A stretch of 64,000 bases of DNA from Agrobacterium vitis. GTDB lineage: Bacteria; Pseudomonadota; Alphaproteobacteria; Rhizobiales; Rhizobiaceae. Shown here in pieces: positions 1 through 64,000 of the stretch (position 1 is the stretch's first letter; every line of letters begins with the position of its first letter). Position numbers and translations under genes: made by a program. The notes below the pieces were generated by a model. It saw only the letters and a program-made list of their open reading frames with translations. It did no database searches and was not told the DNA's origin. The stretch spans positions 727,001 to 791,000 of the forward strand of contig NZ_JACXXJ020000003.1 of NCBI RefSeq assembly GCF_014926405.1. Direction: 5' to 3'.

Positions 1-452
1 ATCGGATAGCTATCGGAATGCAGGGCCAGCGTGATGGTCGGCGTATCCGCCGGGTTCACTTTTGCATAGGTCGGCGGATAAGGCAGCGTTTTCGGCAGGC
101 TGCCGCTGGCCGAATTGATCGCCGCCTGCACGTCCTGCGCAGCACCATCGATATCCCGGTCGAGGTTGAATTGTAGCGTCACCTGGCTGATGCCGAAGGC
201 GCTGGAAGAGGTCATCGAAGCCAGTGCCGGGATCTGCCCAAGCGGCCGCTCCAGCGGCGCTGTCACCAGGGCCGCCATGGTCTCGGGGTCAGCGCCCGGC
301 AATTGCGTGGTGACGCGGATCGTCGGAAAATCCACCTGCGGCAGCGGTGCTACGGGCAGCGAGGCATATCCCAGCAATCCCCCCAGCAGGATGGCGATCC
401 CCAGCAGCGAGGTGGCGACGGGGCGCGCAATGAAGGGTGTCGAGATGCTCAT
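1..452 (-). CDS. RND efflux pump inner-membrane subunit, N-terminal part (cut by window edge)
   Basis: The visible 150 residues begin [18 protein letters not shown], the usual cytoplasmic start and first transmembrane helix of AcrB/MdtB-type proton-driven exporters. They continue with VDFPTIRV and LPGADPETM, and then the porter-domain stretch [15 protein letters not shown]. The wording is closest to the MdtB/MdtC/MuxB subgroup. The rest of the protein (normally about 1,030 residues) lies beyond the window. Its ATG overlaps the stop of the upstream fusion-protein gene (ATGA at 449-452), so the two are translated as one operon. Family assignment is firm; the exact substrate and MdtB versus MdtC identity are not. 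Confidence 0.9.
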
Positions 453-1831
453 TTCGCGGCGTCAGCCGGTGGGGTTGCGGGTGCGCCGATGTCTTTTTGT
501 TCTCCTGAAGCAGGTGCTGGTTTGCCGTCCGGCCCAGCCGGAGGTTTTTCACCTCCATTTTTCTGCGAGGCTGGGTCATGGGCGTTTGGCCGGGCCTGGC
601 CATTGTTACGGTTGCCGCCATGGCGTTGACGCGGCTTGTTATCATCCAGCGGTACGGCCATGTTGGCCGGATCGGCCTCCTGCGGCGTCGAAACCCGCAC
701 CAGCGCGCCATCCTGTAGCCGGGCGAAACCGGTCGTCACCACAGTCTCTCCGGCGCTAACCCCTTTGGCGATCACCGCCATCTGGTCGTCCTGCATGTCA
801 ACCGTGACCGCCTGGATCTTCACCGTCTGGTTCGGTTGAACAATATAGACGTAGGTTCCTGCAGGACCGCGCTGGATGGCCGCCGAGGGAACCGTCAGCA
901 CATTGTTCTTTGTCTCAACGAGAAGCCGGGCATTGACGAAAGCGCCAGGCCAGAGCTTTAAGTCTTCATTGGGGAATTCAGCCCGCAAGCGGACAGTGCC
1001 TGTGGTAGTATCCACCTGGTTATCGACTACCGTCAGCGTGCCGTTGGCAACGACCGTCTTGCCGTCATCGCCGAGGGCATCGACCGAAAGAGCGCCCCTG
1101 GCATTGGCGGTATTGACGCGGGCCAGATCCTGCTGCGGAATGGAAAACACGATGGTAATTGGCTTGATCTGAGACAGGGTGACGATGCCGGTCGTATCAC
1201 CGGTCGAGACGATATTGCCGACATCGACATTGCGAATGCCGGTTCGTCCATCCATCGGTGCCTTGATCACGGTATAATCCAACTGGGCCTGAGCCGCCTC
1301 AATGGCTGCCTGGTCGGACTGGACCTGCGCTTTGTATTGCGCAACCAGCGCCACCTGATTGTCCAATTGCTGCTGGGTGGTGGCGGAATTACCGATCAGG
1401 CGCTGCAAACGCTCCATTTCCAGAATGGCGTAGGTCAGTTGGGCCGAGTCCTGGGCCTTCTTGCCAATCGCTTCATCCAGCTGCGCCTTATAAAGTGCGT
1501 CATCCAGCGTGGCGATCAACTCACCTTTCTTCAGGTCCTGCCCCTCCTGAAAGCCGATCTTCGTGATCCGCCCACTGACTTGCGGCTGGATAACAACAGT
1601 GTTCAACGGTTTGACGCTGCCGACGCCGGTCACGTAAACGGGTACATTCGTCTGGTTCACCGGAGAGGCTACAACGGGAATGGCGAGATCGCGGCCCCGC
1701 TGCCGGTCGGCCTGGGGCTTACCCAGCCAGCCTGCGGTGATCGCGGCAAATTGCGGTTGGCGGGCAGCATAAACCAATCCGGCCCCCACAAGCACCAGGC
1801 CGACCAGGGCGATCTTCGTCATTCTCTTCAT
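449..1831 (-). CDS. RND efflux periplasmic adaptor (membrane fusion protein, AcrA/MdtA type)
   Basis: A 460-residue HlyD/AcrA-family adaptor. An N-terminal hydrophobic segment (about residues 7-22) anchors or exports it. A lipoyl half-motif follows ([11 protein letters not shown]), then an alpha-hairpin rich in Gln and Ala (about 110-190), the returning lipoyl half ([13 protein letters not shown]) and beta-barrel segments ([21 protein letters not shown]). It would link the RND pump encoded immediately downstream to an outer-membrane channel; no TolC-like gene is in view. The last 70 residues are an unusual low-complexity tail rich in Pro, Gly, Asn and Lys, beyond the normal end of the family fold. 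The gene has a long leader (1832-2056) and overlaps the pump gene by ATGA. Confidence 0.93.
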
Positions 1832-2056
1832 AGGTTTCGCTCACGCATTCTTCATGGCCCGTCATGGATGGTCCTTCGGGGATAGTCCATCCGGCAGCAA
1901 TCCTGTCTTTTCCCACAGAAGAACAGAACCGGCTTCATAGCACTCGCTCATCAAACTGTCTTACGGGATAAAGACAAGCCAATCACATCTTTGAAAAGAC
2001 GGGTTTATCGAGGACCTCATTCCAAATTTTGCAAAAACGGCAATGGGTTGAAAACG

Positions 2057-2087
2057 CCAAAGCCCGGAAGAGACTTCCGGGCTTTGG
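2057..2087 (-). terminator. Perfect 14-bp hairpin terminator after cheW
   Basis: The arms CCAAAGCCCGGAAG and CTTCCGGGCTTTGG pair perfectly around a 3-base loop (AGA). Reading on the minus strand, the hairpin lies 22 bases beyond the cheW stop and is followed by T-rich sequence (two TTTT runs). The symmetry would also let it stop plus-strand transcripts. Confidence 0.85.
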
Positions 2088-2109
2088 ACCTGCTACAAAT
2101 TTCGGGCAA

Positions 2110-2583
2110 TCAAGCGGCAATTCCCCAATCGCTGCAATTGCTGTGGGCAAACATCCGTTCGAGATTGAGAAAACAGATCATGCTCGCGCCCTGCACAATG
2201 ATGCCATCGGAAAAATCCGTTCCGGTGCTGGTGGCTTGCGGTACGGGTTGCAGGCTGTCCGCGGGAACCGTCAAGATGTCGGACACGGCGTCGACAAGCA
2301 GGCCTACGACCGCACTGTCCACTTCCGCAACGATGATGGCGCTGCGCTCATTGGCCACCATGCCCTGCATTCCCAATTTGACCGCGAGATCGACGATGGG
2401 AATGACCGTGCCGCGCAGGTTTATCACCCCGATGACCTCAGCAGGGGCATGCGGCAAGGAGGTGGCCGGTGCCCAGCCGCGAATTTCGCGGATGGACGTG
2501 GTCTTGACGCAGAATTCCTGTCCATGCAGCCTGAAGGCCAGGATTTCAAGCGCATCCGCCTGGCTGGTCGACGCCGTCCGCAT
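2110..2583 (-). CDS. cheW: Chemotaxis coupling protein CheW
   Basis: A 157-residue single CheW domain. It starts with the typical strand EILAFRLHGQEFCVKTTSIREI and contains the family hallmark VIGVINLRGTVIPIVDLAVKLG, followed by the SH3-like second half (VVGLLVDAVSDILTV). CheW bridges chemoreceptors and the CheA kinase at the inner face of the membrane. The ATG at 2583 overlaps the receptor stop by one base (TGATG); a TTG one codon upstream is possible but unnecessary. No cheA, cheY, cheR or cheB lies in the window, so this receptor-CheW pair is an outlying unit that presumably joins a core array encoded elsewhere. Confidence 0.95.
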   Translation of the reverse strand: MRTASTSQADALEILAFRLHGQEFCVKTTSIREIRGWAPATSLPHAPAEVIGVINLRGTVIPIVDLAVKLGMQGMVANERSAIIVAEVDSAVVGLLVDAVSDILTVPADSLQPVPQATSTGTDFSDGIIVQGASMICFLNLERMFAHSNCSDWGIAA

Positions 2584-4544
2584 CAAAATTCCTCCCAGTT
2601 ATCGGCCTTGGCCGCAGTCTGGAGACCCATGGCGCGGGCCACCTGCCCCACCATTCGCCGGGCCGGAGACGCAACCGGGCGGTGCTGTTCATGCGCAGCA
2701 GCCGGCTTTTTGGATGTCCAGCCAGCAGCCGAAGAGGCAGGCATGGTCTGGGAGCCGTCGAGGTGGAATTGCGAAATCAATTGACGCAACCGGCCCGCTT
2801 CCGATGCCAGCGAAGAGCTGGCTGCCGTCGATTGCTCGACCATGGCGGCATTCTGCTGGGTCACCTGGTCCATCTGGTTGACGGCGGTGTTGACTTCGGC
2901 AAGACCGACCGATTGTTCGCGTGACGACAGGGCAATGGCATCAAGCTGGCTGTTGATGGTAACGACATGCGCTTCGATGGCCTTGAGTGCCTCACCGGTC
3001 GCCCGCACCAGTGTCACACCATTGCTGACTTCGCCGGCAGAATTGCGGATCAACTCTTTGATTTCCTTGGCGGCACCGGCAGAGCGCTGGGCAAGTTCGC
3101 GCACTTCCTGGGCCACGACCGCAAAGCCCTTACCAGCCTCCCCGGCGCGCGCTGCTTCCACACCCGCATTCAAAGCGAGAAGATTGGTCTGGAAAGCAAT
3201 TTCGTCGATGACGCCAATGATGTTGGAGATCTGGTTGGACGATTGCTCGATCCGCTGCATGGCATCGACAGCGTTGGAGACGACAATGCCGGATTCGCGG
3301 GCCGACTGGTTGGCCTCGATCGCCACATGCCGGGCTTCTTCGGCGCGCTTGGAGGAATTGGCGACATTGGTGGTGATCTGGTCGAGGGCGGCGGCGGTTT
3401 CCTCCAGCGATGCGGCCTGCTGTTCGGTACGTTTCGACAGATCTTCGGCAGCCTGGCTGATTTCGCGTGAACCGCTATCGATAGAGCTGGTGGCATTAGC
3501 AACCGCACCCAGCGTATCGGACAATTGTGCAACGGCAGCATTGAAGTCATTGCGAAGCGCTTCGAACTCGGTGGCGAACGGCTGGCTCAAACGGAAGCCG
3601 AGATCGCCATTCGACAGTCGCTTCAGGCCATCGGCCAGACCAGACGTCGCCTCTGCCATTTCTTCCGCACGCTTGCGGTCCATTTCTGCAACGCGAGTCC
3701 GTTCCGCCTCGCTGGAATTGCGCACGCTTTCTGCTTCCCGTTCCAGTTCCCGGGCACGCAGGCCGTTATCTTTGAACACTTGCACGGCCTTGGCCATCCC
3801 GCCGACTTCGTCACGGCGCTCGGTTCCCGCAACATCCACAGAGAGATCGCCACCGGCCAGAGTTTCCATCGTTGCCGCAACCTTGCGGATCGGCAGGACA
3901 AGCCACGAGCGGATTGCGAAGAAGCCGATGGTCAGGACGATTGCCAGACCGGCTACGATGCTGGCCACCGTGACCATAGCGGCATGGCTTGAGGTCACGG
4001 ATAATGCATCGCTTTTCTGATCGGTGGCATTGTTCAAATCATCCACCAACTGCACGTTTTTTGGCGTAATAACGCGAAACGCCGCCTGACACTCATTGAT
4101 AAAGGCGGCTTGCGCGAGCGCCACGCCCTCTGGCGAATTGCTGGCATTGCCAAGAGCAATGGTATTGGCACAGGTATTGTCGATGATGCGCAGACTTTCC
4201 GTCTTGGCATCGGCAACATCACGGCGCTGCGGAACCGCGGCAATGGCAATGTCCATGAATTTTACGAAAGCGGCCCGCGAGGATTGAAGGTCCTGTTGAG
4301 AACCGGCTTTCTCTTTGTCGGAGCGAGCAATCGTCAGTTCCGCAATTGCCGAGCGTGCACCCTGCAAGGCCCGGTTGGCGCGCGATATCGCTGTCGCAGC
4401 GGCAGTATCCTGAGATATGAGGTCGCTATAGGATGTGTCGATATCCATAATGCGCGTTCCAGCATAGCCAGCAACGCCCAGTGCAAACACACCGAACAGC
4501 GCCATTATAGTTAAGAATTTACCAATGATTGGCAGGTTTTTCAT
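2583..4544 (-). CDS. Methyl-accepting chemotaxis protein with C-terminal CheR-binding pentapeptide
   Basis: A 653-residue transmembrane chemoreceptor. TM1 lies near residues 10-30, followed by a helical periplasmic sensor domain of about 160 residues and TM2 near 190-212. A HAMP region follows ([19 protein letters not shown]), then a second HAMP-like stretch ([16 protein letters not shown]) and the signalling hairpin tip [20 protein letters not shown]. The protein ends in NWEEF, matching the tethering pentapeptide (NWETF in E. coli Tar/Tsr) that recruits CheR and CheB. The ligand cannot be read from the sequence. It is translationally coupled to cheW downstream. The upstream 278 bases are AT-rich and carry its promoter region. 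Confidence 0.95.
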
Positions 4545-4822
4545 CGCAGAAATCCAGTTTTGTTTCGTTTCTGGCGCGATAATTCGCCATGACCGATCTG
4601 GTTCCTGCGCAGTTGGGCCTATACTTAATGATGTATGTATAAAATTGGGACATCGCTGTTATCGAAATAGTGTACTCCATTATTTTCACTCGCTGATCGG
4701 GAAATACATGAATTTCGAAATTTTCGAAACAAATAAAAACCTGAAATAAAATGTATTTCTTTTTTTAATTTTGCAGAAAAATGCAATAAAAATATAGAAT
4801 TACAAATATATAAATCAAAAAA
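4545..4822. other. AT-rich intergenic stretch
   Basis: This stretch lies between the chemoreceptor start and the end of the LacI gene, both on the minus strand. The part from about 4690 to 4822 is strikingly A/T-rich compared with the surrounding high-GC DNA. Apart from the LacI-gene terminator at its right edge I see no gene, repeat or clear promoter hexamer pair. It probably holds the chemoreceptor promoter. Confidence 0.6.
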
Positions 4823-4838
4823 TCAAGGCAGCCTTGAT
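4815..4838 (-). terminator. Rho-independent terminator overlapping the 3' end of the LacI gene
   Basis: On the minus strand the arms ATCAAGG and CCTTGAT pair around CTG and run straight into TTTTTT. The hairpin includes the last codons and stop (4823-4825) of the LacI-family gene, so coding sequence doubles as the terminator stem. Confidence 0.8.
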
Positions 4839-5893
4839 GCAATGGAGCTGCGCTCGATAAGCTCTGTCATCAGAATGACATGCCGAGCCGGGTGGCTAGC
4901 GCCTTTTATTCTTTCCATCAAATGGGCTGCTACGGTTTTTCCCATATGATAGACCGGCTGGCGGATAACGGTGATCGGCGGAGAGGTCACAGCAGTCCAA
5001 TCCGCATCGTGAAAAGCGATCAGCGAAAGATCCTGCGGGATCGACAGGCCGAGATGCCGGGCGACCTTGAAGACCTCCAGAGCAATAAGACTATCCGAGG
5101 CGATGATGGCACTTGGCCGGTGCGCCGATTGCAGCAGATCAAGCGCCAGCGCCTCACATTTTTCCCGGCCATTCGCGCCGAGACGCACGGCCTGCAGGGG
5201 CGCAGGCAGTCCTGCGGCAGTGCAAACAGCAATAAAACCTTCAACACGATGCCGGACCGATGCCGTATGAAGATCGTCGAGACTCTTCATCCGATGGTCC
5301 GGTGTATCGCAGGCGGTGATATAGGCGATCTCACGATGGCCATTGCGAATGAGGATTTCCGTTGCCTGTTGGGCCGCCTCACGGTCATCCGTTGTCACCG
5401 TGTCGACATCCAGGACAGGAAGGGCGCGGTCAAGCAGCACCAGCGGACAACCCGATTGCCGGATTTCTTGCAGGTGTTCGAAATCCAGCGTGCTTGCAGC
5501 CGAGATAATCAAACCATCGACCCGCTTTGCCAGCAAAGCCCTGACAGCAGCCTTTTCCGCCGCAACGTCTTCGCCGGAATTGGTGAGGATGACAGTATAA
5601 CCTGCCATGCGGGCCACATCGGCAATGCCGCGTACGGCTGAGCTGAAAAACGGATTTTCAATATCCCCGACCACAACACCAATGGTGCCGGATCGGCCCG
5701 TTGTCATGCTACGGGCCAGCTCATTGGGCCGGTAGTCCAATGTGGCCGCAGCCTCCAGAACCAGCGTCCGCACCTTGTCGCTGACGGTGCCATAGCCGCC
5801 CAAAACGCGCGCGGCAGTAGCCTTGGAAACGCCTGCGGCTCTGGCCACATCGGCAACGGTGGCGGATGATTTCCTGTTCGCGGGTTGTTCCAT
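4823..5893 (-). CDS. LacI-family transcriptional regulator
   Basis: A 356-residue repressor-type protein. The N-terminal helix-turn-helix and hinge are clear: ATVADVARAAGVSKATAARVL, then the minor-groove hinge region RPNELARSMTTGRSG. A periplasmic-binding-protein-like effector domain follows (GVVVGDIENPFF, VDGLIISAAS). It is divergent from the ABC-importer/oxidoreductase operon starting at 6135. Two identical-core palindromes (5956-5991) lie between them, so it very likely controls that operon and itself. The effector is probably the imported compound or a breakdown product. The gene ends in its own hairpin terminator. Confidence 0.94.
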   Translation of the reverse strand: MEQPANRKSSATVADVARAAGVSKATAARVLGGYGTVSDKVRTLVLEAAATLDYRPNELARSMTTGRSGTIGVVVGDIENPFFSSAVRGIADVARMAGYTVILTNSGEDVAAEKAAVRALLAKRVDGLIISAASTLDFEHLQEIRQSGCPLVLLDRALPVLDVDTVTTDDREAAQQATEILIRNGHREIAYITACDTPDHRMKSLDDLHTASVRHRVEGFIAVCTAAGLPAPLQAVRLGANGREKCEALALDLLQSAHRPSAIIASDSLIALEVFKVARHLGLSIPQDLSLIAFHDADWTAVTSPPITVIRQPVYHMGKTVAAHLMERIKGASHPARHVILMTELIERSSIASRLP

Positions 5894-5955
5894 GACATTA
5901 GCTCTATAAGGGATATTGACGGACGGTCAATGCGAATATAACAATTGTCAAACCG

Positions 5956-5991
5956 AAAGAGACCGGTCTCTTTAACATAGAGACCGGTCTC
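5956..5991. promoter_or_regulatory. Paired palindromic operators for the divergent LacI-family regulator
   Basis: Site 1 (5956-5973) is the perfect 18-bp palindrome AAAGAGACCGGTCTCTTT. Site 2 (5980-5991) is GAGACCGGTCTC, the same 12-bp core. The centres are 21 bp apart, two helical turns, so two dimers or a tetramer could bind the same face. The central CG step is typical of LacI-family operators. A TTAACA (5972-5977) with TCCAAT 17 bp further on may be the rightward promoter, which would place site 2 inside its spacer; that pairing is tentative. Confidence 0.82.
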
Positions 5992-6134
5992 ATATCCAAT
6001 AACAAGAAAACGGCATGCGACAAGCATTTGCCGAATGAATGGTTGCCGCCATTCATTCGGATGGGAAACCGCGCGCGTCATCACAAGGCCAGCACGGGAA
6101 AGAAAAACAATCACCAGAGCGGAGAACAACGACA

Positions 6135-6962
6135 ATGAGTATAACCAAAGCAATTTCACAGAAGGCGCGCGGCGCGGTCATCGCGGCGGCTCTTGCCTGT
6201 GCCGGATTGATGGCGCAGCAGGCCGTTGCAGCCGACAATCCCTACGGGTTGATTGACCCGAAGGTCATCAGTGTCGGCACCATGGGCGATTCCAAGCCCT
6301 ATACATTCATCACCTCCGATGGCCAGTTTACCGGCTTTGACATTGAACTCTTTCTCAATGTTGCCGAGCGCATGGGCTTCAAGAAAGATCAGGTTGTCTT
6401 TACCGGTCAGGAATTTTCGGCCCTGATGCCGTCTGTTGCCAATGGCCGGTTTGATGTGGCTGTGGCGGCCATTGGCACGACAGACGCACGAAAGAAAACC
6501 GTTGATTTCTCCGATGGCTATCTAGCCGGTTATCTCTCAGTGCTGACCCCGGATGCGAAGATTACCGATGCCGCGGGCCTGAAGGGCAAGCGCCTGGGCG
6601 TGGTGCAAGGCACGTTGCAGGAAATCTATGCGACCAAGAATTTCAAGGACACCGATCTCGTCAAATTCCCCGACAACAACTCCGCCGTCTCGGCCCTGAA
6701 CAATGGCACGGTCGATGCCCATTTCCTCGATTATGAGGCTGCCAAGGACTATACGGATCGTTTCAAGGCACTGAAAATCGCCGTCAACATTCCAAGCTTC
6801 GATGCGCCTGCGGGTTTCGTGATCCGCAAGGGCAATGATGGGCTGCGCGAGGCCTTCAACAAGGGCCTGCACGCTGCCATGCAAGACGGCACATGGAAGA
6901 AGCTCTACGAAAAATGGTTCCCCGGCTCGCCAATGCCTGCCGACTATCTTCCCAAGCCTTGA
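6135..6962 (+). CDS. Amino-acid-type ABC transporter substrate-binding protein
   Basis: A 275-residue family-3 (SBP_bac_3) periplasmic binding protein. The start at 6135 gives a normal Sec signal ([17 protein letters not shown], cut after AVAADN); longer in-frame starts would add a charged, non-signal extension. Hallmarks are [40 protein letters not shown] and [12 protein letters not shown]. The final lobe ends [20 protein letters not shown]. It is the first gene of the LacI-controlled operon and feeds the fused permease/ATPase downstream. Substrate is unknown. Companion oxidoreductases suggest a modified amino acid, opine or Amadori-type compound (inference). Confidence 0.92.
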
Positions 6963-7040
6963 TGTGACTGCACCCGGTTGGCTGTGAGCACCAACCGGGT
7001 CGCCACTGGGCAATTGACCATAACCGGGAAGGACTTTTGA

Positions 7041-8564
7041 ATGGAATGGCTTGAAACACTGCGTCGCAGTTTTCTCGACTGGGACGCGATGGCCGAAGTC
7101 TTGCCTGCCATGATCACGGTCGGCTTGAAGAATACGCTTATCCTCGCCTTCGCCTCCACCGTGATTGGCGTGGTCATTGGCATGGTCCTCGCCATTATGG
7201 GTATTTCGCGCTCGCCGTGGCTGCGCATTCCGGCGCGGCTTTATACCGACATCTTTCGTGGCCTGCCTGCGATTGTCACGATTTTGCTGATCGGTCAGGG
7301 TTTTGCCCGCATTGCTCGCGAAATCTGGGGGCCATCACCCTATCCGCTGGGCATTCTGGCACTGAGCCTGATTGCCGGGGCCTATATTGGCGAAATCTTC
7401 CGCTCCGGTATTCAGAGTGTCGATCGGGGCCAGCTGGAAGCCTGCCGGGCGTTGAGCATGAGCTATGGCCAAGGCATGCGGCTGATTATTGTGCCGCAGG
7501 GCGTGCGGCGGGTATTGCCCGCGCTGGTCAATCAGTTCATCGGCAATGTGAAGGATTCCAGCCTCGTCTATTTTCTCGGTCTCTTGGCATCCGAGCGCGA
7601 AATTTTCCGCGTTGGGCAAGATCAGGCTGTTGTCACGGGCAATCTCTCGCCGCTGTTGCTGGCGGGCATGTTCTATCTTGTCATCACCGTGCCCCTAACC
7701 CATCTGGTCAACACCATCGATGCCCGGCTGCGGCTTGGCAAAAAGCCAGCTGCCGAGGCGATCAGTGGTCTTGCCGAAGTGAGCGAACTGGCGAAGGCTG
7801 TGGATGGTGCGAATGCGCCGACGAAGGAAATCACCTTCACCGGCGGGAGTCTGGATGTGCGTGAACTGACCATGGCCTACGGCACGCTGGATGTGCTGAA
7901 GGGCGTTGATCTCACCGTCAAACCCGGCACCGTCACCTGCATCATTGGCCCCTCCGGCTCTGGCAAATCGACGCTGTTGCGCTGCCTCAACCGCTTGGTT
8001 GAGCCAAAGGGCGGCGATGTTCTGCTGGACGGTGCCAGCATTCTGACAATGAAACCCGAAAAACTGCGCCGCAAGGTTGGCATGGTGTTCCAGCACTTCA
8101 ACCTGTTTCCCGATCATTCGGCGCTCGACAATGTCATGCTGTCGCTGACCAAGATCAAAGGTATGTCACGGCAGGAAGCCGAGCGGATCGCGCTGGCAAG
8201 ATTGCGTGATGTCGGGCTGGAAAGCCGCAAACATCACCGTCCCGGTGGTTTGTCTGGTGGGCAGCAACAGCGGGTGGCCATTGCCCGTGCGCTGGCGATG
8301 GAGCCGGAGGTTATCCTGTTCGATGAAGTCACCTCGGCGCTTGATCCGGAATTGGTGAAAGGCGTGCTGAACCTGATGGCCAATCTGGGTGAGCGCGGCA
8401 TGACCATGGTGGTTGTGACCCACGAAATGGGCTTTGCCCGCCGCGTCGCTGATCAGGTGATTTTCATGGATGAGGGCAAGGTGGTGGAAGCAGGCTCACC
8501 CGAAGCCATTTTTGACCACCCTCAGAGTGCGCGGTTGAAGCACTTTTTGGCGGAGGTTTTGTGA
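7041..8564 (+). CDS. Fused ABC permease and ATPase for amino-acid-type uptake
   Basis: A 507-residue fusion of two normally separate proteins. Residues 1-230 are a HisMQ-type permease with TM helices and the coupling motif [12 protein letters not shown]; the EAA-like loop is intact. A linker of about 40 residues leads into a GlnQ-type ATPase with Walker [10 protein letters not shown], signature [15 protein letters not shown] and Walker [13 protein letters not shown]. The start at 7041 follows a clear GGGAAGGA. A single fused chain dimerises to give a complete importer without a second permease gene. It works with the binding protein at 6135. Such fusions are known in rhizobial amino-acid importers. 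Confidence 0.93.
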
Positions 8565-8590
8565 GTGATAAATAGAAGGCAGAAACAAGC

Positions 8591-9595
8591 ATGAAAAAAC
8601 TCAGATGGGGTGTGCTGGGAGCCGCCAATATTGCCATGAAGACCGTTATCCCGGCCATTCAAGCGGGAGAGACCGGCGTTGTTGCGGCAATTGCGTCGCG
8701 CTCACTGGCAAAAGCGCAGAGCGTAGCGGCTGACCTTGGCATTGCCAAAGCCTATGGCAGCTATGAGGAATTGCTCCGCGATCCCGATATCGATGCGATC
8801 TATAATCCGCTGCCCAATCACCTGCATATGCCGATGACGTTGGAAGCTATCCGCCACGGCAAGCCAGTGCTGTGTGAAAAGCCAATTGCCCTGACGGCAG
8901 AGGAAGCAGAGCAGATTGCTTCAGCATCCAGCACTTCCGGTGTGCTGGTCGCAGAGGCCTTCATGGTGCGCCATCATCCGCAATGGCTGAAGGTGCGCGA
9001 TCTGGTGAAAGCCGGGCGAATTGGCGAGGTGCGGAGCATCCAGACGATCTTCTCCTATTATCTCGATGATCCAACCAATGTGCGCAACCAGAAAGATATT
9101 GGCGGCGGCGGACTTTATGATGTCGGCTGTTACGCCATCAATACCGCCCGCTTTGTGTTTGATGGTGAGCCAGAGCGTGTGATTGGCCTGTTTGATCAGG
9201 ATGAGACATTCCAGACGGACAGGATGATGAGTGGCCTGGCGGAATTCTCCGCGGGTCGCCACCTCACGTTTACCTGCGCCACGCAGTTGTCCTTATGCCA
9301 GAAGGTCACGGTGCTCGGCACCAAAGGCCGCATAGAAATTGCCATTCCCTTCAATGCACCAACCGATGCGCCCACCACCATCACCATCGATGATGGCCGT
9401 GACCTGACCGGTGGCGGCTGTGAAGTGATCGAGATCAGCGCTGCCAATCAATATGGCCTGCAATGCGATGCTTTTGCCCGCGCGGTGCTGGCGGGTGAGC
9501 CTTTGTCATCCGGGCTAGGCGATGCCGTGGCCAATATGAAGGTCATCGATGCGTTTTTCCGCTCGGCCAAGAGCAATGGCTGGGAACAGCCGTGA
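8591..9595 (+). CDS. Gfo/Idh/MocA-family NAD(P)-dependent oxidoreductase
   Basis: A 334-residue cytoplasmic enzyme. The N-terminal Rossmann fold begins WGVLGAANIAMKTVIPAI. The conserved YNPLPNHLH and catalytic-lysine motif GKPVLCEKPIA follow, then the alpha/beta substrate domain (GGGGLYDVGCYAIN). Family members oxidise or reduce sugars, inositols and opine-like substrates (MocA acts in rhizopine catabolism). It lies 26 bp after the transporter gene in the LacI-controlled operon and probably acts on the imported compound; the exact substrate is unknown. Confidence 0.92.
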   Translation: MKKLRWGVLGAANIAMKTVIPAIQAGETGVVAAIASRSLAKAQSVAADLGIAKAYGSYEELLRDPDIDAIYNPLPNHLHMPMTLEAIRHGKPVLCEKPIALTAEEAEQIASASSTSGVLVAEAFMVRHHPQWLKVRDLVKAGRIGEVRSIQTIFSYYLDDPTNVRNQKDIGGGGLYDVGCYAINTARFVFDGEPERVIGLFDQDETFQTDRMMSGLAEFSAGRHLTFTCATQLSLCQKVTVLGTKGRIEIAIPFNAPTDAPTTITIDDGRDLTGGGCEVIEISAANQYGLQCDAFARAVLAGEPLSSGLGDAVANMKVIDAFFRSAKSNGWEQP

Positions 9596-9635
9596 ACCAA
9601 TTCACATCATCATGATTGAAGACTGAGAGAAAACC

Positions 9636-10757
9636 ATGTCGAAAAACAAGATATCAAGCGCTGTCATTATCGGCGGCGGCATTTTTGGAACGTCCACGGC
9701 GGTTCAACTTGTCCGCAAGGGTGTCAATGTCACCCTGATCAATGACGGACCGGTCGCCAATGGCGCGTCCGGGCGTTCCCTGTCCTGGCTCAATTCCTCG
9801 CGGATGCGCTCTGATGCTTATCATCGCCTGCGCATGGCGGGCATTGATCGTTACCGCACATTGGCTGAACGGTTTCCGGGTGTCGATTGGCTGTCCTTCA
9901 AAGGCGGACTGACATGGGACGCCGACGACGCCAACAATGAGATTGATGCAGCCTATGACCATGAGGTCAAGCTGGCCTATGATGCCGTGCATCTGGCCGC
10001 AGACGAGGTCAAGGCTGTGACGCCTGGCGTCGATGCGGACGTGGTCACACCACAGGGCGCTATTTTCAACGCGGCCGAGGGTTGGGTGGATTTGCCCGCC
10101 CTGATCAAAATTCTCGTCGATGAATTTAAGGAGCGCGGCGGCACGCTGGTGACAGATGCCGGGGTGGCCAGCGTGATAATTGAAAACGGTCGCGCCGTTG
10201 GTGCTCGCGCAGCAAACGGTGCGACCTATCCTGCCGATGCGGTCCTAGTGGCAACGGGACCGTCCGTTCCCAAAATGGCCGCTGATGTCGGCCAGAAAAT
10301 CGACGACGGCACACCGATTTCGCTGTTGGTCACAACAAAGCCTCTCGACCTTCCCTTGACAGCCGTGCTGAACACACCCCGCATCGCTATTCGCCCCGGC
10401 CCCAACAACAGTTTTGCATTGGATTCGGCATGGTCCGAGGAAGAAGTCGGTACTTTGGCGGATGGCAGCTATCAGGTGAAGCAGGAAACGCTGGATGGCC
10501 TGTTGACGGAAGCCTCCAAGGTACTGGAAGGCAATCCGAAGCTCGAACTGGCCAGCTATGGCGTCGGCCGCAAACCCATTCCCGGCGACGGTGAACCGGT
10601 CCTTGGCGAACTTGCAGCCATTCCAGGCTATTTCGTTGCCTTCAGCCATAGCGGCGCAACACTGGGCCTGATTGTCGGCGAACTTCTCGCCTATGAAATC
10701 GCCAGTGGCGAACGCCATCCGATGCTGGCCACGTTCCGGCCTGAGCGCTTCGCCTGA
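9636..10757 (+). CDS. FAD-dependent oxidoreductase (DAO family)
   Basis: A 373-residue D-amino-acid-oxidase-fold protein. The FAD-binding motif is SAVIIGGGIFGTSTAVQLVRKG, and the C-terminal FAD-contact region is GVGRKPIPGDGEPVLGELAAIPGYFVAFSHSG. The family oxidises C-N bonds of amines and N-substituted amino acids (glycine oxidase, sarcosine oxidase, amadoriases, opine oxidases). As the last gene of the operon with an amino-acid importer and a Gfo/Idh/MocA enzyme, it probably cleaves the imported N-substituted amino acid. No signal peptide is visible. A strong hairpin terminator follows at 10769. Confidence 0.92.
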   Translation: MSKNKISSAVIIGGGIFGTSTAVQLVRKGVNVTLINDGPVANGASGRSLSWLNSSRMRSDAYHRLRMAGIDRYRTLAERFPGVDWLSFKGGLTWDADDANNEIDAAYDHEVKLAYDAVHLAADEVKAVTPGVDADVVTPQGAIFNAAEGWVDLPALIKILVDEFKERGGTLVTDAGVASVIIENGRAVGARAANGATYPADAVLVATGPSVPKMAADVGQKIDDGTPISLLVTTKPLDLPLTAVLNTPRIAIRPGPNNSFALDSAWSEEEVGTLADGSYQVKQETLDGLLTEASKVLEGNPKLELASYGVGRKPIPGDGEPVLGELAAIPGYFVAFSHSGATLGLIVGELLAYEIASGERHPMLATFRPERFA

Positions 10758-10768
10758 CGCGAACGTCA

Positions 10769-10792
10769 CGCCGCCGGTCCAAACCGGCGGCG
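10769..10792 (+). terminator. Hairpin terminator of the LacI-controlled operon
   Basis: Perfect 10-bp stem CGCCGCCGGT / ACCGGCGGCG with a CCAA loop, 11 bases after the oxidoreductase stop. It sits between convergent genes. The following sequence is only modestly T-rich. Confidence 0.75.
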
Positions 10793-10812
10793 GATGTCTT
10801 TGGCTGAGACTG

Positions 10813-11706
10813 TCAGCGCGTCACATATTTGCGCCACGGATGCTCTTCCTTGAAGCCGAGAACCTCGCGGGCCTTTCGGTTGGAAATGGGCGCCTCATTC
10901 TCACCCATCTCCCGTAGCACCGGCGTATCAGGGCAATATTTGGCAAGAAATTCACGGGTCGGCAGATCGGCGGTGATCGTGTCGTTGACGGCATTGAACA
11001 CCTGAAAGCCGAGGCCGTCCTTTTCGATGCACAAATGGACGATTTCGCCGAGGTCGCGGGCGTCGATATAACTCCAGGCATTGCGCTTGCGCGACATGGG
11101 GTTGTCGAGATAGCCAGGGAAATTGGCATAGTCATGCGGCTCGATCACATTGCCAATCCGCAGCGCATAGATATCGGCCTTGTAACGCATGGCAAAAGCC
11201 CGGGCGGTCTTTTCATTGACCACCTTGGACAGACCGTAGCTGTCCATTGGGTCGCTGTCATAGTCTTCTTCAAGCGGAAAGCTATGGAAATCCTTGTCGC
11301 CTTCGGCAAAACAGACACCATAGGTGGTTTCGCTCGAAGCGATGATCACCTTGCGCACGCCAAGCTTCATGGCTGCCTCGATGACATTATAAGTGCCGAC
11401 GACATTGGCCGAAAAGGTGGAATTGTCAGGCTCGATCATCACCCGGGGAATGGCAGCGAAATGCACGACGGCGTCGGGCGCAGATGGCGGGGCGCCGTGG
11501 TCATATCCATCAAAACCGAAATGCGTCGTCAGCGCGTTGAACACCTGGCCGCTATCGGTGATATCAGTGATCAGCGTATTGACGCCAGGGCAATCGAGCG
11601 GCTTCAGATCAAGGTTGAGGATCGAATATCCCTTGGCTTGCAGATGCGCAACGGCATGGCGTCCAGCCTTGCCGGTGCCGCCCGTAAAGACGATACGTTT
11701 GTTCAT
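10813..11706 (-). CDS. NAD-dependent epimerase/dehydratase (extended SDR family)
   Basis: A 297-residue SDR protein. It starts MNKRIVFTGGTGKAGRHAVAHL, the glycine-rich NAD motif, and carries the catalytic YGLSK (Tyr-x3-Lys) preceded by ASSETTYG. Acidic residues after the second strand (LNLDLKPLD) favour NAD over NADP. The start is preceded by GGGAGAGAG. It acts on a sugar or sugar-nucleotide-like substrate that cannot be named. It is convergent with the LacI-controlled operon and 86 bp downstream of the hybrid kinase gene, so it may be transcribed alone. Confidence 0.9.
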   Translation of the reverse strand: MNKRIVFTGGTGKAGRHAVAHLQAKGYSILNLDLKPLDCPGVNTLITDITDSGQVFNALTTHFGFDGYDHGAPPSAPDAVVHFAAIPRVMIEPDNSTFSANVVGTYNVIEAAMKLGVRKVIIASSETTYGVCFAEGDKDFHSFPLEEDYDSDPMDSYGLSKVVNEKTARAFAMRYKADIYALRIGNVIEPHDYANFPGYLDNPMSRKRNAWSYIDARDLGEIVHLCIEKDGLGFQVFNAVNDTITADLPTREFLAKYCPDTPVLREMGENEAPISNRKAREVLGFKEEHPWRKYVTR

Positions 11707-11792
11707 AATCTCTCTCCCTTATTTTCGGACGCGGATGTGTCCCACACAGATGTGTCAGGACAACGATCTCCCGGCGTTTTCGGCGCACACGT

Positions 11793-14700
11793 TTATGCGC
11801 TCGTCGCCGGTGCGGCAATGCAGGCCAGACGAACCGTGGAGACCAGTTGTTCGGCCCCATAGGGCTTGGTGAGCACACGAGCATCCGCTTCATCGCGCAC
11901 GCAAGACGCATCACCCGTGGCAAAGACAATCCCTGCCGCTGGCCGGATCTGCCTTGTTTTTGCAGCAAGATCCCGCCCCGACATGCCCGGAAGGTTGACA
12001 TCCGTCACCAGCACATCGATTGCCAGCGTTTCGAGCGCGGCCATCGCCTGCTCTGCGCTGCCGACATCGATGACCACGAAACCGGCATCCTGAAGAATTT
12101 CCGCCGTATCCATCCGGATCAGCGCGTCATCTTCAACCAGAAGAACCGTCAACGGCGACGTTATATCAGGTGCAGCCACAGCCGGTTTCGGATCGGCGAT
12201 CCTGCCTGTTAAGCGTTGACGCTGATTGGCCAGAACATGCCGGAATTTCCGTGCCAGCGCCTCTTTCGTATAGGGCTTGGACAAAAGCTCGACGCCTGCA
12301 TCCAGCTTGCCGCCATGCACGATGGAGTTCTCGGTATAGCCTGACGTGAACAGCACAGCGATATTGGGCAGGCGCTCGCGGGCCTTGCGGGCCAGTTCCG
12401 GGCTTTTTAGGGTACCCGGCATGATGACATCGGTAAACAGGATGTCGATGGGGATGCCGCTTTCGATGACGCTCAAGGCGCTGGCGGCATCCACCGCCTT
12501 CAACACCCGGTAGCCGAGATCGGCCAAGAGCGCCACGACCGTTTCTCGAACAGCCTCATCGTCCTCCACCACCAGCACAGTCTCGCTGCCGCCGGTGATC
12601 GGCCCGGTATCGACGGCAATTTCCACGTCCTCGGCCTGCAGGGCGCGTGGCAGATAAAGCCGGATCGTCGTTCCCTGGCCAATTTCCGAATAGATTTTCA
12701 CATGGCCGCCGGACTGTTTGACAAAGCCATAGACCATAGACAGGCCAAGGCCGGAGCCCTTGCCTTCTGCCTTGGTGGAGAAAAACGGTTCGAACACCTT
12801 GTCGATGATCTCAGGCGCGATCCCTGACCCAGTATCGCTGACGGCCAGCATGACATATTGACCGGCAGAGACCTCGTCATGGGTCATGGCGTAAGCGTCA
12901 TCCAGATGTACATTGGCAAGCTCGATGGTCAACATGCCGACCCCATCCATGGCATCGCGGGCATTGATCGCCAGATTGAGAAGGGCGTTTTCAATCTGTG
13001 CCGGATCGATGAACGTATTCCACAATTGCCCTGGAAACACCGTTTCCACCTGGATTGCCTCGCCGACGGCCCGCCGCAGCATGTCATCCATCGCCTGGAT
13101 GAAGCGGCTGATATTGACGACCTTCGGCTCCAGCGCCTGGCGCCGGCCAAAGGCCAGCAATTGGCTGGCAAGCTTTGAGCCGCGCGACACACCGGCCATG
13201 GCATTGGCAACCCGGGTTTCAGCGCGCTCATTGCCCGCCACATCTTTCGACAACAGTTGAAGATTGCCGGAAATCACCTGCAACAGGTTGTTGAAATCAT
13301 GGGCGACGCCGCCAGTCAGCTTGCCGACCGTTTCCATTTTCTGCGCCTGCGCCAGCTTGGCTTCGGCCTGACGCCGTTCGCCGATTTCCGCAACGACGCG
13401 GGCTTCCAGTGTCTCATTCAGATTGCGCAATTGCTCTTCCGCCAGCTCGCGGTAGCGCACCTGCCGCGCCAGGGTCTCTGCCTGCTGACGCAAGGTCGCT
13501 TCGGCGGCCCGCTGGTGGGTAATATCGGTATGAACGCCAACCCATTCGATGATTTCACCCGCATTATCCAGAAGCGGCAGCGCCCGGATGGCAAACTGGC
13601 GCCAGACACCATCGGCCCGCCGGACACGGTGCTCATGGATAAACATGGTTTTACTGTCGACCGCCGCCCGCCAGGCGCCAATGGTGGCGGTAACATCGTC
13701 CGGATGGACGGCATCGGACCAGCCATAGCCCTGGTATTCGGCCATGGTCTGGCCGGTCAGCGCCGACCAGCCGGCCTGTTCTCCCTCCATCCGACCGTCC
13801 CGGCCATTGGTCCACAACACCCCGTGAACAGCGTCCATGGCGGTGCGAAACCGGCGATTGCTGATGATCAGGGCCGCTTCGCGCCGCGCATGCTCCTGCA
13901 TGTCGATGCACAGGATATGAACCCCAGGGATAGAGCCATCCGCCTCGACATGCGGGATATAGCGTATTTCCAGCCGATGCTCCGCGCCGTTGCGAATAAT
14001 TGTCGCTTCCGAGGTAAAGCTTTCACCCGCAAGGCCACGCTCAATAGAGGAGCGCCGGTTGGTATAGGACAAATCGCCAAGCAGTTCGCGCACATGACGC
14101 CCAACCACCCGTTCAGGCGCAATACCGAACCAGTCTTGATAGGTGGCATTGACGAAACGATAGACGTGATCCCGGTCGACATAGGAAATCAACATGGGCA
14201 CGGCATCCGTAACCCGCCTCAACTCCGCCTCGCGCTCAGCCAGCCGCCTCTCTACCGACAGACGCGCGCTGTTATCGACAATCGTACACATCACGCCACC
14301 GACCTTGGCGTCGGCATCGTACACCGGAGTATAGAAAAGATCGAGAAACAGTCTTTCCGGTCCCGACCGGCGATTCAGCACAATCGGCTGATCCCGATAC
14401 ACCACCGTTTCGCCCCTGAAACCGGCTTCCAGAATACCACGGTTCCAATCCCAGACTTCCGGGAAGGCGGTGGCAACAGGCATGCCGAGCGCTATCGGGT
14501 GGCGATCCGCAGCAATGACACTATAGGCATCGTTATAAATCATGATGTGGTCTTTTCCCCACATCAATACAGTCGCAACCGGTGAATTGACCACATTGGC
14601 GACCGTCCCCCGCAATTCTCCCGACCATTGACAAACCGCCCCGAGGCTGGAATTGCGCCAATCCCGCCCCCGGATCAGATCGCCGCAATTGCCGCCACCT

Positions 14701-14903
14701 TTTGGCCATTCCACGTCTTCCATGCCCATATCTTGCCTGCCTACGGGCGAGGCCGCGTTGCGCAGCCCGTCAAGGGCTGCGCACACCATGTCGTTTGCGT
14801 TGGCGTAATCGCCGGACGCAAGGCTGGCATGAATGAAACCCTCGAGTTCGGGGGTGAGCGAAACGTTACGCAGGGGGCGACTGATCATAGGATTTCGTGA
14901 CAT
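11793..14903 (-). CDS. Hybrid sensor histidine kinase with ParD-like N-terminus, PAS domains and two receivers
   Basis: A 1,036-residue soluble hybrid kinase. Residues about 13-50 ([20 protein letters not shown] and onward) match the ribbon-helix-helix N-terminus of ParD antitoxins. A PAS-like segment (80-210), a PAS (225-330) and a PAS-PAC (350-465, ending [13 protein letters not shown]) follow. A coiled coil leads to the HisKA with phospho-acceptor His535 in [11 protein letters not shown], then the ATPase ([18 protein letters not shown]). Two CheY-like receivers follow, [11 protein letters not shown] with target Asp in ILFTDVIMP, and [11 protein letters not shown] with Asp in VLVTDVNLP. No membrane segment is visible. 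The signal and output are unknown; no dedicated regulator gene is adjacent. Confidence 0.93.
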
Positions 14904-15108
14904 GCTAAACTACCTCTGTCAATCAATGTCGTCCCGCCTGTTCAGGCTTTTCTCACCTGTCGTAAAGGAGGAGGAAATTTCGCTGTCAACCATGGTATTT
15001 TACCGCAAAACTCGCTTCGGTTTCGGGGAATTTTTGCCTTAGAATTTTCAGGCATTTTTTTGCTCTTCCCCCGCGTCCGACATCGCCTTATGTAGTCGTC
15101 AGACAACG

Positions 15109-16203
15109 TTGATAGCCCGGCACTCGTTGATAGAAAGCAAGCACGATGATCGCTCCAGCCCGCTGCGGTATCGCATTTTGACCGCCCCCTTGCTTGCAAC
15201 GCTTGGCTGGTCGGAGTTTTTTGCAGACCAGATCGGCCCGGATGAATCGGCCCTGACGCCCTGGCGTATCGCCTCCGTTCACCGCGCCCGGGTCGAAGCG
15301 ATCCATGCTGGCGGAAACGGTGATCTCGGACTGCCTCACCATAGCAATACCGCCGATTTCGCGGTGGGAGACTGGGTGCTTGCCAATCCGGTAACCGGGG
15401 AATTTGTCCGCCGGCTGGAGCGCAAGACCGTCTTGCAGCGGCGCACGGAAGGCCGCAACGGCCAACAGCTTGCCGCTGCCAATGTCGATACGCTGTTTAT
15501 CGTCACGTCCTGCAATGCCGATTTCAATCCGGCCCGGCTGGAGCGCTATCTGGTCATGGCCAACCAGTCCGGCGCCAATCCGGTGCTGGTTTTGACCAAG
15601 GCCGATACGGTTGACGATGCTCAAAGGTTCGTTGATGAGGCAGCAGGACTGCAACGCGACCTGCCCGTGGTCACGGTCAATGCCCGCGCCCCGGATGCCG
15701 CAGCAGCGCTTGCGCCCTGGTGCGGCATCGGCGAGACAGTCGCCCTTGTTGGCTCGTCGGGGGTTGGAAAATCGACACTGGTCAACACTTTGGCGGGTTT
15801 GGAGACGGGAGCCGGTTCGGAAACGGGCCTGCCCCAGAAAACTGGCGGCATCCGCGAGCACGATGCCAAGGGACGTCATACCACGACGGCGCGATCTCTG
15901 CATGCCATCAGCGGTGGCGGCTGGGTCATCGACACGCCGGGAATTCGCACCCTCTATGTCAGCGACGTGACGGATGGGCTCGATACCTTGTTCAGCGAAA
16001 TTACCGATCTTGCGCCGCAATGCCGTTTTCGCGACTGCACCCATGCCCATGAGCCCGGCTGCGCCGTGCAGGCGGCCATTGCCAAGGGCGAACTGGCACC
16101 TGAACGCCTGGATCGCTGGCGTATCCTTCTAACGGAAAGCCGCAAGAGGACGCCGGTGACAACCGGGCCACGTGGCAATAAAATCCCGCGCAAAGGAAAA
16201 TAA
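15109..16203 (+). CDS. rsgA: Ribosome small subunit-dependent GTPase A
   Basis: A late 30S-subunit maturation GTPase, up to 364 residues. It shows an OB-fold N-domain, the circularly permuted GTPase motifs in order (VLVLTKAD, then the P-loop GSSGVGKST, then DTPG), and a zinc knuckle CRFRDCTHAHEPGC. It has no ATG start. In-frame TTG codons lie at 15109, 15127 and 15178; the last would start just before the family-typical LGWSEFF segment and gives a more usual length, but none has a good ribosome-binding site. It is divergent from the hybrid kinase gene and probably monocistronic. Confidence 0.94.
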   Translation: MIARHSLIESKHDDRSSPLRYRILTAPLLATLGWSEFFADQIGPDESALTPWRIASVHRARVEAIHAGGNGDLGLPHHSNTADFAVGDWVLANPVTGEFVRRLERKTVLQRRTEGRNGQQLAAANVDTLFIVTSCNADFNPARLERYLVMANQSGANPVLVLTKADTVDDAQRFVDEAAGLQRDLPVVTVNARAPDAAAALAPWCGIGETVALVGSSGVGKSTLVNTLAGLETGAGSETGLPQKTGGIREHDAKGRHTTTARSLHAISGGGWVIDTPGIRTLYVSDVTDGLDTLFSEITDLAPQCRFRDCTHAHEPGCAVQAAIAKGELAPERLDRWRILLTESRKRTPVTTGPRGNKIPRKGK

Positions 16204-16441
16204 GCCATTTCCGCGGTACCGGGACATGTAGAAATGGTCTATTGGCCCGCTTAAACGAATCTCAACATTGAAGTTCGCGACATTCATCGCCATATACAGC
16301 CCATCGGGGTAAAATACCGACCATGACCGCCACACTGCCGGTCTCTCGGTCCAGACGCCCACATTCTCCCTCTTCAGAATGTCACAGATTTCAACCCACA
16401 CTCTGGCGCTGCGCCGGAGCAAGCAAGATCGGACACCCATC

Positions 16442-16606
16442 ATGGCTGAGAAGAAAACCAACGAAACGACCGCGCAACAGCCTTACGAGCCTATTTCCTT
16501 TGCCAAGAAGCACCGGATATCGGTCGAGGATGCCCGCACCATTATCGAAAAACACGGCGCCGACCGCAAGAATGCCGATAAGGAAGGCCGTCGCGTCAGC
16601 GTCTGA
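16442..16606 (+). CDS. Small basic-acidic protein, DUF3606-like
   Basis: A 54-residue ORF starting MAEKKTNETTAQQ. Its core FAKKHRISVEDARTIIEKHG looks like the single helix-turn-helix-like fold of small DUF3606-type proteins common in rhizobia. The charged tail is DRKNADKEGRRVSV. I chose the ATG at 16442 over an upstream in-frame start at 16379 because the extra 21 residues are unlike the family. The ribosome-binding site is weak. Function is unknown; a large hairpin (16661-16693) ends the transcript. Confidence 0.7.
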   Translation: MAEKKTNETTAQQPYEPISFAKKHRISVEDARTIIEKHGADRKNADKEGRRVSV

Positions 16607-16660
16607 TACCAGCCAGGTGTCACCACGACGCTGGCATTATGACATTGGCATTTGGCCTGA

Positions 16661-16693
16661 CGACCTCAAGCCCGCGACGCGGATTTGAGGTCG
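16661..16693. terminator. Bidirectional hairpin between convergent genes
   Basis: The outer arms CGACCTCAA / TTGAGGTCG pair perfectly. An inner CCGC-GAC-GCGG stem extends the structure with short internal loops. It lies between the small plus-strand gene and the end of lovR on the minus strand and can serve both. Confidence 0.7.
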
Positions 16694-16699
16694 ATGCCC

Positions 16700-17113
16700 T
16701 CAACCGTGCTGGGTCTCCGGCGCCACCACCAGGCTTGGCGGGGCCTGCACGTTAGCCTCGCCCCGCAGCCGCTTGCCGATATAATCCAGGGCGTTCTGCA
16801 AGCCATTCATGGTATAGGGCTTTTCAATAGCACCCACCGCACCGACGAAATCCGGCGGTATCCGCCGAAGATTGCCGGTGACGAAAACATAGGGAATACC
16901 CCGCTCAGTCAGATGCCGCCCGACCTCGATCCCGGTTGGTCCATCGAGAAGATGAACGTCGACAAAGGCGAAGTCCGGTTTTTCCCGGTCGATGATTTCA
17001 ATAGCCTCAGCACGGCTCATCGCCTGTCCGACGACAGTGTGGCCAGCTGCCTCCACTTCCGCTTCAAGTTCAAGCGCAAGCAGGGTCTCGTCTTCGACGA
17101 TCATGATGTCCAA
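16700..17113 (-). CDS. lovR: Single-domain response regulator, LovR-like
   Basis: A 137-residue receiver domain without an output domain. It has the acidic pair in MIVEDETLLALE, target Asp in FAFVDVHLLDG, the switch Thr in VFVTGN and Lys in AIEKPYT. The PYVFVTG/KPYT wording resembles the FAT-GUY-type receivers of alphaproteobacterial stress signalling. The likely start is TTG at 17113, 7 bases after GGAG and 14 bases after the lovK stop; an ATG three codons later has poor spacing. In Caulobacter, lovK-lovR is the same gene pair, and LovR dampens the general stress response. Confidence 0.85.
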   Translation of the reverse strand: MDIMIVEDETLLALELEAEVEAAGHTVVGQAMSRAEAIEIIDREKPDFAFVDVHLLDGPTGIEVGRHLTERGIPYVFVTGNLRRIPPDFVGAVGAIEKPYTMNGLQNALDYIGKRLRGEANVQAPPSLVVAPETQHG

Positions 17114-17127
17114 TTTTATGCTCCAGA

Positions 17128-18234
17128 TCAGCTATCAACCATCAGGGTGACCCGCACGATGGTCTGGCGGCCCTCAGTCTTGCGTTCAAGTTTGGCATCG
17201 ACCTGCCGAATGCAGGTTTCCAGCATCAGGCGCCCGAAGTCGTCATCCTCACTATTGACCGGCACCGGATCAGCGGTATCGCGCACTTCAATCACGAAAT
17301 GACCGTTTGGCCGGTTGACGGTCAGGTGGATTTCGCCGCCGCCATCGCTCAAGCCACGACGCACCGCATCGCCGATCAACTCATTGACAATCAGCGCCAG
17401 TGGCGACGCTTTCACGGCGGGAACGAAGACCGGGGAAAGATCCATGGTGATATTGATATCGCCCCGTTTCAGCGCGTTGACAATGTCAATCACCAGTTCG
17501 CGGGCAAAATCCGCCACATCGAAGCGCCCGACATCGCTCGAGGTAAACAGCTTTCTCTGTACCGTGCTCAGCGCTTCGACGCGGTTAAGCACAGAGCGCA
17601 AGGTATGGCGCACCGTATCGTCCCTGGTCATCCGCGCCTGCAACTTGACGATGGAGGCAATCGTCAGGAGATTGTTCTTGACGCGGTGATCGACCTCATG
17701 GACGAGCGTGGTTTTTGCCTCCAGAGCATCGACAAGATCCTGCGTACGCTGGGCGACCGCTGCTTCCGCCTGCGATTTTGCCGAGGCCAGCTGCACTTCC
17801 TTGCTTTTGACATCGGTAAAATCGAGTTGCGAGGCAAAGAAATAAATCACTTCGCCCTGGATATCGCGCACTGGGCTGATGAACAATGCATTCCAGAACG
17901 TCGTGCCGTCCTTACGGTAGTTCAGAATATTGACCGATACGTCCCGCTCGGCCTCTATCGCCTTGCGGATCTGCAACACAGCTTTCGGGTCGCTGTCAGG
18001 GCCTTGCAGGAAGCGGCAATTTTTGCCGATCAGATCGTCGGAAGCATAGCCCGTCAGCTCGCAAAAGGCATTATTGGCAAAGATGATCGGATTGTCGGCC
18101 TGCCTGGGATCGGTAATGATCATCGGCATGCGGGTCGCCTTGAAGGCGGCGGCAAATGGATCTTCCGATGCATGCTCTGCCAGAAGTCTGCGCCCGGCGG
18201 CCTCGGCACCGCGTCTAGCTGAGCTGTCGGTCAT
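17128..18234 (-). CDS. lovK: LOV-domain blue-light sensor histidine kinase (LovK-like, HisKA_2/HWE type)
   Basis: A 368-residue soluble photoreceptor kinase. The LOV core contains GKNCRFLQG with the flavin-adduct Cys73, plus NAFCELTGY and NYRKDGTTFWNALFISPV, matching canonical LOV FMN contacts. The signalling helix leads to a HisKA_2 dimerisation segment VDHRVKNNLLTIASIVKLQAR (His183) and an HWE-like ATPase domain (LALIVNELIGDAVRRG, lacking the usual F box). The ATG at 18234 is preferred; a longer in-frame start reads through the promoter. LovR follows at 14 bp. A sigma-EcfG-type promoter at 18264-18288 indicates stress control. Confidence 0.92.
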   Translation of the reverse strand: MTDSSARRGAEAAGRRLLAEHASEDPFAAAFKATRMPMIITDPRQADNPIIFANNAFCELTGYASDDLIGKNCRFLQGPDSDPKAVLQIRKAIEAERDVSVNILNYRKDGTTFWNALFISPVRDIQGEVIYFFASQLDFTDVKSKEVQLASAKSQAEAAVAQRTQDLVDALEAKTTLVHEVDHRVKNNLLTIASIVKLQARMTRDDTVRHTLRSVLNRVEALSTVQRKLFTSSDVGRFDVADFARELVIDIVNALKRGDINITMDLSPVFVPAVKASPLALIVNELIGDAVRRGLSDGGGEIHLTVNRPNGHFVIEVRDTADPVPVNSEDDDFGRLMLETCIRQVDAKLERKTEGRQTIVRVTLMVDS

Positions 18235-18603
18235 AAAACTTCCTGTTGTCGTTAGGAACTCGAAACGAGAAGAAATCCTATATGTTCCATCTGTTAAAAA
18301 TAAAATTGATGTTCGGACATCGCAGAAAGCACCGCAAAAGGACCTGCATTTCCAATCTTGCAAATTCTATAAAAAATGCCCAGATAATGCCCTTATAAAC
18401 CAGTGAATCTCCAGCCCAGCGGGCAAACGTCATGGAAAGTTTACCCTCTCCGCATATTCACATCCTGCTTTGTCCCCCCGGATGGAATGGACAAGAATTT
18501 CTCGGTAACGAAGGTGCGAGCGCATCTTCACTTTAAAAAATGCAACCCTCTCGGCAAATCCCGCCCGGTCCAGAGTTTGAACCGGCACGACAGAACAAGA
18601 TTC
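18235..18603. other. Intergenic region between divergent HWE kinases
   Basis: These 369 bases hold the EcfG-type lovK promoter at the left. The right half (18403-18603) stays open in the frame of the downstream kinase, but its translation does not look like a protein domain. I see no clear second promoter. Confidence 0.6.
18264..18288 (-). promoter_or_regulatory. Sigma-EcfG (general stress) type promoter of lovK-lovR
   Basis: The minus strand reads GGAAC, exactly 16 bases, then CGTTT. GGAAC-N16/17-CGTT is the established consensus of alphaproteobacterial EcfG sigma factors. It ends 30 bases before the lovK ATG, a normal leader length. Confidence 0.75.
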
Positions 18604-20637
18604 ATGCGCCAATCATTAAACGACGACCAGGCCGAGCAGCGGGAGAGACGGCGCCTTGAGGCGCTCAGGGCCTATGACGTGCTTGACACGCCGCGCGAAA
18701 AGGATTTTGACGATATTGCCGCCCTCGCCTCGCGGATCTGCGCGACGCCGATCGCCGTCGTCAATCTGATCGATGACAGCAGGCAATTCTTCAAGGCGGA
18801 AGTCGGTCTTGGCGTGCGCGAGACACCGTTCGACAGTTCCTTCTGCGCCAAGGCTATCCTGGAAGACGATTTCCTGATGATACCGGATGCAAGTCAAGAC
18901 AGCCGGTTCAATCGCAATCCGCTGGTCACCGGCGAACCCCATCTGCGGTTTTACGCAGGAGCCGTCCTGAAAACCGCTGATAATCTCCCCATCGGCACCG
19001 TCTGCGTGCTGGGTTTCGAACCCAAGCAACTGGATGAGCTTCAACAGGACACATTGAAGGTTCTGGCTCGACAGGTGATGGTACAGCTGGAATTACGCAA
19101 GGCGCTGAAGGAAAAAGCGCGTGAGGCGGAGGTACAGCGCCGATTGAGCGAGCGCAGGCTGGCGCGCGTCACGGCCATGGAACAACAGGACGAACGCTCG
19201 CGAAGCGCTCAAGCCGCCGGGCGGGTTGGCACGTTCGAATTGGACATCGCCACCAATACCATGACAGTTTCCAGCGAATTCTGTCGGGTCTTCGGCATTC
19301 CGGTGCAGGCGTCCTATCCCGCTTCGGAGATTGAGGCTCTGGTGCATGAGGACGATCGTGGCCTGCGTTCGAACCCGGTTACCCGGCGAGAAGGGTCTGC
19401 CAGTCCTGACGTGGATTATCGGATCATCCGCGCCGACGATGACGAGTTGCGCTGGATTTCGCGGCGGGCGCGCTTCGTTCACAACGAGGCAGGCGAGATC
19501 ACCCGCATGGTCGGCGTGGTCTTCGACACCACTGATGCCAAGCTGAAAGAAGCGAAAAAGGCCGCACTGTTAAAGCTTGGGGACGAACTTCGCGCCGCCA
19601 GCACCGTGGAAGAAATCACCCGGAGCGCCGCCGCTATCCTGTCGGACGGTCTCGGCGTTGCCCGGGCGGGCTACGCCGTGTTGGACAGGACGGACAATAG
19701 CTTTGCCGTCGCCTTCGACTGGACATCCCCTGGCACGGTCTCGCTGGCGGGGCGCCATTCTCTCCAAAGGTTTTCAGAAACGATTGAGCACCTGTGCAAG
19801 GGAGAGACATTGTCGATCCCCAACATCGCCTCAAGCAAACGGCTGACCACAGAAAAGGACGTCTATGCCTCCATCGGCGTTTCGTCGCTGATCAAGGTAC
19901 CGATCCTCAAAGGCGGAAACCTGGTCGGCATTCTTTTCGCCCATGACGACAAACCCCGCACATGGAACCAGGATGAACTGGACTTTACGCGCGGTATCGC
20001 CGACCGAACCTATGCAGCCCTTGCCAAGGTTCAGGCCGAGGAAGAACAGGAACTTCTCAACCACGAACTGAGCCACCGGCTGAAAAATACGCTGGCCATG
20101 GTCCAGGCCATTGCCGGGCAGACATTGAAGGACGTCTCGGAAAAGGAAGCCGTCAACGCCTTCCTGGCCCGTCTGCATGCCCTGGGCGCCGCCCATGACG
20201 TTCTTCTGCGGCAAAACTGGTCGGCGGCAAAAATGCGCGATGTAATCGAGAAAGTGCTGGCCTTGCATGCCGACGGCGACCGTATTTACGTGGATGGTCC
20301 CGATCTGGCGCTTGGCCCGAAGGCCGGTCTCTCACTATCGTTGCTACTGCACGAACTGGCGACCAATGCCCTCAAATACGGTGCGCTTTCCAACAATAGC
20401 GGTCGGGTCTCCGTCAAATGGTGGATCGCCGACAACGATGCCATTCCGACCCTATCGATGACATGGACGGAAAGCGGTGGACCAACCGTGAGCGAACCAA
20501 CTCGCAAGGGCTTTGGCTCACGCCTGATCCGCATGGGACTGGCTGGAACAGGCAATGCCCATAAGGATTATCGCCCGTCCGGCCTGACGGCAACGTTCCA
20601 TGCACCGCTCACCACAATCCAGGAAACCGGAGACTAG
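18604..20637 (+). CDS. GAF-PAS-GAF sensor kinase of the HWE family
   Basis: A 677-residue soluble sensor kinase. The first GAF domain (25-165) has the redox/two-component-type stretch LEALRAYDVLDTPREKDFDD and FDSSFCAKAI. A PAS domain follows (205-310, RVGTFELDIATNTMTVSSEF), then a second GAF (325-475) and an HWE kinase core with HELSHRLKNTLAMVQAIAGQTL and LLLHELATNALKYGALS. HWE kinases commonly feed the PhyR general stress pathway in alphaproteobacteria. The start at 18604 is chosen because the domain begins 12 residues later; earlier in-frame codons encode unlikely sequence. It is divergent from lovK, and no regulator gene is adjacent. Confidence 0.92.
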   Translation: MRQSLNDDQAEQRERRRLEALRAYDVLDTPREKDFDDIAALASRICATPIAVVNLIDDSRQFFKAEVGLGVRETPFDSSFCAKAILEDDFLMIPDASQDSRFNRNPLVTGEPHLRFYAGAVLKTADNLPIGTVCVLGFEPKQLDELQQDTLKVLARQVMVQLELRKALKEKAREAEVQRRLSERRLARVTAMEQQDERSRSAQAAGRVGTFELDIATNTMTVSSEFCRVFGIPVQASYPASEIEALVHEDDRGLRSNPVTRREGSASPDVDYRIIRADDDELRWISRRARFVHNEAGEITRMVGVVFDTTDAKLKEAKKAALLKLGDELRAASTVEEITRSAAAILSDGLGVARAGYAVLDRTDNSFAVAFDWTSPGTVSLAGRHSLQRFSETIEHLCKGETLSIPNIASSKRLTTEKDVYASIGVSSLIKVPILKGGNLVGILFAHDDKPRTWNQDELDFTRGIADRTYAALAKVQAEEEQELLNHELSHRLKNTLAMVQAIAGQTLKDVSEKEAVNAFLARLHALGAAHDVLLRQNWSAAKMRDVIEKVLALHADGDRIYVDGPDLALGPKAGLSLSLLLHELATNALKYGALSNNSGRVSVKWWIADNDAIPTLSMTWTESGGPTVSEPTRKGFGSRLIRMGLAGTGNAHKDYRPSGLTATFHAPLTTIQETGD

Positions 20638-20757
20638 AGTTTGTCAGGTTCAGATTGAACCCGAGAGGCTCTTGCTTTCGTTTGCCTTTTCAGCGGAAGC
20701 GGAACAGATTCCCAGGCATCCCAATCCCCAAGACGCTGACAGCATCCAGTCATTCTA

Positions 20758-23019
20758 TCAGCCATGCGGTTCGCCGGGATCATTGGCGCGGATATCGGCC
20801 AAGGCCTTGAGAGCGGATGTATTGCCGACATCTGATAGTGTCTGGAAGATCTGGCGCGCCTCGCCGACATAGCCGAGTTTCTGATAGGCATAGCCCCGCA
20901 GCAAAAGCAGATCCTGCGGTTCCGGCATCAGGCGCGCGCGCTGGTCGAGCGCAATCAGCGCCTCACGGGCTCGGCCAAGCTGGAAGGCGCCAACAGCGCG
21001 ATCAGCCAGAATTGCCAATTGCAGCTCACGCGCCCGCTCCTTGCCAAGCGGCACGGACGCGGCGGCAGCGGCGGCTTTATCGGTTAGCTTCAACCGCAGC
21101 AGCGCCAGGCTCTTGCCATAGGCGGCATCCTGGCGAAGCGGCAGGTCGCCGCCGCTGAATGCCCTGTCGAACGCCTCGACCGCCTCCATCGGACGCTTGA
21201 GATCCATCAGGCACCAGCCGCGCATCAAAGCCTCTGACGGCGACAATTGCCCGGCAGGAAGGGTTGATGAGCAGCCAGAACGCCTGGTTCCGGTTTCTTG
21301 CTGCAAGACAACCATGGTCGGTCTTGAGCGTGTCTGGCTGACTGCCCCGGACGGGGAACTCCCCATCTCGGCACCAGCCGATCGGTCGGCAGACCGCACC
21401 GCTTGTTTTTCCGCAAGCCGGTCTCTGGAAGGTCTGGTTTCGCCGACTGCGGCGATCCGGTCGGACTGGCCAGCCCATTTGGCCTTGATCTGCGCCACGC
21501 CGGTCTTGTCGCCCAAAGTGTCAAGGGACAGGGCCAGCCCGTAGGCCGCAGGTTCATAGGTGGCATCCCAGGACAAAACCAGCCGAAACCAGTCCGCCGC
21601 CGTCGACATCTGTTGCAGCGCGCGCGCATACCAGCCGAACTGCTCGGCTGCCGCCGCATTGCGGGCTGCGATGACGACAGGCGCCATACGGGACAGCACG
21701 CCATTGTCGATGACCTTTGGCGGGTCCTGCGACAGCAATGCGGCAACCGCCGAAAGATAGACAGCCCTCGCCTGCTGATCGGTGCCGTAAAAGCGGAACA
21801 TGGTCTTTTCCGCTTCGCCCGGTGTGCCAAGCGCCACCTGCGTCAGGGCCAACCCTTGAGCCGCCGAGGCATTTGGCTCTTTTGCGTAGGAACGGTCAAA
21901 CCACTCCTTCGCGGTGGCCATGTCGTTGCGGCGGTAATGATACCAGCCGAGCAGCAGGGCATCGCTGGCTTTTCCTTCGCGTTCGGCAGCCTTTTCCAAC
22001 CGCTCCAGCTCAACGCCCTGCACGGCAATCCCGGCATCCTGTCCGGCGCGCGCCACGATCTGGCGGGCAATATCGTCACGAATGCCGTCGAATTCCGGTT
22101 GCCCGTCAGCACTGGGCTGTTCGAGCTTCAACAAATCTTCGAGCAGAGCGGGCTGCAACAGAGTGCTTGCCTTCTGCATGGATGCCAGCCGCAATTGTGG
22201 GGTCCGGCAGGTTTTCAGCACATAGGTATAGACATCGCGGGCGCGTTCCGGCTTGCTCGTCCTGGCGAAAGCCTCGGCAACACGCCATAAAACATCGACC
22301 TCCGTACAGGTCAGCAGTTCCGGCGCCCCTGACGCCAGTGAGATAACACTGTCATAACGCTTGTCATCGGATGCCTTGACCAGGCTTTGGCGGGTTTCGG
22401 CAAGCCTCAGACTTCCCAGCAATTCCTCCGGTGGCATCCAACCGGGTTCACTCTGCTGGCGCCCGGCAATGGCTTTGCGCACCTCATCATAACGCCCGTC
22501 TGCATAGGTCTGCCAGAGGGACTGGACGAAACTATCGACCCCGGTTGCGATGGACATCGGATTTTCCGGCGGCTGCCAGCCGGGATAAAGCATGCGCAGG
22601 CGAGAAATCTCAGCCTGCAACCGAACCGTATCACCACGGGCGGCAAAATAACGCAACGCGCTTTCATCAACCGATGGGCGGCTGGTTTCTCCAGACCCTC
22701 GACCCTCGGCAGGCTTTACCGGTGCGGCAGACTGTTCCCCGGCAACAGGGACAAGCGGCAAACTGGCTCGGGTGGGCGCTGACTGGTCGGGCGTGCCTGC
22801 CTCTGCCAGCAGTTGCACCGGCATGGCCCGGGGTGCTGGCAGGCGCTCGGACTTTCCAGACTGAACCTGCTCGCCAGCCTCCTCGCCCTCACGGACATCC
22901 TGGCCGGAGGCCTGCGAATTTTTCGAAACCGTCGCGAGATCCTCATGACCCGGAAGAACGCCCACGGCACCCACGGCTCCGGCCGCAATCGCTATAAGCG
23001 CTATGAGTGATGTACGCAT
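20758..23019 (-). CDS. Exported TPR-repeat protein, probably the BcsK-like partner of cellulose synthesis
   Basis: A 753-residue protein. A signal segment (SLIALIAIAAGAVGAVGVL) is followed by a low-complexity linker to about residue 110. Repeated TPR-like helical pairs cover the rest (for example LLLGWYHYRRNDMATAKEWFDRSY and LMRGWCLMDLKRPMEAVEAFDRAF). An inserted disordered segment near 545-600 interrupts the solenoid. It lacks the C-terminal porin barrel of BcsC. Lying head-to-head with bcsN-bcsA-bcsB, it is likely a periplasmic scaffold for cellulose export. BcsK identity is inferred from position and repeats, not proven. Confidence 0.8.
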   Translation of the reverse strand: MRTSLIALIAIAAGAVGAVGVLPGHEDLATVSKNSQASGQDVREGEEAGEQVQSGKSERLPAPRAMPVQLLAEAGTPDQSAPTRASLPLVPVAGEQSAAPVKPAEGRGSGETSRPSVDESALRYFAARGDTVRLQAEISRLRMLYPGWQPPENPMSIATGVDSFVQSLWQTYADGRYDEVRKAIAGRQQSEPGWMPPEELLGSLRLAETRQSLVKASDDKRYDSVISLASGAPELLTCTEVDVLWRVAEAFARTSKPERARDVYTYVLKTCRTPQLRLASMQKASTLLQPALLEDLLKLEQPSADGQPEFDGIRDDIARQIVARAGQDAGIAVQGVELERLEKAAEREGKASDALLLGWYHYRRNDMATAKEWFDRSYAKEPNASAAQGLALTQVALGTPGEAEKTMFRFYGTDQQARAVYLSAVAALLSQDPPKVIDNGVLSRMAPVVIAARNAAAAEQFGWYARALQQMSTAADWFRLVLSWDATYEPAAYGLALSLDTLGDKTGVAQIKAKWAGQSDRIAAVGETRPSRDRLAEKQAVRSADRSAGAEMGSSPSGAVSQTRSRPTMVVLQQETGTRRSGCSSTLPAGQLSPSEALMRGWCLMDLKRPMEAVEAFDRAFSGGDLPLRQDAAYGKSLALLRLKLTDKAAAAAASVPLGKERARELQLAILADRAVGAFQLGRAREALIALDQRARLMPEPQDLLLLRGYAYQKLGYVGEARQIFQTLSDVGNTSALKALADIRANDPGEPHG

Positions 23020-23182
23020 GAGAACTCCGTCCGCATTATCGGCCGAAATGCAAAGCCAATAAGATCTGACTTTTAACTGTTAGGGTAAAGAAATGGTTTA
23101 TTTTGATCGGATCGGGAGGGAAGTCTTGCACTTTGAAAGGTTTTAAATTTCGTCAGTGCAATTTCTGGCGTAAGACGAGTCT

Positions 23183-24253
23183 ATGATTCTAGACCGACCG
23201 ATTCTAGCGGGACTGGTGCGGGGCACACTCTGCTCGCCCGCTCTTATTCTTGTGGCCCTTTTGTCCGCCTGTGCCGGCAATCCGGTGCGGCTGAACGACG
23301 AAACGCGGGCGCTCTCCGCAGACCAGGCCATGCTTTTACCACCGCCGGGCGACTTTTCCATCGTCGGCGTCACGCAAAAGCGCTTCAGCAATGCGGTGCA
23401 GCAGGAAATTGCCCTGTCGACCAATTCGACGGTTCCGGGACAAAATGTCGTGCAGGTGCGGTTTTACGGAACGGAAAATCCCAATCGCTACGGCGATAAT
23501 GCCCTCTCCTCGGCCTCATTGACCGACGCCCGGATCAATTCGGAAATGCGCGGCACCCTGCCGGGCATCGCCATGACCCGAGCGCCTTACGTGGTGCAGA
23601 ATGATTTTGGGCCGTTCGGCTATGCGGTAGGCCGCTCCAGCGGCAACGACCTCTGCCTTTATGCCTGGCAGCAATTGCGCGCCCGGCAGGGCCAGCGTGG
23701 CCCCTTCGTCGATGGCGGAACCGTTCAGATCCGCATGCGCCTTTGCGACAGGTTGGCAAGCGAACAGCAGCTTCTATCGCTGATGTATGGATTTACCCTT
23801 GCTGGCACCGTCGACAGCCCTGGCTGGAACCCTTACGGCGGCCCTCCCCCGCTCGACGCCCGCCTGGGCGGTAGAAGCGCACCGATCTATCCTCCGGCAA
23901 CGCCCATTCTGCCGGTCCCTGCAGCCTCAGCTGTCACTCAGTCTCAATATCCGACCGAGCGTCGCGCGCCGCGTCCGGCCCAGACAAACGCGGCGACATC
24001 ACAGTCTGCCGCTCCTGGTTCGGTGACACCTAATCCCCGGCCATTGCCGGCGGGTGCGCAAAATACGATCGTTCCGTCACCCGGCCAGATCAGTGGCGCT
24101 CATGGAGCAGTGCCTTCGCCCGCTCGATCGGGCGCGACAAGCCCGTCGCCATCCTCACAGACCACAAAACCGGGTTCTGTCGTCCCATCGCCTGCATGCC
24201 TTGGTGCGACCTCGGCCCAATCTGGGGCAACCCAAGCTGGACAATGCCCATGA
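23183..24253 (+). CDS. bcsN: Cellulose biosynthesis lipoprotein BcsN
   Basis: A 356-residue lipoprotein. The lipobox LLSAC at residues 27-31 follows a hydrophobic signal. The conserved body runs to about residue 215 (FSIVGVTQKRFSNAVQQEIAL, LCLYAWQQLRA). The last 140 residues are Pro, Ser, Gly and Ala-rich and repeat PSP/SGATS units, probably a disordered periplasmic tail. BcsN marks the cellulose operon type found in Agrobacterium and relatives. It is the first gene of the plus-strand bcs operon, 163 bp from the divergent TPR gene. Its role in the complex is not established. Confidence 0.85.
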   Translation: MILDRPILAGLVRGTLCSPALILVALLSACAGNPVRLNDETRALSADQAMLLPPPGDFSIVGVTQKRFSNAVQQEIALSTNSTVPGQNVVQVRFYGTENPNRYGDNALSSASLTDARINSEMRGTLPGIAMTRAPYVVQNDFGPFGYAVGRSSGNDLCLYAWQQLRARQGQRGPFVDGGTVQIRMRLCDRLASEQQLLSLMYGFTLAGTVDSPGWNPYGGPPPLDARLGGRSAPIYPPATPILPVPAASAVTQSQYPTERRAPRPAQTNAATSQSAAPGSVTPNPRPLPAGAQNTIVPSPGQISGAHGAVPSPARSGATSPSPSSQTTKPGSVVPSPACLGATSAQSGATQAGQCP

Positions 24254-24351
24254 GCTGGATGGCGCCCATGAGCCTGGTGGCCATAAGCGAAAAATCCGCT
24301 GCGTCGCGTTGGCCGCAATACGTCCCCTTTGACCGGGATTTCGAGGATTAG
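24250..24351 (+). CDS. Possible 33-residue coupling ORF between bcsN and bcsA
   Basis: The ATG overlaps the bcsN stop as ATGA. The ORF (MSWMAPMSLVAISEKSAASR...) stops three bases before the bcsA ATG, so it fills the gap exactly. It contains the bcsA ribosome-binding site (GAGGA). It resembles no family I know. It may be a real small protein, a device for translational coupling, or chance. Confidence 0.3.
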   Translation: MSWMAPMSLVAISEKSAASRWPQYVPFDRDFED

Positions 24352-24354
24352 ACA

Positions 24355-26544
24355 ATGGTGTTTTTGGTCCGCTTCCTGCTCTGGCTGATCTGCGCGGCGG
24401 CGATGCTGGCTCTGACATTTTTGCCCATCGACACCCGGACACAGCTGGTGACAACATTCATCATTCTGATCATCGTTTCGGTGATGAGAATGATGCGGAT
24501 CGAAGGCCGCGGCCGCATTGTTTTTCTGTCGCTCTCGACGGCCATTGTGCTGCGTTATGTCTATTGGCGCACCAGCAGTACCTTGCCGCCGGTCAACCAG
24601 CTTGAAAATTTCATCCCCGGCCTGCTTGTCTATCTGGCCGAGATGTACAGCGTCCTGATGCTGTTTCTCAGCCTGTTCGTGGTGTCCATGCCACTGCCGC
24701 CACGCAAGCCTTTTCGCACGCTTGCCGCTGAAGAACTGCCAATCGTCGACATCTTCGTGCCAAGCTATAACGAAGACGAAGCCTTGCTGGCCAATACGCT
24801 GGCTGCGGCCCGCAATCTCGATTATCCAGCCGACAAATTCACTGTTTGGCTGCTGGACGATGGCTCAACGGAGCAGAAGCGCCAGTCCACCGACCTGCTG
24901 GCGGCAAAATTCGCCGAACAACGTCATCAGGCGCTCCAGGCGCTCTGTAGCCAGCTTGGCGTGCGCTATCTAACGCGCGAGCGCAACGAACATGCAAAGG
25001 CTGGCAATCTCAACAACGGTCTCGATCACTCCAGTGGAGAGCTGGTCGCCGTCTTCGACGCAGATCACGCTCCGGCCCGCAGCTTTCTCAAGGAAACCGT
25101 CGGCTATTTCGGGGAAGACCCGCGTCTTTTCCTGGTCCAGACACCGCATTTCTTCATCAACCCTGATCCGGTTGAGCGGAACCTCAATACATTCAACAAG
25201 ATGCCGAGCGAGAACGAAATGTTCTACGGCATTATCCAGCGCGGCCTCGACAAATGGAACGCGGCCTTTTTCTGCGGATCGGCTGCCGTTCTGCGCCGCG
25301 AAGCCCTGCTTGAAACCAAAGGCTTCAGCGGCCTTTCCATCACCGAGGATTGCGAAACCGCGCTTGAACTGCATTCGCGCGGCTGGAACAGCATTTTTGT
25401 CGATATGCCGCTAATCGCTGGCCTGCAACCGGCCACCTTTGCCAGTTTCATCGGCCAGCGCAGCCGCTGGGCGCAGGGCATGATGCAGATCATGCTGTTC
25501 CGTTTTCCACCACTCAAGCGCGGGCTGACCCTGCCGCAGCGGCTCTGCTACATGTCATCGACGATGTTCTGGCTGTTTCCTTTTCCCCGGGCAATCTTCC
25601 TGATGGCGCCGCTGTTCTACCTGTTTTTCGATCTGCAGATTTTCATGGGCTCGGGTGGTGAGTTCATGGCCTACACCCTGTCCTACATGCTCGTGAACCT
25701 GATGGTTCAGAACTACCTCTATGGTTCTTTCCGCTGGCCATGGATTTCGGAGCTTTACGAATATGTGCAATCGATACATCTGCTGCCGGCTATCCTCTCT
25801 GTGATGTGGGACCCACGGCGACCGACCTTCAAGGTCACCGCCAAGGATGAAAGCGTGACGGAAAGCCGCCTGTCGGAAATCAGCCGGCCGTTTTTCCTGA
25901 TTTTCTTCATCCTGCTGCTTGCCTTTGCAGTGACTGTCTACAGGCTCTACAGCGATCCCTATCGGTTTGACGTGACACTGGTGGTCGGTGGCTGGAACCT
26001 GGTCAATCTGATCATGGCCGGATGCGCACTGGGCGTCGTCTCGGAGCGGGGAGAGCGACAGTCGTCGCGTCGTGTGCAGGTCAGCCGGCGCTGCGAGTTT
26101 TCCGTGGGTGGAAAAACCTATCCGGCAATGATCGATGATGTGTCGGTCAACGGTGCCAGCCTGCAAATTTTTACCCGTGACCGCGAAATCTTCAAGCGGG
26201 ACACTTTGGCCGCCGTGACGTTTCAACCGCATGGTACAAACCAATGGGCCGAACTGCCTGTCAATATCCGTCATTTTCAATTTAATGGTGACATCGTCTC
26301 AATCGGCTGCCGCTATCTCCCGGAAACCGTGCGCCATCATGAATTCATCGCTGATCTGATCTTTGCCAATGCCCAGCAGTGGAGCCTGTTTCAACAGTCG
26401 CGGCGTCGCAATCCTGGCCTTTTAGGAGGAGCCTGGATGTTCCTGCGCCTGTCTCTCACACAGACACTGCGTGGCCTGCATTATCTGCTCCTGCTGCTTT
26501 CTTCGAAAGCCAAAAACGACGCAAAGCAGGAGGGCGAACATTGA
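24355..26544 (+). CDS. bcsA: Cellulose synthase catalytic subunit with c-di-GMP-binding PilZ domain
   Basis: A 729-residue inner-membrane GT2 glycosyltransferase that polymerises UDP-glucose and threads the glucan through its own channel. N-terminal TM helices lie at about 4-100. The GT2 motifs are LLDDGST, the DxD FDADHAP, the catalytic-base SITEDCETA and QRSRWAQG (QxxRW). Four more TM helices precede the PilZ domain, which has RQSSR (RxxxR, about residue 569) and DVSVNG (DxSxxG) for binding c-di-GMP. It is slightly shorter than enterobacterial BcsA. Its end overlaps bcsB. All catalytic and c-di-GMP residues are present, so it should be active. Confidence 0.97.
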   Translation: MVFLVRFLLWLICAAAMLALTFLPIDTRTQLVTTFIILIIVSVMRMMRIEGRGRIVFLSLSTAIVLRYVYWRTSSTLPPVNQLENFIPGLLVYLAEMYSVLMLFLSLFVVSMPLPPRKPFRTLAAEELPIVDIFVPSYNEDEALLANTLAAARNLDYPADKFTVWLLDDGSTEQKRQSTDLLAAKFAEQRHQALQALCSQLGVRYLTRERNEHAKAGNLNNGLDHSSGELVAVFDADHAPARSFLKETVGYFGEDPRLFLVQTPHFFINPDPVERNLNTFNKMPSENEMFYGIIQRGLDKWNAAFFCGSAAVLRREALLETKGFSGLSITEDCETALELHSRGWNSIFVDMPLIAGLQPATFASFIGQRSRWAQGMMQIMLFRFPPLKRGLTLPQRLCYMSSTMFWLFPFPRAIFLMAPLFYLFFDLQIFMGSGGEFMAYTLSYMLVNLMVQNYLYGSFRWPWISELYEYVQSIHLLPAILSVMWDPRRPTFKVTAKDESVTESRLSEISRPFFLIFFILLLAFAVTVYRLYSDPYRFDVTLVVGGWNLVNLIMAGCALGVVSERGERQSSRRVQVSRRCEFSVGGKTYPAMIDDVSVNGASLQIFTRDREIFKRDTLAAVTFQPHGTNQWAELPVNIRHFQFNGDIVSIGCRYLPETVRHHEFIADLIFANAQQWSLFQQSRRRNPGLLGGAWMFLRLSLTQTLRGLHYLLLLLSSKAKNDAKQEGEH

Positions 26545-28895
26545 AAACAGCTTTTGCCCTGATTTTGATGCTTTTGGCCAGCGCTGGGTCAGCACTTGCC
26601 CAGATGGCGCCTTTCGACATGAGCCCCGAAAGCAATACAATGCCGGGCGCGCCGATACCCGGCCTGCCCGCGACCAAGGCACCTGTCCCCGTCCCGACTA
26701 CGCCGATCCCCGGCATTCCCCTGTCCAACCGCCCGGCACAACAGCAAGGCGAGAGCCTGTCACGCCGTTACCTGCTGACAACACCGGTTCTCAAGCTGCA
26801 AGGCGAACTGGCCCGGCAGGCGATGTCGATTTATCTGACACCGGAACAAGCCTCAGCCGATGCAAAGCTGGTGCTGAGCTATAGCAACGCGCTGGTGGTT
26901 GCGCCGGAAGCCTCTAACATTCTTATCACCATCAATGACACGCCGGTTCTAAACCTGCCGATCAGAGGCGGCCAGTCTGCGCAGCAAAATACAATTTCCG
27001 TGCCGCGAGGCGTTCTTGTTCCGGGCTTTAACCGGATCAGTTTTGCCGCAGAGCAACGGCACCGCACCGACTGCACCATCCAATCCACCTATGAATTGTG
27101 GACGGAAGTGGATGCATCAAAAACCTATCTGACCTTTGCGGACCCTGACGCCAACGGCATGAAACGTCTCGACGATGTGCGCGCGCTTGGTGTCGATGAA
27201 AAAGGCCGCAGCCATTTCACCATCGTTTCACCGGATCTCGAACAGCCATCTGCCACCCCCGCTTTGCTCCAGTTGGCCCAAGGCCTGTCACTGCTGAGCG
27301 GCGTGGCCAATGGCTCCTTCAGCTTCACGAAAACCATGCCAGCACGACCGGCGCCTGGGGAACTTGTGGTCGTGGCGGCCACAACATCGCAAATGGCGGG
27401 CCTGATCGGCATAAACAATGCCGTAAACACAGACGCCAGAAAGCTGAACGGCACGATGGCTGGCTTCATGGCGCTTCCGGGCCGGCCAGGAGTGTCGGTC
27501 CTCGCCTTCAGCGGCCCGGATTGGCGCGACATCAAAGCGATTGCCGATAACTTTGTCCAGTTTGCCCAAGACGGCGAGCGGCGGATGTTGAAAACCTCGG
27601 CCTGGCGCGGCGTCGATACACCTATTCTGGACAAGGCCGGGGCGCTGTCCTTTGCCGCGCTCGGTCTTCCCGACCAGGAGTTTTCAGGTCGCCGCTTTTT
27701 CACGGATTTCACGGTGGGCATGCCAGCCGATTTCTATGCCAACCATTATGGGACCGCGACCATATTGCTGGACGCCGCCTATTCGAGCAAGGTCTTGCCG
27801 GGTAGCCAGATCGTGGTATCGGTCAACGGTCATCTGGCGACCACCGTTCCGATCACGTCCAAAGGAGGCGCGGTTCTCCGACACTATCCGATCCGCGTTA
27901 CCCTGCGCCATTTTCATCCGGGCGTGAATGTCATCGGGCTCGAAGCCGTGATGATGACCCAGGAGGACAGCGTCTGCGCACCTGGTGAGACAGCGGACAA
28001 AACGGCGCGGTTTGCCTTGTTCGGCTCTTCGCAATTCGTCATGCCACCGATCGCGCATCTGACCCAGGCCCCCGATCTCGCTGCAACAGCGGGTCTCGGC
28101 TTTCCCTTTGCTGCGGCAAAAACCCCGACAATGGTTGTTTTGGGCCGCAATGACGATGTGACACTGGCCGCCGCCGCAACCGTGCTCGGCAAATTTGCCG
28201 CATCGGCCCGGCAAACCCTTGCACTCGAAATGGCGTCATCGCCCCCACGCTTTTCCGGTCGCAATGCGATTTTCATCGGAGCCGCACCGGACCTTCCACC
28301 CCAGGCATTTACCAATGTGCAGCTACAAACCAAGGGTGCCGGAGATGGCGATCTCAGCACCGACGTAAAGCTCAAATCCTGGCGCGACAAAATTGATTCC
28401 GGCACGGTCATGGAATTTTTTTCCAGCGTCGACACCTGGATGAAAGAAACCTTCGATCTCAATCTGGCGACCGTCAGCCTGTGGCCGAGTGCCGAGGCCG
28501 CCTATACATTGCCCCAGGCATCCAGTGCATTTCTGTCCCAATCCGTCGATGCCGACGGTGCCATCCTGACGACATTCAGCGCCCCTGATCGCGCATTGTT
28601 ACAAACCGGCACGGTCGATATCGCCGATCTTCGCAATTGGACCGCGATTTCGGGCCGCGTCAGCGTTTACGATGCGAGGAAACAGGAGATCGTCGTCAAT
28701 GAGCCGACCAGTGTCAGCCTGTTGTCGATGCAGCCCTTGAGCATCAGCAACATGCGATTGGTCGCGGCAAACTGGCTCTCCGGCAATTTCGTGATCTATG
28801 CGGGCGGGCTCGTCCTGTGCGCCATCCTGCTGGGGCTTGCCACGAATGCGTTGATGGCGCTGCTGGGGCGCGGCCACGGCTCAGACAAGAGTTAA
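26541..28895 (+). CDS. bcsB: Cellulose synthase periplasmic subunit BcsB
   Basis: A 784-residue periplasmic co-polymerase subunit. I place the start at TTG 26541, which overlaps the bcsA stop (TTGA) and is preceded 6 bases earlier by AGGAGGGC. It gives a clean signal peptide (TAFALILMLLASAGSALAQ). Upstream in-frame starts lie inside bcsA. A Pro-rich linker follows, then the carbohydrate-binding and flavodoxin-like repeats of the BcsB family (ILITINDTPVLNLPI, SQIVVSVNGHLATTVPI) and a C-terminal membrane anchor (LSGNFVIYAGGLVLCAILLGLA) that activates BcsA. No bcsZ cellulase follows. Confidence 0.95.
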   Translation: MKTAFALILMLLASAGSALAQMAPFDMSPESNTMPGAPIPGLPATKAPVPVPTTPIPGIPLSNRPAQQQGESLSRRYLLTTPVLKLQGELARQAMSIYLTPEQASADAKLVLSYSNALVVAPEASNILITINDTPVLNLPIRGGQSAQQNTISVPRGVLVPGFNRISFAAEQRHRTDCTIQSTYELWTEVDASKTYLTFADPDANGMKRLDDVRALGVDEKGRSHFTIVSPDLEQPSATPALLQLAQGLSLLSGVANGSFSFTKTMPARPAPGELVVVAATTSQMAGLIGINNAVNTDARKLNGTMAGFMALPGRPGVSVLAFSGPDWRDIKAIADNFVQFAQDGERRMLKTSAWRGVDTPILDKAGALSFAALGLPDQEFSGRRFFTDFTVGMPADFYANHYGTATILLDAAYSSKVLPGSQIVVSVNGHLATTVPITSKGGAVLRHYPIRVTLRHFHPGVNVIGLEAVMMTQEDSVCAPGETADKTARFALFGSSQFVMPPIAHLTQAPDLAATAGLGFPFAAAKTPTMVVLGRNDDVTLAAAATVLGKFAASARQTLALEMASSPPRFSGRNAIFIGAAPDLPPQAFTNVQLQTKGAGDGDLSTDVKLKSWRDKIDSGTVMEFFSSVDTWMKETFDLNLATVSLWPSAEAAYTLPQASSAFLSQSVDADGAILTTFSAPDRALLQTGTVDIADLRNWTAISGRVSVYDARKQEIVVNEPTSVSLLSMQPLSISNMRLVAANWLSGNFVIYAGGLVLCAILLGLATNALMALLGRGHGSDKS

Positions 28896-29106
28896 GCCTT
28901 TCTGGGATTGGCTGGAAAAACCATTCTCGCCGTAACATGGTATTCAACCAGCAGAACTGTCACTTCAAATCCACCTTGGCTTGAGGAAGCACGGGGGAAT
29001 CGGTGCGGATATCGTAATGTCCTTGACCGGGGCGGTCTGACAGTTCAATAAAATTACCGACCTGTAACTTTGCCACTGCCGTTCGACAGAGGGCATTTCT
29101 GGACGG

Positions 29107-29937
29107 ATGGTTTTGTCTCGCATCGCAAATCCTAAAGCTGCTGTGGTTGTCGGCTGTCTGTCAGGCATGCTGTTTTCTGCCTGTGGCAGTCACGCCGCCG
29201 ACACGAGTGCCGATACGGAGAGCCGCTGGACAGTCACGCTTGGAGGCGCGGTCGAACTGGCGCCCAGCTATCCCGGTTCCAAGCAATATACGTTCGGGGT
29301 CATTCCCTCCTTCGATATCCGTCGGTTCGGAGAGCCCGAGGAAAATTCAGCACCTGATGATAATCTGGATTATACGGTATTCAGTGGGCATGGGTTTGAA
29401 GTGGGGCCGGTCGTTGGCTTTCGTGACAGCCGCTCCTCCAAATCGACCAATCTCGACGGGCTGAAAAACGTCGAATTTGATATCGATGCCGGTGTCTTCG
29501 TCCAATACTGGATTAAGCCGGATGTCTGGCGGGTGCGCTCGGAAATCCGCCAGGCGCTGTCAAATGGCAGTGGATTGGTCGTCGATATCGGCTCGGATTG
29601 GTTTCAGCCGCTTTCGGAAAAATGGCTGCTGTCCGCCGGGCCGAGGGCCACCTTTGGTGACACATCCTATATGAACAAATATTTCGGCGTCTCCGCTGCC
29701 GAGGCCAGCCGGAATGGCCGCATCAATGCTTTCGATGCGAGCGCCGGGATCAAATCCGTGGGCTTTACCGTCTCGGCCACCTATGCGATTTCACCAGATA
29801 TGTCGGTGCAACTCTATAATCGCTTCGAGCGGCTGGTGGGCGATGCCGCCGATTCCCCTGTTACCTCTGAGCTCGGGACCAGAAACCAGAACACCATTGG
29901 AATTGCCTTCAACAAATCCTTCGATATTTCATTTTGA
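29107..29937 (+). CDS. MipA/OmpV-family outer-membrane protein
   Basis: A 276-residue beta-barrel protein of the MipA/OmpV family. After a signal-like segment (AAVVVGCLSGMLFSACGSHAAD) come the family-typical strands WTVTLGGAVELAPSYPGS, FGVIPSFDIR and GPVVGFRDSR. It ends with a C-terminal Phe (FDISF), as expected for BAM-dependent insertion. The sequence FSACGS could be a lipobox, but cleavage after SHAA is more usual for this family. It lies 211 bp after bcsB with no obvious terminator between, and it is convergent (8 bp) with the cluster on the other strand. Function in envelope physiology is unspecified. Confidence 0.85.
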   Translation: MVLSRIANPKAAVVVGCLSGMLFSACGSHAADTSADTESRWTVTLGGAVELAPSYPGSKQYTFGVIPSFDIRRFGEPEENSAPDDNLDYTVFSGHGFEVGPVVGFRDSRSSKSTNLDGLKNVEFDIDAGVFVQYWIKPDVWRVRSEIRQALSNGSGLVVDIGSDWFQPLSEKWLLSAGPRATFGDTSYMNKYFGVSAAEASRNGRINAFDASAGIKSVGFTVSATYAISPDMSVQLYNRFERLVGDAADSPVTSELGTRNQNTIGIAFNKSFDISF

Positions 29938-29945
29938 GTGCAGCC

Positions 29946-30314
29946 TCAGGTCCCAGACTTTGACGCCGTCGCAATGCACCAGGCGCCAGCCAGAATTGTC
30001 GCCGTGCCGATCAGTGTTAAGAGCGTGACCGGTTCGTCAAACATGAACCAGGCCATCGCCATGATCAGCACATAGCTGACAGCAGACAGGGGAAATGCCT
30101 TGCTGAGCGGCAGATCGGCCAGTACCGACATCCAGACGATAAAACAGACGATTTCCGCGACGACTGCGGCAAGAAACCAGTGCGACAGAAAGACATGTTC
30201 GAAAAACGCCGATCCATGCGCGGTATCGGCCTGATCTGCGCCAAGTTTCAAAAACATCTGCTGGGCCGTGTTGAGTACCGGCACGGCCAGCCATGACAGG
30301 CGAAGCAGTTTCAT
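29946..30314 (-). CDS. Small four-helix SMR/EamA-type membrane protein (second of two in the cluster)
   Basis: A 122-residue protein with four predicted TM helices (about 7-25, 43-66, 72-90, 97-115). The SMR/EamA half-transporter signature is LADLPLSKAFPLSAVSYVL, similar to the ArnE/ArnF lipid-linked aminosugar flippase subunits. Such proteins work as dimers. It is the last gene of the eight-gene operon and overlaps the FemAB-like gene by ATGA. A second protein of the same type is encoded at 33211, so a heterodimeric exporter or flippase for the pathway product is plausible (inference). Confidence 0.85.
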   Translation of the reverse strand: MKLLRLSWLAVPVLNTAQQMFLKLGADQADTAHGSAFFEHVFLSHWFLAAVVAEIVCFIVWMSVLADLPLSKAFPLSAVSYVLIMAMAWFMFDEPVTLLTLIGTATILAGAWCIATASKSGT

Positions 30315-31519
30315 GCCTCGCCCTCACTCAACTGAACTGCGCTCGCTTCATCTGCGGCGAAATAGGGCGCGACTATGCGCAAAAGACGTTGAACGACGGG
30401 ATTGCGGTGGCGGAAATACATTTCATTCGGCGTTAGCCTGCTGCCCAGCCGTACCTTGTTAGTATAATAGGCCTGACCGCTTTGATAGCGCGTCAATCCG
30501 TTCTTCAGGCAATAGCCAATATTCTCGAACCAGCTGAGATAATAGAGATTGTAGGGGCGGCCCGTCTTTTCATCCATGCAGAAAAACTTGTCGATCAGGG
30601 TGTGATCGTTATGAACCATCAGGTTGGCGGCCAGCAGTTCGTCCCCGACAAAATACAGGGTGCAGAAAGATCGACCAGGCATAGTCTTCAGGATGCCTTC
30701 GAAATAGGCCGGTGTTAGCTGTTCGAACTGCCATTCGCTGCGGGTCCGTGTCTCGTTATAAAGCTGCATGATCCGTGGCAGGTGGTCACCGAATTGCGTG
30801 TGGTATTCGACCCTGACCTTTTCGCGCGACCGTAATTTGCGGCGCATGTCCTTGCGCGTCGACGATGACAGCCGGGCGAAATAACTGTCGATATCGTTGA
30901 AATCGATGGCAAGCCAGGCGGTCGGCATGCCGCCCAGTGGCTCATAGCCATGGCGCTTAATAACGCGGTCAATCCCGGCATCCACCGGCTGTGGAATATC
31001 CTTTAGCGCACCCAGCACGCATTTTCGTGTCCTGGCATAATCCTCAAACCCGCTCAACAGCGCCTGAAACAGCATTTCATGACGTTCCGGCCTGACGGAG
31101 GGGTGAAAACCGAGATTGCCGGTCTCCGTGCAAGGCGAGCCCAGGCAGGCGAGCGGCAGGGTCAGAAATCTCGGAAAGATGCGGCGCAGCCTGCCGATCG
31201 CGTCGCGGACGCGGCCTGCCTCAAGCGTCGTGTCCAAGGCATAGCGGGTGATGAAGGCTGGCATCGCCGCCACAAGATAACCGCCCTCATAGACCGTGGC
31301 ATAACACCACTCGAAGCCTGATATCCCGGCGGTTTCCACGGTCAGCAGATAGTCGTAAGCCTCAGGTTCGCCGGGAAAACAATGGTCCCACTCATCACGA
31401 TCAATATCGGCAATGGAGGTTGCAATGCGAGTATCAAAACCGCGCACCACATCAAGCATCACGCGCTTGTGCATGACATCGTCTGGGGTCGGAGATTTCA
31501 CCGCCATGTTTTCGGGCAT
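30311..31519 (-). CDS. FemAB/GNAT-fold acyltransferase-like protein
   Basis: A 402-residue cytoplasmic protein of the GNAT/FemAB-like (peptidoglycan-biosynthesis-like, DUF482/BioF2-like) group. The C-terminal half shows the fold's typical elements: SSSTRKDMRRKLRSREKVRV, an acceptor-site stretch FCTLYFVGDELLAANLMVHN, and YNLYYLSWFENIGYCL. I place the start at ATG 31519, one base after the hydrolase stop; a longer start at 31552 would overlap that gene. Family members transfer aminoacyl or acyl groups to amines. In the cluster it may attach an acyl group to the aminotransferase product (inference). Confidence 0.8.
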   Translation of the reverse strand: MPENMAVKSPTPDDVMHKRVMLDVVRGFDTRIATSIADIDRDEWDHCFPGEPEAYDYLLTVETAGISGFEWCYATVYEGGYLVAAMPAFITRYALDTTLEAGRVRDAIGRLRRIFPRFLTLPLACLGSPCTETGNLGFHPSVRPERHEMLFQALLSGFEDYARTRKCVLGALKDIPQPVDAGIDRVIKRHGYEPLGGMPTAWLAIDFNDIDSYFARLSSSTRKDMRRKLRSREKVRVEYHTQFGDHLPRIMQLYNETRTRSEWQFEQLTPAYFEGILKTMPGRSFCTLYFVGDELLAANLMVHNDHTLIDKFFCMDEKTGRPYNLYYLSWFENIGYCLKNGLTRYQSGQAYYTNKVRLGSRLTPNEMYFRHRNPVVQRLLRIVAPYFAADEASAVQLSEGEA

Positions 31520-31520
31520 G

Positions 31521-32336
31521 TTATGCTCGGTTCGGTACATAATGAGCCTCAAAGAAATCAGCCGTCAGATCTGCGACGTGCCGGTGCTGGCGGTCCATAT
31601 GGATCATATGATAGCTGTCCCGCAGCCAATGCAGTTCGCGCGGCCCGCCAAGATGCGACGAGATATATTGGGCATGGCTTGGACTGCTGACATCGTCCTC
31701 AAGCGAATGAACGATCAGCGTCGGGGTCTGCATCAAAGGCAGCCGGGCTTTCAAAACCCGCCCGAGCTTGTCCATTTCCACCAATCCCTTCCCAGGAAAA
31801 CTCTCCAGCACGCCGTCGCCATTCATGGCGGCAATCTTGTTGCGCAACCGGTCGTCCTTGATGCCGAGCGAGCGGGTTTCGTGAAAGCTAAGCCGGTCCA
31901 GGAACGGAATCTTCGCCAGCCAGCGGATATTGCGGGCCATGAAATTGTAATGGCGGGGAATGTCCCAGCCATCATAATGGAAACAGGGCGAATAGATGGC
32001 CGCCGCACGAAGGGTCAATGGCTGGCGGTCCGCCGCCATCAGCGCCAGTTTTCCACCGGCGCAGATACCAGCGGCAAAGGCCGCATCGACCCGTGAGGCC
32101 AGAACCTGTCCGGCTTCCTCAACGCTCTCAAGCCAATCCTGCCAGCGCGTCTTGCGCAAGGCTGCTTCGTCCGTTCCATGGCCTGCCAGCAGCGGGGCAT
32201 AAACCGAATATCCGCGCCGGTGCAATTGTCGGGCGACCAGCCGCATCTCCGCAGGCGCCCCGGTCAACCCGTGGACAAGGAGGATGCCGCTGCCATTGCT
32301 GCCTTCCTGAAAAAACGAGAGCGCATCGGTGCTCAT
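31521..32336 (-). CDS. Alpha/beta hydrolase with cysteine at the nucleophile position
   Basis: A 271-residue single-domain hydrolase of the carboxylesterase/monoglyceride-lipase type. The oxyanion region is GILLVHGLTGAP. The nucleophile elbow reads GICAGG, so Cys replaces the usual Ser in G-x-S-x-G. The acid is in LEDDVSSP and the histidine in DSYHMIHMD. Cys nucleophiles are known in dienelactone hydrolases, and the change could also favour acyl transfer over hydrolysis. The start overlaps the desaturase stop by ATGA. Substrate is unknown; in context an acyl-amide or ester of the cluster product is possible. Confidence 0.87.
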   Translation of the reverse strand: MSTDALSFFQEGSNGSGILLVHGLTGAPAEMRLVARQLHRRGYSVYAPLLAGHGTDEAALRKTRWQDWLESVEEAGQVLASRVDAAFAAGICAGGKLALMAADRQPLTLRAAAIYSPCFHYDGWDIPRHYNFMARNIRWLAKIPFLDRLSFHETRSLGIKDDRLRNKIAAMNGDGVLESFPGKGLVEMDKLGRVLKARLPLMQTPTLIVHSLEDDVSSPSHAQYISSHLGGPRELHWLRDSYHMIHMDRQHRHVADLTADFFEAHYVPNRA

Positions 32337-33214
32337 CGCACGCCCTCGCCTGGCATGGTCTCTTTGGCCAGGTTCTCCTTGGCAATGAAGCCGAGCGCGT
32401 GGCAGGTGCTGATCACATGCGTACCAGCCTTTTCCTGCTCGTCTTTAATGCGGTCATGCAGCAGCGGCAATTGCGTCCAATGGGTTTTGGGCCGGTAATG
32501 GTGTTCGGCGTGATAACCATTGCCGAACCACAGCCAATTGTAGAAGCTCTTGTAACTGCTGACGCCCCAGGCAATCGGCTCCTCCGGATCGCCGTGCAGA
32601 TGCTCGTAGTAACCATTGAGAGACGAAAGGCAATTGCCGAGATAATAGAACGGCACGAGGAACAACGTCGCCTTCCAGTCATAGGCCAGGGCCGCCAGTG
32701 CGACGACAATGAAGGCGATCAGCTCGATCCGGCCCCACTTTGCTTCAAATGGCCGCCTGGCAGCGATGGCCCGATGGATTTCGCCCAGATCGTCCCGGAA
32801 GAAGCTCAGAAAGGTGTAGGAAAACACATTTTCCGGCTCGCCATTCTTGCCATGCTTGTAGATCGACAGCAGATCGACGGTCTTGCCACTCTCATCCGGA
32901 CGGTCGCTATTGCCGGAATGGTGGCGCATATGGACCCAGTGATAATAGGTCTGAGAAAAGCCAATGGTGATCGATTCCAGCAGGCTGAAGGCATAATTCA
33001 TCCAGCGCGGCTTGAAATAGGGCGTGTGAATGAAGTTATGGGAAATGCTGTTGATGTTCCAGGAAATCGACAGCGCATATAGGCAGGCCAGCACGAAGGA
33101 GAGCCACAACGGCCGACTCTCGAACCCGGCGATCAGATAGATATTGAAGGCCAGATGCAGCAATGCTGCTGCGACAGACATACTATCCCATTTTGAATAG
33201 GCAAAGAGTTTCAT
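32333..33214 (-). CDS. Membrane fatty-acid desaturase/hydroxylase-type protein
   Basis: A 293-residue di-iron membrane enzyme. TM pairs lie near 12-55 and 165-200. The three histidine boxes are complete: HNFIH (HxxxH), HMRHH (HxxHH) and HAEHH (HxxHH). The family inserts double bonds or hydroxyls into acyl chains or other lipophilic substrates. It is short, with no cytochrome b5 domain, so it needs an external electron donor. It overlaps both neighbours by ATGA. In the cluster it likely modifies an acyl or alkyl chain. Confidence 0.92.
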   Translation of the reverse strand: MKLFAYSKWDSMSVAAALLHLAFNIYLIAGFESRPLWLSFVLACLYALSISWNINSISHNFIHTPYFKPRWMNYAFSLLESITIGFSQTYYHWVHMRHHSGNSDRPDESGKTVDLLSIYKHGKNGEPENVFSYTFLSFFRDDLGEIHRAIAARRPFEAKWGRIELIAFIVVALAALAYDWKATLFLVPFYYLGNCLSSLNGYYEHLHGDPEEPIAWGVSSYKSFYNWLWFGNGYHAEHHYRPKTHWTQLPLLHDRIKDEQEKAGTHVISTCHALGFIAKENLAKETMPGEGVR

Positions 33215-33564
33215 AGTCCTGTTGCTCCGACACAGACCACACCGGCGGTCACAAGCGCGACCCCGACGGCATGGCGAAGGTTGATGGATTCCTTGAAGAT
33301 CACCGCACCGGCAATCGTGATGGTGGCATAGCTCATCGCCATGATCGGAAAGGCGATGGACAGCGAAACACTGGCCAGCACCCGGCTCCAGGCCAGGAGT
33401 TCGATGAGCCAGAAACAGATCCCGGCCCAGACGACAGGCCGCAGGACCATATGTCTGACATCCCCCTCACCTGCGCCTTTTTTGAAGCAGATTTCGCGGC
33501 CTGTCTCCGTCAGGATACAGAACAGGATCAGCGCCAGCATCGATAGATCGAGCCCCTGCTTCAT
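33211..33564 (-). CDS. Small four-helix SMR/EamA-type membrane protein (first of two in the cluster)
   Basis: A 117-residue protein starting MKQGLDLSMLALILFCILTE. The in-frame upstream extension lies within the arginase-fold gene and lacks hydrophobic character, so ATG 33564 is chosen; it overlaps that gene's stop (ATGA). Four TM helices and the motif LASVSLSIAFPIMAMSYATITI are seen, equivalent to LSKAFPLSAVSYVL in its partner at 29946. A glutamate (FCILTETG) in TM1 sits where SMR proteins keep their essential acidic residue, whereas the partner lacks it. This fits an asymmetric pair. Confidence 0.85.
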   Translation of the reverse strand: MKQGLDLSMLALILFCILTETGREICFKKGAGEGDVRHMVLRPVVWAGICFWLIELLAWSRVLASVSLSIAFPIMAMSYATITIAGAVIFKESINLRHAVGVALVTAGVVCVGATGL

Positions 33565-34514
33565 CGCATCTGCTCCCCGAAGACATCCAGCAGCGCGAGG
33601 TTTGCGGCGCTGTTGATGGTGCAGATCTGTGGACCGGAACATGTATGGCGGGGTTGATCGATGAGGATCTCGCCCTTTTTCAACATCCGGGTCCAGAGAG
33701 TGCCGCTATAATCGGGACGGGAATAATCCCCCGTCACATCGGCACCGATAATCCGGTAGCGCTCACCGATCGCGCTGATGATCGACAGGGCATAGGGCAT
33801 CTGCATTTGCCCCTGGTCCCAATTGGTCACCGCATCGCCCTGAACCAGAACATCCTTGTCCAGAGTGATGTAGACGCAGTCGGTCTGAATACTGGCCAGC
33901 AACCGGTCGATGAAATTCATCTCGCCGATTTCGGCGATGGTTTGCCAATAGAGGTTACGGGCATGTTGCCGGTAGGATTGCCCGGAACCGTAACTGGCCT
34001 TCACCCGGCTTGGCGGATGCGAATAAGGATAAAGCTCCAGCCGCCCACTGGCGAGCAGGTCGAGATTTGCGCCCTTGCGCTCGGGCGTCTCCAGATCATT
34101 GCTACAGACGCCGATGGTGATGACTTTATCGACCTGCGGATTGGCAAGGGTGCGGTTCACCCAGGAGCCGCAATGCATGCCACCGTCGAAATGCACCCAG
34201 TCTGGATGATTGTCGATATGAATGACGGTCACTCGCTCGCTGCGGCTTTCCAGCGCCTGATCGATCAGCAGTGATGTGACATGGTGAAAATCGCCCGACC
34301 CCATGAAGCAGAGGCGCGGTTCGGCAGATCCCTGCCGTCCCGCCTGGCTGATCTTGCTCCAGAGCGTATCGAGCGCGGCTTGCCGACCCCAGAGACGCAC
34401 CGCCCTGCCGCTTTGCTGTTCGTTGAGTTCATGCGCGCCAGCCATTTTGCAAGAGCGCATGAATTCAGGCTGCAACTCCAGCGCGTCGTCGAGATGAAGA
34501 AGCAGGAGTTGCAC
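33561..34514 (-). CDS. Arginase/deacetylase-fold metallohydrolase, divergent
   Basis: A 317-residue protein with the ureohydrolase metal motifs in modified form. FMGSGDFHH corresponds to GGDHS. VIHIDNHPDW corresponds to DAHxD, with both Asp and the His kept. ITLDKDV corresponds to the SxDxD site. The Mn/Zn site therefore seems intact, but the guanidine-recognition loops are unlike arginase or agmatinase, so it may cleave another C-N bond such as an amidine or amide. It starts 4 bases after the aminotransferase stop and overlaps the next gene by ATGA. Family assignment is good; reaction is unknown. Confidence 0.82.
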   Translation of the reverse strand: MQLLLLHLDDALELQPEFMRSCKMAGAHELNEQQSGRAVRLWGRQAALDTLWSKISQAGRQGSAEPRLCFMGSGDFHHVTSLLIDQALESRSERVTVIHIDNHPDWVHFDGGMHCGSWVNRTLANPQVDKVITIGVCSNDLETPERKGANLDLLASGRLELYPYSHPPSRVKASYGSGQSYRQHARNLYWQTIAEIGEMNFIDRLLASIQTDCVYITLDKDVLVQGDAVTNWDQGQMQMPYALSIISAIGERYRIIGADVTGDYSRPDYSGTLWTRMLKKGEILIDQPRHTCSGPQICTINSAANLALLDVFGEQMR

Positions 34515-34518
34515 GGCT

Positions 34519-35931
34519 CTATCTCCGTGCAGCGCGGGTCAGCAGCTGATCGAGCAGGGTGAGCGCCAGATCGATTTCGCTGTTGCTAATCATCAGGTTG
34601 GGAGCCAGCGTGATGACGTTCTTGTGGTAACCGCCGACATCGAGCACAAGACCATAGGTCTTGCCATCGACAACCAGATCGCCCTTCATGCCTTCGTCGG
34701 ACATCCAGTCGAGCGTTGCCTTATCGGGGATAAACCCATCTTCCTTGCAGATTTCCATCCGCAGGGCGAGGCCGAGACCATCGACATCACCAACGATGGC
34801 ATGACGCTTTTCGAGAACCCTCAATCCATCGAGGAAGCGAGCGCCTTTTTCCATGACGCTGGCACCGAAATCACCCTCGCCGACCATTTTCATGGTTTCG
34901 AGCGCAACGGCTGTGCCCATCGGATTGCTGGCGAAAGTCGAATGGGTCGAACCGGGCGGGAAGATCGTCGGGTTGATCATTTCCTCGCGCGCCCAGATAC
35001 CGGACAGCGGATTGAGACCATTGGTAATGGCCTTGCCGAACACCAGAACATCAGGCGACACGCCGAAATGCTCGATGGACCACAGCTTGCCGGTGCGGTA
35101 GACGCCCATCTGGATTTCATCGACGACCAGCAGGATGCCGTGGTCATCAAGCACTTTCTTCAAACCGGTGAAGAAATTCATCGGCGGAATGACGTAGCCG
35201 CCGGTGCCCTGGATCGGCTCGACATAGAAAGCGGCATATTCGGACTTACCGGCTTTGGGGTCCCAGACACCGTTATATTCGCTTTCGAACAGGCGGGCGA
35301 ATTTCTGGACGCAGACCTCACCATATTCCTCCTTCGACATGCCTTTCGGGCCGCGGAAGTGATAGGGAAACTCGATGAACTGGGCGCGGTCGCTGAAATG
35401 GCCGTAGCGGCGGCGATAGCGATAGCTCGAGGTGATCGCGCTCGCGCCCAGCGTGCGGCCATGATAGCCGCCCTCAAAGGCGAACATCAGGCTTTTGCCA
35501 CCGGTGAAATTGCGCACCAGCTTCAGGGAATCCTCGACAGCCTGAGAGCCGCCGACATTGAAATGGACGCGGCCCTTATGGCCAAATTTCTGTTCCGCAT
35601 CGCGGGCAATCAGCGCGGCCAATTCGACTTTTTCGCGGTGCAGATATTGGGAGGCCACCTGCGGAAGCTGGTCAAGCTGCCGATGGGCCGCATTGTTCAG
35701 CCGTTCGTTGCGATAGCCGAAATTGACGGCTGAGTACCACATTTGCAGGTCGAGAAACGGCGTCTGGCTGGCGTCGTAGACGAAGGAGCCTTCGCAGCCT
35801 TCGAAGAATTTTGGCTTATCCGTATAGTGGACGGTATCACCGTGAGAGCAATAGAGGTTCTCGAGTTGTCTCAGCTCGTCTTCTGAAGGCGAGACGACAG
35901 GTGGTTCGGCAATCTTGAGCGTTGCACGCAT
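34519..35931 (-). CDS. Class III PLP-dependent aminotransferase
   Basis: A 470-residue fold-type I aminotransferase (acetylornithine/4-aminobutyrate/diaminobutyrate group). It shows the cofactor phosphate region HFNVGGSQAVEDSLKL, the YHGRTLGAS loop, and VVDEIQMGVYRTGKLW with the PLP-ring Asp. The Schiff-base lysine is in VLVFGKAITNGLNPLSG. Residues 1-30 form an extra N-terminal arm. It transfers an amino group to or from the end of a substrate chain. It is the second gene of the operon, 13 bases after the HAD gene. The natural substrate cannot be read from sequence. Confidence 0.92.
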   Translation of the reverse strand: MRATLKIAEPPVVSPSEDELRQLENLYCSHGDTVHYTDKPKFFEGCEGSFVYDASQTPFLDLQMWYSAVNFGYRNERLNNAAHRQLDQLPQVASQYLHREKVELAALIARDAEQKFGHKGRVHFNVGGSQAVEDSLKLVRNFTGGKSLMFAFEGGYHGRTLGASAITSSYRYRRRYGHFSDRAQFIEFPYHFRGPKGMSKEEYGEVCVQKFARLFESEYNGVWDPKAGKSEYAAFYVEPIQGTGGYVIPPMNFFTGLKKVLDDHGILLVVDEIQMGVYRTGKLWSIEHFGVSPDVLVFGKAITNGLNPLSGIWAREEMINPTIFPPGSTHSTFASNPMGTAVALETMKMVGEGDFGASVMEKGARFLDGLRVLEKRHAIVGDVDGLGLALRMEICKEDGFIPDKATLDWMSDEGMKGDLVVDGKTYGLVLDVGGYHKNVITLAPNLMISNSEIDLALTLLDQLLTRAARR

Positions 35932-35944
35932 AGTCTTGTTTTCC

Positions 35945-36649
35945 CTAAGCTATTTTTGATGCAGGAACAGTCGTCACAGCAGCACCAGCCCCAATCGCCA
36001 GGGACTTGGTTTTCAGGGTCTTGAGTGCGGCTGTGATATCGGTGAAATCGCGGTAGGCGATGAAGGGGATCCGGTTTTCCTGGCAATGGACCGCCAGCTT
36101 GGATTTGGCAAAGATCAGCTTGGCGGCATGGCTGGAAACGCAGAAATCAGAGCGGCCATCGCCAATGTAGATATGATCCGCATCGCCAGACCGGATGACA
36201 TTGCATTTACAGACACCCGATCCGGTTAGGCAGCCAGTGCGGGCAAAGGGGTGGTCGAGATCGAAGACCGTCGGGTTGCCGCAGGAGGGTTCCAGCATCC
36301 GGTTGGCGATCACCTCGATATCGGTGATGCCGTGATGGCTGAGAACGCGGCGAATGAAATAATCGACGCCATCGCTGACGATGGTCAGGTGGATATGGTT
36401 CTGGATGCAGAAGCGGCGGAATTCTGGAAAGCCTGCGTCGATTTCGACTTCGCCCAGAAACCGGTCGATCTCATGCCGATAGGCCTGAAGCAGACGGATC
36501 TGAGCCCGCATGCATTCAGCGGAATTGATCTCGCCAGCCTCCCATTGTTGTTCGATGTCGGTCCATTCAGGCAGGGCGAACCGCTCCAGGACGAGGTCAG
36601 TGACGTCCTGTTTCGATATCGTGCCGTCAAAATCGCAGAAAGCTTGCAT
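35945..36649 (-). CDS. HAD-IB phosphatase (MtnX/phosphoserine-phosphatase-like)
   Basis: A 234-residue phosphatase. Motif I FCDFDGTISKQDVTD carries the nucleophile and acid Asp pair, motif II is LTIVSDGVDYF, and motif III is YIGDGRSDF. The cap is the small helical C1 type seen in MtnX and SerB, and a C-terminal extension of about 30 residues is Ala-rich. It removes phosphate from a small metabolite; no methionine-salvage neighbours support a true MtnX role. It is the first gene of the eight-gene operon, and its ribosome-binding site lies inside a perfect hairpin (36653-36677). Confidence 0.9.
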   Translation of the reverse strand: MQAFCDFDGTISKQDVTDLVLERFALPEWTDIEQQWEAGEINSAECMRAQIRLLQAYRHEIDRFLGEVEIDAGFPEFRRFCIQNHIHLTIVSDGVDYFIRRVLSHHGITDIEVIANRMLEPSCGNPTVFDLDHPFARTGCLTGSGVCKCNVIRSGDADHIYIGDGRSDFCVSSHAAKLIFAKSKLAVHCQENRIPFIAYRDFTDITAALKTLKTKSLAIGAGAAVTTVPASKIA

Positions 36650-36652
36650 GGT

Positions 36653-36677
36653 GGTTCCTTCAATCTGTGAAGGAACC
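36653..36677 (-). promoter_or_regulatory. Hairpin that sequesters the ribosome-binding site of the eight-gene operon
   Basis: In the transcript GGTTCCTTC pairs perfectly with GAAGGAACC (9 bp, 7-base loop). The second arm contains the ribosome-binding site GAAGGA and ends 3 bases before the HAD ATG. The structure would block initiation unless melted or bound. Confidence 0.75.
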
Positions 36678-36826
36678 CTAGAACCCGGACCTGAAAGCTG
36701 GATTAGACGAAAATGAAGTGAAACTTAAATGTCGATTTTTTGCCAACCAGCCTTGGGGTGTCCTCGTTGACTTAAAAATTATACTTTATAATCATTTATT
36801 TGCATCCTATGACTGCAACCCGCCAA
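36678..36826. other. AT-rich leader and promoter region of the eight-gene operon
   Basis: The region is AT-rich around 36770-36800. On the minus strand TATAAT occurs at 36783-36778, a good -10 element without a clear -35; transcription from there would give a leader of about 120 bases ending in the hairpin. Confidence 0.4.
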
Positions 36827-38209
36827 TCAAGCCGCAGTGAGCGTCCCCGCTGGCACAAGCAGGTCTATGCGCAAGCCATAGCCCCAGTCCGGCACACCCA
36901 GTTCGATATCAACCGAAAGGCGGCCCGCAATTGCCGCAGCAATGGCAAGGCCAAGCCCGGTGCCCTCACGCTCTGTTGTTGGCAACCGGTAGAATTGCTG
37001 AAAAACCTTGTCGCGATGCTGAACGGGAATGCCCGGTCCGCTGTCATTGACTGAAACGCACCAGCAGTCCTCTTTGGACGTAATCACAACCTCGATTGCA
37101 CCGGCATCCGGCGAATATTTGATGGCATTATCAACGATATTGTCGATCATCATTCGCAACAAGCTGCTGTCGGTCGCCACCAGCGCCTCTTCATCTCCAG
37201 AAAGTTCAACCTGCAACCGCCGTTCGTTAAAGACCGGCCCGAAATCCGCCAACACCTTGGCAACCAGATCGAACAGGTTGGTCTGTTGCAGGTTCAAAGG
37301 CTGATGACTGACGCGGGCCAGATTGAGCATCTGCTCAATCAGATGCATCGCCCGCTCATTGCTGGCGGTCAGATCCTTCATCAGCGCCTGACGCTCTTCC
37401 TCCGAATCCGACCGCTCGATCAATTGCAGCAGCAGCTTTATGCCCGCCTGCGGCGTGCGCAATTGATGGGCGGCGAGATCGGCAAAGCGGCGCTCAAGCG
37501 TCAGGGATATGCGCAGCTTTTCCATGAACTGATTGAGCGAGCCGACCAGCGGAATGAGGTCGCGGGGCAGACCATCGGTGGAAATTGCCGAAAGATCGTC
37601 CGGCGTCCGTGACCTTATCTGGCGGACAAGCACCCGGATATGATTGAGGCCGTTATGAATGACGAACCACACAACAATGGCGATGGCCGGAACCAGGATC
37701 ATCAATGGAAAGGACAGATTGAGAATGATATTGGCGACCAACCCGTCGCGCAGCGCCATTTTCTCGGCCACTTCAATCGTGACTTCGGAATTGGGGATCG
37801 GCAGGGAATAGACCCGCCAGGCTTCATTGTTGATCTTGAAATTGGAAAAGCCGCGTTTGAATTCCGGGACGGATTCGGGAAAGGAATTGCTGCTGACCAT
37901 GACCAGGCGGCCATTCTTCCAGGCCCGGAAGGCGTGGGCATCGGCGTAATCATCCGCATCTTCGTTCAGGGACAGCTGGTCGTCCATGTTGAAATCCAGA
38001 TCGGGGATCTGGACAATCGGCTTGTCCGAATTCTTGGCCAGCGGATGATTGAGCAGGACCCAAAGCGTGTTGGCGTCGTTGATCAACTCCGCATCATAGA
38101 TATTTTCAATCTCGCGGTCGGCGCTTCGATACGCAAAGGCGCCGACAAGCGCGATTGTAATGATCAGCGTCGGCAGAATTCTCAGGAACAGTCTTTGACT
38201 GAGTGTCAC
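36827..38209 (-). CDS. Sensor histidine kinase (TctE/PmrB type)
   Basis: A 460-residue inner-membrane kinase. TM1 is near 9-27, followed by a periplasmic domain of about 130 residues, TM2 near 160-185 (NIILNLSFPLMILVPAIAIVVWFVI) and HAMP. The HisKA phospho-acceptor is in LAAHQLRTPQAGIKLLL, with ATPase boxes DNIVDNAIKYS, DSGPGIPVQHRDKVFQQFYR and GTGLGLAIAAAIA. The start is GTG 38209, three bases after the regulator stop. Together with the upstream OmpR-type regulator it forms an operon. TctE relatives sense tricarboxylates, but no tct transporter is here; the ligand is unknown. Confidence 0.93.
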   Translation of the reverse strand: MTLSQRLFLRILPTLIITIALVGAFAYRSADREIENIYDAELINDANTLWVLLNHPLAKNSDKPIVQIPDLDFNMDDQLSLNEDADDYADAHAFRAWKNGRLVMVSSNSFPESVPEFKRGFSNFKINNEAWRVYSLPIPNSEVTIEVAEKMALRDGLVANIILNLSFPLMILVPAIAIVVWFVIHNGLNHIRVLVRQIRSRTPDDLSAISTDGLPRDLIPLVGSLNQFMEKLRISLTLERRFADLAAHQLRTPQAGIKLLLQLIERSDSEEERQALMKDLTASNERAMHLIEQMLNLARVSHQPLNLQQTNLFDLVAKVLADFGPVFNERRLQVELSGDEEALVATDSSLLRMMIDNIVDNAIKYSPDAGAIEVVITSKEDCWCVSVNDSGPGIPVQHRDKVFQQFYRLPTTEREGTGLGLAIAAAIAGRLSVDIELGVPDWGYGLRIDLLVPAGTLTAA

Positions 38210-38212
38210 GTG

Positions 38213-38884
38213 TCACCGCTCGACCATATAGCCGACGCCTCTGATGGATTTGATGAAATCGGCGCCCAATTTTTTGCGCAGACTGTAGATCGTCACTTCT
38301 ATCGTATTGCTCTCCACCATGGCCGAAATATCGTAGAGGGCGTATTCGATATCGCTTTTGGTGACGTAGCGCCCAGCGCGCTCCATCAAAAGCTTGAGCA
38401 GATGAAACTCCTTGCCTGCCACATGCAGGGGCGTGCCGTTCTGGCGGGCGATCATCGCGGAAGGGTCAAGCTCGACATTGCCGCAACGGATCAAGGTCTC
38501 GGTGCGCCCTTCATATCGGCGGGCAAGCGCCCGCACACGCGCCAGAAGCTCGTCAAGATCGAAAGGCTTCACCAGGTAATCGTCGGCCCCTTCATCCAGC
38601 CCCTCGACCCGTGAGCGGATACTGTCAAGCGCCGTCAACAGCAGGACCGGAACCTTGTTACCGCTGGCGCGCAAGGCTCTAACAACCTCGAAACCACTGG
38701 CTTTCGGCAGGTTCACATCCAGAATAACAACAGCATAGTCATTATCCCGAATGGCAAGCAGCCCGGATTCGCCATCCCGCATCAGATCCACGCCATAGGC
38801 ATGTTTCTCAAAGGCCTTCTTCAGGGAAGAGCCCAGAATGACATCATCTTCGACAACCAGAATCCGCAATGCCGATACTCTCAC
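38213..38884 (-). CDS. OmpR-family response regulator (TctD/PmrA type)
   Basis: About 223 residues. The receiver starts LRILVVEDDVILG, with target Asp in YAVVILDVNLP and Lys in YLVKPFD. The winged-helix DNA-binding domain ends ADFIKSIRGVGYMVER. No ATG start exists. GTG 38884, preceded by AGG at 9 bases, is preferred; TTG 38869 directly before RILVVEDD is possible, and a TTG at 38932 gives an unlikely extension. The kinase gene follows at 3 bp. Targets may include the adjacent operons, but no binding-site pair is recognised. Confidence 0.92.
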   Translation of the reverse strand: MRVSALRILVVEDDVILGSSLKKAFEKHAYGVDLMRDGESGLLAIRDNDYAVVILDVNLPKASGFEVVRALRASGNKVPVLLLTALDSIRSRVEGLDEGADDYLVKPFDLDELLARVRALARRYEGRTETLIRCGNVELDPSAMIARQNGTPLHVAGKEFHLLKLLMERAGRYVTKSDIEYALYDISAMVESNTIEVTIYSLRKKLGADFIKSIRGVGYMVER

Positions 38885-39025
38885 ATATGCTTTGCCTAGC
38901 ACAGAAACGTCCAAACGTCCGCGCCAGGCCAATCACGCATTCTACTGCACAGTTTGCGCTGCAAATCGAGTCACATTTGCGCAAGGACCTGGATCAACGC
39001 AGGGGCATCGCCTTTCGTGAGCCTT

Positions 39026-40057
39026 TCAGCGAACGCCCGCCAGATCCAGTTCCGCGGCACGATGACAACGCACGGCATTGTCGCTGCCATCTAGCGCTTC
39101 CAGTTGCGGCTCCACCTGACGGCAGATATCGGTCGCATAGGGACAGCGGGGGTGAAAAACGCAGCCGGAGGGCGGCTTGGCGGCATTGGGGATTTCGCCC
39201 TTAAGGATGATGCGTTTCTTGGCGGCGTTGGCGCGGGGATCCGGCTGCGGCACAGATGACAGCAAGGCCTCGGTATAGGGATGGCGCGGCGTGTCGAACA
39301 GACTTGCCGTATCGGCAATTTCCACTAGCCTGCCGAGATACATCACCCCGACCCGGTTGGCGATATGCTCGACCATTGACAGATCGTGGGTGATGAACAG
39401 ATAAGTCAGGCCGAACTGTTCCTGCAAATCCTGCATCAGGTTGACGACTTGGGCCGCGACCGAGACATCCAGCGCCGACACGGCTTCGTCGGCGGCGATG
39501 AAACTGGGATTGACGGCAAGCGCCCGGGCGATGCCAATGCGCTGGCGCTGACCGCCAGAAAAGGCATGCGGATAACGGCTCATGAATTCAGGACGAAGAC
39601 CAACGAGCTTCAGCAGCTCCGCCACCCGGTCCTCGATTTCCGATTTCGCCACCTTCTTGTTGATAAGCGGCTCACCGATAATCTCCAACAGCCGCAGGCG
39701 CGGATTGAGCGATGAATACGGGTCCTGAAAGATCATCTGGACCTCGTCACGCAATTCGCGCATCTCGGCATTGCCCGCCTTGGCGATGTCGATCAATGAT
39801 CCATTGCGGCGACGGAATGTCACCCGGCCCTCGGTGGCCGGAAAAGCCCGCAGCAGCAGCCGGGCGACGGTGGATTTGCCCGAACCGCTTTCGCCAACCA
39901 GTCCCAGGGTCTCGCCTTTGCGCAATTGAAAACTGACATTCTCCACCGCACGCACCGCACCGGTCTGGCGTCCGAGAAAGCCGGAATGAATCGGAAAATG
40001 TTTCTTCAGATCGGCAACATCCATCAGGAGGTCAGGCGCCATGGATAGCTCCGTCAT
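39026..40057 (-). CDS. Opp/Dpp-type ABC importer ATPase (OppF/DppF-like)
   Basis: A 343-residue ATPase. It has Walker [10 protein letters not shown], signature FSGGQRQRIGIARAL and Walker B FIAADEAVSALD. The C-terminal peptide-importer domain has four-Cys Fe-S-type spacing (CVFHPRCPYATDIC). The ATG at 40057 overlaps the previous ATPase stop (ATGA); longer in-frame starts lie in that gene. It is the last gene of a five-gene operon running from the binding protein at 45352. Sugars rather than peptides are likely cargo, judging by the divergent glycosidase and ROK genes. Confidence 0.93.
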   Translation of the reverse strand: MTELSMAPDLLMDVADLKKHFPIHSGFLGRQTGAVRAVENVSFQLRKGETLGLVGESGSGKSTVARLLLRAFPATEGRVTFRRRNGSLIDIAKAGNAEMRELRDEVQMIFQDPYSSLNPRLRLLEIIGEPLINKKVAKSEIEDRVAELLKLVGLRPEFMSRYPHAFSGGQRQRIGIARALAVNPSFIAADEAVSALDVSVAAQVVNLMQDLQEQFGLTYLFITHDLSMVEHIANRVGVMYLGRLVEIADTASLFDTPRHPYTEALLSSVPQPDPRANAAKKRIILKGEIPNAAKPPSGCVFHPRCPYATDICRQVEPQLEALDGSDNAVRCHRAAELDLAGVR

Positions 40058-41100
40058 AACGCGGCACTCCCTGCTTGCATCGCTTCCGCGACGACATGAC
40101 AACGAGCCATGCGCTCGTCGTCGATCCGGGTGACGGCTGGATAGATCCGTCGACAGTCGCCGTCTCTGGCAAGCCCGCATCTGGGGTGAAACACGCAGCC
40201 ATCAGGCAGGTTGAAGGGATCGGGAATCATGCCAGGAATGGTGTTCAACCGGTGCTGTTTCGCGGCCCCAAGCCTTGGGATAGAATTGAGCAATGCCCGC
40301 GTATAGGGATGTTTCGGATCGTAGAAAATATCCTCGGTCCGGCCGGTTTCCACGACATTGCCGAGATACATCACCGAAACCCGGTCTGCGATATCGGCGA
40401 CCACGCCGAAATTATGGGTGATGAAGATGATCGACATGCCAAGCTCGGCCCTCAATTCCTTGAGCAAATCAAGGATCTGCGCCTCGGTGGTCACGTCCAG
40501 AGCTGTCGTCGGCTCGTCGGCAATCAGCACCTGCGGCCGGCAGGCGAGTGCGATGGCGATCATGGCGCGCTGGCGCATGCCACCGGAAAGCTGGTGCGGA
40601 TAGCTGCGCATCATCTCATCGATGCGCGGCAGCCGGACCATATCGAGCACTTCTCGTGCCCGTTTTTCAGCATCCGCCTTGCTGCCTTGGCTGTGCAGCA
40701 GGATCGGCGTCATCACCTGATGGCCAATGGTGTGAACCGGCGACAATGCCGTCATCGGCTCCTGAAAGATCATGCCGATCCGGCCACCGCGCAGGGCACG
40801 CATGTCGCGGCCATTGCGATCCAGCCGGGCGATGTCGGTCGTCTTGCCGGCAACGCCGTTGAACAGAATCTGGCCATCGGAGATCTTGCCGACCTTGGGC
40901 AGCAATTGCATGATTGCCCGCACCGTGATCGATTTTCCGGAGCCGCTTTCCCCGACGATGCCAAGCACTTCGCCCGGCATGAGTTTCAGGCTGACGCCAT
41001 CCACTGCCCTGACCACGCCTTCTCGGACCTGAAAGTGAACCTTGAGATTCTCGATCTCGATAACAGGCTTTTCGTTCTCTGCGGTCATCACGTCACTCAT
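40054..41100 (-). CDS. Opp/Dpp-type ABC importer ATPase (OppD/DppD-like)
   Basis: A 348-residue ATPase. It has Walker [14 protein letters not shown] (Ser-Ile in place of the usual Ser-Thr, common in OppD), signature [15 protein letters not shown] and Walker [13 protein letters not shown]. The C-terminal oligopeptide-importer domain ([15 protein letters not shown]) is present. It overlaps both neighbours by ATGA. With the OppF-like protein it forms the heterodimeric motor of the importer. Confidence 0.94.
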
Positions 41101-42236
41101 TTGCTGTAGGGATCGGCTGCATCGCGCAGGCCGTCACCGAGAAAATTGAAGGCAAGGACGACAATGACGATGGCCGCCCCCGGTGCCAGCAACCAGGGTG
41201 CCTGCGAGATTGTCCGCAGGTTTTGAGCCTCTTGCAGCAACACACCCCAGCTCACCACCGGCGGACGCAGGCCAAGGCCGAGAAAGCTCAATGCTGTCTC
41301 CCCAAGGATCATGTCCGGCACGGAAAGGGTCAGCGCCGCGATGATGTAGCTGGTCATCGAAGGCAGCATGTGCCGGGTGATGATCTTCGCTTCAGATGTC
41401 CCGCAAAACCGGGCGGCCAGCACGAAATCCTCGTTTTTCACCGACAGGAACCGGCCCCGTACGGTGCGGGCCACATAGGTCCAGCCGATCAGCGACAACA
41501 GCAGTGTCACGAGAAAATAGACAAACAGCGGGTCCCAGGTGATCGGCAGAGCTGCGGCAAGGCCCATCCACAGCGGGATGGTTGGAATACAGCGCAGGAA
41601 CTCCATGCCGCGCTGGACGATATTATCGGTGATCCCGCCGAAATAGCCGGAAATCGACCCCAATGTCAGCCCGAGAACGAAGCTGACGGCAACCCCGATC
41701 AACCCGACCGAGAGCGAGATGCGTCCGCCATAGATCAGCCGCGACAGCACATCGCGTCCCAGCGTATCGGTGCCGAGCAGGTTGATCTTGTCCTGCCCCG
41801 CAGCACCAAACAGACGAAGATTCCCCTCGATCAAGCCCCAGAACCGATAGGTCTGTCCCCGGACGAAAAATCGGATCGGCACGATCTTCGACGTATCCGG
41901 CTTGTACATCGGCCTCAAGGTTACGGGATCGCGGGTGCGGGTCGTCGCATAGACGAAGGGGCCGTGGAAATTTCCTTCCTCGTCAAACAAATGCAGTGCC
42001 TGGGGCGGCAGCAATGTCGTGCGGGCATTGCCCTGGAAGGCATCATAGGGCGCCGTGAATTCGGCTAGTCCGGTGACCAGATAGGCCAGGATGAGGATAA
42101 TCCCCGAAACCATCGCCACCTTGTGGCGCTTGAACCGCCACCACATCAATTGCCGGGGGCTGGCTTGATATAATTTTTCCGCGCGCCCCGCCTCGGGCCG
42201 GGCCTCGTCCATGTCGTTGAGCGTTACATCGGTCAT
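41097..42236 (-). CDS. Opp/Dpp-type ABC importer permease (DppC-like)
   Basis: A 379-residue inner-membrane permease. An N-terminal cytoplasmic tail and TM1 (MVSGIILILAYLVTGLAEF) are followed by an unusually long periplasmic insert of about 100 residues before the core (LGTDTLGRDVLSRLIYGGRISL, the DppC hallmark). Five further TM helices and the EAA-like loop AARFCGTSEAKIITRHMLP complete it. The long insert is typical of the subgroup that works with large family-5 binding proteins. The start lies 9 bases after the DppB-like stop. Confidence 0.93.
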   Translation of the reverse strand: MTDVTLNDMDEARPEAGRAEKLYQASPRQLMWWRFKRHKVAMVSGIILILAYLVTGLAEFTAPYDAFQGNARTTLLPPQALHLFDEEGNFHGPFVYATTRTRDPVTLRPMYKPDTSKIVPIRFFVRGQTYRFWGLIEGNLRLFGAAGQDKINLLGTDTLGRDVLSRLIYGGRISLSVGLIGVAVSFVLGLTLGSISGYFGGITDNIVQRGMEFLRCIPTIPLWMGLAAALPITWDPLFVYFLVTLLLSLIGWTYVARTVRGRFLSVKNEDFVLAARFCGTSEAKIITRHMLPSMTSYIIAALTLSVPDMILGETALSFLGLGLRPPVVSWGVLLQEAQNLRTISQAPWLLAPGAAIVIVVLAFNFLGDGLRDAADPYSK

Positions 42237-42245
42237 GGTCTGCTC

Positions 42246-43232
42246 CTATCGGTAGCGGATGCGCGGATCGGAGATCGCAAGCAGGATATCGGACACGATG
42301 GTGCCGAGGATCGTGAAGACGCCGAGAATGAGGATGAAGCTTCCCGACAGATACATGTCCTGGCTTTGCAGCGCGCGCAGCAGCAGAGGTCCGGTGGTCG
42401 GCAGGTTCAAGACCACGGATGTGATGACATCGCCGGAAATCAGCGCTGGCAGAGCCCAGCCAATGGTGGAAATGAACGGGTTGAGCGCCACCCGCACCGG
42501 ATAGCGCCAGATGACGCTCCATTCCGTCAGGCCTTGCGCCATCGCGGTCTCGACATAGGGCTTGTTCAGCTCGTCCAGCATATTGGCGCGCACGATGCGG
42601 ATCAGGCCAGCCGCACCGCTGGTCGAAAGCACCAGCAGCGGTATCCATAGATGGCCGAGCATGTCGATGACCTTGGCGATGCTCCAAGGCGCATCCTGCA
42701 TCTGCGGCGAAAACAACCCGCCAACATTCATGCCCATCCAGGAATAGGCCAGCCACATCAGGATCAGGGCCGAGAGGAATTCCGGGAAACCTCGGCCGAG
42801 AAAGCCGAACACGGTGAAGAAATAGTCGAGGAACGAATATTGGCGCGCGGCTGCATAGACCCCAATCGGGATGGCGATCACCCAGGTCAGCAACAGCGAT
42901 GAAAAGGAGATTGCCAGCGTCAAGGCCAACCGGCCCCAGATCAGGTTGGAGACCGGCTGATTGTAGGTCAAGGAGGTGCCGAAATCACCATGCAGAACGA
43001 TATTGCCGATCCACTGCGAATATTGCTCATACATCGGACGATCCAGGCCAAGCTGATGGCGCAACCGTTCCTCGGTCCCCTCAGGCGGAGTGTCGCCATT
43101 CGCCCGCATTTCCGCGACAAGGGCTGTGGCATAATCGCCCGGCGGCAGCTGGATGACCGTGAAGGCAGCGATGGACACCAGAAACAGCATGGGAATGGCC
43201 CAGGCAAACCGGTTCAAGATATAGGATGTCAT
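42246..43232 (-). CDS. Opp/Dpp-type ABC importer permease (DppB-like)
   Basis: A 328-residue permease starting MTSYILNRFAWAIPMLFLVS, a standard DppB N-terminus. It contains the family loop LGLDRPMYEQYSQWIGNIVLHGDFGTSL and the ATPase-contact segment ETAMAQGLTEWSVIWRYPVR. The ATG at 43232 is preceded by GGGAGA; longer in-frame starts run into the hairpin region upstream. It is the second gene of the operon, 218 bp after the binding-protein gene, with two hairpins in the gap. Confidence 0.94.
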   Translation of the reverse strand: MTSYILNRFAWAIPMLFLVSIAAFTVIQLPPGDYATALVAEMRANGDTPPEGTEERLRHQLGLDRPMYEQYSQWIGNIVLHGDFGTSLTYNQPVSNLIWGRLALTLAISFSSLLLTWVIAIPIGVYAAARQYSFLDYFFTVFGFLGRGFPEFLSALILMWLAYSWMGMNVGGLFSPQMQDAPWSIAKVIDMLGHLWIPLLVLSTSGAAGLIRIVRANMLDELNKPYVETAMAQGLTEWSVIWRYPVRVALNPFISTIGWALPALISGDVITSVVLNLPTTGPLLLRALQSQDMYLSGSFILILGVFTILGTIVSDILLAISDPRIRYR

Positions 43233-43254
43233 CACTTTCTCCCGACCATTCCGA

Positions 43255-43281
43255 CGAAGCGTCATTGAAAATGACGCTTCG
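43255..43281 (-). other. Perfect 12-bp hairpin ahead of the permease gene
   Basis: CGAAGCGTCATT / AATGACGCTTCG pair perfectly around a 3-base loop, 23 bases before the permease ATG. It has no T-run. A 5' stabiliser or processing site that sets the binding-protein to permease ratio is likely. Confidence 0.7.
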
Positions 43282-43415
43282 TATTCCTTCTGCCGACATC
43301 TCAAACCGCTGATGAATTTGAAATATTTGCAACCCTTGCGCGCGATGATGCACGACCATCGTCACGCCCTGATATTGCATTGTTCGGTCGCGTCTTCGCC
43401 CACCCGGAAATTTGC

Positions 43416-43442
43416 GGCGGCCTGCAAAGACGCAAGGCCGCC
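43416..43442 (-). other. Hairpin directly after the binding-protein gene
   Basis: GGCGGCCT / AGGCCGCC (8 bp, 11-base loop) begins 8 bases beyond the stop and lacks a T-run. Such structures protect the 3' end of binding-protein mRNA and cause partial termination. Confidence 0.65.
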
Positions 43443-43450
43443 GTTAACAA

Positions 43451-45352
43451 TCACTTCTTGAAGAACAGCTGCGCCGGAATGGCATTGCCTTCATTGCGCA
43501 GGGCTTCTTCGTTGGTCATCACATCGGGAAAATTGCCGATCTTGTTGTTGACGACGAAGGGCGTGACAGATTCGCCGACAAGACCAATCATCCAGACATT
43601 GTCCTTCATGACGTTGATCATGTCCTTCATATGCTGGTTGGCTTCATCCACGGTCTTGGAGCTTGACGCGGCAGTCCAGGCCGCAAACAGCTTGCGGATC
43701 GGGTGATCCTTCGGCGGCTCCGTGCCGCTCTTGCCAGCGGAATTATACCATTCGAAATAAGCGTTGGCATAGGATTCCCGACCGAGCAGCAGGGTCGGAT
43801 CGGCCTGCGGCATCAGCAACCGGTCGGCATAGGCGGTTATGATATCGAAATTGCCGGATTTGATATGCTGAAGGCTGGCGGTTTCATCAACCGAACGGAT
43901 CAGCCCTTCAATGCCGATCTGCTGCCATCCCTGACGGATAACCTCAACCATCTCAGGCGGAATATTCTCGTCAATCGTCTCAATCACCAGGCTGAGGCGC
44001 TTACCATCCGGCCCGGTGCGGAACCCGTCGCTACCCTTTTTCAGGCCGATTTCGTCCAGCAGCGTATTGGCGCGATCAATATCGAGACCGGTCCACTTGG
44101 TCTCGAATTCGGGGTCGTAATAGGGCGATCCCTTGGCTGGCGCGGCAGCTCTTGGCATGGCCAGACCGGAAAACACTGTCTCGTTGATGGCTTCGCGGTC
44201 AATCGAGATGCTCAACGCTTCGCGAAAGCGAATATCGTCAAACAGCTTGCGTTTCACCTCGTCGGTGTCGTTGATATTGGGGATAATCGCCAGGTTTTCA
44301 CCGCTCTTCCAAGGATGAACGGTGTAATTGCCCGCCTGTTCGTTTTCCTTGAGCAGCGGATAATCCCGCGCTTCAACAAACCGCGACTGGAAGTCGATCT
44401 GGCCCTGAACGATCATCAGGTTGACCGCCTGATGGTCCTGGAAAAGCTTTGCTTCGATCCGGTCGATATAGGGAAGCTGATTACCGGCCTTGTCGGTTGC
44501 CCAATAATAGGGATTACGCTCAAAAACGATGGTGCTGGCCGGTGGCGGCGTCACGACCTTCCAGGCAGTCACGACAGGCAGATCCGGATTCAACCACCAG
44601 GCCTGAATCACGCCCTTCAAATCCCAAAGCGCGCGCCAGTTGGGAACCCCCTTGGCCTTGACGATGGCATCCAGCTCTGCCGGCGTGCTGTATTTCGGCA
44701 GAAATTTCTTCAGATAATGGGCCGGCTGGATAAAGCTCGGCTTGTCGAGGCCCGGCCATCCCGTCGATTGAACCGCCAGAACATAAGGAAACAGCGCGTA
44801 AGGCTGGGCGAAGCTGACCTTGAACGTATGCGCATCGACAATGTCGAGTTTCATCGGCTTGCCGCCGGAAAACAGGAAGCCGGGAGGGCTGGGATTGAGA
44901 TCGGTATTGAGGAATAGATCCTCATACCAGAATTTCACATCTTCCGTCGTGACCGGCACGCCATCGGACCATTTCATGCCATCGAGCAGCGTGAAGGTAA
45001 ATTCGGTGGAATCGGCATTGGCCGACCAGCTTTCAACGAAACGCTGCACCAGATCGACCTTGCCGTCGGACGATTGCTGCAACTTCAAGGCCCGCTCTTC
45101 GATCAGCTTGGTGGACCCCATGCGATCACCGATGCCGCTATAGGCACGCCGAAGCGTGCCACCATAAGTGCCGATCTCGTTATAAACAGGAATGATGGCA
45201 GGCTTCTTGGGAAGGCGCTGTTCGACCGGCGGGAGCTTGCCCGCATCGACCTGGCTCTTCAGCATCGGCGCTTCGCCGAACGCATAGGCATTGGTCAGAG
45301 ACAGCATGACGCCAAACCCACCGCCAACCCACTTCAAAACGCTTTTCTGCAT
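43451..45352 (-). CDS. Family-5 ABC importer substrate-binding protein (probably oligosaccharide)
   Basis: A 633-residue periplasmic protein. The signal segment SVLKWVGGGFGVMLSLTNAYA is followed by the mature SBP_bac_5 fold (LKLQQSSDGKVDLVQRFVESW, EFTFTLLDGMKWSDGVPVTTEDV, IDREAINETVFSGLA). It is larger than DppA, like AgpA, the alpha-galactoside-binding protein of Sinorhizobium that uses an Opp-type importer. An excellent AGGAGGAAG precedes the ATG. It is the first gene of the five-gene operon, divergent from a ROK kinase and glycosidase gene. Sugar cargo is inferred from that context. Confidence 0.92.
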   Translation of the reverse strand: MQKSVLKWVGGGFGVMLSLTNAYAFGEAPMLKSQVDAGKLPPVEQRLPKKPAIIPVYNEIGTYGGTLRRAYSGIGDRMGSTKLIEERALKLQQSSDGKVDLVQRFVESWSANADSTEFTFTLLDGMKWSDGVPVTTEDVKFWYEDLFLNTDLNPSPPGFLFSGGKPMKLDIVDAHTFKVSFAQPYALFPYVLAVQSTGWPGLDKPSFIQPAHYLKKFLPKYSTPAELDAIVKAKGVPNWRALWDLKGVIQAWWLNPDLPVVTAWKVVTPPPASTIVFERNPYYWATDKAGNQLPYIDRIEAKLFQDHQAVNLMIVQGQIDFQSRFVEARDYPLLKENEQAGNYTVHPWKSGENLAIIPNINDTDEVKRKLFDDIRFREALSISIDREAINETVFSGLAMPRAAAPAKGSPYYDPEFETKWTGLDIDRANTLLDEIGLKKGSDGFRTGPDGKRLSLVIETIDENIPPEMVEVIRQGWQQIGIEGLIRSVDETASLQHIKSGNFDIITAYADRLLMPQADPTLLLGRESYANAYFEWYNSAGKSGTEPPKDHPIRKLFAAWTAASSSKTVDEANQHMKDMINVMKDNVWMIGLVGESVTPFVVNNKIGNFPDVMTNEEALRNEGNAIPAQLFFKK

Positions 45353-45635
45353 CGAACTTCCTCCTGATGGCCACCGGTGAACGCAAGCTTTGGTTCACGC
45401 AATTGCGCGGGCCGGATTCACCTTGCTGTTCCCTTGCAGGTGAGACGGCGGATGATGGGAAATACAGCGACGTGCGATCACCAACTCCACAAAATCGCTG
45501 TAGCATTTCTTTTACCTGCATAATGTCCCGCTCGAATCCTGAAAACCCGACGCAATCATGCAGCATGTCATCGTCTTGCCCGGATACCTCCGCCAGGCAA
45601 AACCGGAATGCAAATGCCCTGAAACTTCTTAATTG

Positions 45636-45654
45636 GTTCGTTGACATGACGAAC
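45636..45654. promoter_or_regulatory. 19-bp operator-like dyad, copy 1
   Basis: GTTCGTTGACATGACGAAC: arms GTTCGT / ACGAAC flank a 7-base centre. It lies immediately downstream of the -10 of the leftward promoter, where a bound repressor would block initiation. It matches copy 2 (45840-45858) in arms and length. Confidence 0.75.
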
Positions 45655-45681
45655 GAAATAGGATTTGCCACGGCGTGTCAA
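45655..45681 (-). promoter_or_regulatory. Leftward promoter of the Opp-type importer operon
   Basis: On the minus strand TTGACA (45681-45676) and TATTTC (45660-45655) are separated by 15 bases, slightly short. The dyad copy 1 starts at the next base. Confidence 0.5.
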
Positions 45682-45810
45682 GCTAATTCGTGGAGATGTG
45701 AAAAAGCCCGACAACCAGGGATTACCTGGGTTTTGCCTGTCGATTGCCCTGAGGAATTGGCTAGGGCCTGGCTTGGACCCTAGAATTTCCTTTCCTCTCA
45801 GGGAGCAGGC

Positions 45811-45839
45811 TTGACAGGGCAAAAACCAGCCCATAAATA
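45811..45839 (+). promoter_or_regulatory. Rightward sigma-70-type promoter of the ROK-glycosidase operon
   Basis: TTGACA, 17 bases, then TAAATA: a near-consensus housekeeping promoter 38 bases before the ROK start codon. Dyad copy 2 begins at the base after the -10. Confidence 0.75.
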
Positions 45840-45858
45840 GTTCGTCAACACACCGAAC
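45840..45858. promoter_or_regulatory. 19-bp operator-like dyad, copy 2
   Basis: GTTCGTCAACACACCGAAC: arms GTTCG / CGAAC, same length and outer bases as copy 1 (13 of 19 positions identical). It covers the expected start point of the rightward transcript. Confidence 0.75.
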
Positions 45859-45876
45859 AAAACAAGGAATGCAATT

Positions 45877-46875
45877 GTGTCCAGTTCGGCCAAACCCTTG
45901 CTCACCATTGAAAGACCCCGGGAAGACGCCTCGGGCCGCGCCCGGGTCCCTGGCTGGGTCATTGGCATCGACCTTGGCGGCACAAAAATTCTGGCCGGCA
46001 TTGCCCGAACCCAAGAACAGATCATTGCCACACGCGAAGAGCCTACGCTGCACGGTGAAGATGCACCCGTTCTCGCGCAAATGGCAAGACTGATTACCTC
46101 TCTCCTGTCAGACGCCGGTGCCTTGGCGCAAGAGCTGGACAATGTCGTGATTGGCGTTCCGAGCGCCGTCGATCCTCAAACCGGGCTTTCGTCGCTTTCT
46201 CCCAATTTGGCTCTGCCGGTTGACCGTCCCTTCGCGGACCTGATGTCGCGCTTCGTTTCCTGCCCGGTGACGGTGGAAAATGATGTCAATCTCGCCGCCT
46301 ATGGCGAAGCATGGGCAGGTGCGGGTCAAGGGCTTGGCTCACTGGTATTCGTGTCGTTCGGAACCGGCGTTGGCATGGGCATCGTGCTGGATGGAGAGCC
46401 ATGGCGTGGAGCCGCTGGCCGGGCTGGCGAAATTGCCTACCTGCCTGTGGGCGCGGCACCTCATGAGACAGCCCCCTTGTCGGAAAACGGGCTTTACGAG
46501 GATGGTGTCGGCACCAGCGGCATCCGCCAAAGGTTCACAACAGACGGCGGGACCGTTGCCGAACTGTTTTCGCTGGCGCGATCAGGCAATGAACAGGCCC
46601 GGCTTGCTATCGATAGCGTGGCAAAACAGGCATCGATCGGTATCGCCGCCGTGCATGCGCTGCTGGACCCGGCAGTCACGGTGATTGGCGGCGGCATCGG
46701 CTCCCAGCCAGAATTCTTCACGCTTTTGCAGACCTATCTGAAACCCTTGCTGCCCTTCGAAAGCCCGTTGAAACAAAGCAGGCTCGGTGTGCAGGCGGGG
46801 ATGATTGGCGCTGTGGCGCTGGCCTTGAAAAACCGCGTCCCGCATCCCGGACAATCCGATGCGAAAAACCTATAA
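45877..46875 (+). CDS. ROK-family sugar kinase-like protein
   Basis: A 332-residue protein. The start is GTG, about 8 bases after AAGGA. The phosphate-1 ATP motif VIGIDLGGTKILAGI lies at residue 28, so there is no DNA-binding domain as in NagC/XylR-type ROK repressors. The catalytic-base region VENDVNLAAYGEA and FVSFGTGVGMGIVLDG are intact. The usual zinc-binding Cys cluster (CxCGxxGCxE) is missing; the equivalent stretch reads GRAGEIAYLPVGA. It likely phosphorylates the sugar released by the next gene's product. It forms an operon with the glycosidase (16 bp gap). Confidence 0.88.
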   Translation: MSSSAKPLLTIERPREDASGRARVPGWVIGIDLGGTKILAGIARTQEQIIATREEPTLHGEDAPVLAQMARLITSLLSDAGALAQELDNVVIGVPSAVDPQTGLSSLSPNLALPVDRPFADLMSRFVSCPVTVENDVNLAAYGEAWAGAGQGLGSLVFVSFGTGVGMGIVLDGEPWRGAAGRAGEIAYLPVGAAPHETAPLSENGLYEDGVGTSGIRQRFTTDGGTVAELFSLARSGNEQARLAIDSVAKQASIGIAAVHALLDPAVTVIGGGIGSQPEFFTLLQTYLKPLLPFESPLKQSRLGVQAGMIGAVALALKNRVPHPGQSDAKNL

Positions 46876-46891
46876 CAGACAGGGGAGAGAC

Positions 46892-48637
46892 ATGGATAAA
46901 GCCAAGGCAAAGGCACGGCCAGACGGACTTGTCGAAAGCGAATTGCCCCTGCAATTGGCATTCATGGCACCCCGCCTGCAAGGTGATTTTCTGCCGGAAG
47001 GACGGCTTGAACTGTCACTCTGGGGTTGCGGACGGATCGCAAACATCGCTCTTCACCCGTGGACCGGCCCGTTCATCTACGCGCCGAACCAAATGACCGG
47101 CAAAGACCATGGCCTCTATGTTGCCCAATCCGCCCCTGTTCTGGTGCTAACAGGCAGCCAGTTGAAATCCACACGCCCGGCCCGCCGCTGCGCCTGGTGG
47201 GGCACGCTGACCAAGCCGGAAAAAGTGGCGCACAGCGGGGCAAGGCGGATCATCCGCACGCCATGGGGCGTGGCCATTGTCGAAGACAAAGGCGACGGCG
47301 TGATCGTCATTGCCGCAGGTGCCAGCGACGCGGAAGCCGAACGGGGCATGACCCTGCCAGTCGAGACGATCATCACTGAGAGCAAGGCTCATGTGACGCG
47401 CTGCGACCTGCTGCCCCAAGCCCCACCGCTGATGCGCAGCATGGCAATTCAAAGCGCCCATGCCTCACTATCCAGCATTCGCCGTGCCGAAGACGGTTCC
47501 TTTCTGGGGCTTGCCGCAGGCCAGGCCTATAGCGCGCCGAGCCGCACCTATTACCGCGACGGCTACTGGACCTTGCAGGCCCTGCTGTATCTGGAGCCGG
47601 AGGCGGTGCGTGGTCAGATCGACCTGCTGGCGACCGGCATCCAGCCCGATGGTGAAAGCCCGAGCGGCGTTATCCTGACCGGTCCGAAACAGGGCGAGGA
47701 GTGGGAGAAATTCCGCACCACTTCCGATGACTATAAGATGGAACATCTGCGGCGCACCGACTGGTGGAGCGATCATTTCGACAGTCCGCTGTTCTTCATC
47801 CTGACGATTGGCGATTATATCAGCACCACCGGTGACAAAACGGTCCTTACCCGTCACTGGAAAACTATCGAAGCAATTTTCCGCCGCTATCAGGGCTTCG
47901 ACACAGCCGAAAACGGCTTGGCCGTCAAGCCCCGGCACGACCGCGACTGGGCGGACAATGTCTATCGCCATGGCTATGTCGCCTATGATCTCGGGCTCTG
48001 GATCGGCGCGCTGGATGCAATCGCAGAATTCGGCACCCATCAGGACGAGGCTTTGGCCAAAGAGGCAAAGCAGACGGCAATCACCGCCCGTGCATCACTG
48101 GACGAAGCGCTTCTCACCCCCCATGGCTGGTATGCAGATTACGGCCTAAAAAGTGATTTCGTCGAGGATCACCTCACACTCGACAGCCTGACTCTCCTAC
48201 GGTTCGATGCCGTGTCGGATGACCGCGCCAAAACCGTGCTTGACCATGTCGCGGCCTTGCTGGAGACCCGCAACAATGCCCACCAGCCCTATGGCGACTG
48301 GGGTGTGATGTGCGCCTGGCCGCCCTTCAAGCGACCCGCCGATACCCGCGCCAAGTCCGCCTTTGCCTATCGCTATCACAATGGCTCAGACTGGCCCTAT
48401 CTCTCAGGCCTCTATGCCGAACAGCGATTGAAATACGACATGGACGGCTGGGATTATCCGATGCTGCGCTGGTGGCAGACCAGCCTTGAAAACGGCTGGA
48501 TCGGCTCCGTCGAATATTTCTCACCGCCTTTTGGCCGAGGCTCGCTGCTCCAGGGCTGGACCGGCATGCATGCCGCCGCCATCCTGCAATATAGACCAAA
48601 AGTTGAAGCGGCGATTGCCGCGGGCCACATCGCCTAA
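46892..48637 (+). CDS. (Alpha/alpha)6-barrel glycosidase-like protein
   Basis: A 581-residue cytoplasmic protein without a signal peptide. An N-terminal beta-domain is followed by an alpha/alpha-barrel with trehalase or debranching-enzyme-like stretches: RTYYRDGYWTLQALL, KPRHDRDWADNVYRHGYVAYD and AYRYHNGSDWPYLSGLYAEQ. Candidate acids are the Asp in RDW and in GSDWP. It resembles MGH1-like/GH63-like proteins. The ATG at 46892 follows AGGGGAGAG; an earlier start lies in the ROK gene. It probably hydrolyses the imported oligosaccharide before phosphorylation by the ROK kinase. The linkage is unknown. Confidence 0.8.
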   Translation: MDKAKAKARPDGLVESELPLQLAFMAPRLQGDFLPEGRLELSLWGCGRIANIALHPWTGPFIYAPNQMTGKDHGLYVAQSAPVLVLTGSQLKSTRPARRCAWWGTLTKPEKVAHSGARRIIRTPWGVAIVEDKGDGVIVIAAGASDAEAERGMTLPVETIITESKAHVTRCDLLPQAPPLMRSMAIQSAHASLSSIRRAEDGSFLGLAAGQAYSAPSRTYYRDGYWTLQALLYLEPEAVRGQIDLLATGIQPDGESPSGVILTGPKQGEEWEKFRTTSDDYKMEHLRRTDWWSDHFDSPLFFILTIGDYISTTGDKTVLTRHWKTIEAIFRRYQGFDTAENGLAVKPRHDRDWADNVYRHGYVAYDLGLWIGALDAIAEFGTHQDEALAKEAKQTAITARASLDEALLTPHGWYADYGLKSDFVEDHLTLDSLTLLRFDAVSDDRAKTVLDHVAALLETRNNAHQPYGDWGVMCAWPPFKRPADTRAKSAFAYRYHNGSDWPYLSGLYAEQRLKYDMDGWDYPMLRWWQTSLENGWIGSVEYFSPPFGRGSLLQGWTGMHAAAILQYRPKVEAAIAAGHIA

Positions 48638-48753
48638 GACGAGGAACCATTAGCAATGGCTCTTCGGGCTTATGGGGCTCCTATTGCCTTCTCCCAGGAC
48701 AGCTCTGAATAGCAGGATACATGTCGTCACGGTAATATGCCTGCATCTATACG

Positions 48754-48783
48754 TTGACATCAAGTCGCATACTAACATATCAC
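48754..48783 (+). promoter_or_regulatory. Candidate promoter of the Tat-SBP importer operon
   Basis: TTGACA (48754-48759), 18 bases, TATCAC (48778-48783). The -35 is perfect and the -10 weak. It lies about 50 bases before the chosen GTG. Confidence 0.4.
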
Positions 48784-48831
48784 TATCTTCGGGAGCCCTT
48801 TCCGAGGGTGGAAATCTGGGAGGATATGTTG

Positions 48832-50007
48832 GTGACGATCAATAGAAGAACATTCATGGGCACGGCCGCTGGTGTTGCCGGGCTCGGCCTGTTGCCGCGT
48901 CTAGGCATGGCGGCCCCCAAACAACCGGCAAGTCCTGTCACCATCACCGTCGCTGACGTGGCTGGCAATCTGGCGTTGACCCAGGGCATGTTCGAGAAAT
49001 ATGCCGCGGCAAAGCCGCAATGGGTGTCGCGCTTTGCCTTCACAAAGGCCCCTGCCCCGGAACTGCCATCAAAGCTCAAGGCGCAGCAGGCAGCCGGAAA
49101 AGTCGATATCGACCTGGTGCTGACCGGAACGGATGCGCTGGCCGCTGGCCTTTCTCAAGGGCTTTGGGTTGATTTGTCCGCCCATAAGGCAGACCTGCCG
49201 GATCTTGAGAAAATCCTGCTGCCGCAGGCTTTCAAGATGCAGGCGCTGGCCCAGAACCAGGGCGTCGTCGTCACCTATTATCCGTCTGGGCCATTGATCG
49301 AATATATGCCTGACAGGGTCAAGCAGGTGCCGGGCACCGCCGAGGAATTGCTGGCCTGGACCAAGGCCAATCCAAAGCGCTTCATGTATGCCCGCCCTGC
49401 CAATTCCGGTCCTGGCCGAACATTCCTGATGGGTCTTCCTTACCTGCTGGGTGATAAAGACCCGAAAGATCCGGTCAATGGCTGGGCCAAGACCTGGGAT
49501 TACCTGAAGGCAATCGGCGAAAACGTCGAATATTATGGCACTGGCACCACGCAGGTGATGAAGGAGCTTGGTGAAGGTACCCGCGATATCGTCGTCACCA
49601 CCACCGGCTGGGACATCAACCCCCGCGTGCTCGGCATCGTGCCGGAAGAGGCCAAGGTGGCGACCCTCAAAGGCTTCCATTGGGTCACCGACGCCCATTA
49701 CGCCGTCATTCCGAAGGGTGTTTCGGAAGAAAAGCTCGCCGTCCTGCTGGATGTGATCAATTTCATTCTTCAGCCGCAGCAACAAGCGATTGCCTTTGAT
49801 GATGGCTATTTCTATCCCGGCCCGGCGGTCAAGGATGTGACGATTTCCATGGCGCCCCAGAAGAGCCAGGACGCCATCGCCGAATTTGGCCGCAAGGAAT
49901 ATGACGGCTGGATCGCCAACAACCCGCTGGAAGTGCCGCTCGATCCATCGAAAATCGTCGATGCCTTCCGCATCTGGGATGAAAAGATCGGCGCAGCCAA
50001 GGGCTGA
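48832..50007 (+). CDS. Tat-exported ABC substrate-binding protein (family 1)
   Basis: A 391-residue binding protein. The N-terminus reads MTINRRTFMGTAAGVAGLGLLPRLGMA, a twin-arginine (Tat) signal (RRTFM), implying export of a folded protein. GTG 48832 is chosen because GGGAGGA lies 7 bases upstream; the ATG at 48826 is too close to that site. The mature part is a PotD/Fe-type binding fold (DIDLVLTGTDALAAGLSQG, VVTYYPSGPLIEYMP). With the ATPase and two permeases that follow it forms a complete importer. The ligand is unknown: polyamine, iron chelate or sugar are all possible. Confidence 0.88.
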   Translation: MTINRRTFMGTAAGVAGLGLLPRLGMAAPKQPASPVTITVADVAGNLALTQGMFEKYAAAKPQWVSRFAFTKAPAPELPSKLKAQQAAGKVDIDLVLTGTDALAAGLSQGLWVDLSAHKADLPDLEKILLPQAFKMQALAQNQGVVVTYYPSGPLIEYMPDRVKQVPGTAEELLAWTKANPKRFMYARPANSGPGRTFLMGLPYLLGDKDPKDPVNGWAKTWDYLKAIGENVEYYGTGTTQVMKELGEGTRDIVVTTTGWDINPRVLGIVPEEAKVATLKGFHWVTDAHYAVIPKGVSEEKLAVLLDVINFILQPQQQAIAFDDGYFYPGPAVKDVTISMAPQKSQDAIAEFGRKEYDGWIANNPLEVPLDPSKIVDAFRIWDEKIGAAKG

Positions 50008-50145
50008 GCCCTTTGCCCCGCAGAGCCTTTCCCCGCGGAGCCTTGGCGCGGCGGGGCCTATACTCAGTCTTCCCAATATTCCCCCCCTCGGATCTTTGGG
50101 TCCGGGAGGGCTTACTTATGATTTTTCCGCAGACAGGAGATTAAC

Positions 50146-51243
50146 TTGGTCTCGCCAGCCCCATTATCGACACCGGGTACACAGCCCAAACAAGGCGCGC
50201 GTCTTGAGCTTGTCGGCCTTCGCCGTGCCTTCGGGGCCTATAAAGCGCTTGATGGTATCGATCTCGCCATCGAACCGGGCGAATTCATCGCGCTGCTCGG
50301 CCCTTCCGGCTGCGGAAAATCCACGGCGCTGAACTGTATCGCCGGGCTCTTGCCGCTGACGGGTGGCGAAATCCGGGTCGGCGGCCAGCGCATCGATCAG
50401 TTGGAGCCGGAAAAGCGCGGCTTCGGCATGGTTTTCCAAAGCTACGCCCTGTTTCCTCACATGACCGTGCGGCGCAATGTCGGCTTCGGCCTCTCGATGC
50501 AAGGTATCAAAGGCACGGAAGCCGACCGTCGCATCGAAGCGGCCCTCGATCTAGTGCGTCTCGGCTCACAGGCGGATAAATTGCCGGGGCAACTCTCTGG
50601 CGGCCAGCAGCAGCGTGTCGCCATTGCCCGTGCCATCGTCATCCGCCCGCCGGTCGTGCTGATGGATGAGCCACTTTCCAACCTGGATGCCAAGCTGCGG
50701 CTGGAAATGCGCGCCGATATCCGCGCCATTCACGACCAGATCGGCTCCACGACGATCTACGTCACCCACGATCAGGACGAAGCACTGTCGATGGCCGACC
50801 GGATCGTGGTGATGAGCCAGGGCCATATCCGCCAGATCGGCACGCCTGAAGATCTCTACATGCGCCCGAACCATGTCGATGTCGCCGATTTCATGGGCTT
50901 TCGCACCCGGATTGCCGGGCGTATCACAGCCGTATCCGGCGATGAGGCCCAGATCGAAGCCGCGGGCGCAATCACTGTCGGCACGCCCCGCCAACCGGTG
51001 CAGGTCGGCGATGCGGCTGTGCTCAGCGTTAGACCGGAGGATATGATCGCCGTCCAGGATGGCAGCGGCATTCCGGTGACAATCAAATCCATGGAATATC
51101 GTGGCAGAGCGTATTTTGGCGCCGCGGAAGCCAGCGACGGGGCAGAGGTGCATTTTCGCTCGGATATCTTGCTGCCGCGCGGCACCGTCACCAGCGTGCG
51201 TCCGGCAGAAGGCCGGGCGCTGATCTTTAAGGGTGATGCATGA
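50146..51243 (+). CDS. ABC importer ATPase (PotA/UgpC type)
   Basis: A 365-residue ATPase. It has Walker [10 protein letters not shown], signature [15 protein letters not shown], Walker [17 protein letters not shown] and a C-terminal TOBE domain (VLSVRPEDMIAV). The start is TTG 50146, six bases after AGGAG, with no suitable ATG. It overlaps the following permease by ATGA. TOBE-type regulatory domains suggest sugar, polyamine or metal uptake. Confidence 0.93.
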   Translation: MVSPAPLSTPGTQPKQGARLELVGLRRAFGAYKALDGIDLAIEPGEFIALLGPSGCGKSTALNCIAGLLPLTGGEIRVGGQRIDQLEPEKRGFGMVFQSYALFPHMTVRRNVGFGLSMQGIKGTEADRRIEAALDLVRLGSQADKLPGQLSGGQQQRVAIARAIVIRPPVVLMDEPLSNLDAKLRLEMRADIRAIHDQIGSTTIYVTHDQDEALSMADRIVVMSQGHIRQIGTPEDLYMRPNHVDVADFMGFRTRIAGRITAVSGDEAQIEAAGAITVGTPRQPVQVGDAAVLSVRPEDMIAVQDGSGIPVTIKSMEYRGRAYFGAAEASDGAEVHFRSDILLPRGTVTSVRPAEGRALIFKGDA

Positions 51244-52118
51244 GCCAGTCTTCGCTTCGTGTCTCGCTTGCAGCCAGGGGAATAGACGGCACGACGCTGC
51301 TGGTCCTGCCGGGCCTGCTGGTCATCCTCGCTCTGTTTATCTATCCGTTCATCTTCGGCGTCATCGACTCGCTGACACCAGCGGAGGGCGCCTGGTACGC
51401 CAATTACGTCACATTCTTCACCGATCCGTTTCAATACAAGACCATTTCCGCCACGCTTTGGCTGGCATTGCCGGTTACGGTGGTCAATCTGGCTTTAGCC
51501 TTGCCGATTGCCTTTCGGGTGCGGCTCATGACGCGCCAGCGTTTTCTGACCACCATTCTCGTTCTGCCGGTCACGCTCGGCACCGTCTTCATTGCGGACG
51601 GTCTTTTGACCTTTCTTGGTCCCCAGGGCTGGTTCAACCGCAGCCTGATCCTGATCGGCATTCTCGATACGCCGGTCAAGCTCACCAACAATTACTGGGG
51701 CGTGTTTGCCTCGCTGCTGATCTCAGGTTTCCCCTTCGCCTTCCTGTTGACGCTCTCCTACGTCACCGGCATCGATCCGGCCATCGAACAGGCGGCGGCG
51801 ACATTGGGGGCCAATGCGCGCAAGCGCTTCATGAACGTGTTTCTACCGCTGCTGGTGCCGGGTCTTGCCGTCACCTTCTGCCTGTCCTTCGTGCAGGCCT
51901 TCGCAGTCTTTCCCTCGGCTGTCCTGCTCGGTGCGCCCGCCGGGCCGACGCGAGTGATCTCGATTGCTGCCTATCAGGCCGCTTTCGAGCAATATAACCA
52001 CTCGCTGGGCTCGGCCATCGCCATCATCATGGGCGTTATCGAACTGGCAATCGTCGCAGCCATCCTGGCCTTGCGCTCCCTCTTCTATCGCGGCCCCGTC
52101 GCCGGAACGAAAGGCTAG
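51240..52118 (+). CDS. ABC importer permease (PotB-like)
   Basis: A 292-residue inner-membrane permease with six TM helices. The first is TTLLVLPGLLVILALFIYPF. The coupling loop is EQAAATLGANARKRFMNVFLPLLVPG, the EAA motif. It starts inside the ATPase stop (ATGA). It pairs with the permease at 52122 to form the channel of the Tat-SBP importer. Confidence 0.93.
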   Translation: MSQSSLRVSLAARGIDGTTLLVLPGLLVILALFIYPFIFGVIDSLTPAEGAWYANYVTFFTDPFQYKTISATLWLALPVTVVNLALALPIAFRVRLMTRQRFLTTILVLPVTLGTVFIADGLLTFLGPQGWFNRSLILIGILDTPVKLTNNYWGVFASLLISGFPFAFLLTLSYVTGIDPAIEQAAATLGANARKRFMNVFLPLLVPGLAVTFCLSFVQAFAVFPSAVLLGAPAGPTRVISIAAYQAAFEQYNHSLGSAIAIIMGVIELAIVAAILALRSLFYRGPVAGTKG

Positions 52119-52121
52119 ATC

Positions 52122-52964
52122 ATGATCCGCGATCAGGGCATCGGCTCAAAACTCTGGCGTATGGCGGTCTGGGCGCTCGCCGGGCTGTTCATTCTCAATC
52201 TCGTGGCGGTGATTGCCTCCGTCGTGGTCAACTCCTTTGCCCGGCGTTGGCTGGGTACATGGCTGCCGACCGGCTGGACGACACGATGGTATTCCGACGC
52301 CTGGAGCGAGTTTCAGCTGTCCAGCGTCGTCGCCGTCACCTTCCAGATCACTTTTACGGTGGTGATTATTTCCGGCCTCCTCGGAGTGATGACCGCCTAT
52401 GCGCTGGCCCGGCGGGATTTTCCCGGCAAAAAGCTTGTCATCCTCACCTTCCTGCTGCCGCTTCTGGTGCCGCCGCTTACCTATGGCATTCCATTGGCGA
52501 CTGTCCTCTACCAGGTCGGCCTTGGCGGAAGCTTCTGGGGTGTGGTGCTGATCAATCTCGTGCCGTCCCTGCCCTTCGTCATCCTGGTCATGATCCCCTT
52601 TATCGAGCAGATCGATCCACGCATCGAGGCCGCTGCCAAGGTCTTTGGTGCTGGAACCTGGAGTCTGTTCACCCGCATCCTGCTACCGCTACTGTTGCCG
52701 GGCATGCTGGCCGCCCTGCTGCTGGTGCTGGTGCGCACCATCGCCATGTTCGAGTTGACCTTCCTGATTGCCGGGCCGACGACGCAAACGCTGGTCGTAT
52801 CGCTCTACTATGCAGTCTTTGCGTCCGGGGTTCGCGCATCGCAATCCATTGATGCCATGGCCGTGGTCTATATGGTCACCACGCTGTTCTGGCTGGTCAT
52901 CGCCCTACAATTCGTCAGCCCGACGCAAATCGTCGCCAGGGCAAAACAGCAACCGGCGGCGTGA
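52122..52964 (+). CDS. ABC importer permease (PotC-like)
   Basis: A 280-residue permease. TM1 is RMAVWALAGLFILNLVAVIASVVV, and the coupling loop is EAAAKVFGAGTWSLFTRILLPLLLPG. It starts three bases after the first permease and is the last gene of the operon. A strong hairpin follows at 52974. Confidence 0.93.
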   Translation: MIRDQGIGSKLWRMAVWALAGLFILNLVAVIASVVVNSFARRWLGTWLPTGWTTRWYSDAWSEFQLSSVVAVTFQITFTVVIISGLLGVMTAYALARRDFPGKKLVILTFLLPLLVPPLTYGIPLATVLYQVGLGGSFWGVVLINLVPSLPFVILVMIPFIEQIDPRIEAAAKVFGAGTWSLFTRILLPLLLPGMLAALLLVLVRTIAMFELTFLIAGPTTQTLVVSLYYAVFASGVRASQSIDAMAVVYMVTTLFWLVIALQFVSPTQIVARAKQQPAA

Positions 52965-52973
52965 ACCGATAAA

Positions 52974-53005
52974 CAGCACCGCGCTATATAGAAAGCGCGG
53001 CGCTG
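52974..53005 (+). terminator. Hairpin terminator after the PotABCD-like operon
   Basis: CAGC-A-CCGCGCT pairs with AGCGCGG-C-GCTG (11 pairs, one mismatch, 8-base loop), starting 9 bases after the stop. No strong T-run follows. Confidence 0.6.
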
Positions 53006-53090
53006 TACATTAGCCTGTCACCAATCGGAAGAAAAATCTTCACGTCAGCGTCATGGAAGCGTAGTCGAGCCATCATAAATGCCCGTTAGA

Positions 53091-53111
53091 ACCCCCTCAA
53101 TTTCCGGGGGT
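53091..53111 (+). other. Hairpin in the ugpB leader
   Basis: ACCCCC / GGGGGT with a 9-base loop, 37 bases before the ugpB ATG. It may stabilise the 5' end of the operon mRNA or act with the preceding terminator. Confidence 0.4.
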
Positions 53112-53148
53112 AAAGCGGAATTGTTTTCCTGAAAACGAGGCATTTGCG

Positions 53149-54492
53149 ATGAAAAACTACGCTTTGAAAACCGTGCTGGCCGGCCTGCTGGCTGCCACGA
53201 CGCTGGGGGCAGCACCGGCCATGGCCGAAAAGGTCAAGTTCGAGTTCTGGCATGGCCTGAGCGGCGACCTTGGCGAGCGCGTCCAGGACGCCTGCCGCAA
53301 GTTCAACGACAGCCAGGAGAATTTCGAAATCGTCTGCACCTCTCAGAACGATTACGATACCACGCTGCAAAACACCATTGCCGCCTACCGCGCCAAGAAG
53401 CAGCCAGCCATCGCCCAGATCTACGATGCCGGCACGCTGGACCTGATGCTGTCCAAGGCCTTTATTCCAGCCAAGAAACTGATGGCCGACAATGGCTACA
53501 AGATCGACTGGAACAATTATTTCGGTGGCATCGCAAACTACTACGCCACGGCTGGCGGCGAATTGCAGTCCTTCCCGTTCAACTCCTCGACCGCGATGTT
53601 CTATTATAATGTCAGCGCGTTTGAGAAGGCTGGCATCACCTTCAAGCCGGATACCTGGGAACATGTCGAGGAAGCAGCCCGCAAGCTGAAAGCCGCTGGC
53701 TATGAATGCCCGCTGGGCTTCAATTTCGATCCATGGTCGATGCTGGAACAGTTTTCCGCCATCCACAACCAGCCAATCGCCACCAAGGCCAATGGCTATC
53801 AGGGTCTCGATGCTGAACTGGTGTTCAACAAAACCAAGTTCGTTGACCATGTGAAATTCTTCAAGAAGATGCAGGACGAGAAGCTGTTCGTGGTCAAGAC
53901 CAAGCAGCTCGGCATGGATGTCGTCCCGGCCTTCACCTCGCAGACCTGCCAGATGATCCAGTCGTCGATTGCCGACCACGGCACCGTCGGCAAGACGCTG
54001 CCCGCTGACGTCAAATGGGATGTCGCCATGCTGCCGGTCTGGAAGGGTACCGAGCGCCAGAATTCGCTGGTGGGCGGGGCTTCGCTCTGGGTTCTCGCCG
54101 GTCGTCCGGAAGCCGAATACAAGGGGGCTGCTGCCTTCCTCAACTTCCTCGGGCAGCCGGATATGGTGCAATGGTGGTCAACGGTCACAGGCTATATTCC
54201 TGTCACCAAGACCGGTTTCGATGCCATGAAAGCCAATGGTTTCTACGATAAGGCACCTTACAAGGGCCGTGAACTGGCCATTGCCAGCCTGACCTACACG
54301 CCGACATCCGATACCAGCCGCGGTATCCGCCTGGGTAGCTTCACCCAGATCCGCAAGGAAGTCTCGACCTCGTTTGAGGCGATCTTCATGCAGAATGCCG
54401 ATGTGCAGACCCAGCTGGACCAGACGGTCGAGCGTGGCAATGCCATCCTGCGCCGCTTTGAGAAAACCTATGCCGGTCAGAAGCTGAACTAA
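53149..54492 (+). CDS. ugpB: Glycerol-3-phosphate-type ABC binding protein
   Basis: A 447-residue periplasmic protein. The signal segment ALKTVLAGLLAATTLGAAPAMA precedes the mature UgpB fold. Matches to E. coli UgpB from memory include FWHGLSGDLGERV, FPFNSSTAMFYYN, LVGGASLWV, SRGIRLGSFTQIRKEV and ERGNAILRRFEKTYAG, covering ligand-binding and C-terminal signatures. It should bind sn-glycerol-3-phosphate or a related glycerophosphodiester. It is first in the order B-A-E-C. A 12-bp hairpin after the gene probably raises its expression over the membrane parts. PhoB control is common for ugp, but no clean Pho box is seen. Confidence 0.92.
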   Translation: MKNYALKTVLAGLLAATTLGAAPAMAEKVKFEFWHGLSGDLGERVQDACRKFNDSQENFEIVCTSQNDYDTTLQNTIAAYRAKKQPAIAQIYDAGTLDLMLSKAFIPAKKLMADNGYKIDWNNYFGGIANYYATAGGELQSFPFNSSTAMFYYNVSAFEKAGITFKPDTWEHVEEAARKLKAAGYECPLGFNFDPWSMLEQFSAIHNQPIATKANGYQGLDAELVFNKTKFVDHVKFFKKMQDEKLFVVKTKQLGMDVVPAFTSQTCQMIQSSIADHGTVGKTLPADVKWDVAMLPVWKGTERQNSLVGGASLWVLAGRPEAEYKGAAAFLNFLGQPDMVQWWSTVTGYIPVTKTGFDAMKANGFYDKAPYKGRELAIASLTYTPTSDTSRGIRLGSFTQIRKEVSTSFEAIFMQNADVQTQLDQTVERGNAILRRFEKTYAGQKLN

Positions 54493-54513
54493 GCCTCAGC
54501 TCTCATTGCTCCC

Positions 54514-54540
54514 GGAAGCCTGCCGCATCGGCAGGCTTCC
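54514..54540 (+). other. Perfect 12-bp hairpin between ugpB and ugpA
   Basis: GGAAGCCTGCCG / CGGCAGGCTTCC with a CAT loop, 21 bases after ugpB, followed by TCCTT. It is probably a 3' stabiliser or partial terminator that keeps the binding protein in excess. Confidence 0.75.
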
Positions 54541-54568
54541 TCCTTCATTCCAGCATATTGGTCACGAC

Positions 54569-55459
54569 ATGGAACAACGCGCCGTTTTCAAGAACTGGTG
54601 GCTGCCTATTCTGTTTGCGCTGCCGCAGATCATCCTGATCATCCTGTTCTTCTATTGGCCGGTGGCTGCCGTGGTGAACTGGGCCTTCACCCTCGAACCG
54701 CCGTTTGGTGGTGCTGCGGAATTCGTCGGCTTTGCCAATTTCAAGGACGCGCTGACCGATCCCTTCTACTGGAATTCAGTTTATGTCAGCTTGATCTTTG
54801 CGACAGTCGGGCCGTTCTTCGCCATTCTCATCGGCCTTGTGCTGGCGCTTGCGGTCGATAGGCAATTGCCGGGAACCGGTTTCTTCCGGTTTTTCTACAT
54901 CCTGCCCTTCGCCATTGCCGGACCGGCTGCCGGTATCGCCTTCCGCTTCATCCTGGCACCCGATCGCGGGCTGGCGGCCATGGTCAATTCCTTCTCTCCA
55001 GATCTGTGGAATCCGGCCAAATACGGCAGCCATGCGCTGGCGCTTGTTATCATCGTCTTCATCTGGAAATGGTCGGGCTATACGTTCATCTTCCTGCTGG
55101 CAGGCCTTCAATCTGTTCCGCGCGCGCTTAGTGAAGCTGCCGCCATGGACGGCGCTGGTCCCTTGCGCCGTGCCTTCGATGTGCAGGTGCCGCTGCTTGC
55201 ACCCACCCTGTTTTTTCTGCTCGTCACCATGATGACGGAAGGCTTCGTTGGCGCTGACACCTTCGGCATCGTCCATTCGATGACCGGCGGCGGACCGAAC
55301 CACGGCACCGAAGTCATGGTCTACAGGATCGTCGATGAGGCGTTCAAGGGTCTCAACTATTCCGGCGCATCGGCTCAGAGCATCATTCTGATCGGGCTGA
55401 TCATGATCTGCACCTTCATCCAGTTCCGCTTCATCGAGAAGCGCGTGCATTACAAGTGA
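54569..55459 (+). CDS. ugpA: Glycerol-3-phosphate-type ABC permease
   Basis: A 296-residue permease with six TM helices. It starts MEQRAVFKNWWLPILFALPQ; the in-frame ORF could begin earlier, but that segment covers the ugpB-ugpA hairpin and is not membrane-like. Family motifs include FVGFANFKDALTDPFYWNSV and the EAA loop LSEAAAMDGAGPLRRAFDVQVP. It ends KRVHYK, like UgpA. It pairs with UgpE, 7 bases downstream. Confidence 0.9.
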   Translation: MEQRAVFKNWWLPILFALPQIILIILFFYWPVAAVVNWAFTLEPPFGGAAEFVGFANFKDALTDPFYWNSVYVSLIFATVGPFFAILIGLVLALAVDRQLPGTGFFRFFYILPFAIAGPAAGIAFRFILAPDRGLAAMVNSFSPDLWNPAKYGSHALALVIIVFIWKWSGYTFIFLLAGLQSVPRALSEAAAMDGAGPLRRAFDVQVPLLAPTLFFLLVTMMTEGFVGADTFGIVHSMTGGGPNHGTEVMVYRIVDEAFKGLNYSGASAQSIILIGLIMICTFIQFRFIEKRVHYK

Positions 55460-55466
55460 GGCCGGA

Positions 55467-56354
55467 ATGATCCAGCGCACACCAATTGCCAATGCCTTCA
55501 CCTATCTCATCATGGTCCTGGGCTTCCTGCTGCTGATCGGACCATTCATCGTGGTGATTGCTGGCGCCAGCCAGACAATGCCGCAGGTCAACGCCATTCC
55601 CTTCAGCTTCCTGCCGCAGGGCGAGTTCCTGACCAATGCCAAACAGGCATGGTCACGGGCCGATCTCGGCACAGCGATGACCAACAGCCTGATCATGGCG
55701 GCTCTGGTGACGCTTGGAAAAGTCGCGCTGTCGGCCATGACCGCCTTTGCCATCGTGTTTTTCCGCACGCCGCTGAAACACGTGTTTTTCTGGGGCGTGT
55801 TCATCACCCTGATGCTGCCGCTCGAAGTCCGGGTCGTTCCCACCTATGCGGTGGCAGCTGATCTGTTCCAGCCGATCAAATCCATCCTGTCCACGCTGTT
55901 TGGCATCGACATCAAGATCGAGTGGAATCTGCTCAACACCTATGCGGGTCTAACCCTGCCGCTGATTGCCACCGCAACCGGCACCTTTCTCTACCGACAG
56001 TTTTTCATGACCATGCCCAATGAATTGGCTGAGGCGGCACGTATGGACGGGTCCGGGCCGATCCGCTTCTTCTTTGAAATGCTGCTGCCGCTCTCGCGCA
56101 CCAACATGCTGGCGCTGACCACCATCATGTTCGTCTATGGCTGGAACCAGTATCTCTGGCCACTGCTGATGGTGACCGACCCGAACTACAAGACGGTGAT
56201 GATGTCGCTGCGCTCACTGCTGCCGTCCGATAACGGCATCCCCGATTGGAACGTCACGCTGGCTGGTTCCCTGATGATCATGGCCCCGCCGCTGGTTGTG
56301 GTTGCCGTGCTGCAACGCTGGTTCGTGCGCGGTCTTGTCTCCACGGAAAAGTGA
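55467..56354 (+). CDS. ugpE: Glycerol-3-phosphate-type ABC permease
   Basis: A 295-residue permease. The first TM is [23 protein letters not shown]. Family motifs are [23 protein letters not shown] (EAA loop) and [14 protein letters not shown]. It ends [12 protein letters not shown], like UgpE. GGAAUG context marks the start, 7 bases after ugpA. The ATPase gene follows at 40 bases. Confidence 0.92.
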
Positions 56355-56394
56355 CGCTGAAAAGCGCCTGCAAGAACAACAAGGTTCAAAAACA

Positions 56395-57540
56395 ATGGCT
56401 GATATCGACATCCGCGCAGTGCGCAAAAGCTACGGCAAGACACCAACCCTGCATGGCATAGATCTGCTGTTTGGCTCAGGGGAATTCGTGGTCATTCTCG
56501 GTCCCTCCGGCTGTGGAAAATCCACGCTGCTGCGGATGATCGCCGGGCTCGAAGACATTACCTCAGGCGAAATCGCTATCGATGGCCGTGTCGTGAATAC
56601 ATTGGAACCTCGTGAGCGCGGTTGCGCCATGGTGTTTCAGAATTACGCGCTTTACCCGCATATGTCGGTGGCGGGCAATATCGGCTACGCGCTGAAAGTG
56701 GCGGGCGTTGCCAAAGCCGAGCGTGACCGGCGCATTACTGAGACCGCAAAAATCGTCGGCTTGCAGGATTATCTTGACCGTCGGCCCGCCGCTCTTTCCG
56801 GTGGCCAGCGCCAGCGTGTCGCCATGGCCCGCGCCATCATCCGCGAGCCGAAGGTGTTTCTGTTCGATGAACCACTGTCCAATCTCGACGCCAAGCTGCG
56901 CGTCACCATGCGCGCCGAAATCCGCAAACTGCACCAGCGTCTGTCAGCGACATCGGTTTTCGTGACCCATGACCAGGTGGAAGCGATGACACTTGCCGAC
57001 CGGCTGGTGGTGATGAACCGTGGCCATGTGGAACAGGTTGGCAAACCACTCGACATCTATCATCGCCCGGCCACCACGTTCGTTGCCTCGTTTATCGGCT
57101 CCCCGGCCATGAACCTGTTCGACGCCCGCGTCGAAGTGGAAACCTCCACCATTTGCCTCGGTGGTGCATCGGTCGAAATCGATCCGGTCGTCGCCCATAC
57201 TTTGCGCGGCCGCGATGTGATCGTCGGTATCCGCCCGGAACAATGCCGTCTTGCCAGCCAGGGCCAGGGTGTCCCGGCACTCATCGAATTCGTCGAAGAA
57301 CTGGGTGTTGGCCGCGTCGTCCATTGCGAATTGGCTGGCCAGCCTTTTGCCATTGCTGTCCCCGAAGAAGCGCAGGTGACAGCCGGTGACACGATCGGGC
57401 TGCTTCTCCCGCAGCAGCAATTGCACTTCTTTGACGCCGAGAGCCAGAAGCGGATCGACTTTTCTCCCGTGACGGGCGCGGCAAACAGCCTCGCCAACAG
57501 CCAAATACCATCGCATCAACCCTCTGGAGTTCTTTCATGA
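56395..57540 (+). CDS. ugpC: Glycerol-3-phosphate-type ABC ATPase
   Basis: A 381-residue ATPase. It has Walker [10 protein letters not shown], signature [15 protein letters not shown], Walker [16 protein letters not shown] and a C-terminal MalK-like regulatory domain ([28 protein letters not shown]). The ATG at 56395 begins the conserved [14 protein letters not shown]. Its stop overlaps the next gene by ATGA. The C-terminal 20 residues are Asn- and Ser-rich and probably flexible. Confidence 0.92.
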
Positions 57541-58442
57541 CCGACATCATTTCTGCCATCGGCTTTTGCAATCGCACCGGCAAGGGCGACCTGACGACAC
57601 TGGACGTCTCACTACGCGAAATCGCCGATTCCGGTGCGACGGCCTGCGAAATCGGCATCTATGGCGAAGAAATCATCTCCGGTGGCCGTATTATCGAAGA
57701 TCGCACCCAGCGCGTCGCTGACATTGTCAGCCAATACAGCTTCAAGAAATTATCCTTGCACGGCCAGGTCAGCTCCAATTTCATGGACCGTGAGCATCTG
57801 CACCTACAAAAGAACGTGGTTCGCGCCATGCTGGAACTGTGCGATCGTCTTGGCGCCGGCATTCTCGTCCATCATTCGGGTGCCGCCCAGCCGGTAGAAG
57901 GTGTTGACGGCGCGGATCTCGACAAGATGGAGCGCGAAGCGCTGCTGGAAATGGCAGATATCGCCAAGGGTTATGGTGTGCGCATCGCGCTTGAAAACAT
58001 CTTCACCACCGAGACCGGCCAGTACCGCCAGACGCCAAGCCAAGTGGCCGAAACGGTCAAGGCCATCGGCCATGACCATGTCGTCGCCCTGATCGATTTC
58101 TCCCATGCCTATATCGAATCCACCTTCAAGGGACTGGATTTCCGCGAGCAGCTGCGCGCCATGGCACCAGTGACCGGCCATCTCCACGTTCATGACAGCT
58201 TTGGCCTGCCCTATACGATGAAGGAATTCTTCCATAACGCGGAAGCAACTGCGCTCGGCATCGGCGACCTGCATCTGCCGCTCGGCTGGGGCGATATTGC
58301 CTGGGACGAGATCTTCGCCGAACTCACCTTCCTGCCCGACACCATGCTGATCATGGAAATCGGCGCCGAACGCTTCCTCGACCAACAGCCCCGCTGCCTG
58401 GACCGCGCCCGCGAACTGGCGAAGCTGGTGAACCTGCGCTGA
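57537..58442 (+). CDS. Sugar phosphate isomerase/epimerase-like TIM-barrel protein
   Basis: A 301-residue AP-endonuclease-2/xylose-isomerase-like barrel. Probable metal ligands are the Glu in IALENIF, the Asp in [10 protein letters not shown], the His in GHLHVHDSF and the Glu in LIMEIGAE. No signal peptide is present. It takes the position where many ugp operons carry the phosphodiesterase ugpQ, so it may process the imported compound or reflect a cargo other than glycerol-3-phosphate. It overlaps ugpC by ATGA, and a terminator follows. The reaction is unknown. Confidence 0.87.
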
Positions 58443-58464
58443 TCTGGTGACGACTGATAATGGT

Positions 58465-58487
58465 GCCGCGCTTGTTTAGGGCGCGGC
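58465..58487. terminator. Hairpin terminator between convergent genes
   Basis: GCCGCGC / GCGCGGC (7 bp, 9-base loop) in the 54-base gap between the isomerase-like gene and the FixJ-like gene. It can stop transcripts from both sides. Confidence 0.6.
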
Positions 58488-58496
58488 GCTATCCTC

Positions 58497-59135
58497 TCAA
58501 TCCGGCACCGCAATCCGATCCCAGATCCGCACCAGATCGGCAACAGATTTGGCATTGAGTTTGCGCATCAATTGAGCCCGGCGAACCTTGACGGTGATTT
58601 CGCTGACACCGAGATCGCCAGCAATCTGTTTGTTGAGACGCCCCTGAACAACCAGTTCCATCACCTCCCGCTCGCCCGGCGTCAGCGTTTGCCATAACTC
58701 CCGCAAGCCGGAGGATAGATGATCCTGTCGTCGCTGCGCACGGGCATTTTCGATGCCCTGCTGAATAGCGTCCAGCAGGTCCTGGTCGCGAAACGGCTTG
58801 GTCAGGAACTCGATAGCACCGTTTTTCATCGCCTTGACCGACATGGGGATATCACCATGACCGGTAATGAAAATCACCGGCAGCCGTATACCCAGTTTCG
58901 TCATCTGCTGGTGAAACTCAAGTCCGCTCTGGCCGGGCATCCGCACATCGAGCACCAGGCAGCCGGGCGCATCGGCAAGCGGCATTGCCATGAATTCCTG
59001 GATCGACCCATAGGCACAAACCGCAAGTCCGACGGAGGCAAGCAGATCCTCCAATGCGGCGCGCACCGAGGCGTCATCATCGATCACATAGACAACCGGC
59101 TCATGTTCATCCTGTTGAGGTGGGTTGGCCATCAT
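58497..59135 (-). CDS. FixJ/NarL-type response regulator
   Basis: A 212-residue regulator. The receiver is VVYVIDDDASVRAALEDLL with target Asp in LVLDVRMPG, switch Thr in FITGHGD and Lys in TKPF. The LuxR-type helix-turn-helix is LTPGEREVMELVVQGRLNKQIAGDLGVSEITVKV. The wording is FixJ/TodT-like. The ATG at 59135 (or 59132) overlaps the kinase stop. It probably controls the divergent double-permease transporter at 60527 (inference from adjacency). Confidence 0.93.
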   Translation of the reverse strand: MMANPPQQDEHEPVVYVIDDDASVRAALEDLLASVGLAVCAYGSIQEFMAMPLADAPGCLVLDVRMPGQSGLEFHQQMTKLGIRLPVIFITGHGDIPMSVKAMKNGAIEFLTKPFRDQDLLDAIQQGIENARAQRRQDHLSSGLRELWQTLTPGEREVMELVVQGRLNKQIAGDLGVSEITVKVRRAQLMRKLNAKSVADLVRIWDRIAVPD

Positions 59136-60202
59136 GCCTTATTCTCTTCGCTTAAGGGCAGGCTGAATTGAACGACCGTCCCCATGCGATGCGCAGACGT
59201 CACGGAAATACGTCCACCATGCGCCTCGATGATCGAACGGCTGATGGCAAGGCCGATGCCCATGCCGCTTTCCTTGGTGGTCCAGAACGCCTCAAACAGA
59301 TGATCCAGCGTCGATTGTTTCATGCCGGGACCTGAATCGGCGACGGCAAGCACGATCCTGTCATCGCCATCGAGAAAGGTCGAGATCAAAAGCTCGCGCT
59401 TGAAACTGGGAACGGCCGCCATGGCTTCGATGGCATTGAGCAGGAGATTGCCGATTACCTGCTGGATCTGAATGCGATCAGCCAGCACCGGCGGCAGGTC
59501 TTCCGCAAGCGCCATCTCCAGCGCAATGTTGTTGCGCTCGAGTTCATGTTCGGCCAGGCCGATGGCCTCGGTGGTCGCCGCATTGAGGTCGAAGCTTTCC
59601 CGTTGCGGCGGTTCGCTTCTGGCCAGTCTGCGCACTCGCACAATCACATCGCTGGCGCGTTTCACGTCGCTGGCAATTCGCTCCGCCGCCTGACGGGCAC
59701 GATCCAGATTGGGCGGCGTATGATCAAGCCAGCGGCGACAGGCATCGGCGCTGGTGGCGACGGCAGCCAGCGGCTGATTGACCTCATGGGCGATAGAAGC
59801 CGTCAGTTCACCCAGCCGCGTCAACCGCGCCATGCGGGAAAACTGCGCCTGCGCATCATAAATAGCCGCCTGGGCGGCAACAATTTTCAAGGCGAGATAG
59901 GTCGTCACCCCAATGGCGCAGGTGCTGATGCCGCAATTCATGAGCCCGGATTCGAACGATCCGCGCCGGGTGAGAAACAAGCTCAGTACCGTCAGGCCAA
60001 TGCAGATCATTGCCAGTGCGACGACGCCGCGCATCGACAGGAAGCCGATGGCGATCAGAATGACCGCGATATAGAAGACCGCAAAAGCGATCTCGAAATT
60101 GGTGATCGTATCGGCAGCAAAGATACAGACCAGCAAAAACAGGATGAACACCGCCCTCAGTTTTGGCCGGTTCTGGTGCTGCGAAAACAGAATGTGTTTC
60201 AT
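59132..60202 (-). CDS. Membrane sensor histidine kinase partner of the FixJ-like regulator
   Basis: A 356-residue kinase. The N-terminus has about four TM helices (AVFILFLLVCIFAADTI through GISTCAIGVTTYLALKIV), with no PAS or haem-binding domain. The kinase core is LGELTASIAHEVNQPLAAVATSA (phospho-acceptor His), with ATPase boxes IGNLLLNAIEAM, DSGPGMK and GIGLAISRSIIEAHGG. This is the FixL/TodS/DctB class of kinase. ATG 60202 begins MKHILFSQHQNR; longer in-frame starts are unlikely. The sensed signal may be perceived within the membrane. Confidence 0.9.
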   Translation of the reverse strand: MKHILFSQHQNRPKLRAVFILFLLVCIFAADTITNFEIAFAVFYIAVILIAIGFLSMRGVVALAMICIGLTVLSLFLTRRGSFESGLMNCGISTCAIGVTTYLALKIVAAQAAIYDAQAQFSRMARLTRLGELTASIAHEVNQPLAAVATSADACRRWLDHTPPNLDRARQAAERIASDVKRASDVIVRVRRLARSEPPQRESFDLNAATTEAIGLAEHELERNNIALEMALAEDLPPVLADRIQIQQVIGNLLLNAIEAMAAVPSFKRELLISTFLDGDDRIVLAVADSGPGMKQSTLDHLFEAFWTTKESGMGIGLAISRSIIEAHGGRISVTSAHRMGTVVQFSLPLSEENKA

Positions 60203-60526
60203 CCTTCGGTGGCCATGGCTGTTTCTTTGCGCAAAAGGTAGACGCCCTCTCGCAAAACATCGAGGGCCGGATCGGCCCAATCAAATTACGCAGGAAAGCG
60301 TCGCAGCGACAGTCCCGCAGGGCTGAATATACAAAAGTATATCGAGGCTATGCCTAAGCCGTGCCAGCCTTTCCTTAAGCGCGGTGGCGTCGGGTGTCCT
60401 GTCATTCTATAGGATTATCAGGCCCTTCGGGGATCTGCGGATCAAACCGTCAAGCCTGAAATTGCCCACCCTACAATTTCAGCGTCATCCTTCATGGATA
60501 CGCTTTGCGAAATATAGGCCCGTCCC
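60203..60526. other. Divergent intergenic region (kinase / double-permease gene)
   Basis: No gene is seen in these 324 bases. One perfect AT-rich dyad (60327-60342) stands out. No near-consensus promoter is clear. Confidence 0.6.
60327..60342. promoter_or_regulatory. Perfect AT-rich dyad between divergent genes
   Basis: ATATAC-AAAA-GTATAT, a perfect inverted repeat in GC-rich surroundings, 125 bases from the kinase start and 185 from the permease start. It could be the regulator's binding site. Confidence 0.45.
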
Positions 60527-62260
60527 ATGATCCATCCAAAATTCGCTCCGCTTGCCATCCGCCGCTCCCATCTTCCGAACCATTGGGACCTGATGGCGCT
60601 GCTGCTGATTATCGGCGTCATCGTGCTGTTTGCCTATGGTGAGCGGGTGACGACGGTTCCGCTGTCGGCGCTTGATGCCGCGCCGCTATCGCTCGATCCC
60701 ACCAATCTGCCGATCTATGCGCTGCGCACTATTCTGCGCATGCTGGCAGCCATCGTGTTTTCGCTGGTCTTCACGCTGATCTACGCCTCGGTTGCCGCCA
60801 AAAGCCGGCGTGCCGAAATGGTGATGATCCCGGTCCTCGACATCCTGCAATCGGTGCCGATTCTCGGCTTTCTGACCTTTACCGTCACCTTCTTCCTCAA
60901 CCTGTTTCCCGGACGGGTGATTGGCGCAGAACTGGCCGCGGTGTTTGCGATCTTCACCAGCCAGGCCTGGAACATGACCTTCAGCCTCTATCAGTCGATG
61001 CGCAGCCAGCCCAAGGATCTCGAAGAGGCGACCCGCAGCTTCCAACTGAGCGGCTGGCAGCGCTTCTGGCGGCTTGACGTGCCCTTCGCCATGCCCGGCC
61101 TGGTCTGGAATACGATGATGTCGATGTCCGGCGGCTGGTTTTTCGTCGTCGCCTCCGAGGCAATCACCGTGGGCAATACCACGGTTACTCTGCCGGGCAT
61201 CGGTTCCTATGTTGCGCTGGCCATCAAGCAACAGGACATTCTGGCGGTCTTCTATGCCGTCATCGCCATGCTTGCCGTCATCCTTCTCTATGACCAGTTG
61301 ATGTTCCGTCCGCTGGTGGCCTGGGCCGACAAGTTCCGCTTCGAGACCACGGCCTCGGGCGTGGCTCCCAGTTCCTGGATGCTGGACCTGTTGCGCAAGG
61401 CCCGTGTTACCCGCCTGCTGCTCGCGCCTCTGAACTGGGTGGCCCGTCAACTCTGGACCTTGCGCCTCCCCAAACTGCGGAGCACCGGTTCAAAAACTGC
61501 CAGCTCTGCCACCTCGCGTGTCATCGACTGGATCTGGATCGGCATCATTGCGGCTATGGCCGCATGGGCAGCATATATCAGCTTCAATTACCTGCGGGCC
61601 AGCATCGGCTGGTCGGAAATCCCGACCGTTATCCTCTATGGTTCCATCACCCTGTTGCGCGTCATTGTGCTGATGGCCATCGCAACCGTGGTCTGGGTGC
61701 CGGTCGGCGTGTGGATCGGCCTTCGTCCAAAGCTGTCGGAGAAAGTCCAGCCTCTGGCCCAGTTTCTGGCGGCCTTCCCTGCCAATATCGCCTTTCCGGT
61801 CTTCGTGGTGGTGATTGTGCATTTCGGGCTGAATGCCGATATCTGGCTGAGCCCGCTGATGATCCTCGGGACGCAATGGTACATCCTGTTCAATGTGATC
61901 GCCGGTGCCAGCGCCTTTCCAAGCGATCTCAAGGAAGCCGCCCGCAGTTTCCACATCACCGGCTGGCGCTGGTGGTTCAAGGTCATCCTGCCCGGCATCT
62001 TCCCCTATTACATCACCGGGGCCATCACGGCTTCGGGCGGCTCCTGGAATGCCAGCATCGTTGCGGAAGTGGCAAGCTGGGGCGATACCCAACTGACCAC
62101 GCCGGGCCTTGGCTCCTACATCGCCAATGCGACGACGGCTGGTGATTTCCCACGGGTCGTGCTCGGCATCATCGTCATGTGTACCTTCGTGACGCTGTTC
62201 AACCGGCTGGTCTGGCGCCCGCTCTATGCCTATGGCGAAAGCCGCCTGCGCCTGGGTTAA
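60527..62260 (+). CDS. Double-permease ABC importer subunit (nitrate/taurine/bicarbonate type)
   Basis: A 577-residue protein with two SsuC/TauC-like permease halves in one chain. Each has about six TM helices and its own coupling loop: LEEATRSFQLSGWQRFWRLDVP in the first half, LKEAARSFHITGWRWWFKVILPG in the second. The linker lies near residues 275-330. Such fused permeases pair with ATPases carrying a C-terminal AAA-associated domain, as found next door. No binding-protein gene is in view. Substrate is unknown. Confidence 0.92.
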   Translation: MIHPKFAPLAIRRSHLPNHWDLMALLLIIGVIVLFAYGERVTTVPLSALDAAPLSLDPTNLPIYALRTILRMLAAIVFSLVFTLIYASVAAKSRRAEMVMIPVLDILQSVPILGFLTFTVTFFLNLFPGRVIGAELAAVFAIFTSQAWNMTFSLYQSMRSQPKDLEEATRSFQLSGWQRFWRLDVPFAMPGLVWNTMMSMSGGWFFVVASEAITVGNTTVTLPGIGSYVALAIKQQDILAVFYAVIAMLAVILLYDQLMFRPLVAWADKFRFETTASGVAPSSWMLDLLRKARVTRLLLAPLNWVARQLWTLRLPKLRSTGSKTASSATSRVIDWIWIGIIAAMAAWAAYISFNYLRASIGWSEIPTVILYGSITLLRVIVLMAIATVVWVPVGVWIGLRPKLSEKVQPLAQFLAAFPANIAFPVFVVVIVHFGLNADIWLSPLMILGTQWYILFNVIAGASAFPSDLKEAARSFHITGWRWWFKVILPGIFPYYITGAITASGGSWNASIVAEVASWGDTQLTTPGLGSYIANATTAGDFPRVVLGIIVMCTFVTLFNRLVWRPLYAYGESRLRLG

Positions 62261-62341
62261 TGCCGTTCACCATCAATCGCGAATGTTTCGGCATTCCCTG
62301 ACACCACAGACATGATGTCATCCGACAAAAGGATTGTTCCC

Positions 62342-63652
62342 ATGCTTGATCTTATCACCAAGTCCCCGCTGATCGATATCGCCCAGGTCTCCCGTTCCTT
62401 TCCCAAGGCCAGCGGCAACGATGTTGTCGTGCTCGAAAACGTCGATCTCGCCATCAAGGAAGGCGAAATCGTCGGCTTGCTCGGCCGCTCCGGCTCAGGC
62501 AAATCGACGTTGCTGCGCATCATTGCCGGGTTGCTGACGCCGTCTTCGGGCAGCGCCCGCTATCGCGGCACCGAAATCGATGGGCCGCCGCCCGGCATCT
62601 CCATGGTTTTTCAATCCTTTGCCCTGTTTCCCTGGCTGACAGTGCTTCAGAATGTCGAACTCGGCCTGGAAGCCAAAGGCGTAGACCGCACTGAGCGCCG
62701 CTCGCTTGCCTTGGCCGCCATCGACCTGATAGGCCTCGACGGGTTTGAAAACGCCTATCCGAAAGAGCTGTCCGGCGGCATGCGCCAGCGTGTCGGCTTT
62801 GCCCGCGCCCTGGTTGTCCATCCCGATCTGCTGTTGATGGATGAGCCCTTTTCCGCCCTCGACGTGCTGACCGCCGAAACCCTGCGCACCGACATGATCG
62901 ACCTGTGGATCGAGGGCCGTCTGCCAATCAAATCCGTGCTGATCGTCACCCACAATATCGAGGAAGCGGTGCTGATGTGCGACCGCATCCTGGTGTTTTC
63001 CTCCAATCCGGGCCGGGTGGCGCGCGAATTGAAGGTCGATCTGCCGCATCCGCGCAACCGGCTTGACCCGGTGTTCCGCCAGCTCGTGGACAGCATCTAT
63101 GCGCTGATGACAGCGCGCGCCGAACCGCGCCTGCCCGCCATGGACGGCATTCCCGGCACCGGCATGGGCATGGTGCTGGAGCCGGTTTCGACCAATATCC
63201 TGTCGGGCCTGATCGAAGCGCTCGCAGGCGCACCCTATCATGGCCGCGCCGATCTTCCGGTACTGGCCGGACAGTTGCAACTGGAGGCCGACGAGCTGTT
63301 TCATCTCGGTGAAGCGCTCCAGCTTTTGCGCTTTGCCCATCTGAGCGAAGGCGATCTGGTGTTGACCGAGGCCGGAACCCACTTTGCCCATCTGGAAACC
63401 GATGCCCGCAAAAAGCTGTTTGCCGAGCATCTGGTCAGCTATGTGCCTTTGATGGGCCTGATCCGCCGGGTTCTGGATGAACGGCCAAGCCATACAGCAC
63501 CGGCAGCGCGGTTCCGCAACGAGCTGGAGGATTACATGAGCGAATCCTACGCCGACGATACCTTGAAGACCATCGTCTCCTGGGCGCGTTATGCCGAATT
63601 GTTCGCCTATGACGAACGCACCGAAATGTTCAGCCTGGAAAACCCGGAATAG
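62342..63652 (+). CDS. ABC ATPase with C-terminal AAA-associated domain
   Basis: A 436-residue ATPase. It has Walker A GRSGSGKST, signature [15 protein letters not shown], Walker B LLLMDEPFSALD and switch His in IVTHNIEEAV, typical of the SsuB/TauB/NrtD group. Residues about 290-436 form the AAA_assoc_C domain (SGLIEALAGAPYHGRADLPVLAGQL onward), which may sense substrate or nucleotide state. ATG 62342 is preferred because AAAGGA precedes it at 8 bases; the ORF opens at 62312. It lies 81 bases after the double permease and forms an operon with it. Confidence 0.92.
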   Translation: MLDLITKSPLIDIAQVSRSFPKASGNDVVVLENVDLAIKEGEIVGLLGRSGSGKSTLLRIIAGLLTPSSGSARYRGTEIDGPPPGISMVFQSFALFPWLTVLQNVELGLEAKGVDRTERRSLALAAIDLIGLDGFENAYPKELSGGMRQRVGFARALVVHPDLLLMDEPFSALDVLTAETLRTDMIDLWIEGRLPIKSVLIVTHNIEEAVLMCDRILVFSSNPGRVARELKVDLPHPRNRLDPVFRQLVDSIYALMTARAEPRLPAMDGIPGTGMGMVLEPVSTNILSGLIEALAGAPYHGRADLPVLAGQLQLEADELFHLGEALQLLRFAHLSEGDLVLTEAGTHFAHLETDARKKLFAEHLVSYVPLMGLIRRVLDERPSHTAPAARFRNELEDYMSESYADDTLKTIVSWARYAELFAYDERTEMFSLENPE

Positions 63653-63678
63653 GCTGAACAGCCACGATTTGAAATGCT

Positions 63679-63707
63679 GCGCCCGTGTCTTTTATGACGG
63701 CGGGCGC
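63679..63707. terminator. Hairpin between convergent genes
   Basis: GCGCCCG / CGGGCGC (7 bp, 15-base loop rich in T) between the ATPase gene and the converging cyclase-family gene. It could be a terminator in either direction. Confidence 0.45.
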
Positions 63708-63735
63708 TGCAGGTTGGGCATCGGACGAAATACTC

Positions 63736-64000
63736 TTAACCCTCCGGGAAAATCGCCACGGCACGGCACCAGCCAGCCGACCCGCCCTTGATCTTCACAG
63801 GCAGGCAGGACACGGTGAAGCCTGACCCCGGCAATTCCTCAAGCCTTGTCAGCTTTTCCATATGCAGGAAAATGCCTTCGCGGGAAGCTTTATGGCCTTC
63901 CCAGATCAACCCTGCATCCCTGGTTTCCGCAAACCGTTTGGCCGTGACCGGAAAGGGCGCATCCCAGGACCAGGCGTCGGTTCCAGCGATGTGGACGCCT
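63736..64000 (-). CDS. Cyclase/kynurenine-formamidase-like protein, C-terminal part (cut by window edge)
   Basis: About 88 residues are visible. They read GVHIAGTDAWSWDAPF, then EGHKASREGIFLHMEKLTRLEELP, and end SGFTVSCLPVKIKGGSAGWCRAVAIFPEG before TAA at 63738-63736. These match the end of the metal-dependent cyclase (KynB-like, PF04199) family, including the conserved Asp and the HxEKL stretch. The N-terminal metal motif HxGTHxD is outside the window. Confidence 0.82.
   Translation of the reverse strand, partial: GVHIAGTDAWSWDAPFPVTAKRFAETRDAGLIWEGHKASREGIFLHMEKLTRLEELPGSGFTVSCLPVKIKGGSAGWCRAVAIFPEG

Follow-up and report, generated by a model that had tools for sequence, protein, structure and literature searches.

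A probably sensor-regulated eight-gene operon of Agrobacterium vitis that may make and flip an amine-bearing acyl lipid

In a 64,000-nucleotide stretch of the genome of Agrobacterium vitis, a grapevine-associated soil bacterium, we found an operon of eight open reading frames, all on the minus strand and running from 36649 down to 29946 (Table 1). With a probability of about 0.5, this operon, its own two-component system and a MipA/OmpV-family protein together form a regulated envelope module that would make an amine-bearing acyl lipid and move the product outward. The whole stretch is referred to below as the window.

Results

A conserved unit that extends beyond the eight genes

The open reading frame coordinates and the Pfam and NCBIfam profile matches bear out the eight genes, their order and the family labels given in a preliminary description of this DNA, and the coordinates likewise reproduce its spacing of 13 and 4 bases followed by ATGA overlaps or a single base. 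For the FemAB-like gene the open reading frame list also holds a longer frame with a TTG start at 31552. The fixed stoichiometry that had been read into this coupling does not follow, since coupling does not entail it and the desaturase is dispensable.

Table 1. Features of the operon and its flanks, in window coordinates
Feature	Position	Strand	Remarks
MipA/OmpV-family outer-membrane protein, convergent with operon	29107..29937	+	PF06629, 162.6 bits
SMR-type half-transporter 2, ArnF-like	29946..30314	-	PF00892; ATGA overlap with FemAB-like gene
FemAB-like tandem-GNAT transferase	30311..31519	-	PF04339/PF13480; one-base gap after alpha/beta hydrolase if start is ATG
Alpha/beta hydrolase	31521..32336	-	PF12146; ATGA overlap with desaturase
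Membrane fatty-acid-desaturase family protein	32333..33214	-	PF00487; ATGA overlap with SMR-type 1
SMR-type half-transporter 1, ArnE-like	33211..33564	-	PF03151/PF00892, both below cut-off; ATGA overlap with arginase-fold gene
Arginase/agmatinase-superfamily hydrolase	33561..34514	-	PF00491; GTG start; 4-base gap after aminotransferase
Class III PLP aminotransferase	34519..35931	-	PF00202; 470 aa; 13-base gap after HAD
HAD-IB phosphatase, MtnX-like/PHOSPHO-like	35945..36649	-	PF12710, PF06888; PDB 2fea
Perfect 10-bp hairpin in leader, just before first ATG	36653..36677	-	Folding; identical sequence in L009/L010; -15.8 kcal/mol
Four tandem YTTMAK-like half-sites, 11-bp period	36691..36729	-	Kinase-HAD gap; read in sequence
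Sensor histidine kinase with 2CSK_N domain	36827..38209	-	PF08521, PF00512, PF02518; nearest NCBIfam models QseC, CztS/CopS, PmrB
OmpR-type response regulator	38213..38932, start codon uncertain	-	PF00072+PF00486; nearest NCBIfam models QseB and PmrA

Conservation was counted in the 80 best-scoring loci of at least 204 relatives, which are not a random sample, and a gene was taken as a member of the set when it lay on the same strand and no more than 7 kb from the arginase-fold gene. All eight genes share one strand in 49 of these loci, in identical order in all 49, and the grouping is therefore no accident of chance. Another 13 loci have all but the desaturase, with the order kept in 12 and altered in L083. 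Homologues scattered mostly through unrelated contexts had been named as evidence against a common pathway; instead, 62 of the 80 loci carry a seven- or eight-gene set, 61 of them in the same order. Carriers include many Rhizobium species, Phyllobacterium, Brevundimonas and gammaproteobacteria. The distribution of the genes is patchy, and some copies are plasmid-borne.

The eight-gene core stands, but the unit is larger than in the preliminary description, which had overlooked the two-component system upstream, MipA downstream and a promoter repeat; in many relatives the unit also has a ninth gene. The upstream two-component system belongs to the true unit. The best kinase homologue lies within 600 bp of the HAD gene in 55 of the 80 loci, a response-regulator homologue is present somewhere in 60, and among 40 related genomes a kinase copy at 68% or above occurs in only 5, all of which have the aminotransferase and the arginase-fold protein. 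The convergent mipA is very likely part of the unit as well: a homologue is found in 46 of the 80 loci, it sits beside or inside the unit in several lineages, and copies at 75% or above occur in only 4 of the 40 related genomes, all carrying the desaturase-type operon. Judged by profile score, QseBC and PmrAB are the nearest listed models for the two-component system and not its equivalogs; the response regulator reaches 203 of 345 bits for QseB and 199.8 of 330 bits for PmrA, and the kinase 180.3 of 475 bits for QseC and 147.8 of 314 bits for PmrB, all under the NCBIfam equivalog cut-offs. The operon is probably switched by this adjoining sensor.

A phased repeat ahead of the first gene

Four half-sites lie 42-80 bp ahead of the HAD gene and are likely the binding site of the cognate regulator. 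The PmrA consensus YTTAAK-N5-YTTAAK, tried first, reached 11/12 in only 3 of 56 sequences, those of the window and its two A. vitis relatives. A TTTCAK-type pair motif drawn from the best sites of that scan scored at least 10/12 in 49 of 50 Rhizobium-type loci, a count that is circular because the motif was built from those loci, in 9 of 33 other loci and in 6% of shuffles. The phase of half-sites 3 and 4 is free of this circularity: in 58 loci chosen by half-sites 1 and 2, the third is in phase in 56 and the fourth in 53, against 0-4 of 58 at the other offsets tested. An OmpR-type pair is present in L066, L068 and L087, yet in these three loci the repeat scores just 9/12.

The hairpin of the leader was also considered as a conserved RNA element and dropped, as strong hairpins are confined to some lineages among the 55 relatives' leaders folded (the start codon is misplaced in at least L086); some relatives have hairpins of differing sequence and the R. 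tropici group has none comparable. Rfam gave zero matches in the window.

Active sites and family placement of the enzymes

The HAD protein belongs to the TIGR01489 subfamily (101.6 bits over a cut-off of 81.55) and falls well short of the MtnX equivalogs (96.3 of 303.2 and 109.5 of 292 bits). Class III membership of the aminotransferase is clear (PF00202, 242 bits over 30.5), and its 5,950 matches in a large protein database carry uninformative names among the 120 listed. GABA/ornithine-type class III aminotransferases have a Glu/Arg switch that serves 2-oxoglutarate and glutamate handling. This hallmark is absent from the operon aminotransferase, in which alignment to solved relatives places T243 and T441 at the two positions, and both threonines are invariant in 16 of 16 sequences.

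The arginase-fold protein matches PF00491 and retains all six ligands of the binuclear metal site. It differs from arginases, agmatinases and guanidinases in scoring far under the agmatinase equivalog cut-off and in having motifs of its own, an invariant TNW.QG and a near-invariant HCGSW. In a solitary paralogue (L008/L059), Gly replaces the third Asp.

A conventional amine or polyamine salvage route surrounded by unrelated genes would draw on just these families, since HAD phosphatases, arginases and class III aminotransferases are all found in amine metabolism. Such a route is very improbable here: none of the three proteins reaches a listed NCBIfam equivalog cut-off (the aminotransferase being judged on the best 25 of 69 families), the core is conserved together with acyl-chain and flippase-type genes, and no degradative dehydrogenase was noticed among the partly annotated flanking genes.

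The alpha/beta hydrolase has the nucleophile elbow GICAGG, with Cys as the nucleophile; Cys occupies this position in 14 of 23 aligned sequences and Ser in 9, including some distant members. The FemAB-like protein has a tandem GNAT fold, and its structural model resembles FemX and the aminoacyl-tRNA-dependent peptide synthases Sba18/Sbb17, from which it differs in sharing 12-16% identity with them and in its Pfam placement: PF04339 and PF13480 alone matched at E 0.001, and the Pfam FemAB family itself gave no match. The fold is equally compatible with enzymes that use aminoacyl-tRNA, acetyl-CoA or myristoyl-CoA; on the structural model, the protein may use aminoacyl-tRNA instead of an acyl donor.

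The two SMR-type proteins have ArnE and ArnF as their best NCBIfam matches (46 bits against a cut-off of 92, and 53.9 against 99), and the second also matches PF00892 (33.8 bits over 28.2). The desaturase is a clear member of its family (PF00487, 111.8 bits) with the three His boxes HNFIH, HMRHH and HAEHH; a sequence comparison with the PDB gave no meaningful match.

Acyl-chain genes in relatives

The desaturase is an accessory, dispensable member, its presence or absence having changed six times, at least five of them on supported branches, on a quick tree of the FemAB-like protein (LG+G4, with long-branch warnings). Of 58 loci with the desaturase, 34 have a cyclopropane-fatty-acid (CFA) synthase gene immediately downstream in the same orientation, as a ninth gene that overlaps by 4 bases in 22 and by 1 base in 8; none of the 17 loci without the desaturase has one in this place. 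The association is not demonstrable independently of phylogeny, given too few independent events on the tree (sign test p = 1). In L132 the CFA synthase gene is within the operon, between desaturase and hydrolase, and in three Brevundimonas loci that lack a desaturase a CFA-like gene lies upstream on the opposite strand. Ketosynthase (KS) and acyl carrier protein (ACP) genes adjoin the core in L073, L078, L082, L085, L092 (where the KS is FabF-like), L121 and L122, and lie upstream of it in L087. DevA/DevC-like exporters of the DevBCA-TolC type, that of heterocyst glycolipids, occur in, among others, L060, L071, L084, L085, L094, L121, L122, L128 and L129, adjoining the operon in several relatives. 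The window operon differs in having no such exporter and no CFA, KS or ACP gene, and a single DevC query without a positive control found no homologue in its genome at E 1e-10. Large ABC-like frames in L128-L130 were set aside; the one checked, in L129, is UvrA-like. The CFA, KS/ACP and exporter genes of the relatives point to an acyl chain, as judged from gene neighbourhood.

These genes bear on the possibility that the product is a diffusible amino-acid-like antimetabolite, made in the manner of rhizobitoxine or as a peptide antibiotic by the FemX-like enzyme and exported by the SMR pair. RtxC of the rhizobitoxine pathway is a PF00487 protein. The combination of HAD, aminotransferase and PF00487 desaturase recalls rtxACDEFG, in that a phosphorylated triose may likewise be the substrate of the aminotransferase; RtxA leads from DHAP to serinol and RtxC desaturates (PMC3222319). 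The match of the FemAB-like model to Sba18/Sbb17 of a streptothricin-type pathway and the patchy, partly plasmid-borne genes also agree with an antimetabolite. We nevertheless consider it unlikely, because CFA synthase, KS and ACP, which join the operon in relatives, are needless for a small polar product, and because RtxA is a fused aminotransferase/sulfhydrylase that prefers glutamate as donor (PMC3222319), whereas the operon aminotransferase lacks a sulfhydrylase domain and has lost the glutamate switch. Rhizobitoxine biosynthesis itself was rejected, the aminotransferase being a 470-residue, PF00202-only protein without the RtxA-type fusion, and the separate HAD phosphatase is a further difference.

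Comparison with envelope-modification systems

ArnBCADTEF, which modifies lipid A with L-Ara4N, is controlled by PmrAB. The present unit resembles it in its PmrAB/QseBC-like two-component system, its paired ArnE/ArnF-like SMR halves and its likely product, an envelope lipid bearing an amine. It is not an L-Ara4N operon: ArnA, ArnC, ArnD and ArnT have no hits among the eight proteins, the SMR halves score about half the ArnE/ArnF equivalog cut-offs, and the class III aminotransferase, arginase-fold, FemAB-like and desaturase proteins have no Arn counterpart. In the CarRS-OmpV-AlmEFG system of Vibrio cholerae, a two-component system adjoins an OmpV/MipA protein and an envelope lipid receives an aminoacyl-type modification. 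That arrangement is shared here, as the type of modification may be, but no AlmE- or AlmF-like protein is among the eight, and FemAB-like, aminotransferase and arginase-fold proteins stand in their place.

Bulk phospholipid is the usual substrate of CFA synthases, and the chain genes could therefore serve a parallel remodelling of the membrane. An alternative reading of the unit is a membrane-remodelling stress regulon, in which desaturase and CFA synthase alter bulk phospholipid while the remaining enzymes attach an amino acid to existing headgroups or lipid A, as ArnBCADTEF, AlmEFG and MprF do. This alternative is rather unlikely, in that glycosyltransferase, adenylation and phosphoethanolamine-transferase families are missing among the eight proteins, the aminotransferase and HAD phosphatase are difficult to place, and the window operon is without DegT.

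Ornithine-lipid synthesis (OlsBA) was rejected for want of a match among the eight to the Pfam acyltransferase families of OlsB and OlsA, and a siderophore or NRPS pathway for want of any such domain. The preliminary description knew of no named pathway with this combination, and in a limited literature search we too found no characterised pathway matching the operon.

Discussion

Comparison of sequences supports the lipid module in that the unit is conserved, kinase, operon and MipA occur together, the promoter repeat is phased, relatives carry acyl-chain genes and active sites have changed; its signal, substrates, step order, product and role against cationic stress are inferred. In the proposed pathway, the regulator would act at the four-fold repeat ahead of the HAD gene. 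The aminotransferase, its glutamate switch lost, and the HAD phosphatase would convert a phosphorylated keto or aldehyde precursor into a small amino-alcohol, on whose amine the FemAB-like enzyme would form an amide, with acyl-ACP/CoA or aminoacyl-tRNA as donor. The arginase-fold enzyme would hydrolyse a guanidine, amidine or amide group and so uncover another amine, the alpha/beta hydrolase would transfer or trim an acyl group, and the desaturase, in relatives also CFA synthase or KS/ACP, would tailor the chain. The ArnE/ArnF-like pair would flip the lipid, which in relatives a DevBCA-TolC-type pump would carry onward. The preliminary description had sketched amine formation, acylation, chain modification and flipping or export; the CFA, KS/ACP and DevBCA-TolC-type genes in relatives and the ArnE/ArnF-like pair agree with that outline, and its acylation step is loosened by the possible aminoacyl-tRNA donor. 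A link to cationic peptides is tentatively suggested by the family resemblance of the two-component system and MipA and by earlier literature.

A bolder and more doubtful proposal is that the product belongs to a class of bacterial lipids so far undescribed: an amino-alcohol (amino)acylated by a FemX-type enzyme, unmasked by the arginase-fold enzyme, bearing a desaturated or cyclopropanated chain, and made on demand by a self-contained sensor-regulator-operon-MipA module scattered in alpha- and gammaproteobacteria. None of the operon enzymes matched a characterised enzyme in the present searches, and a single pathway would tie together the arginase-fold, FemAB-like and glutamate-switch-less aminotransferase groups, each limiting the substrates of the others. 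Rhizobial and related envelopes face plant antimicrobial peptides and soil stresses; if the proposal is true, many Rhizobium species, Phyllobacterium, Brevundimonas and gammaproteobacteria would possess a new lipid class and a candidate protective route.

Operon layout and conservation

The eight minus-strand ORFs, encoding in order a HAD phosphatase (HAD), a class III aminotransferase (AT), an arginase-fold protein (ARG), an SMR-type half-transporter (SMR1), a desaturase (DES), an alpha/beta hydrolase (ABH), a FemAB-like transferase (FEM) and a second SMR-type protein (SMR2), are as the preliminary description had them, and its family assignments and gaps (13 then 4 bases, ATGA overlaps thereafter and one single-base gap ahead of FEM) are likewise borne out by the sequence. 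The operon is similar to the window in G+C (56.7% vs 57.9%). Its contig measures 1.59 Mb and the whole genome 6.4 Mb; the closest named relatives of this genome are Agrobacterium vitis strains (ARG 96%).

An ARG profile run against the named genome collection found at least 204 relatives, of which the best 80 were retained, mostly with 20 kb. In 49 of these 80 loci all eight genes share a strand and lie no more than 7 kb from ARG, in identical order in all 49; another 13 contain every gene but DES, 12 of them in identical order. ARG and FEM alone share that strand in five, with DES divergent, ARG stands alone in three, and a further ten hold other partial sets. Hosts include Rhizobium, Neorhizobium, Phyllobacterium, Brucella/Ochrobactrum, Pleomorphomonas, Brevundimonas, Asticcacaulis and Rhodanobacteraceae. 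The distribution is patchy. With the window's own genome included in every count, FEM turns up in 11 of the 297 family genomes searched at E 1e-40 and in 6 of the 385 class genomes searched at E 1e-20; for ARG at E 1e-15 the figure is 16 of 398 phylum genomes. FEM relatives are present in 48 of 72,556 plasmid records; an Agrobacterium plasmid carries a complete DES-less operon, and the smallest AT-containing set, AT-FEM-ARG, is on a Bartonella plasmid.

A sensor, a regulator and very probably MipA belong to the unit

The unit extends beyond the eight genes to include a two-component pair and, very probably, MipA, a MipA/OmpV-family outer-membrane protein. A histidine kinase and an OmpR-type regulator are encoded directly upstream of the operon; their nearest models are QseBC and PmrAB, with scores well below the equivalog cut-offs. 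Among the 80 best loci, no more than 600 bp separates HAD from the best kinase homologue in 55, and regulator and MipA homologues are present in 60 and 46, respectively. Across 40 related genomes, ARG is found in seven and AT (E 1e-150) in eight; a kinase copy of at least 68% occurs in five, all with AT and ARG, and a MipA copy of at least 75% in four, all operon carriers. Within the limits used, the remaining match in the 40 genomes is at 34% for the kinase and at most 47% for MipA. The kinase is absent from two of the 40, G005 and G009, carriers of a diverged DES-less operon. MipA-family genes also occur with the unit in loci L087, L117-L119 and L120. In some loci the regulator is of NtrC type instead.

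The promoter repeat

The gap between the kinase gene and HAD contains a four-fold repeat, a putative binding site for the cognate regulator. On a two-half-site motif, 49 of 50 loci of Rhizobium type, all but L026, score at least 10/12, as do 9 of 33 others; these counts are circular, since the motif was derived from these same loci. Of shuffled sequences, 6% reach 10/12 and 0.4% reach 11. The motif that picked out the resulting 58 loci leaves out half-sites 3 and 4. The third has its T and A in phase in 56 of the 58, and the third and fourth both do in 53, as against 0 to 4 of the 58 with the T/A pattern at the 11 other offsets tested. The five failing half-sites 3 and 4 are L058 (a short contig), L069 (the fourth only), L086, L117 and L118; the motif matches in the last two look like chance, because the systems there are of NtrC type. 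The repeat passes and an OmpR-type pair is present in L062, L063, L065, L070 and L132. However, L066, L068 and L087 carry an OmpR-type pair yet score only 9; L060, L061, L064, L071 and L084 score 8, and this kinase type was not found adjoining HAD there. A tolerant three-half-site scan of the window gave two overlapping matches at the promoter and one elsewhere. Leader hairpins in relatives differ in sequence in some and are weak or absent in others.

Coordinates of the promoter elements and of further features in the window and related loci
Sequence	Position	Feature	Observation
Window	36729 to 36691	Half-sites TTTAAG, CTTCAT, TCTAAT, TTTCAG	Kinase-HAD gap; successive 11-bp spacing; read in window
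Window	36653-36677	Perfect 10-bp hairpin	Between -10-like element and first ATG
Window	19521-19547	Phased repeat	Second, weaker match
Window	31521-32336	ABH gene	Nucleophile in gene and relatives Cys 14/23, Ser 9/23 aligned: natural swap within one family
Window	24355-28895	bcsA/bcsB cellulose-synthase-like pair	Downstream of mipA; read from translations
L117	1731-7457	Very large ORF, ToxA_N domain	Upstream of operon
L067 (Rhodomicrobium)	9491-10957	Solitary ARG relative (47%)	IF-2B-family gene nearby; HypF-like and hydrogenase genes adjoin
L059	3334-5835	Solitary ARG relative (53%)	Adjoins adenylosuccinate-synthetase-family gene; third metal Asp replaced by Gly; AT-ARG copy in same genome
G032:C264	10981-12363	AT relative (65%)	Single-sequence ARG search of that genome: no match
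L093 (Nostoc plasmid)	2680-16927	Cluster	Desaturase, class III aminotransferase, FEM-like (24%), NO synthase oxygenase, formyltransferase, DevBCA

Accessory genes in relatives

Genes accompanying the core elsewhere hint at what the product may contain. Of the 58 loci with DES, 34 have a cyclopropane synthase (CFA) gene directly after SMR2 and on its strand, vs none of the 17 without DES; five of the 80 loci are omitted as having no FEM or ARG. The SMR2-CFA junction is a 4-base overlap in 22 of the 34 and a 1-base overlap in eight, the ORF start being called further upstream in four; in L049 and L053 a far-upstream start places the CFA ORF beyond the distance limit, and in L132 CFA sits between DES and ABH. 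Against this, in three DES-less Brevundimonas loci a CFA-like gene lies upstream and on the opposite strand, and a pairwise DES-CFA test on the FEM tree, with six and four changes, was without power. KS and ACP genes adjoin the core in L073, L078, L082, L085, L092, L121 and L122 and lie upstream in L087. DevA/DevC-like exporters, mostly with TolC, adjoin it in L060, L071, L084, L085, L094, L121, L122, L128, L129 and others, and DegT aminotransferases adjoin the SMR pair in L066, L089, L092 and others. A GSAM-like enzyme is next to HAD, with AT absent, in L090, L082, L085 and L131, and 9 kb away in L073. These accessory genes point to an acyl chain, an amine, flipping and export.

Known systems and a proposed mechanism

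The Arn operon was rejected for the window operon by score and by gene content. So was the rhizobitoxine pathway, because AT is without the RtxA fusion and RtxA prefers glutamate (PMC3222319). A limited literature search found no published system resembling the operon.

In the mechanism we propose, a sensor, probably for envelope stress, would switch the operon on via the promoter repeat. AT and HAD would convert a phosphorylated carbonyl to an amino-alcohol, FEM would form an amide, ARG would unmask an amine and ABH would move or trim the acyl group. DES, with CFA and KS/ACP in relatives, would set the chain, the SMR pair would flip the product and MipA would act at the outer membrane. Comparison among loci lends support to the regulation and the acyl chain; the substrates are all inferred. 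The proposed manner of working is like the PmrAB-controlled amine modification of envelope lipids, and the unit has a logic in common with CarRS-OmpV-AlmEFG. For the mechanism as a whole, in which the unit would make a sensor-controlled, amine-bearing acyl product, we put the probability at about one half.
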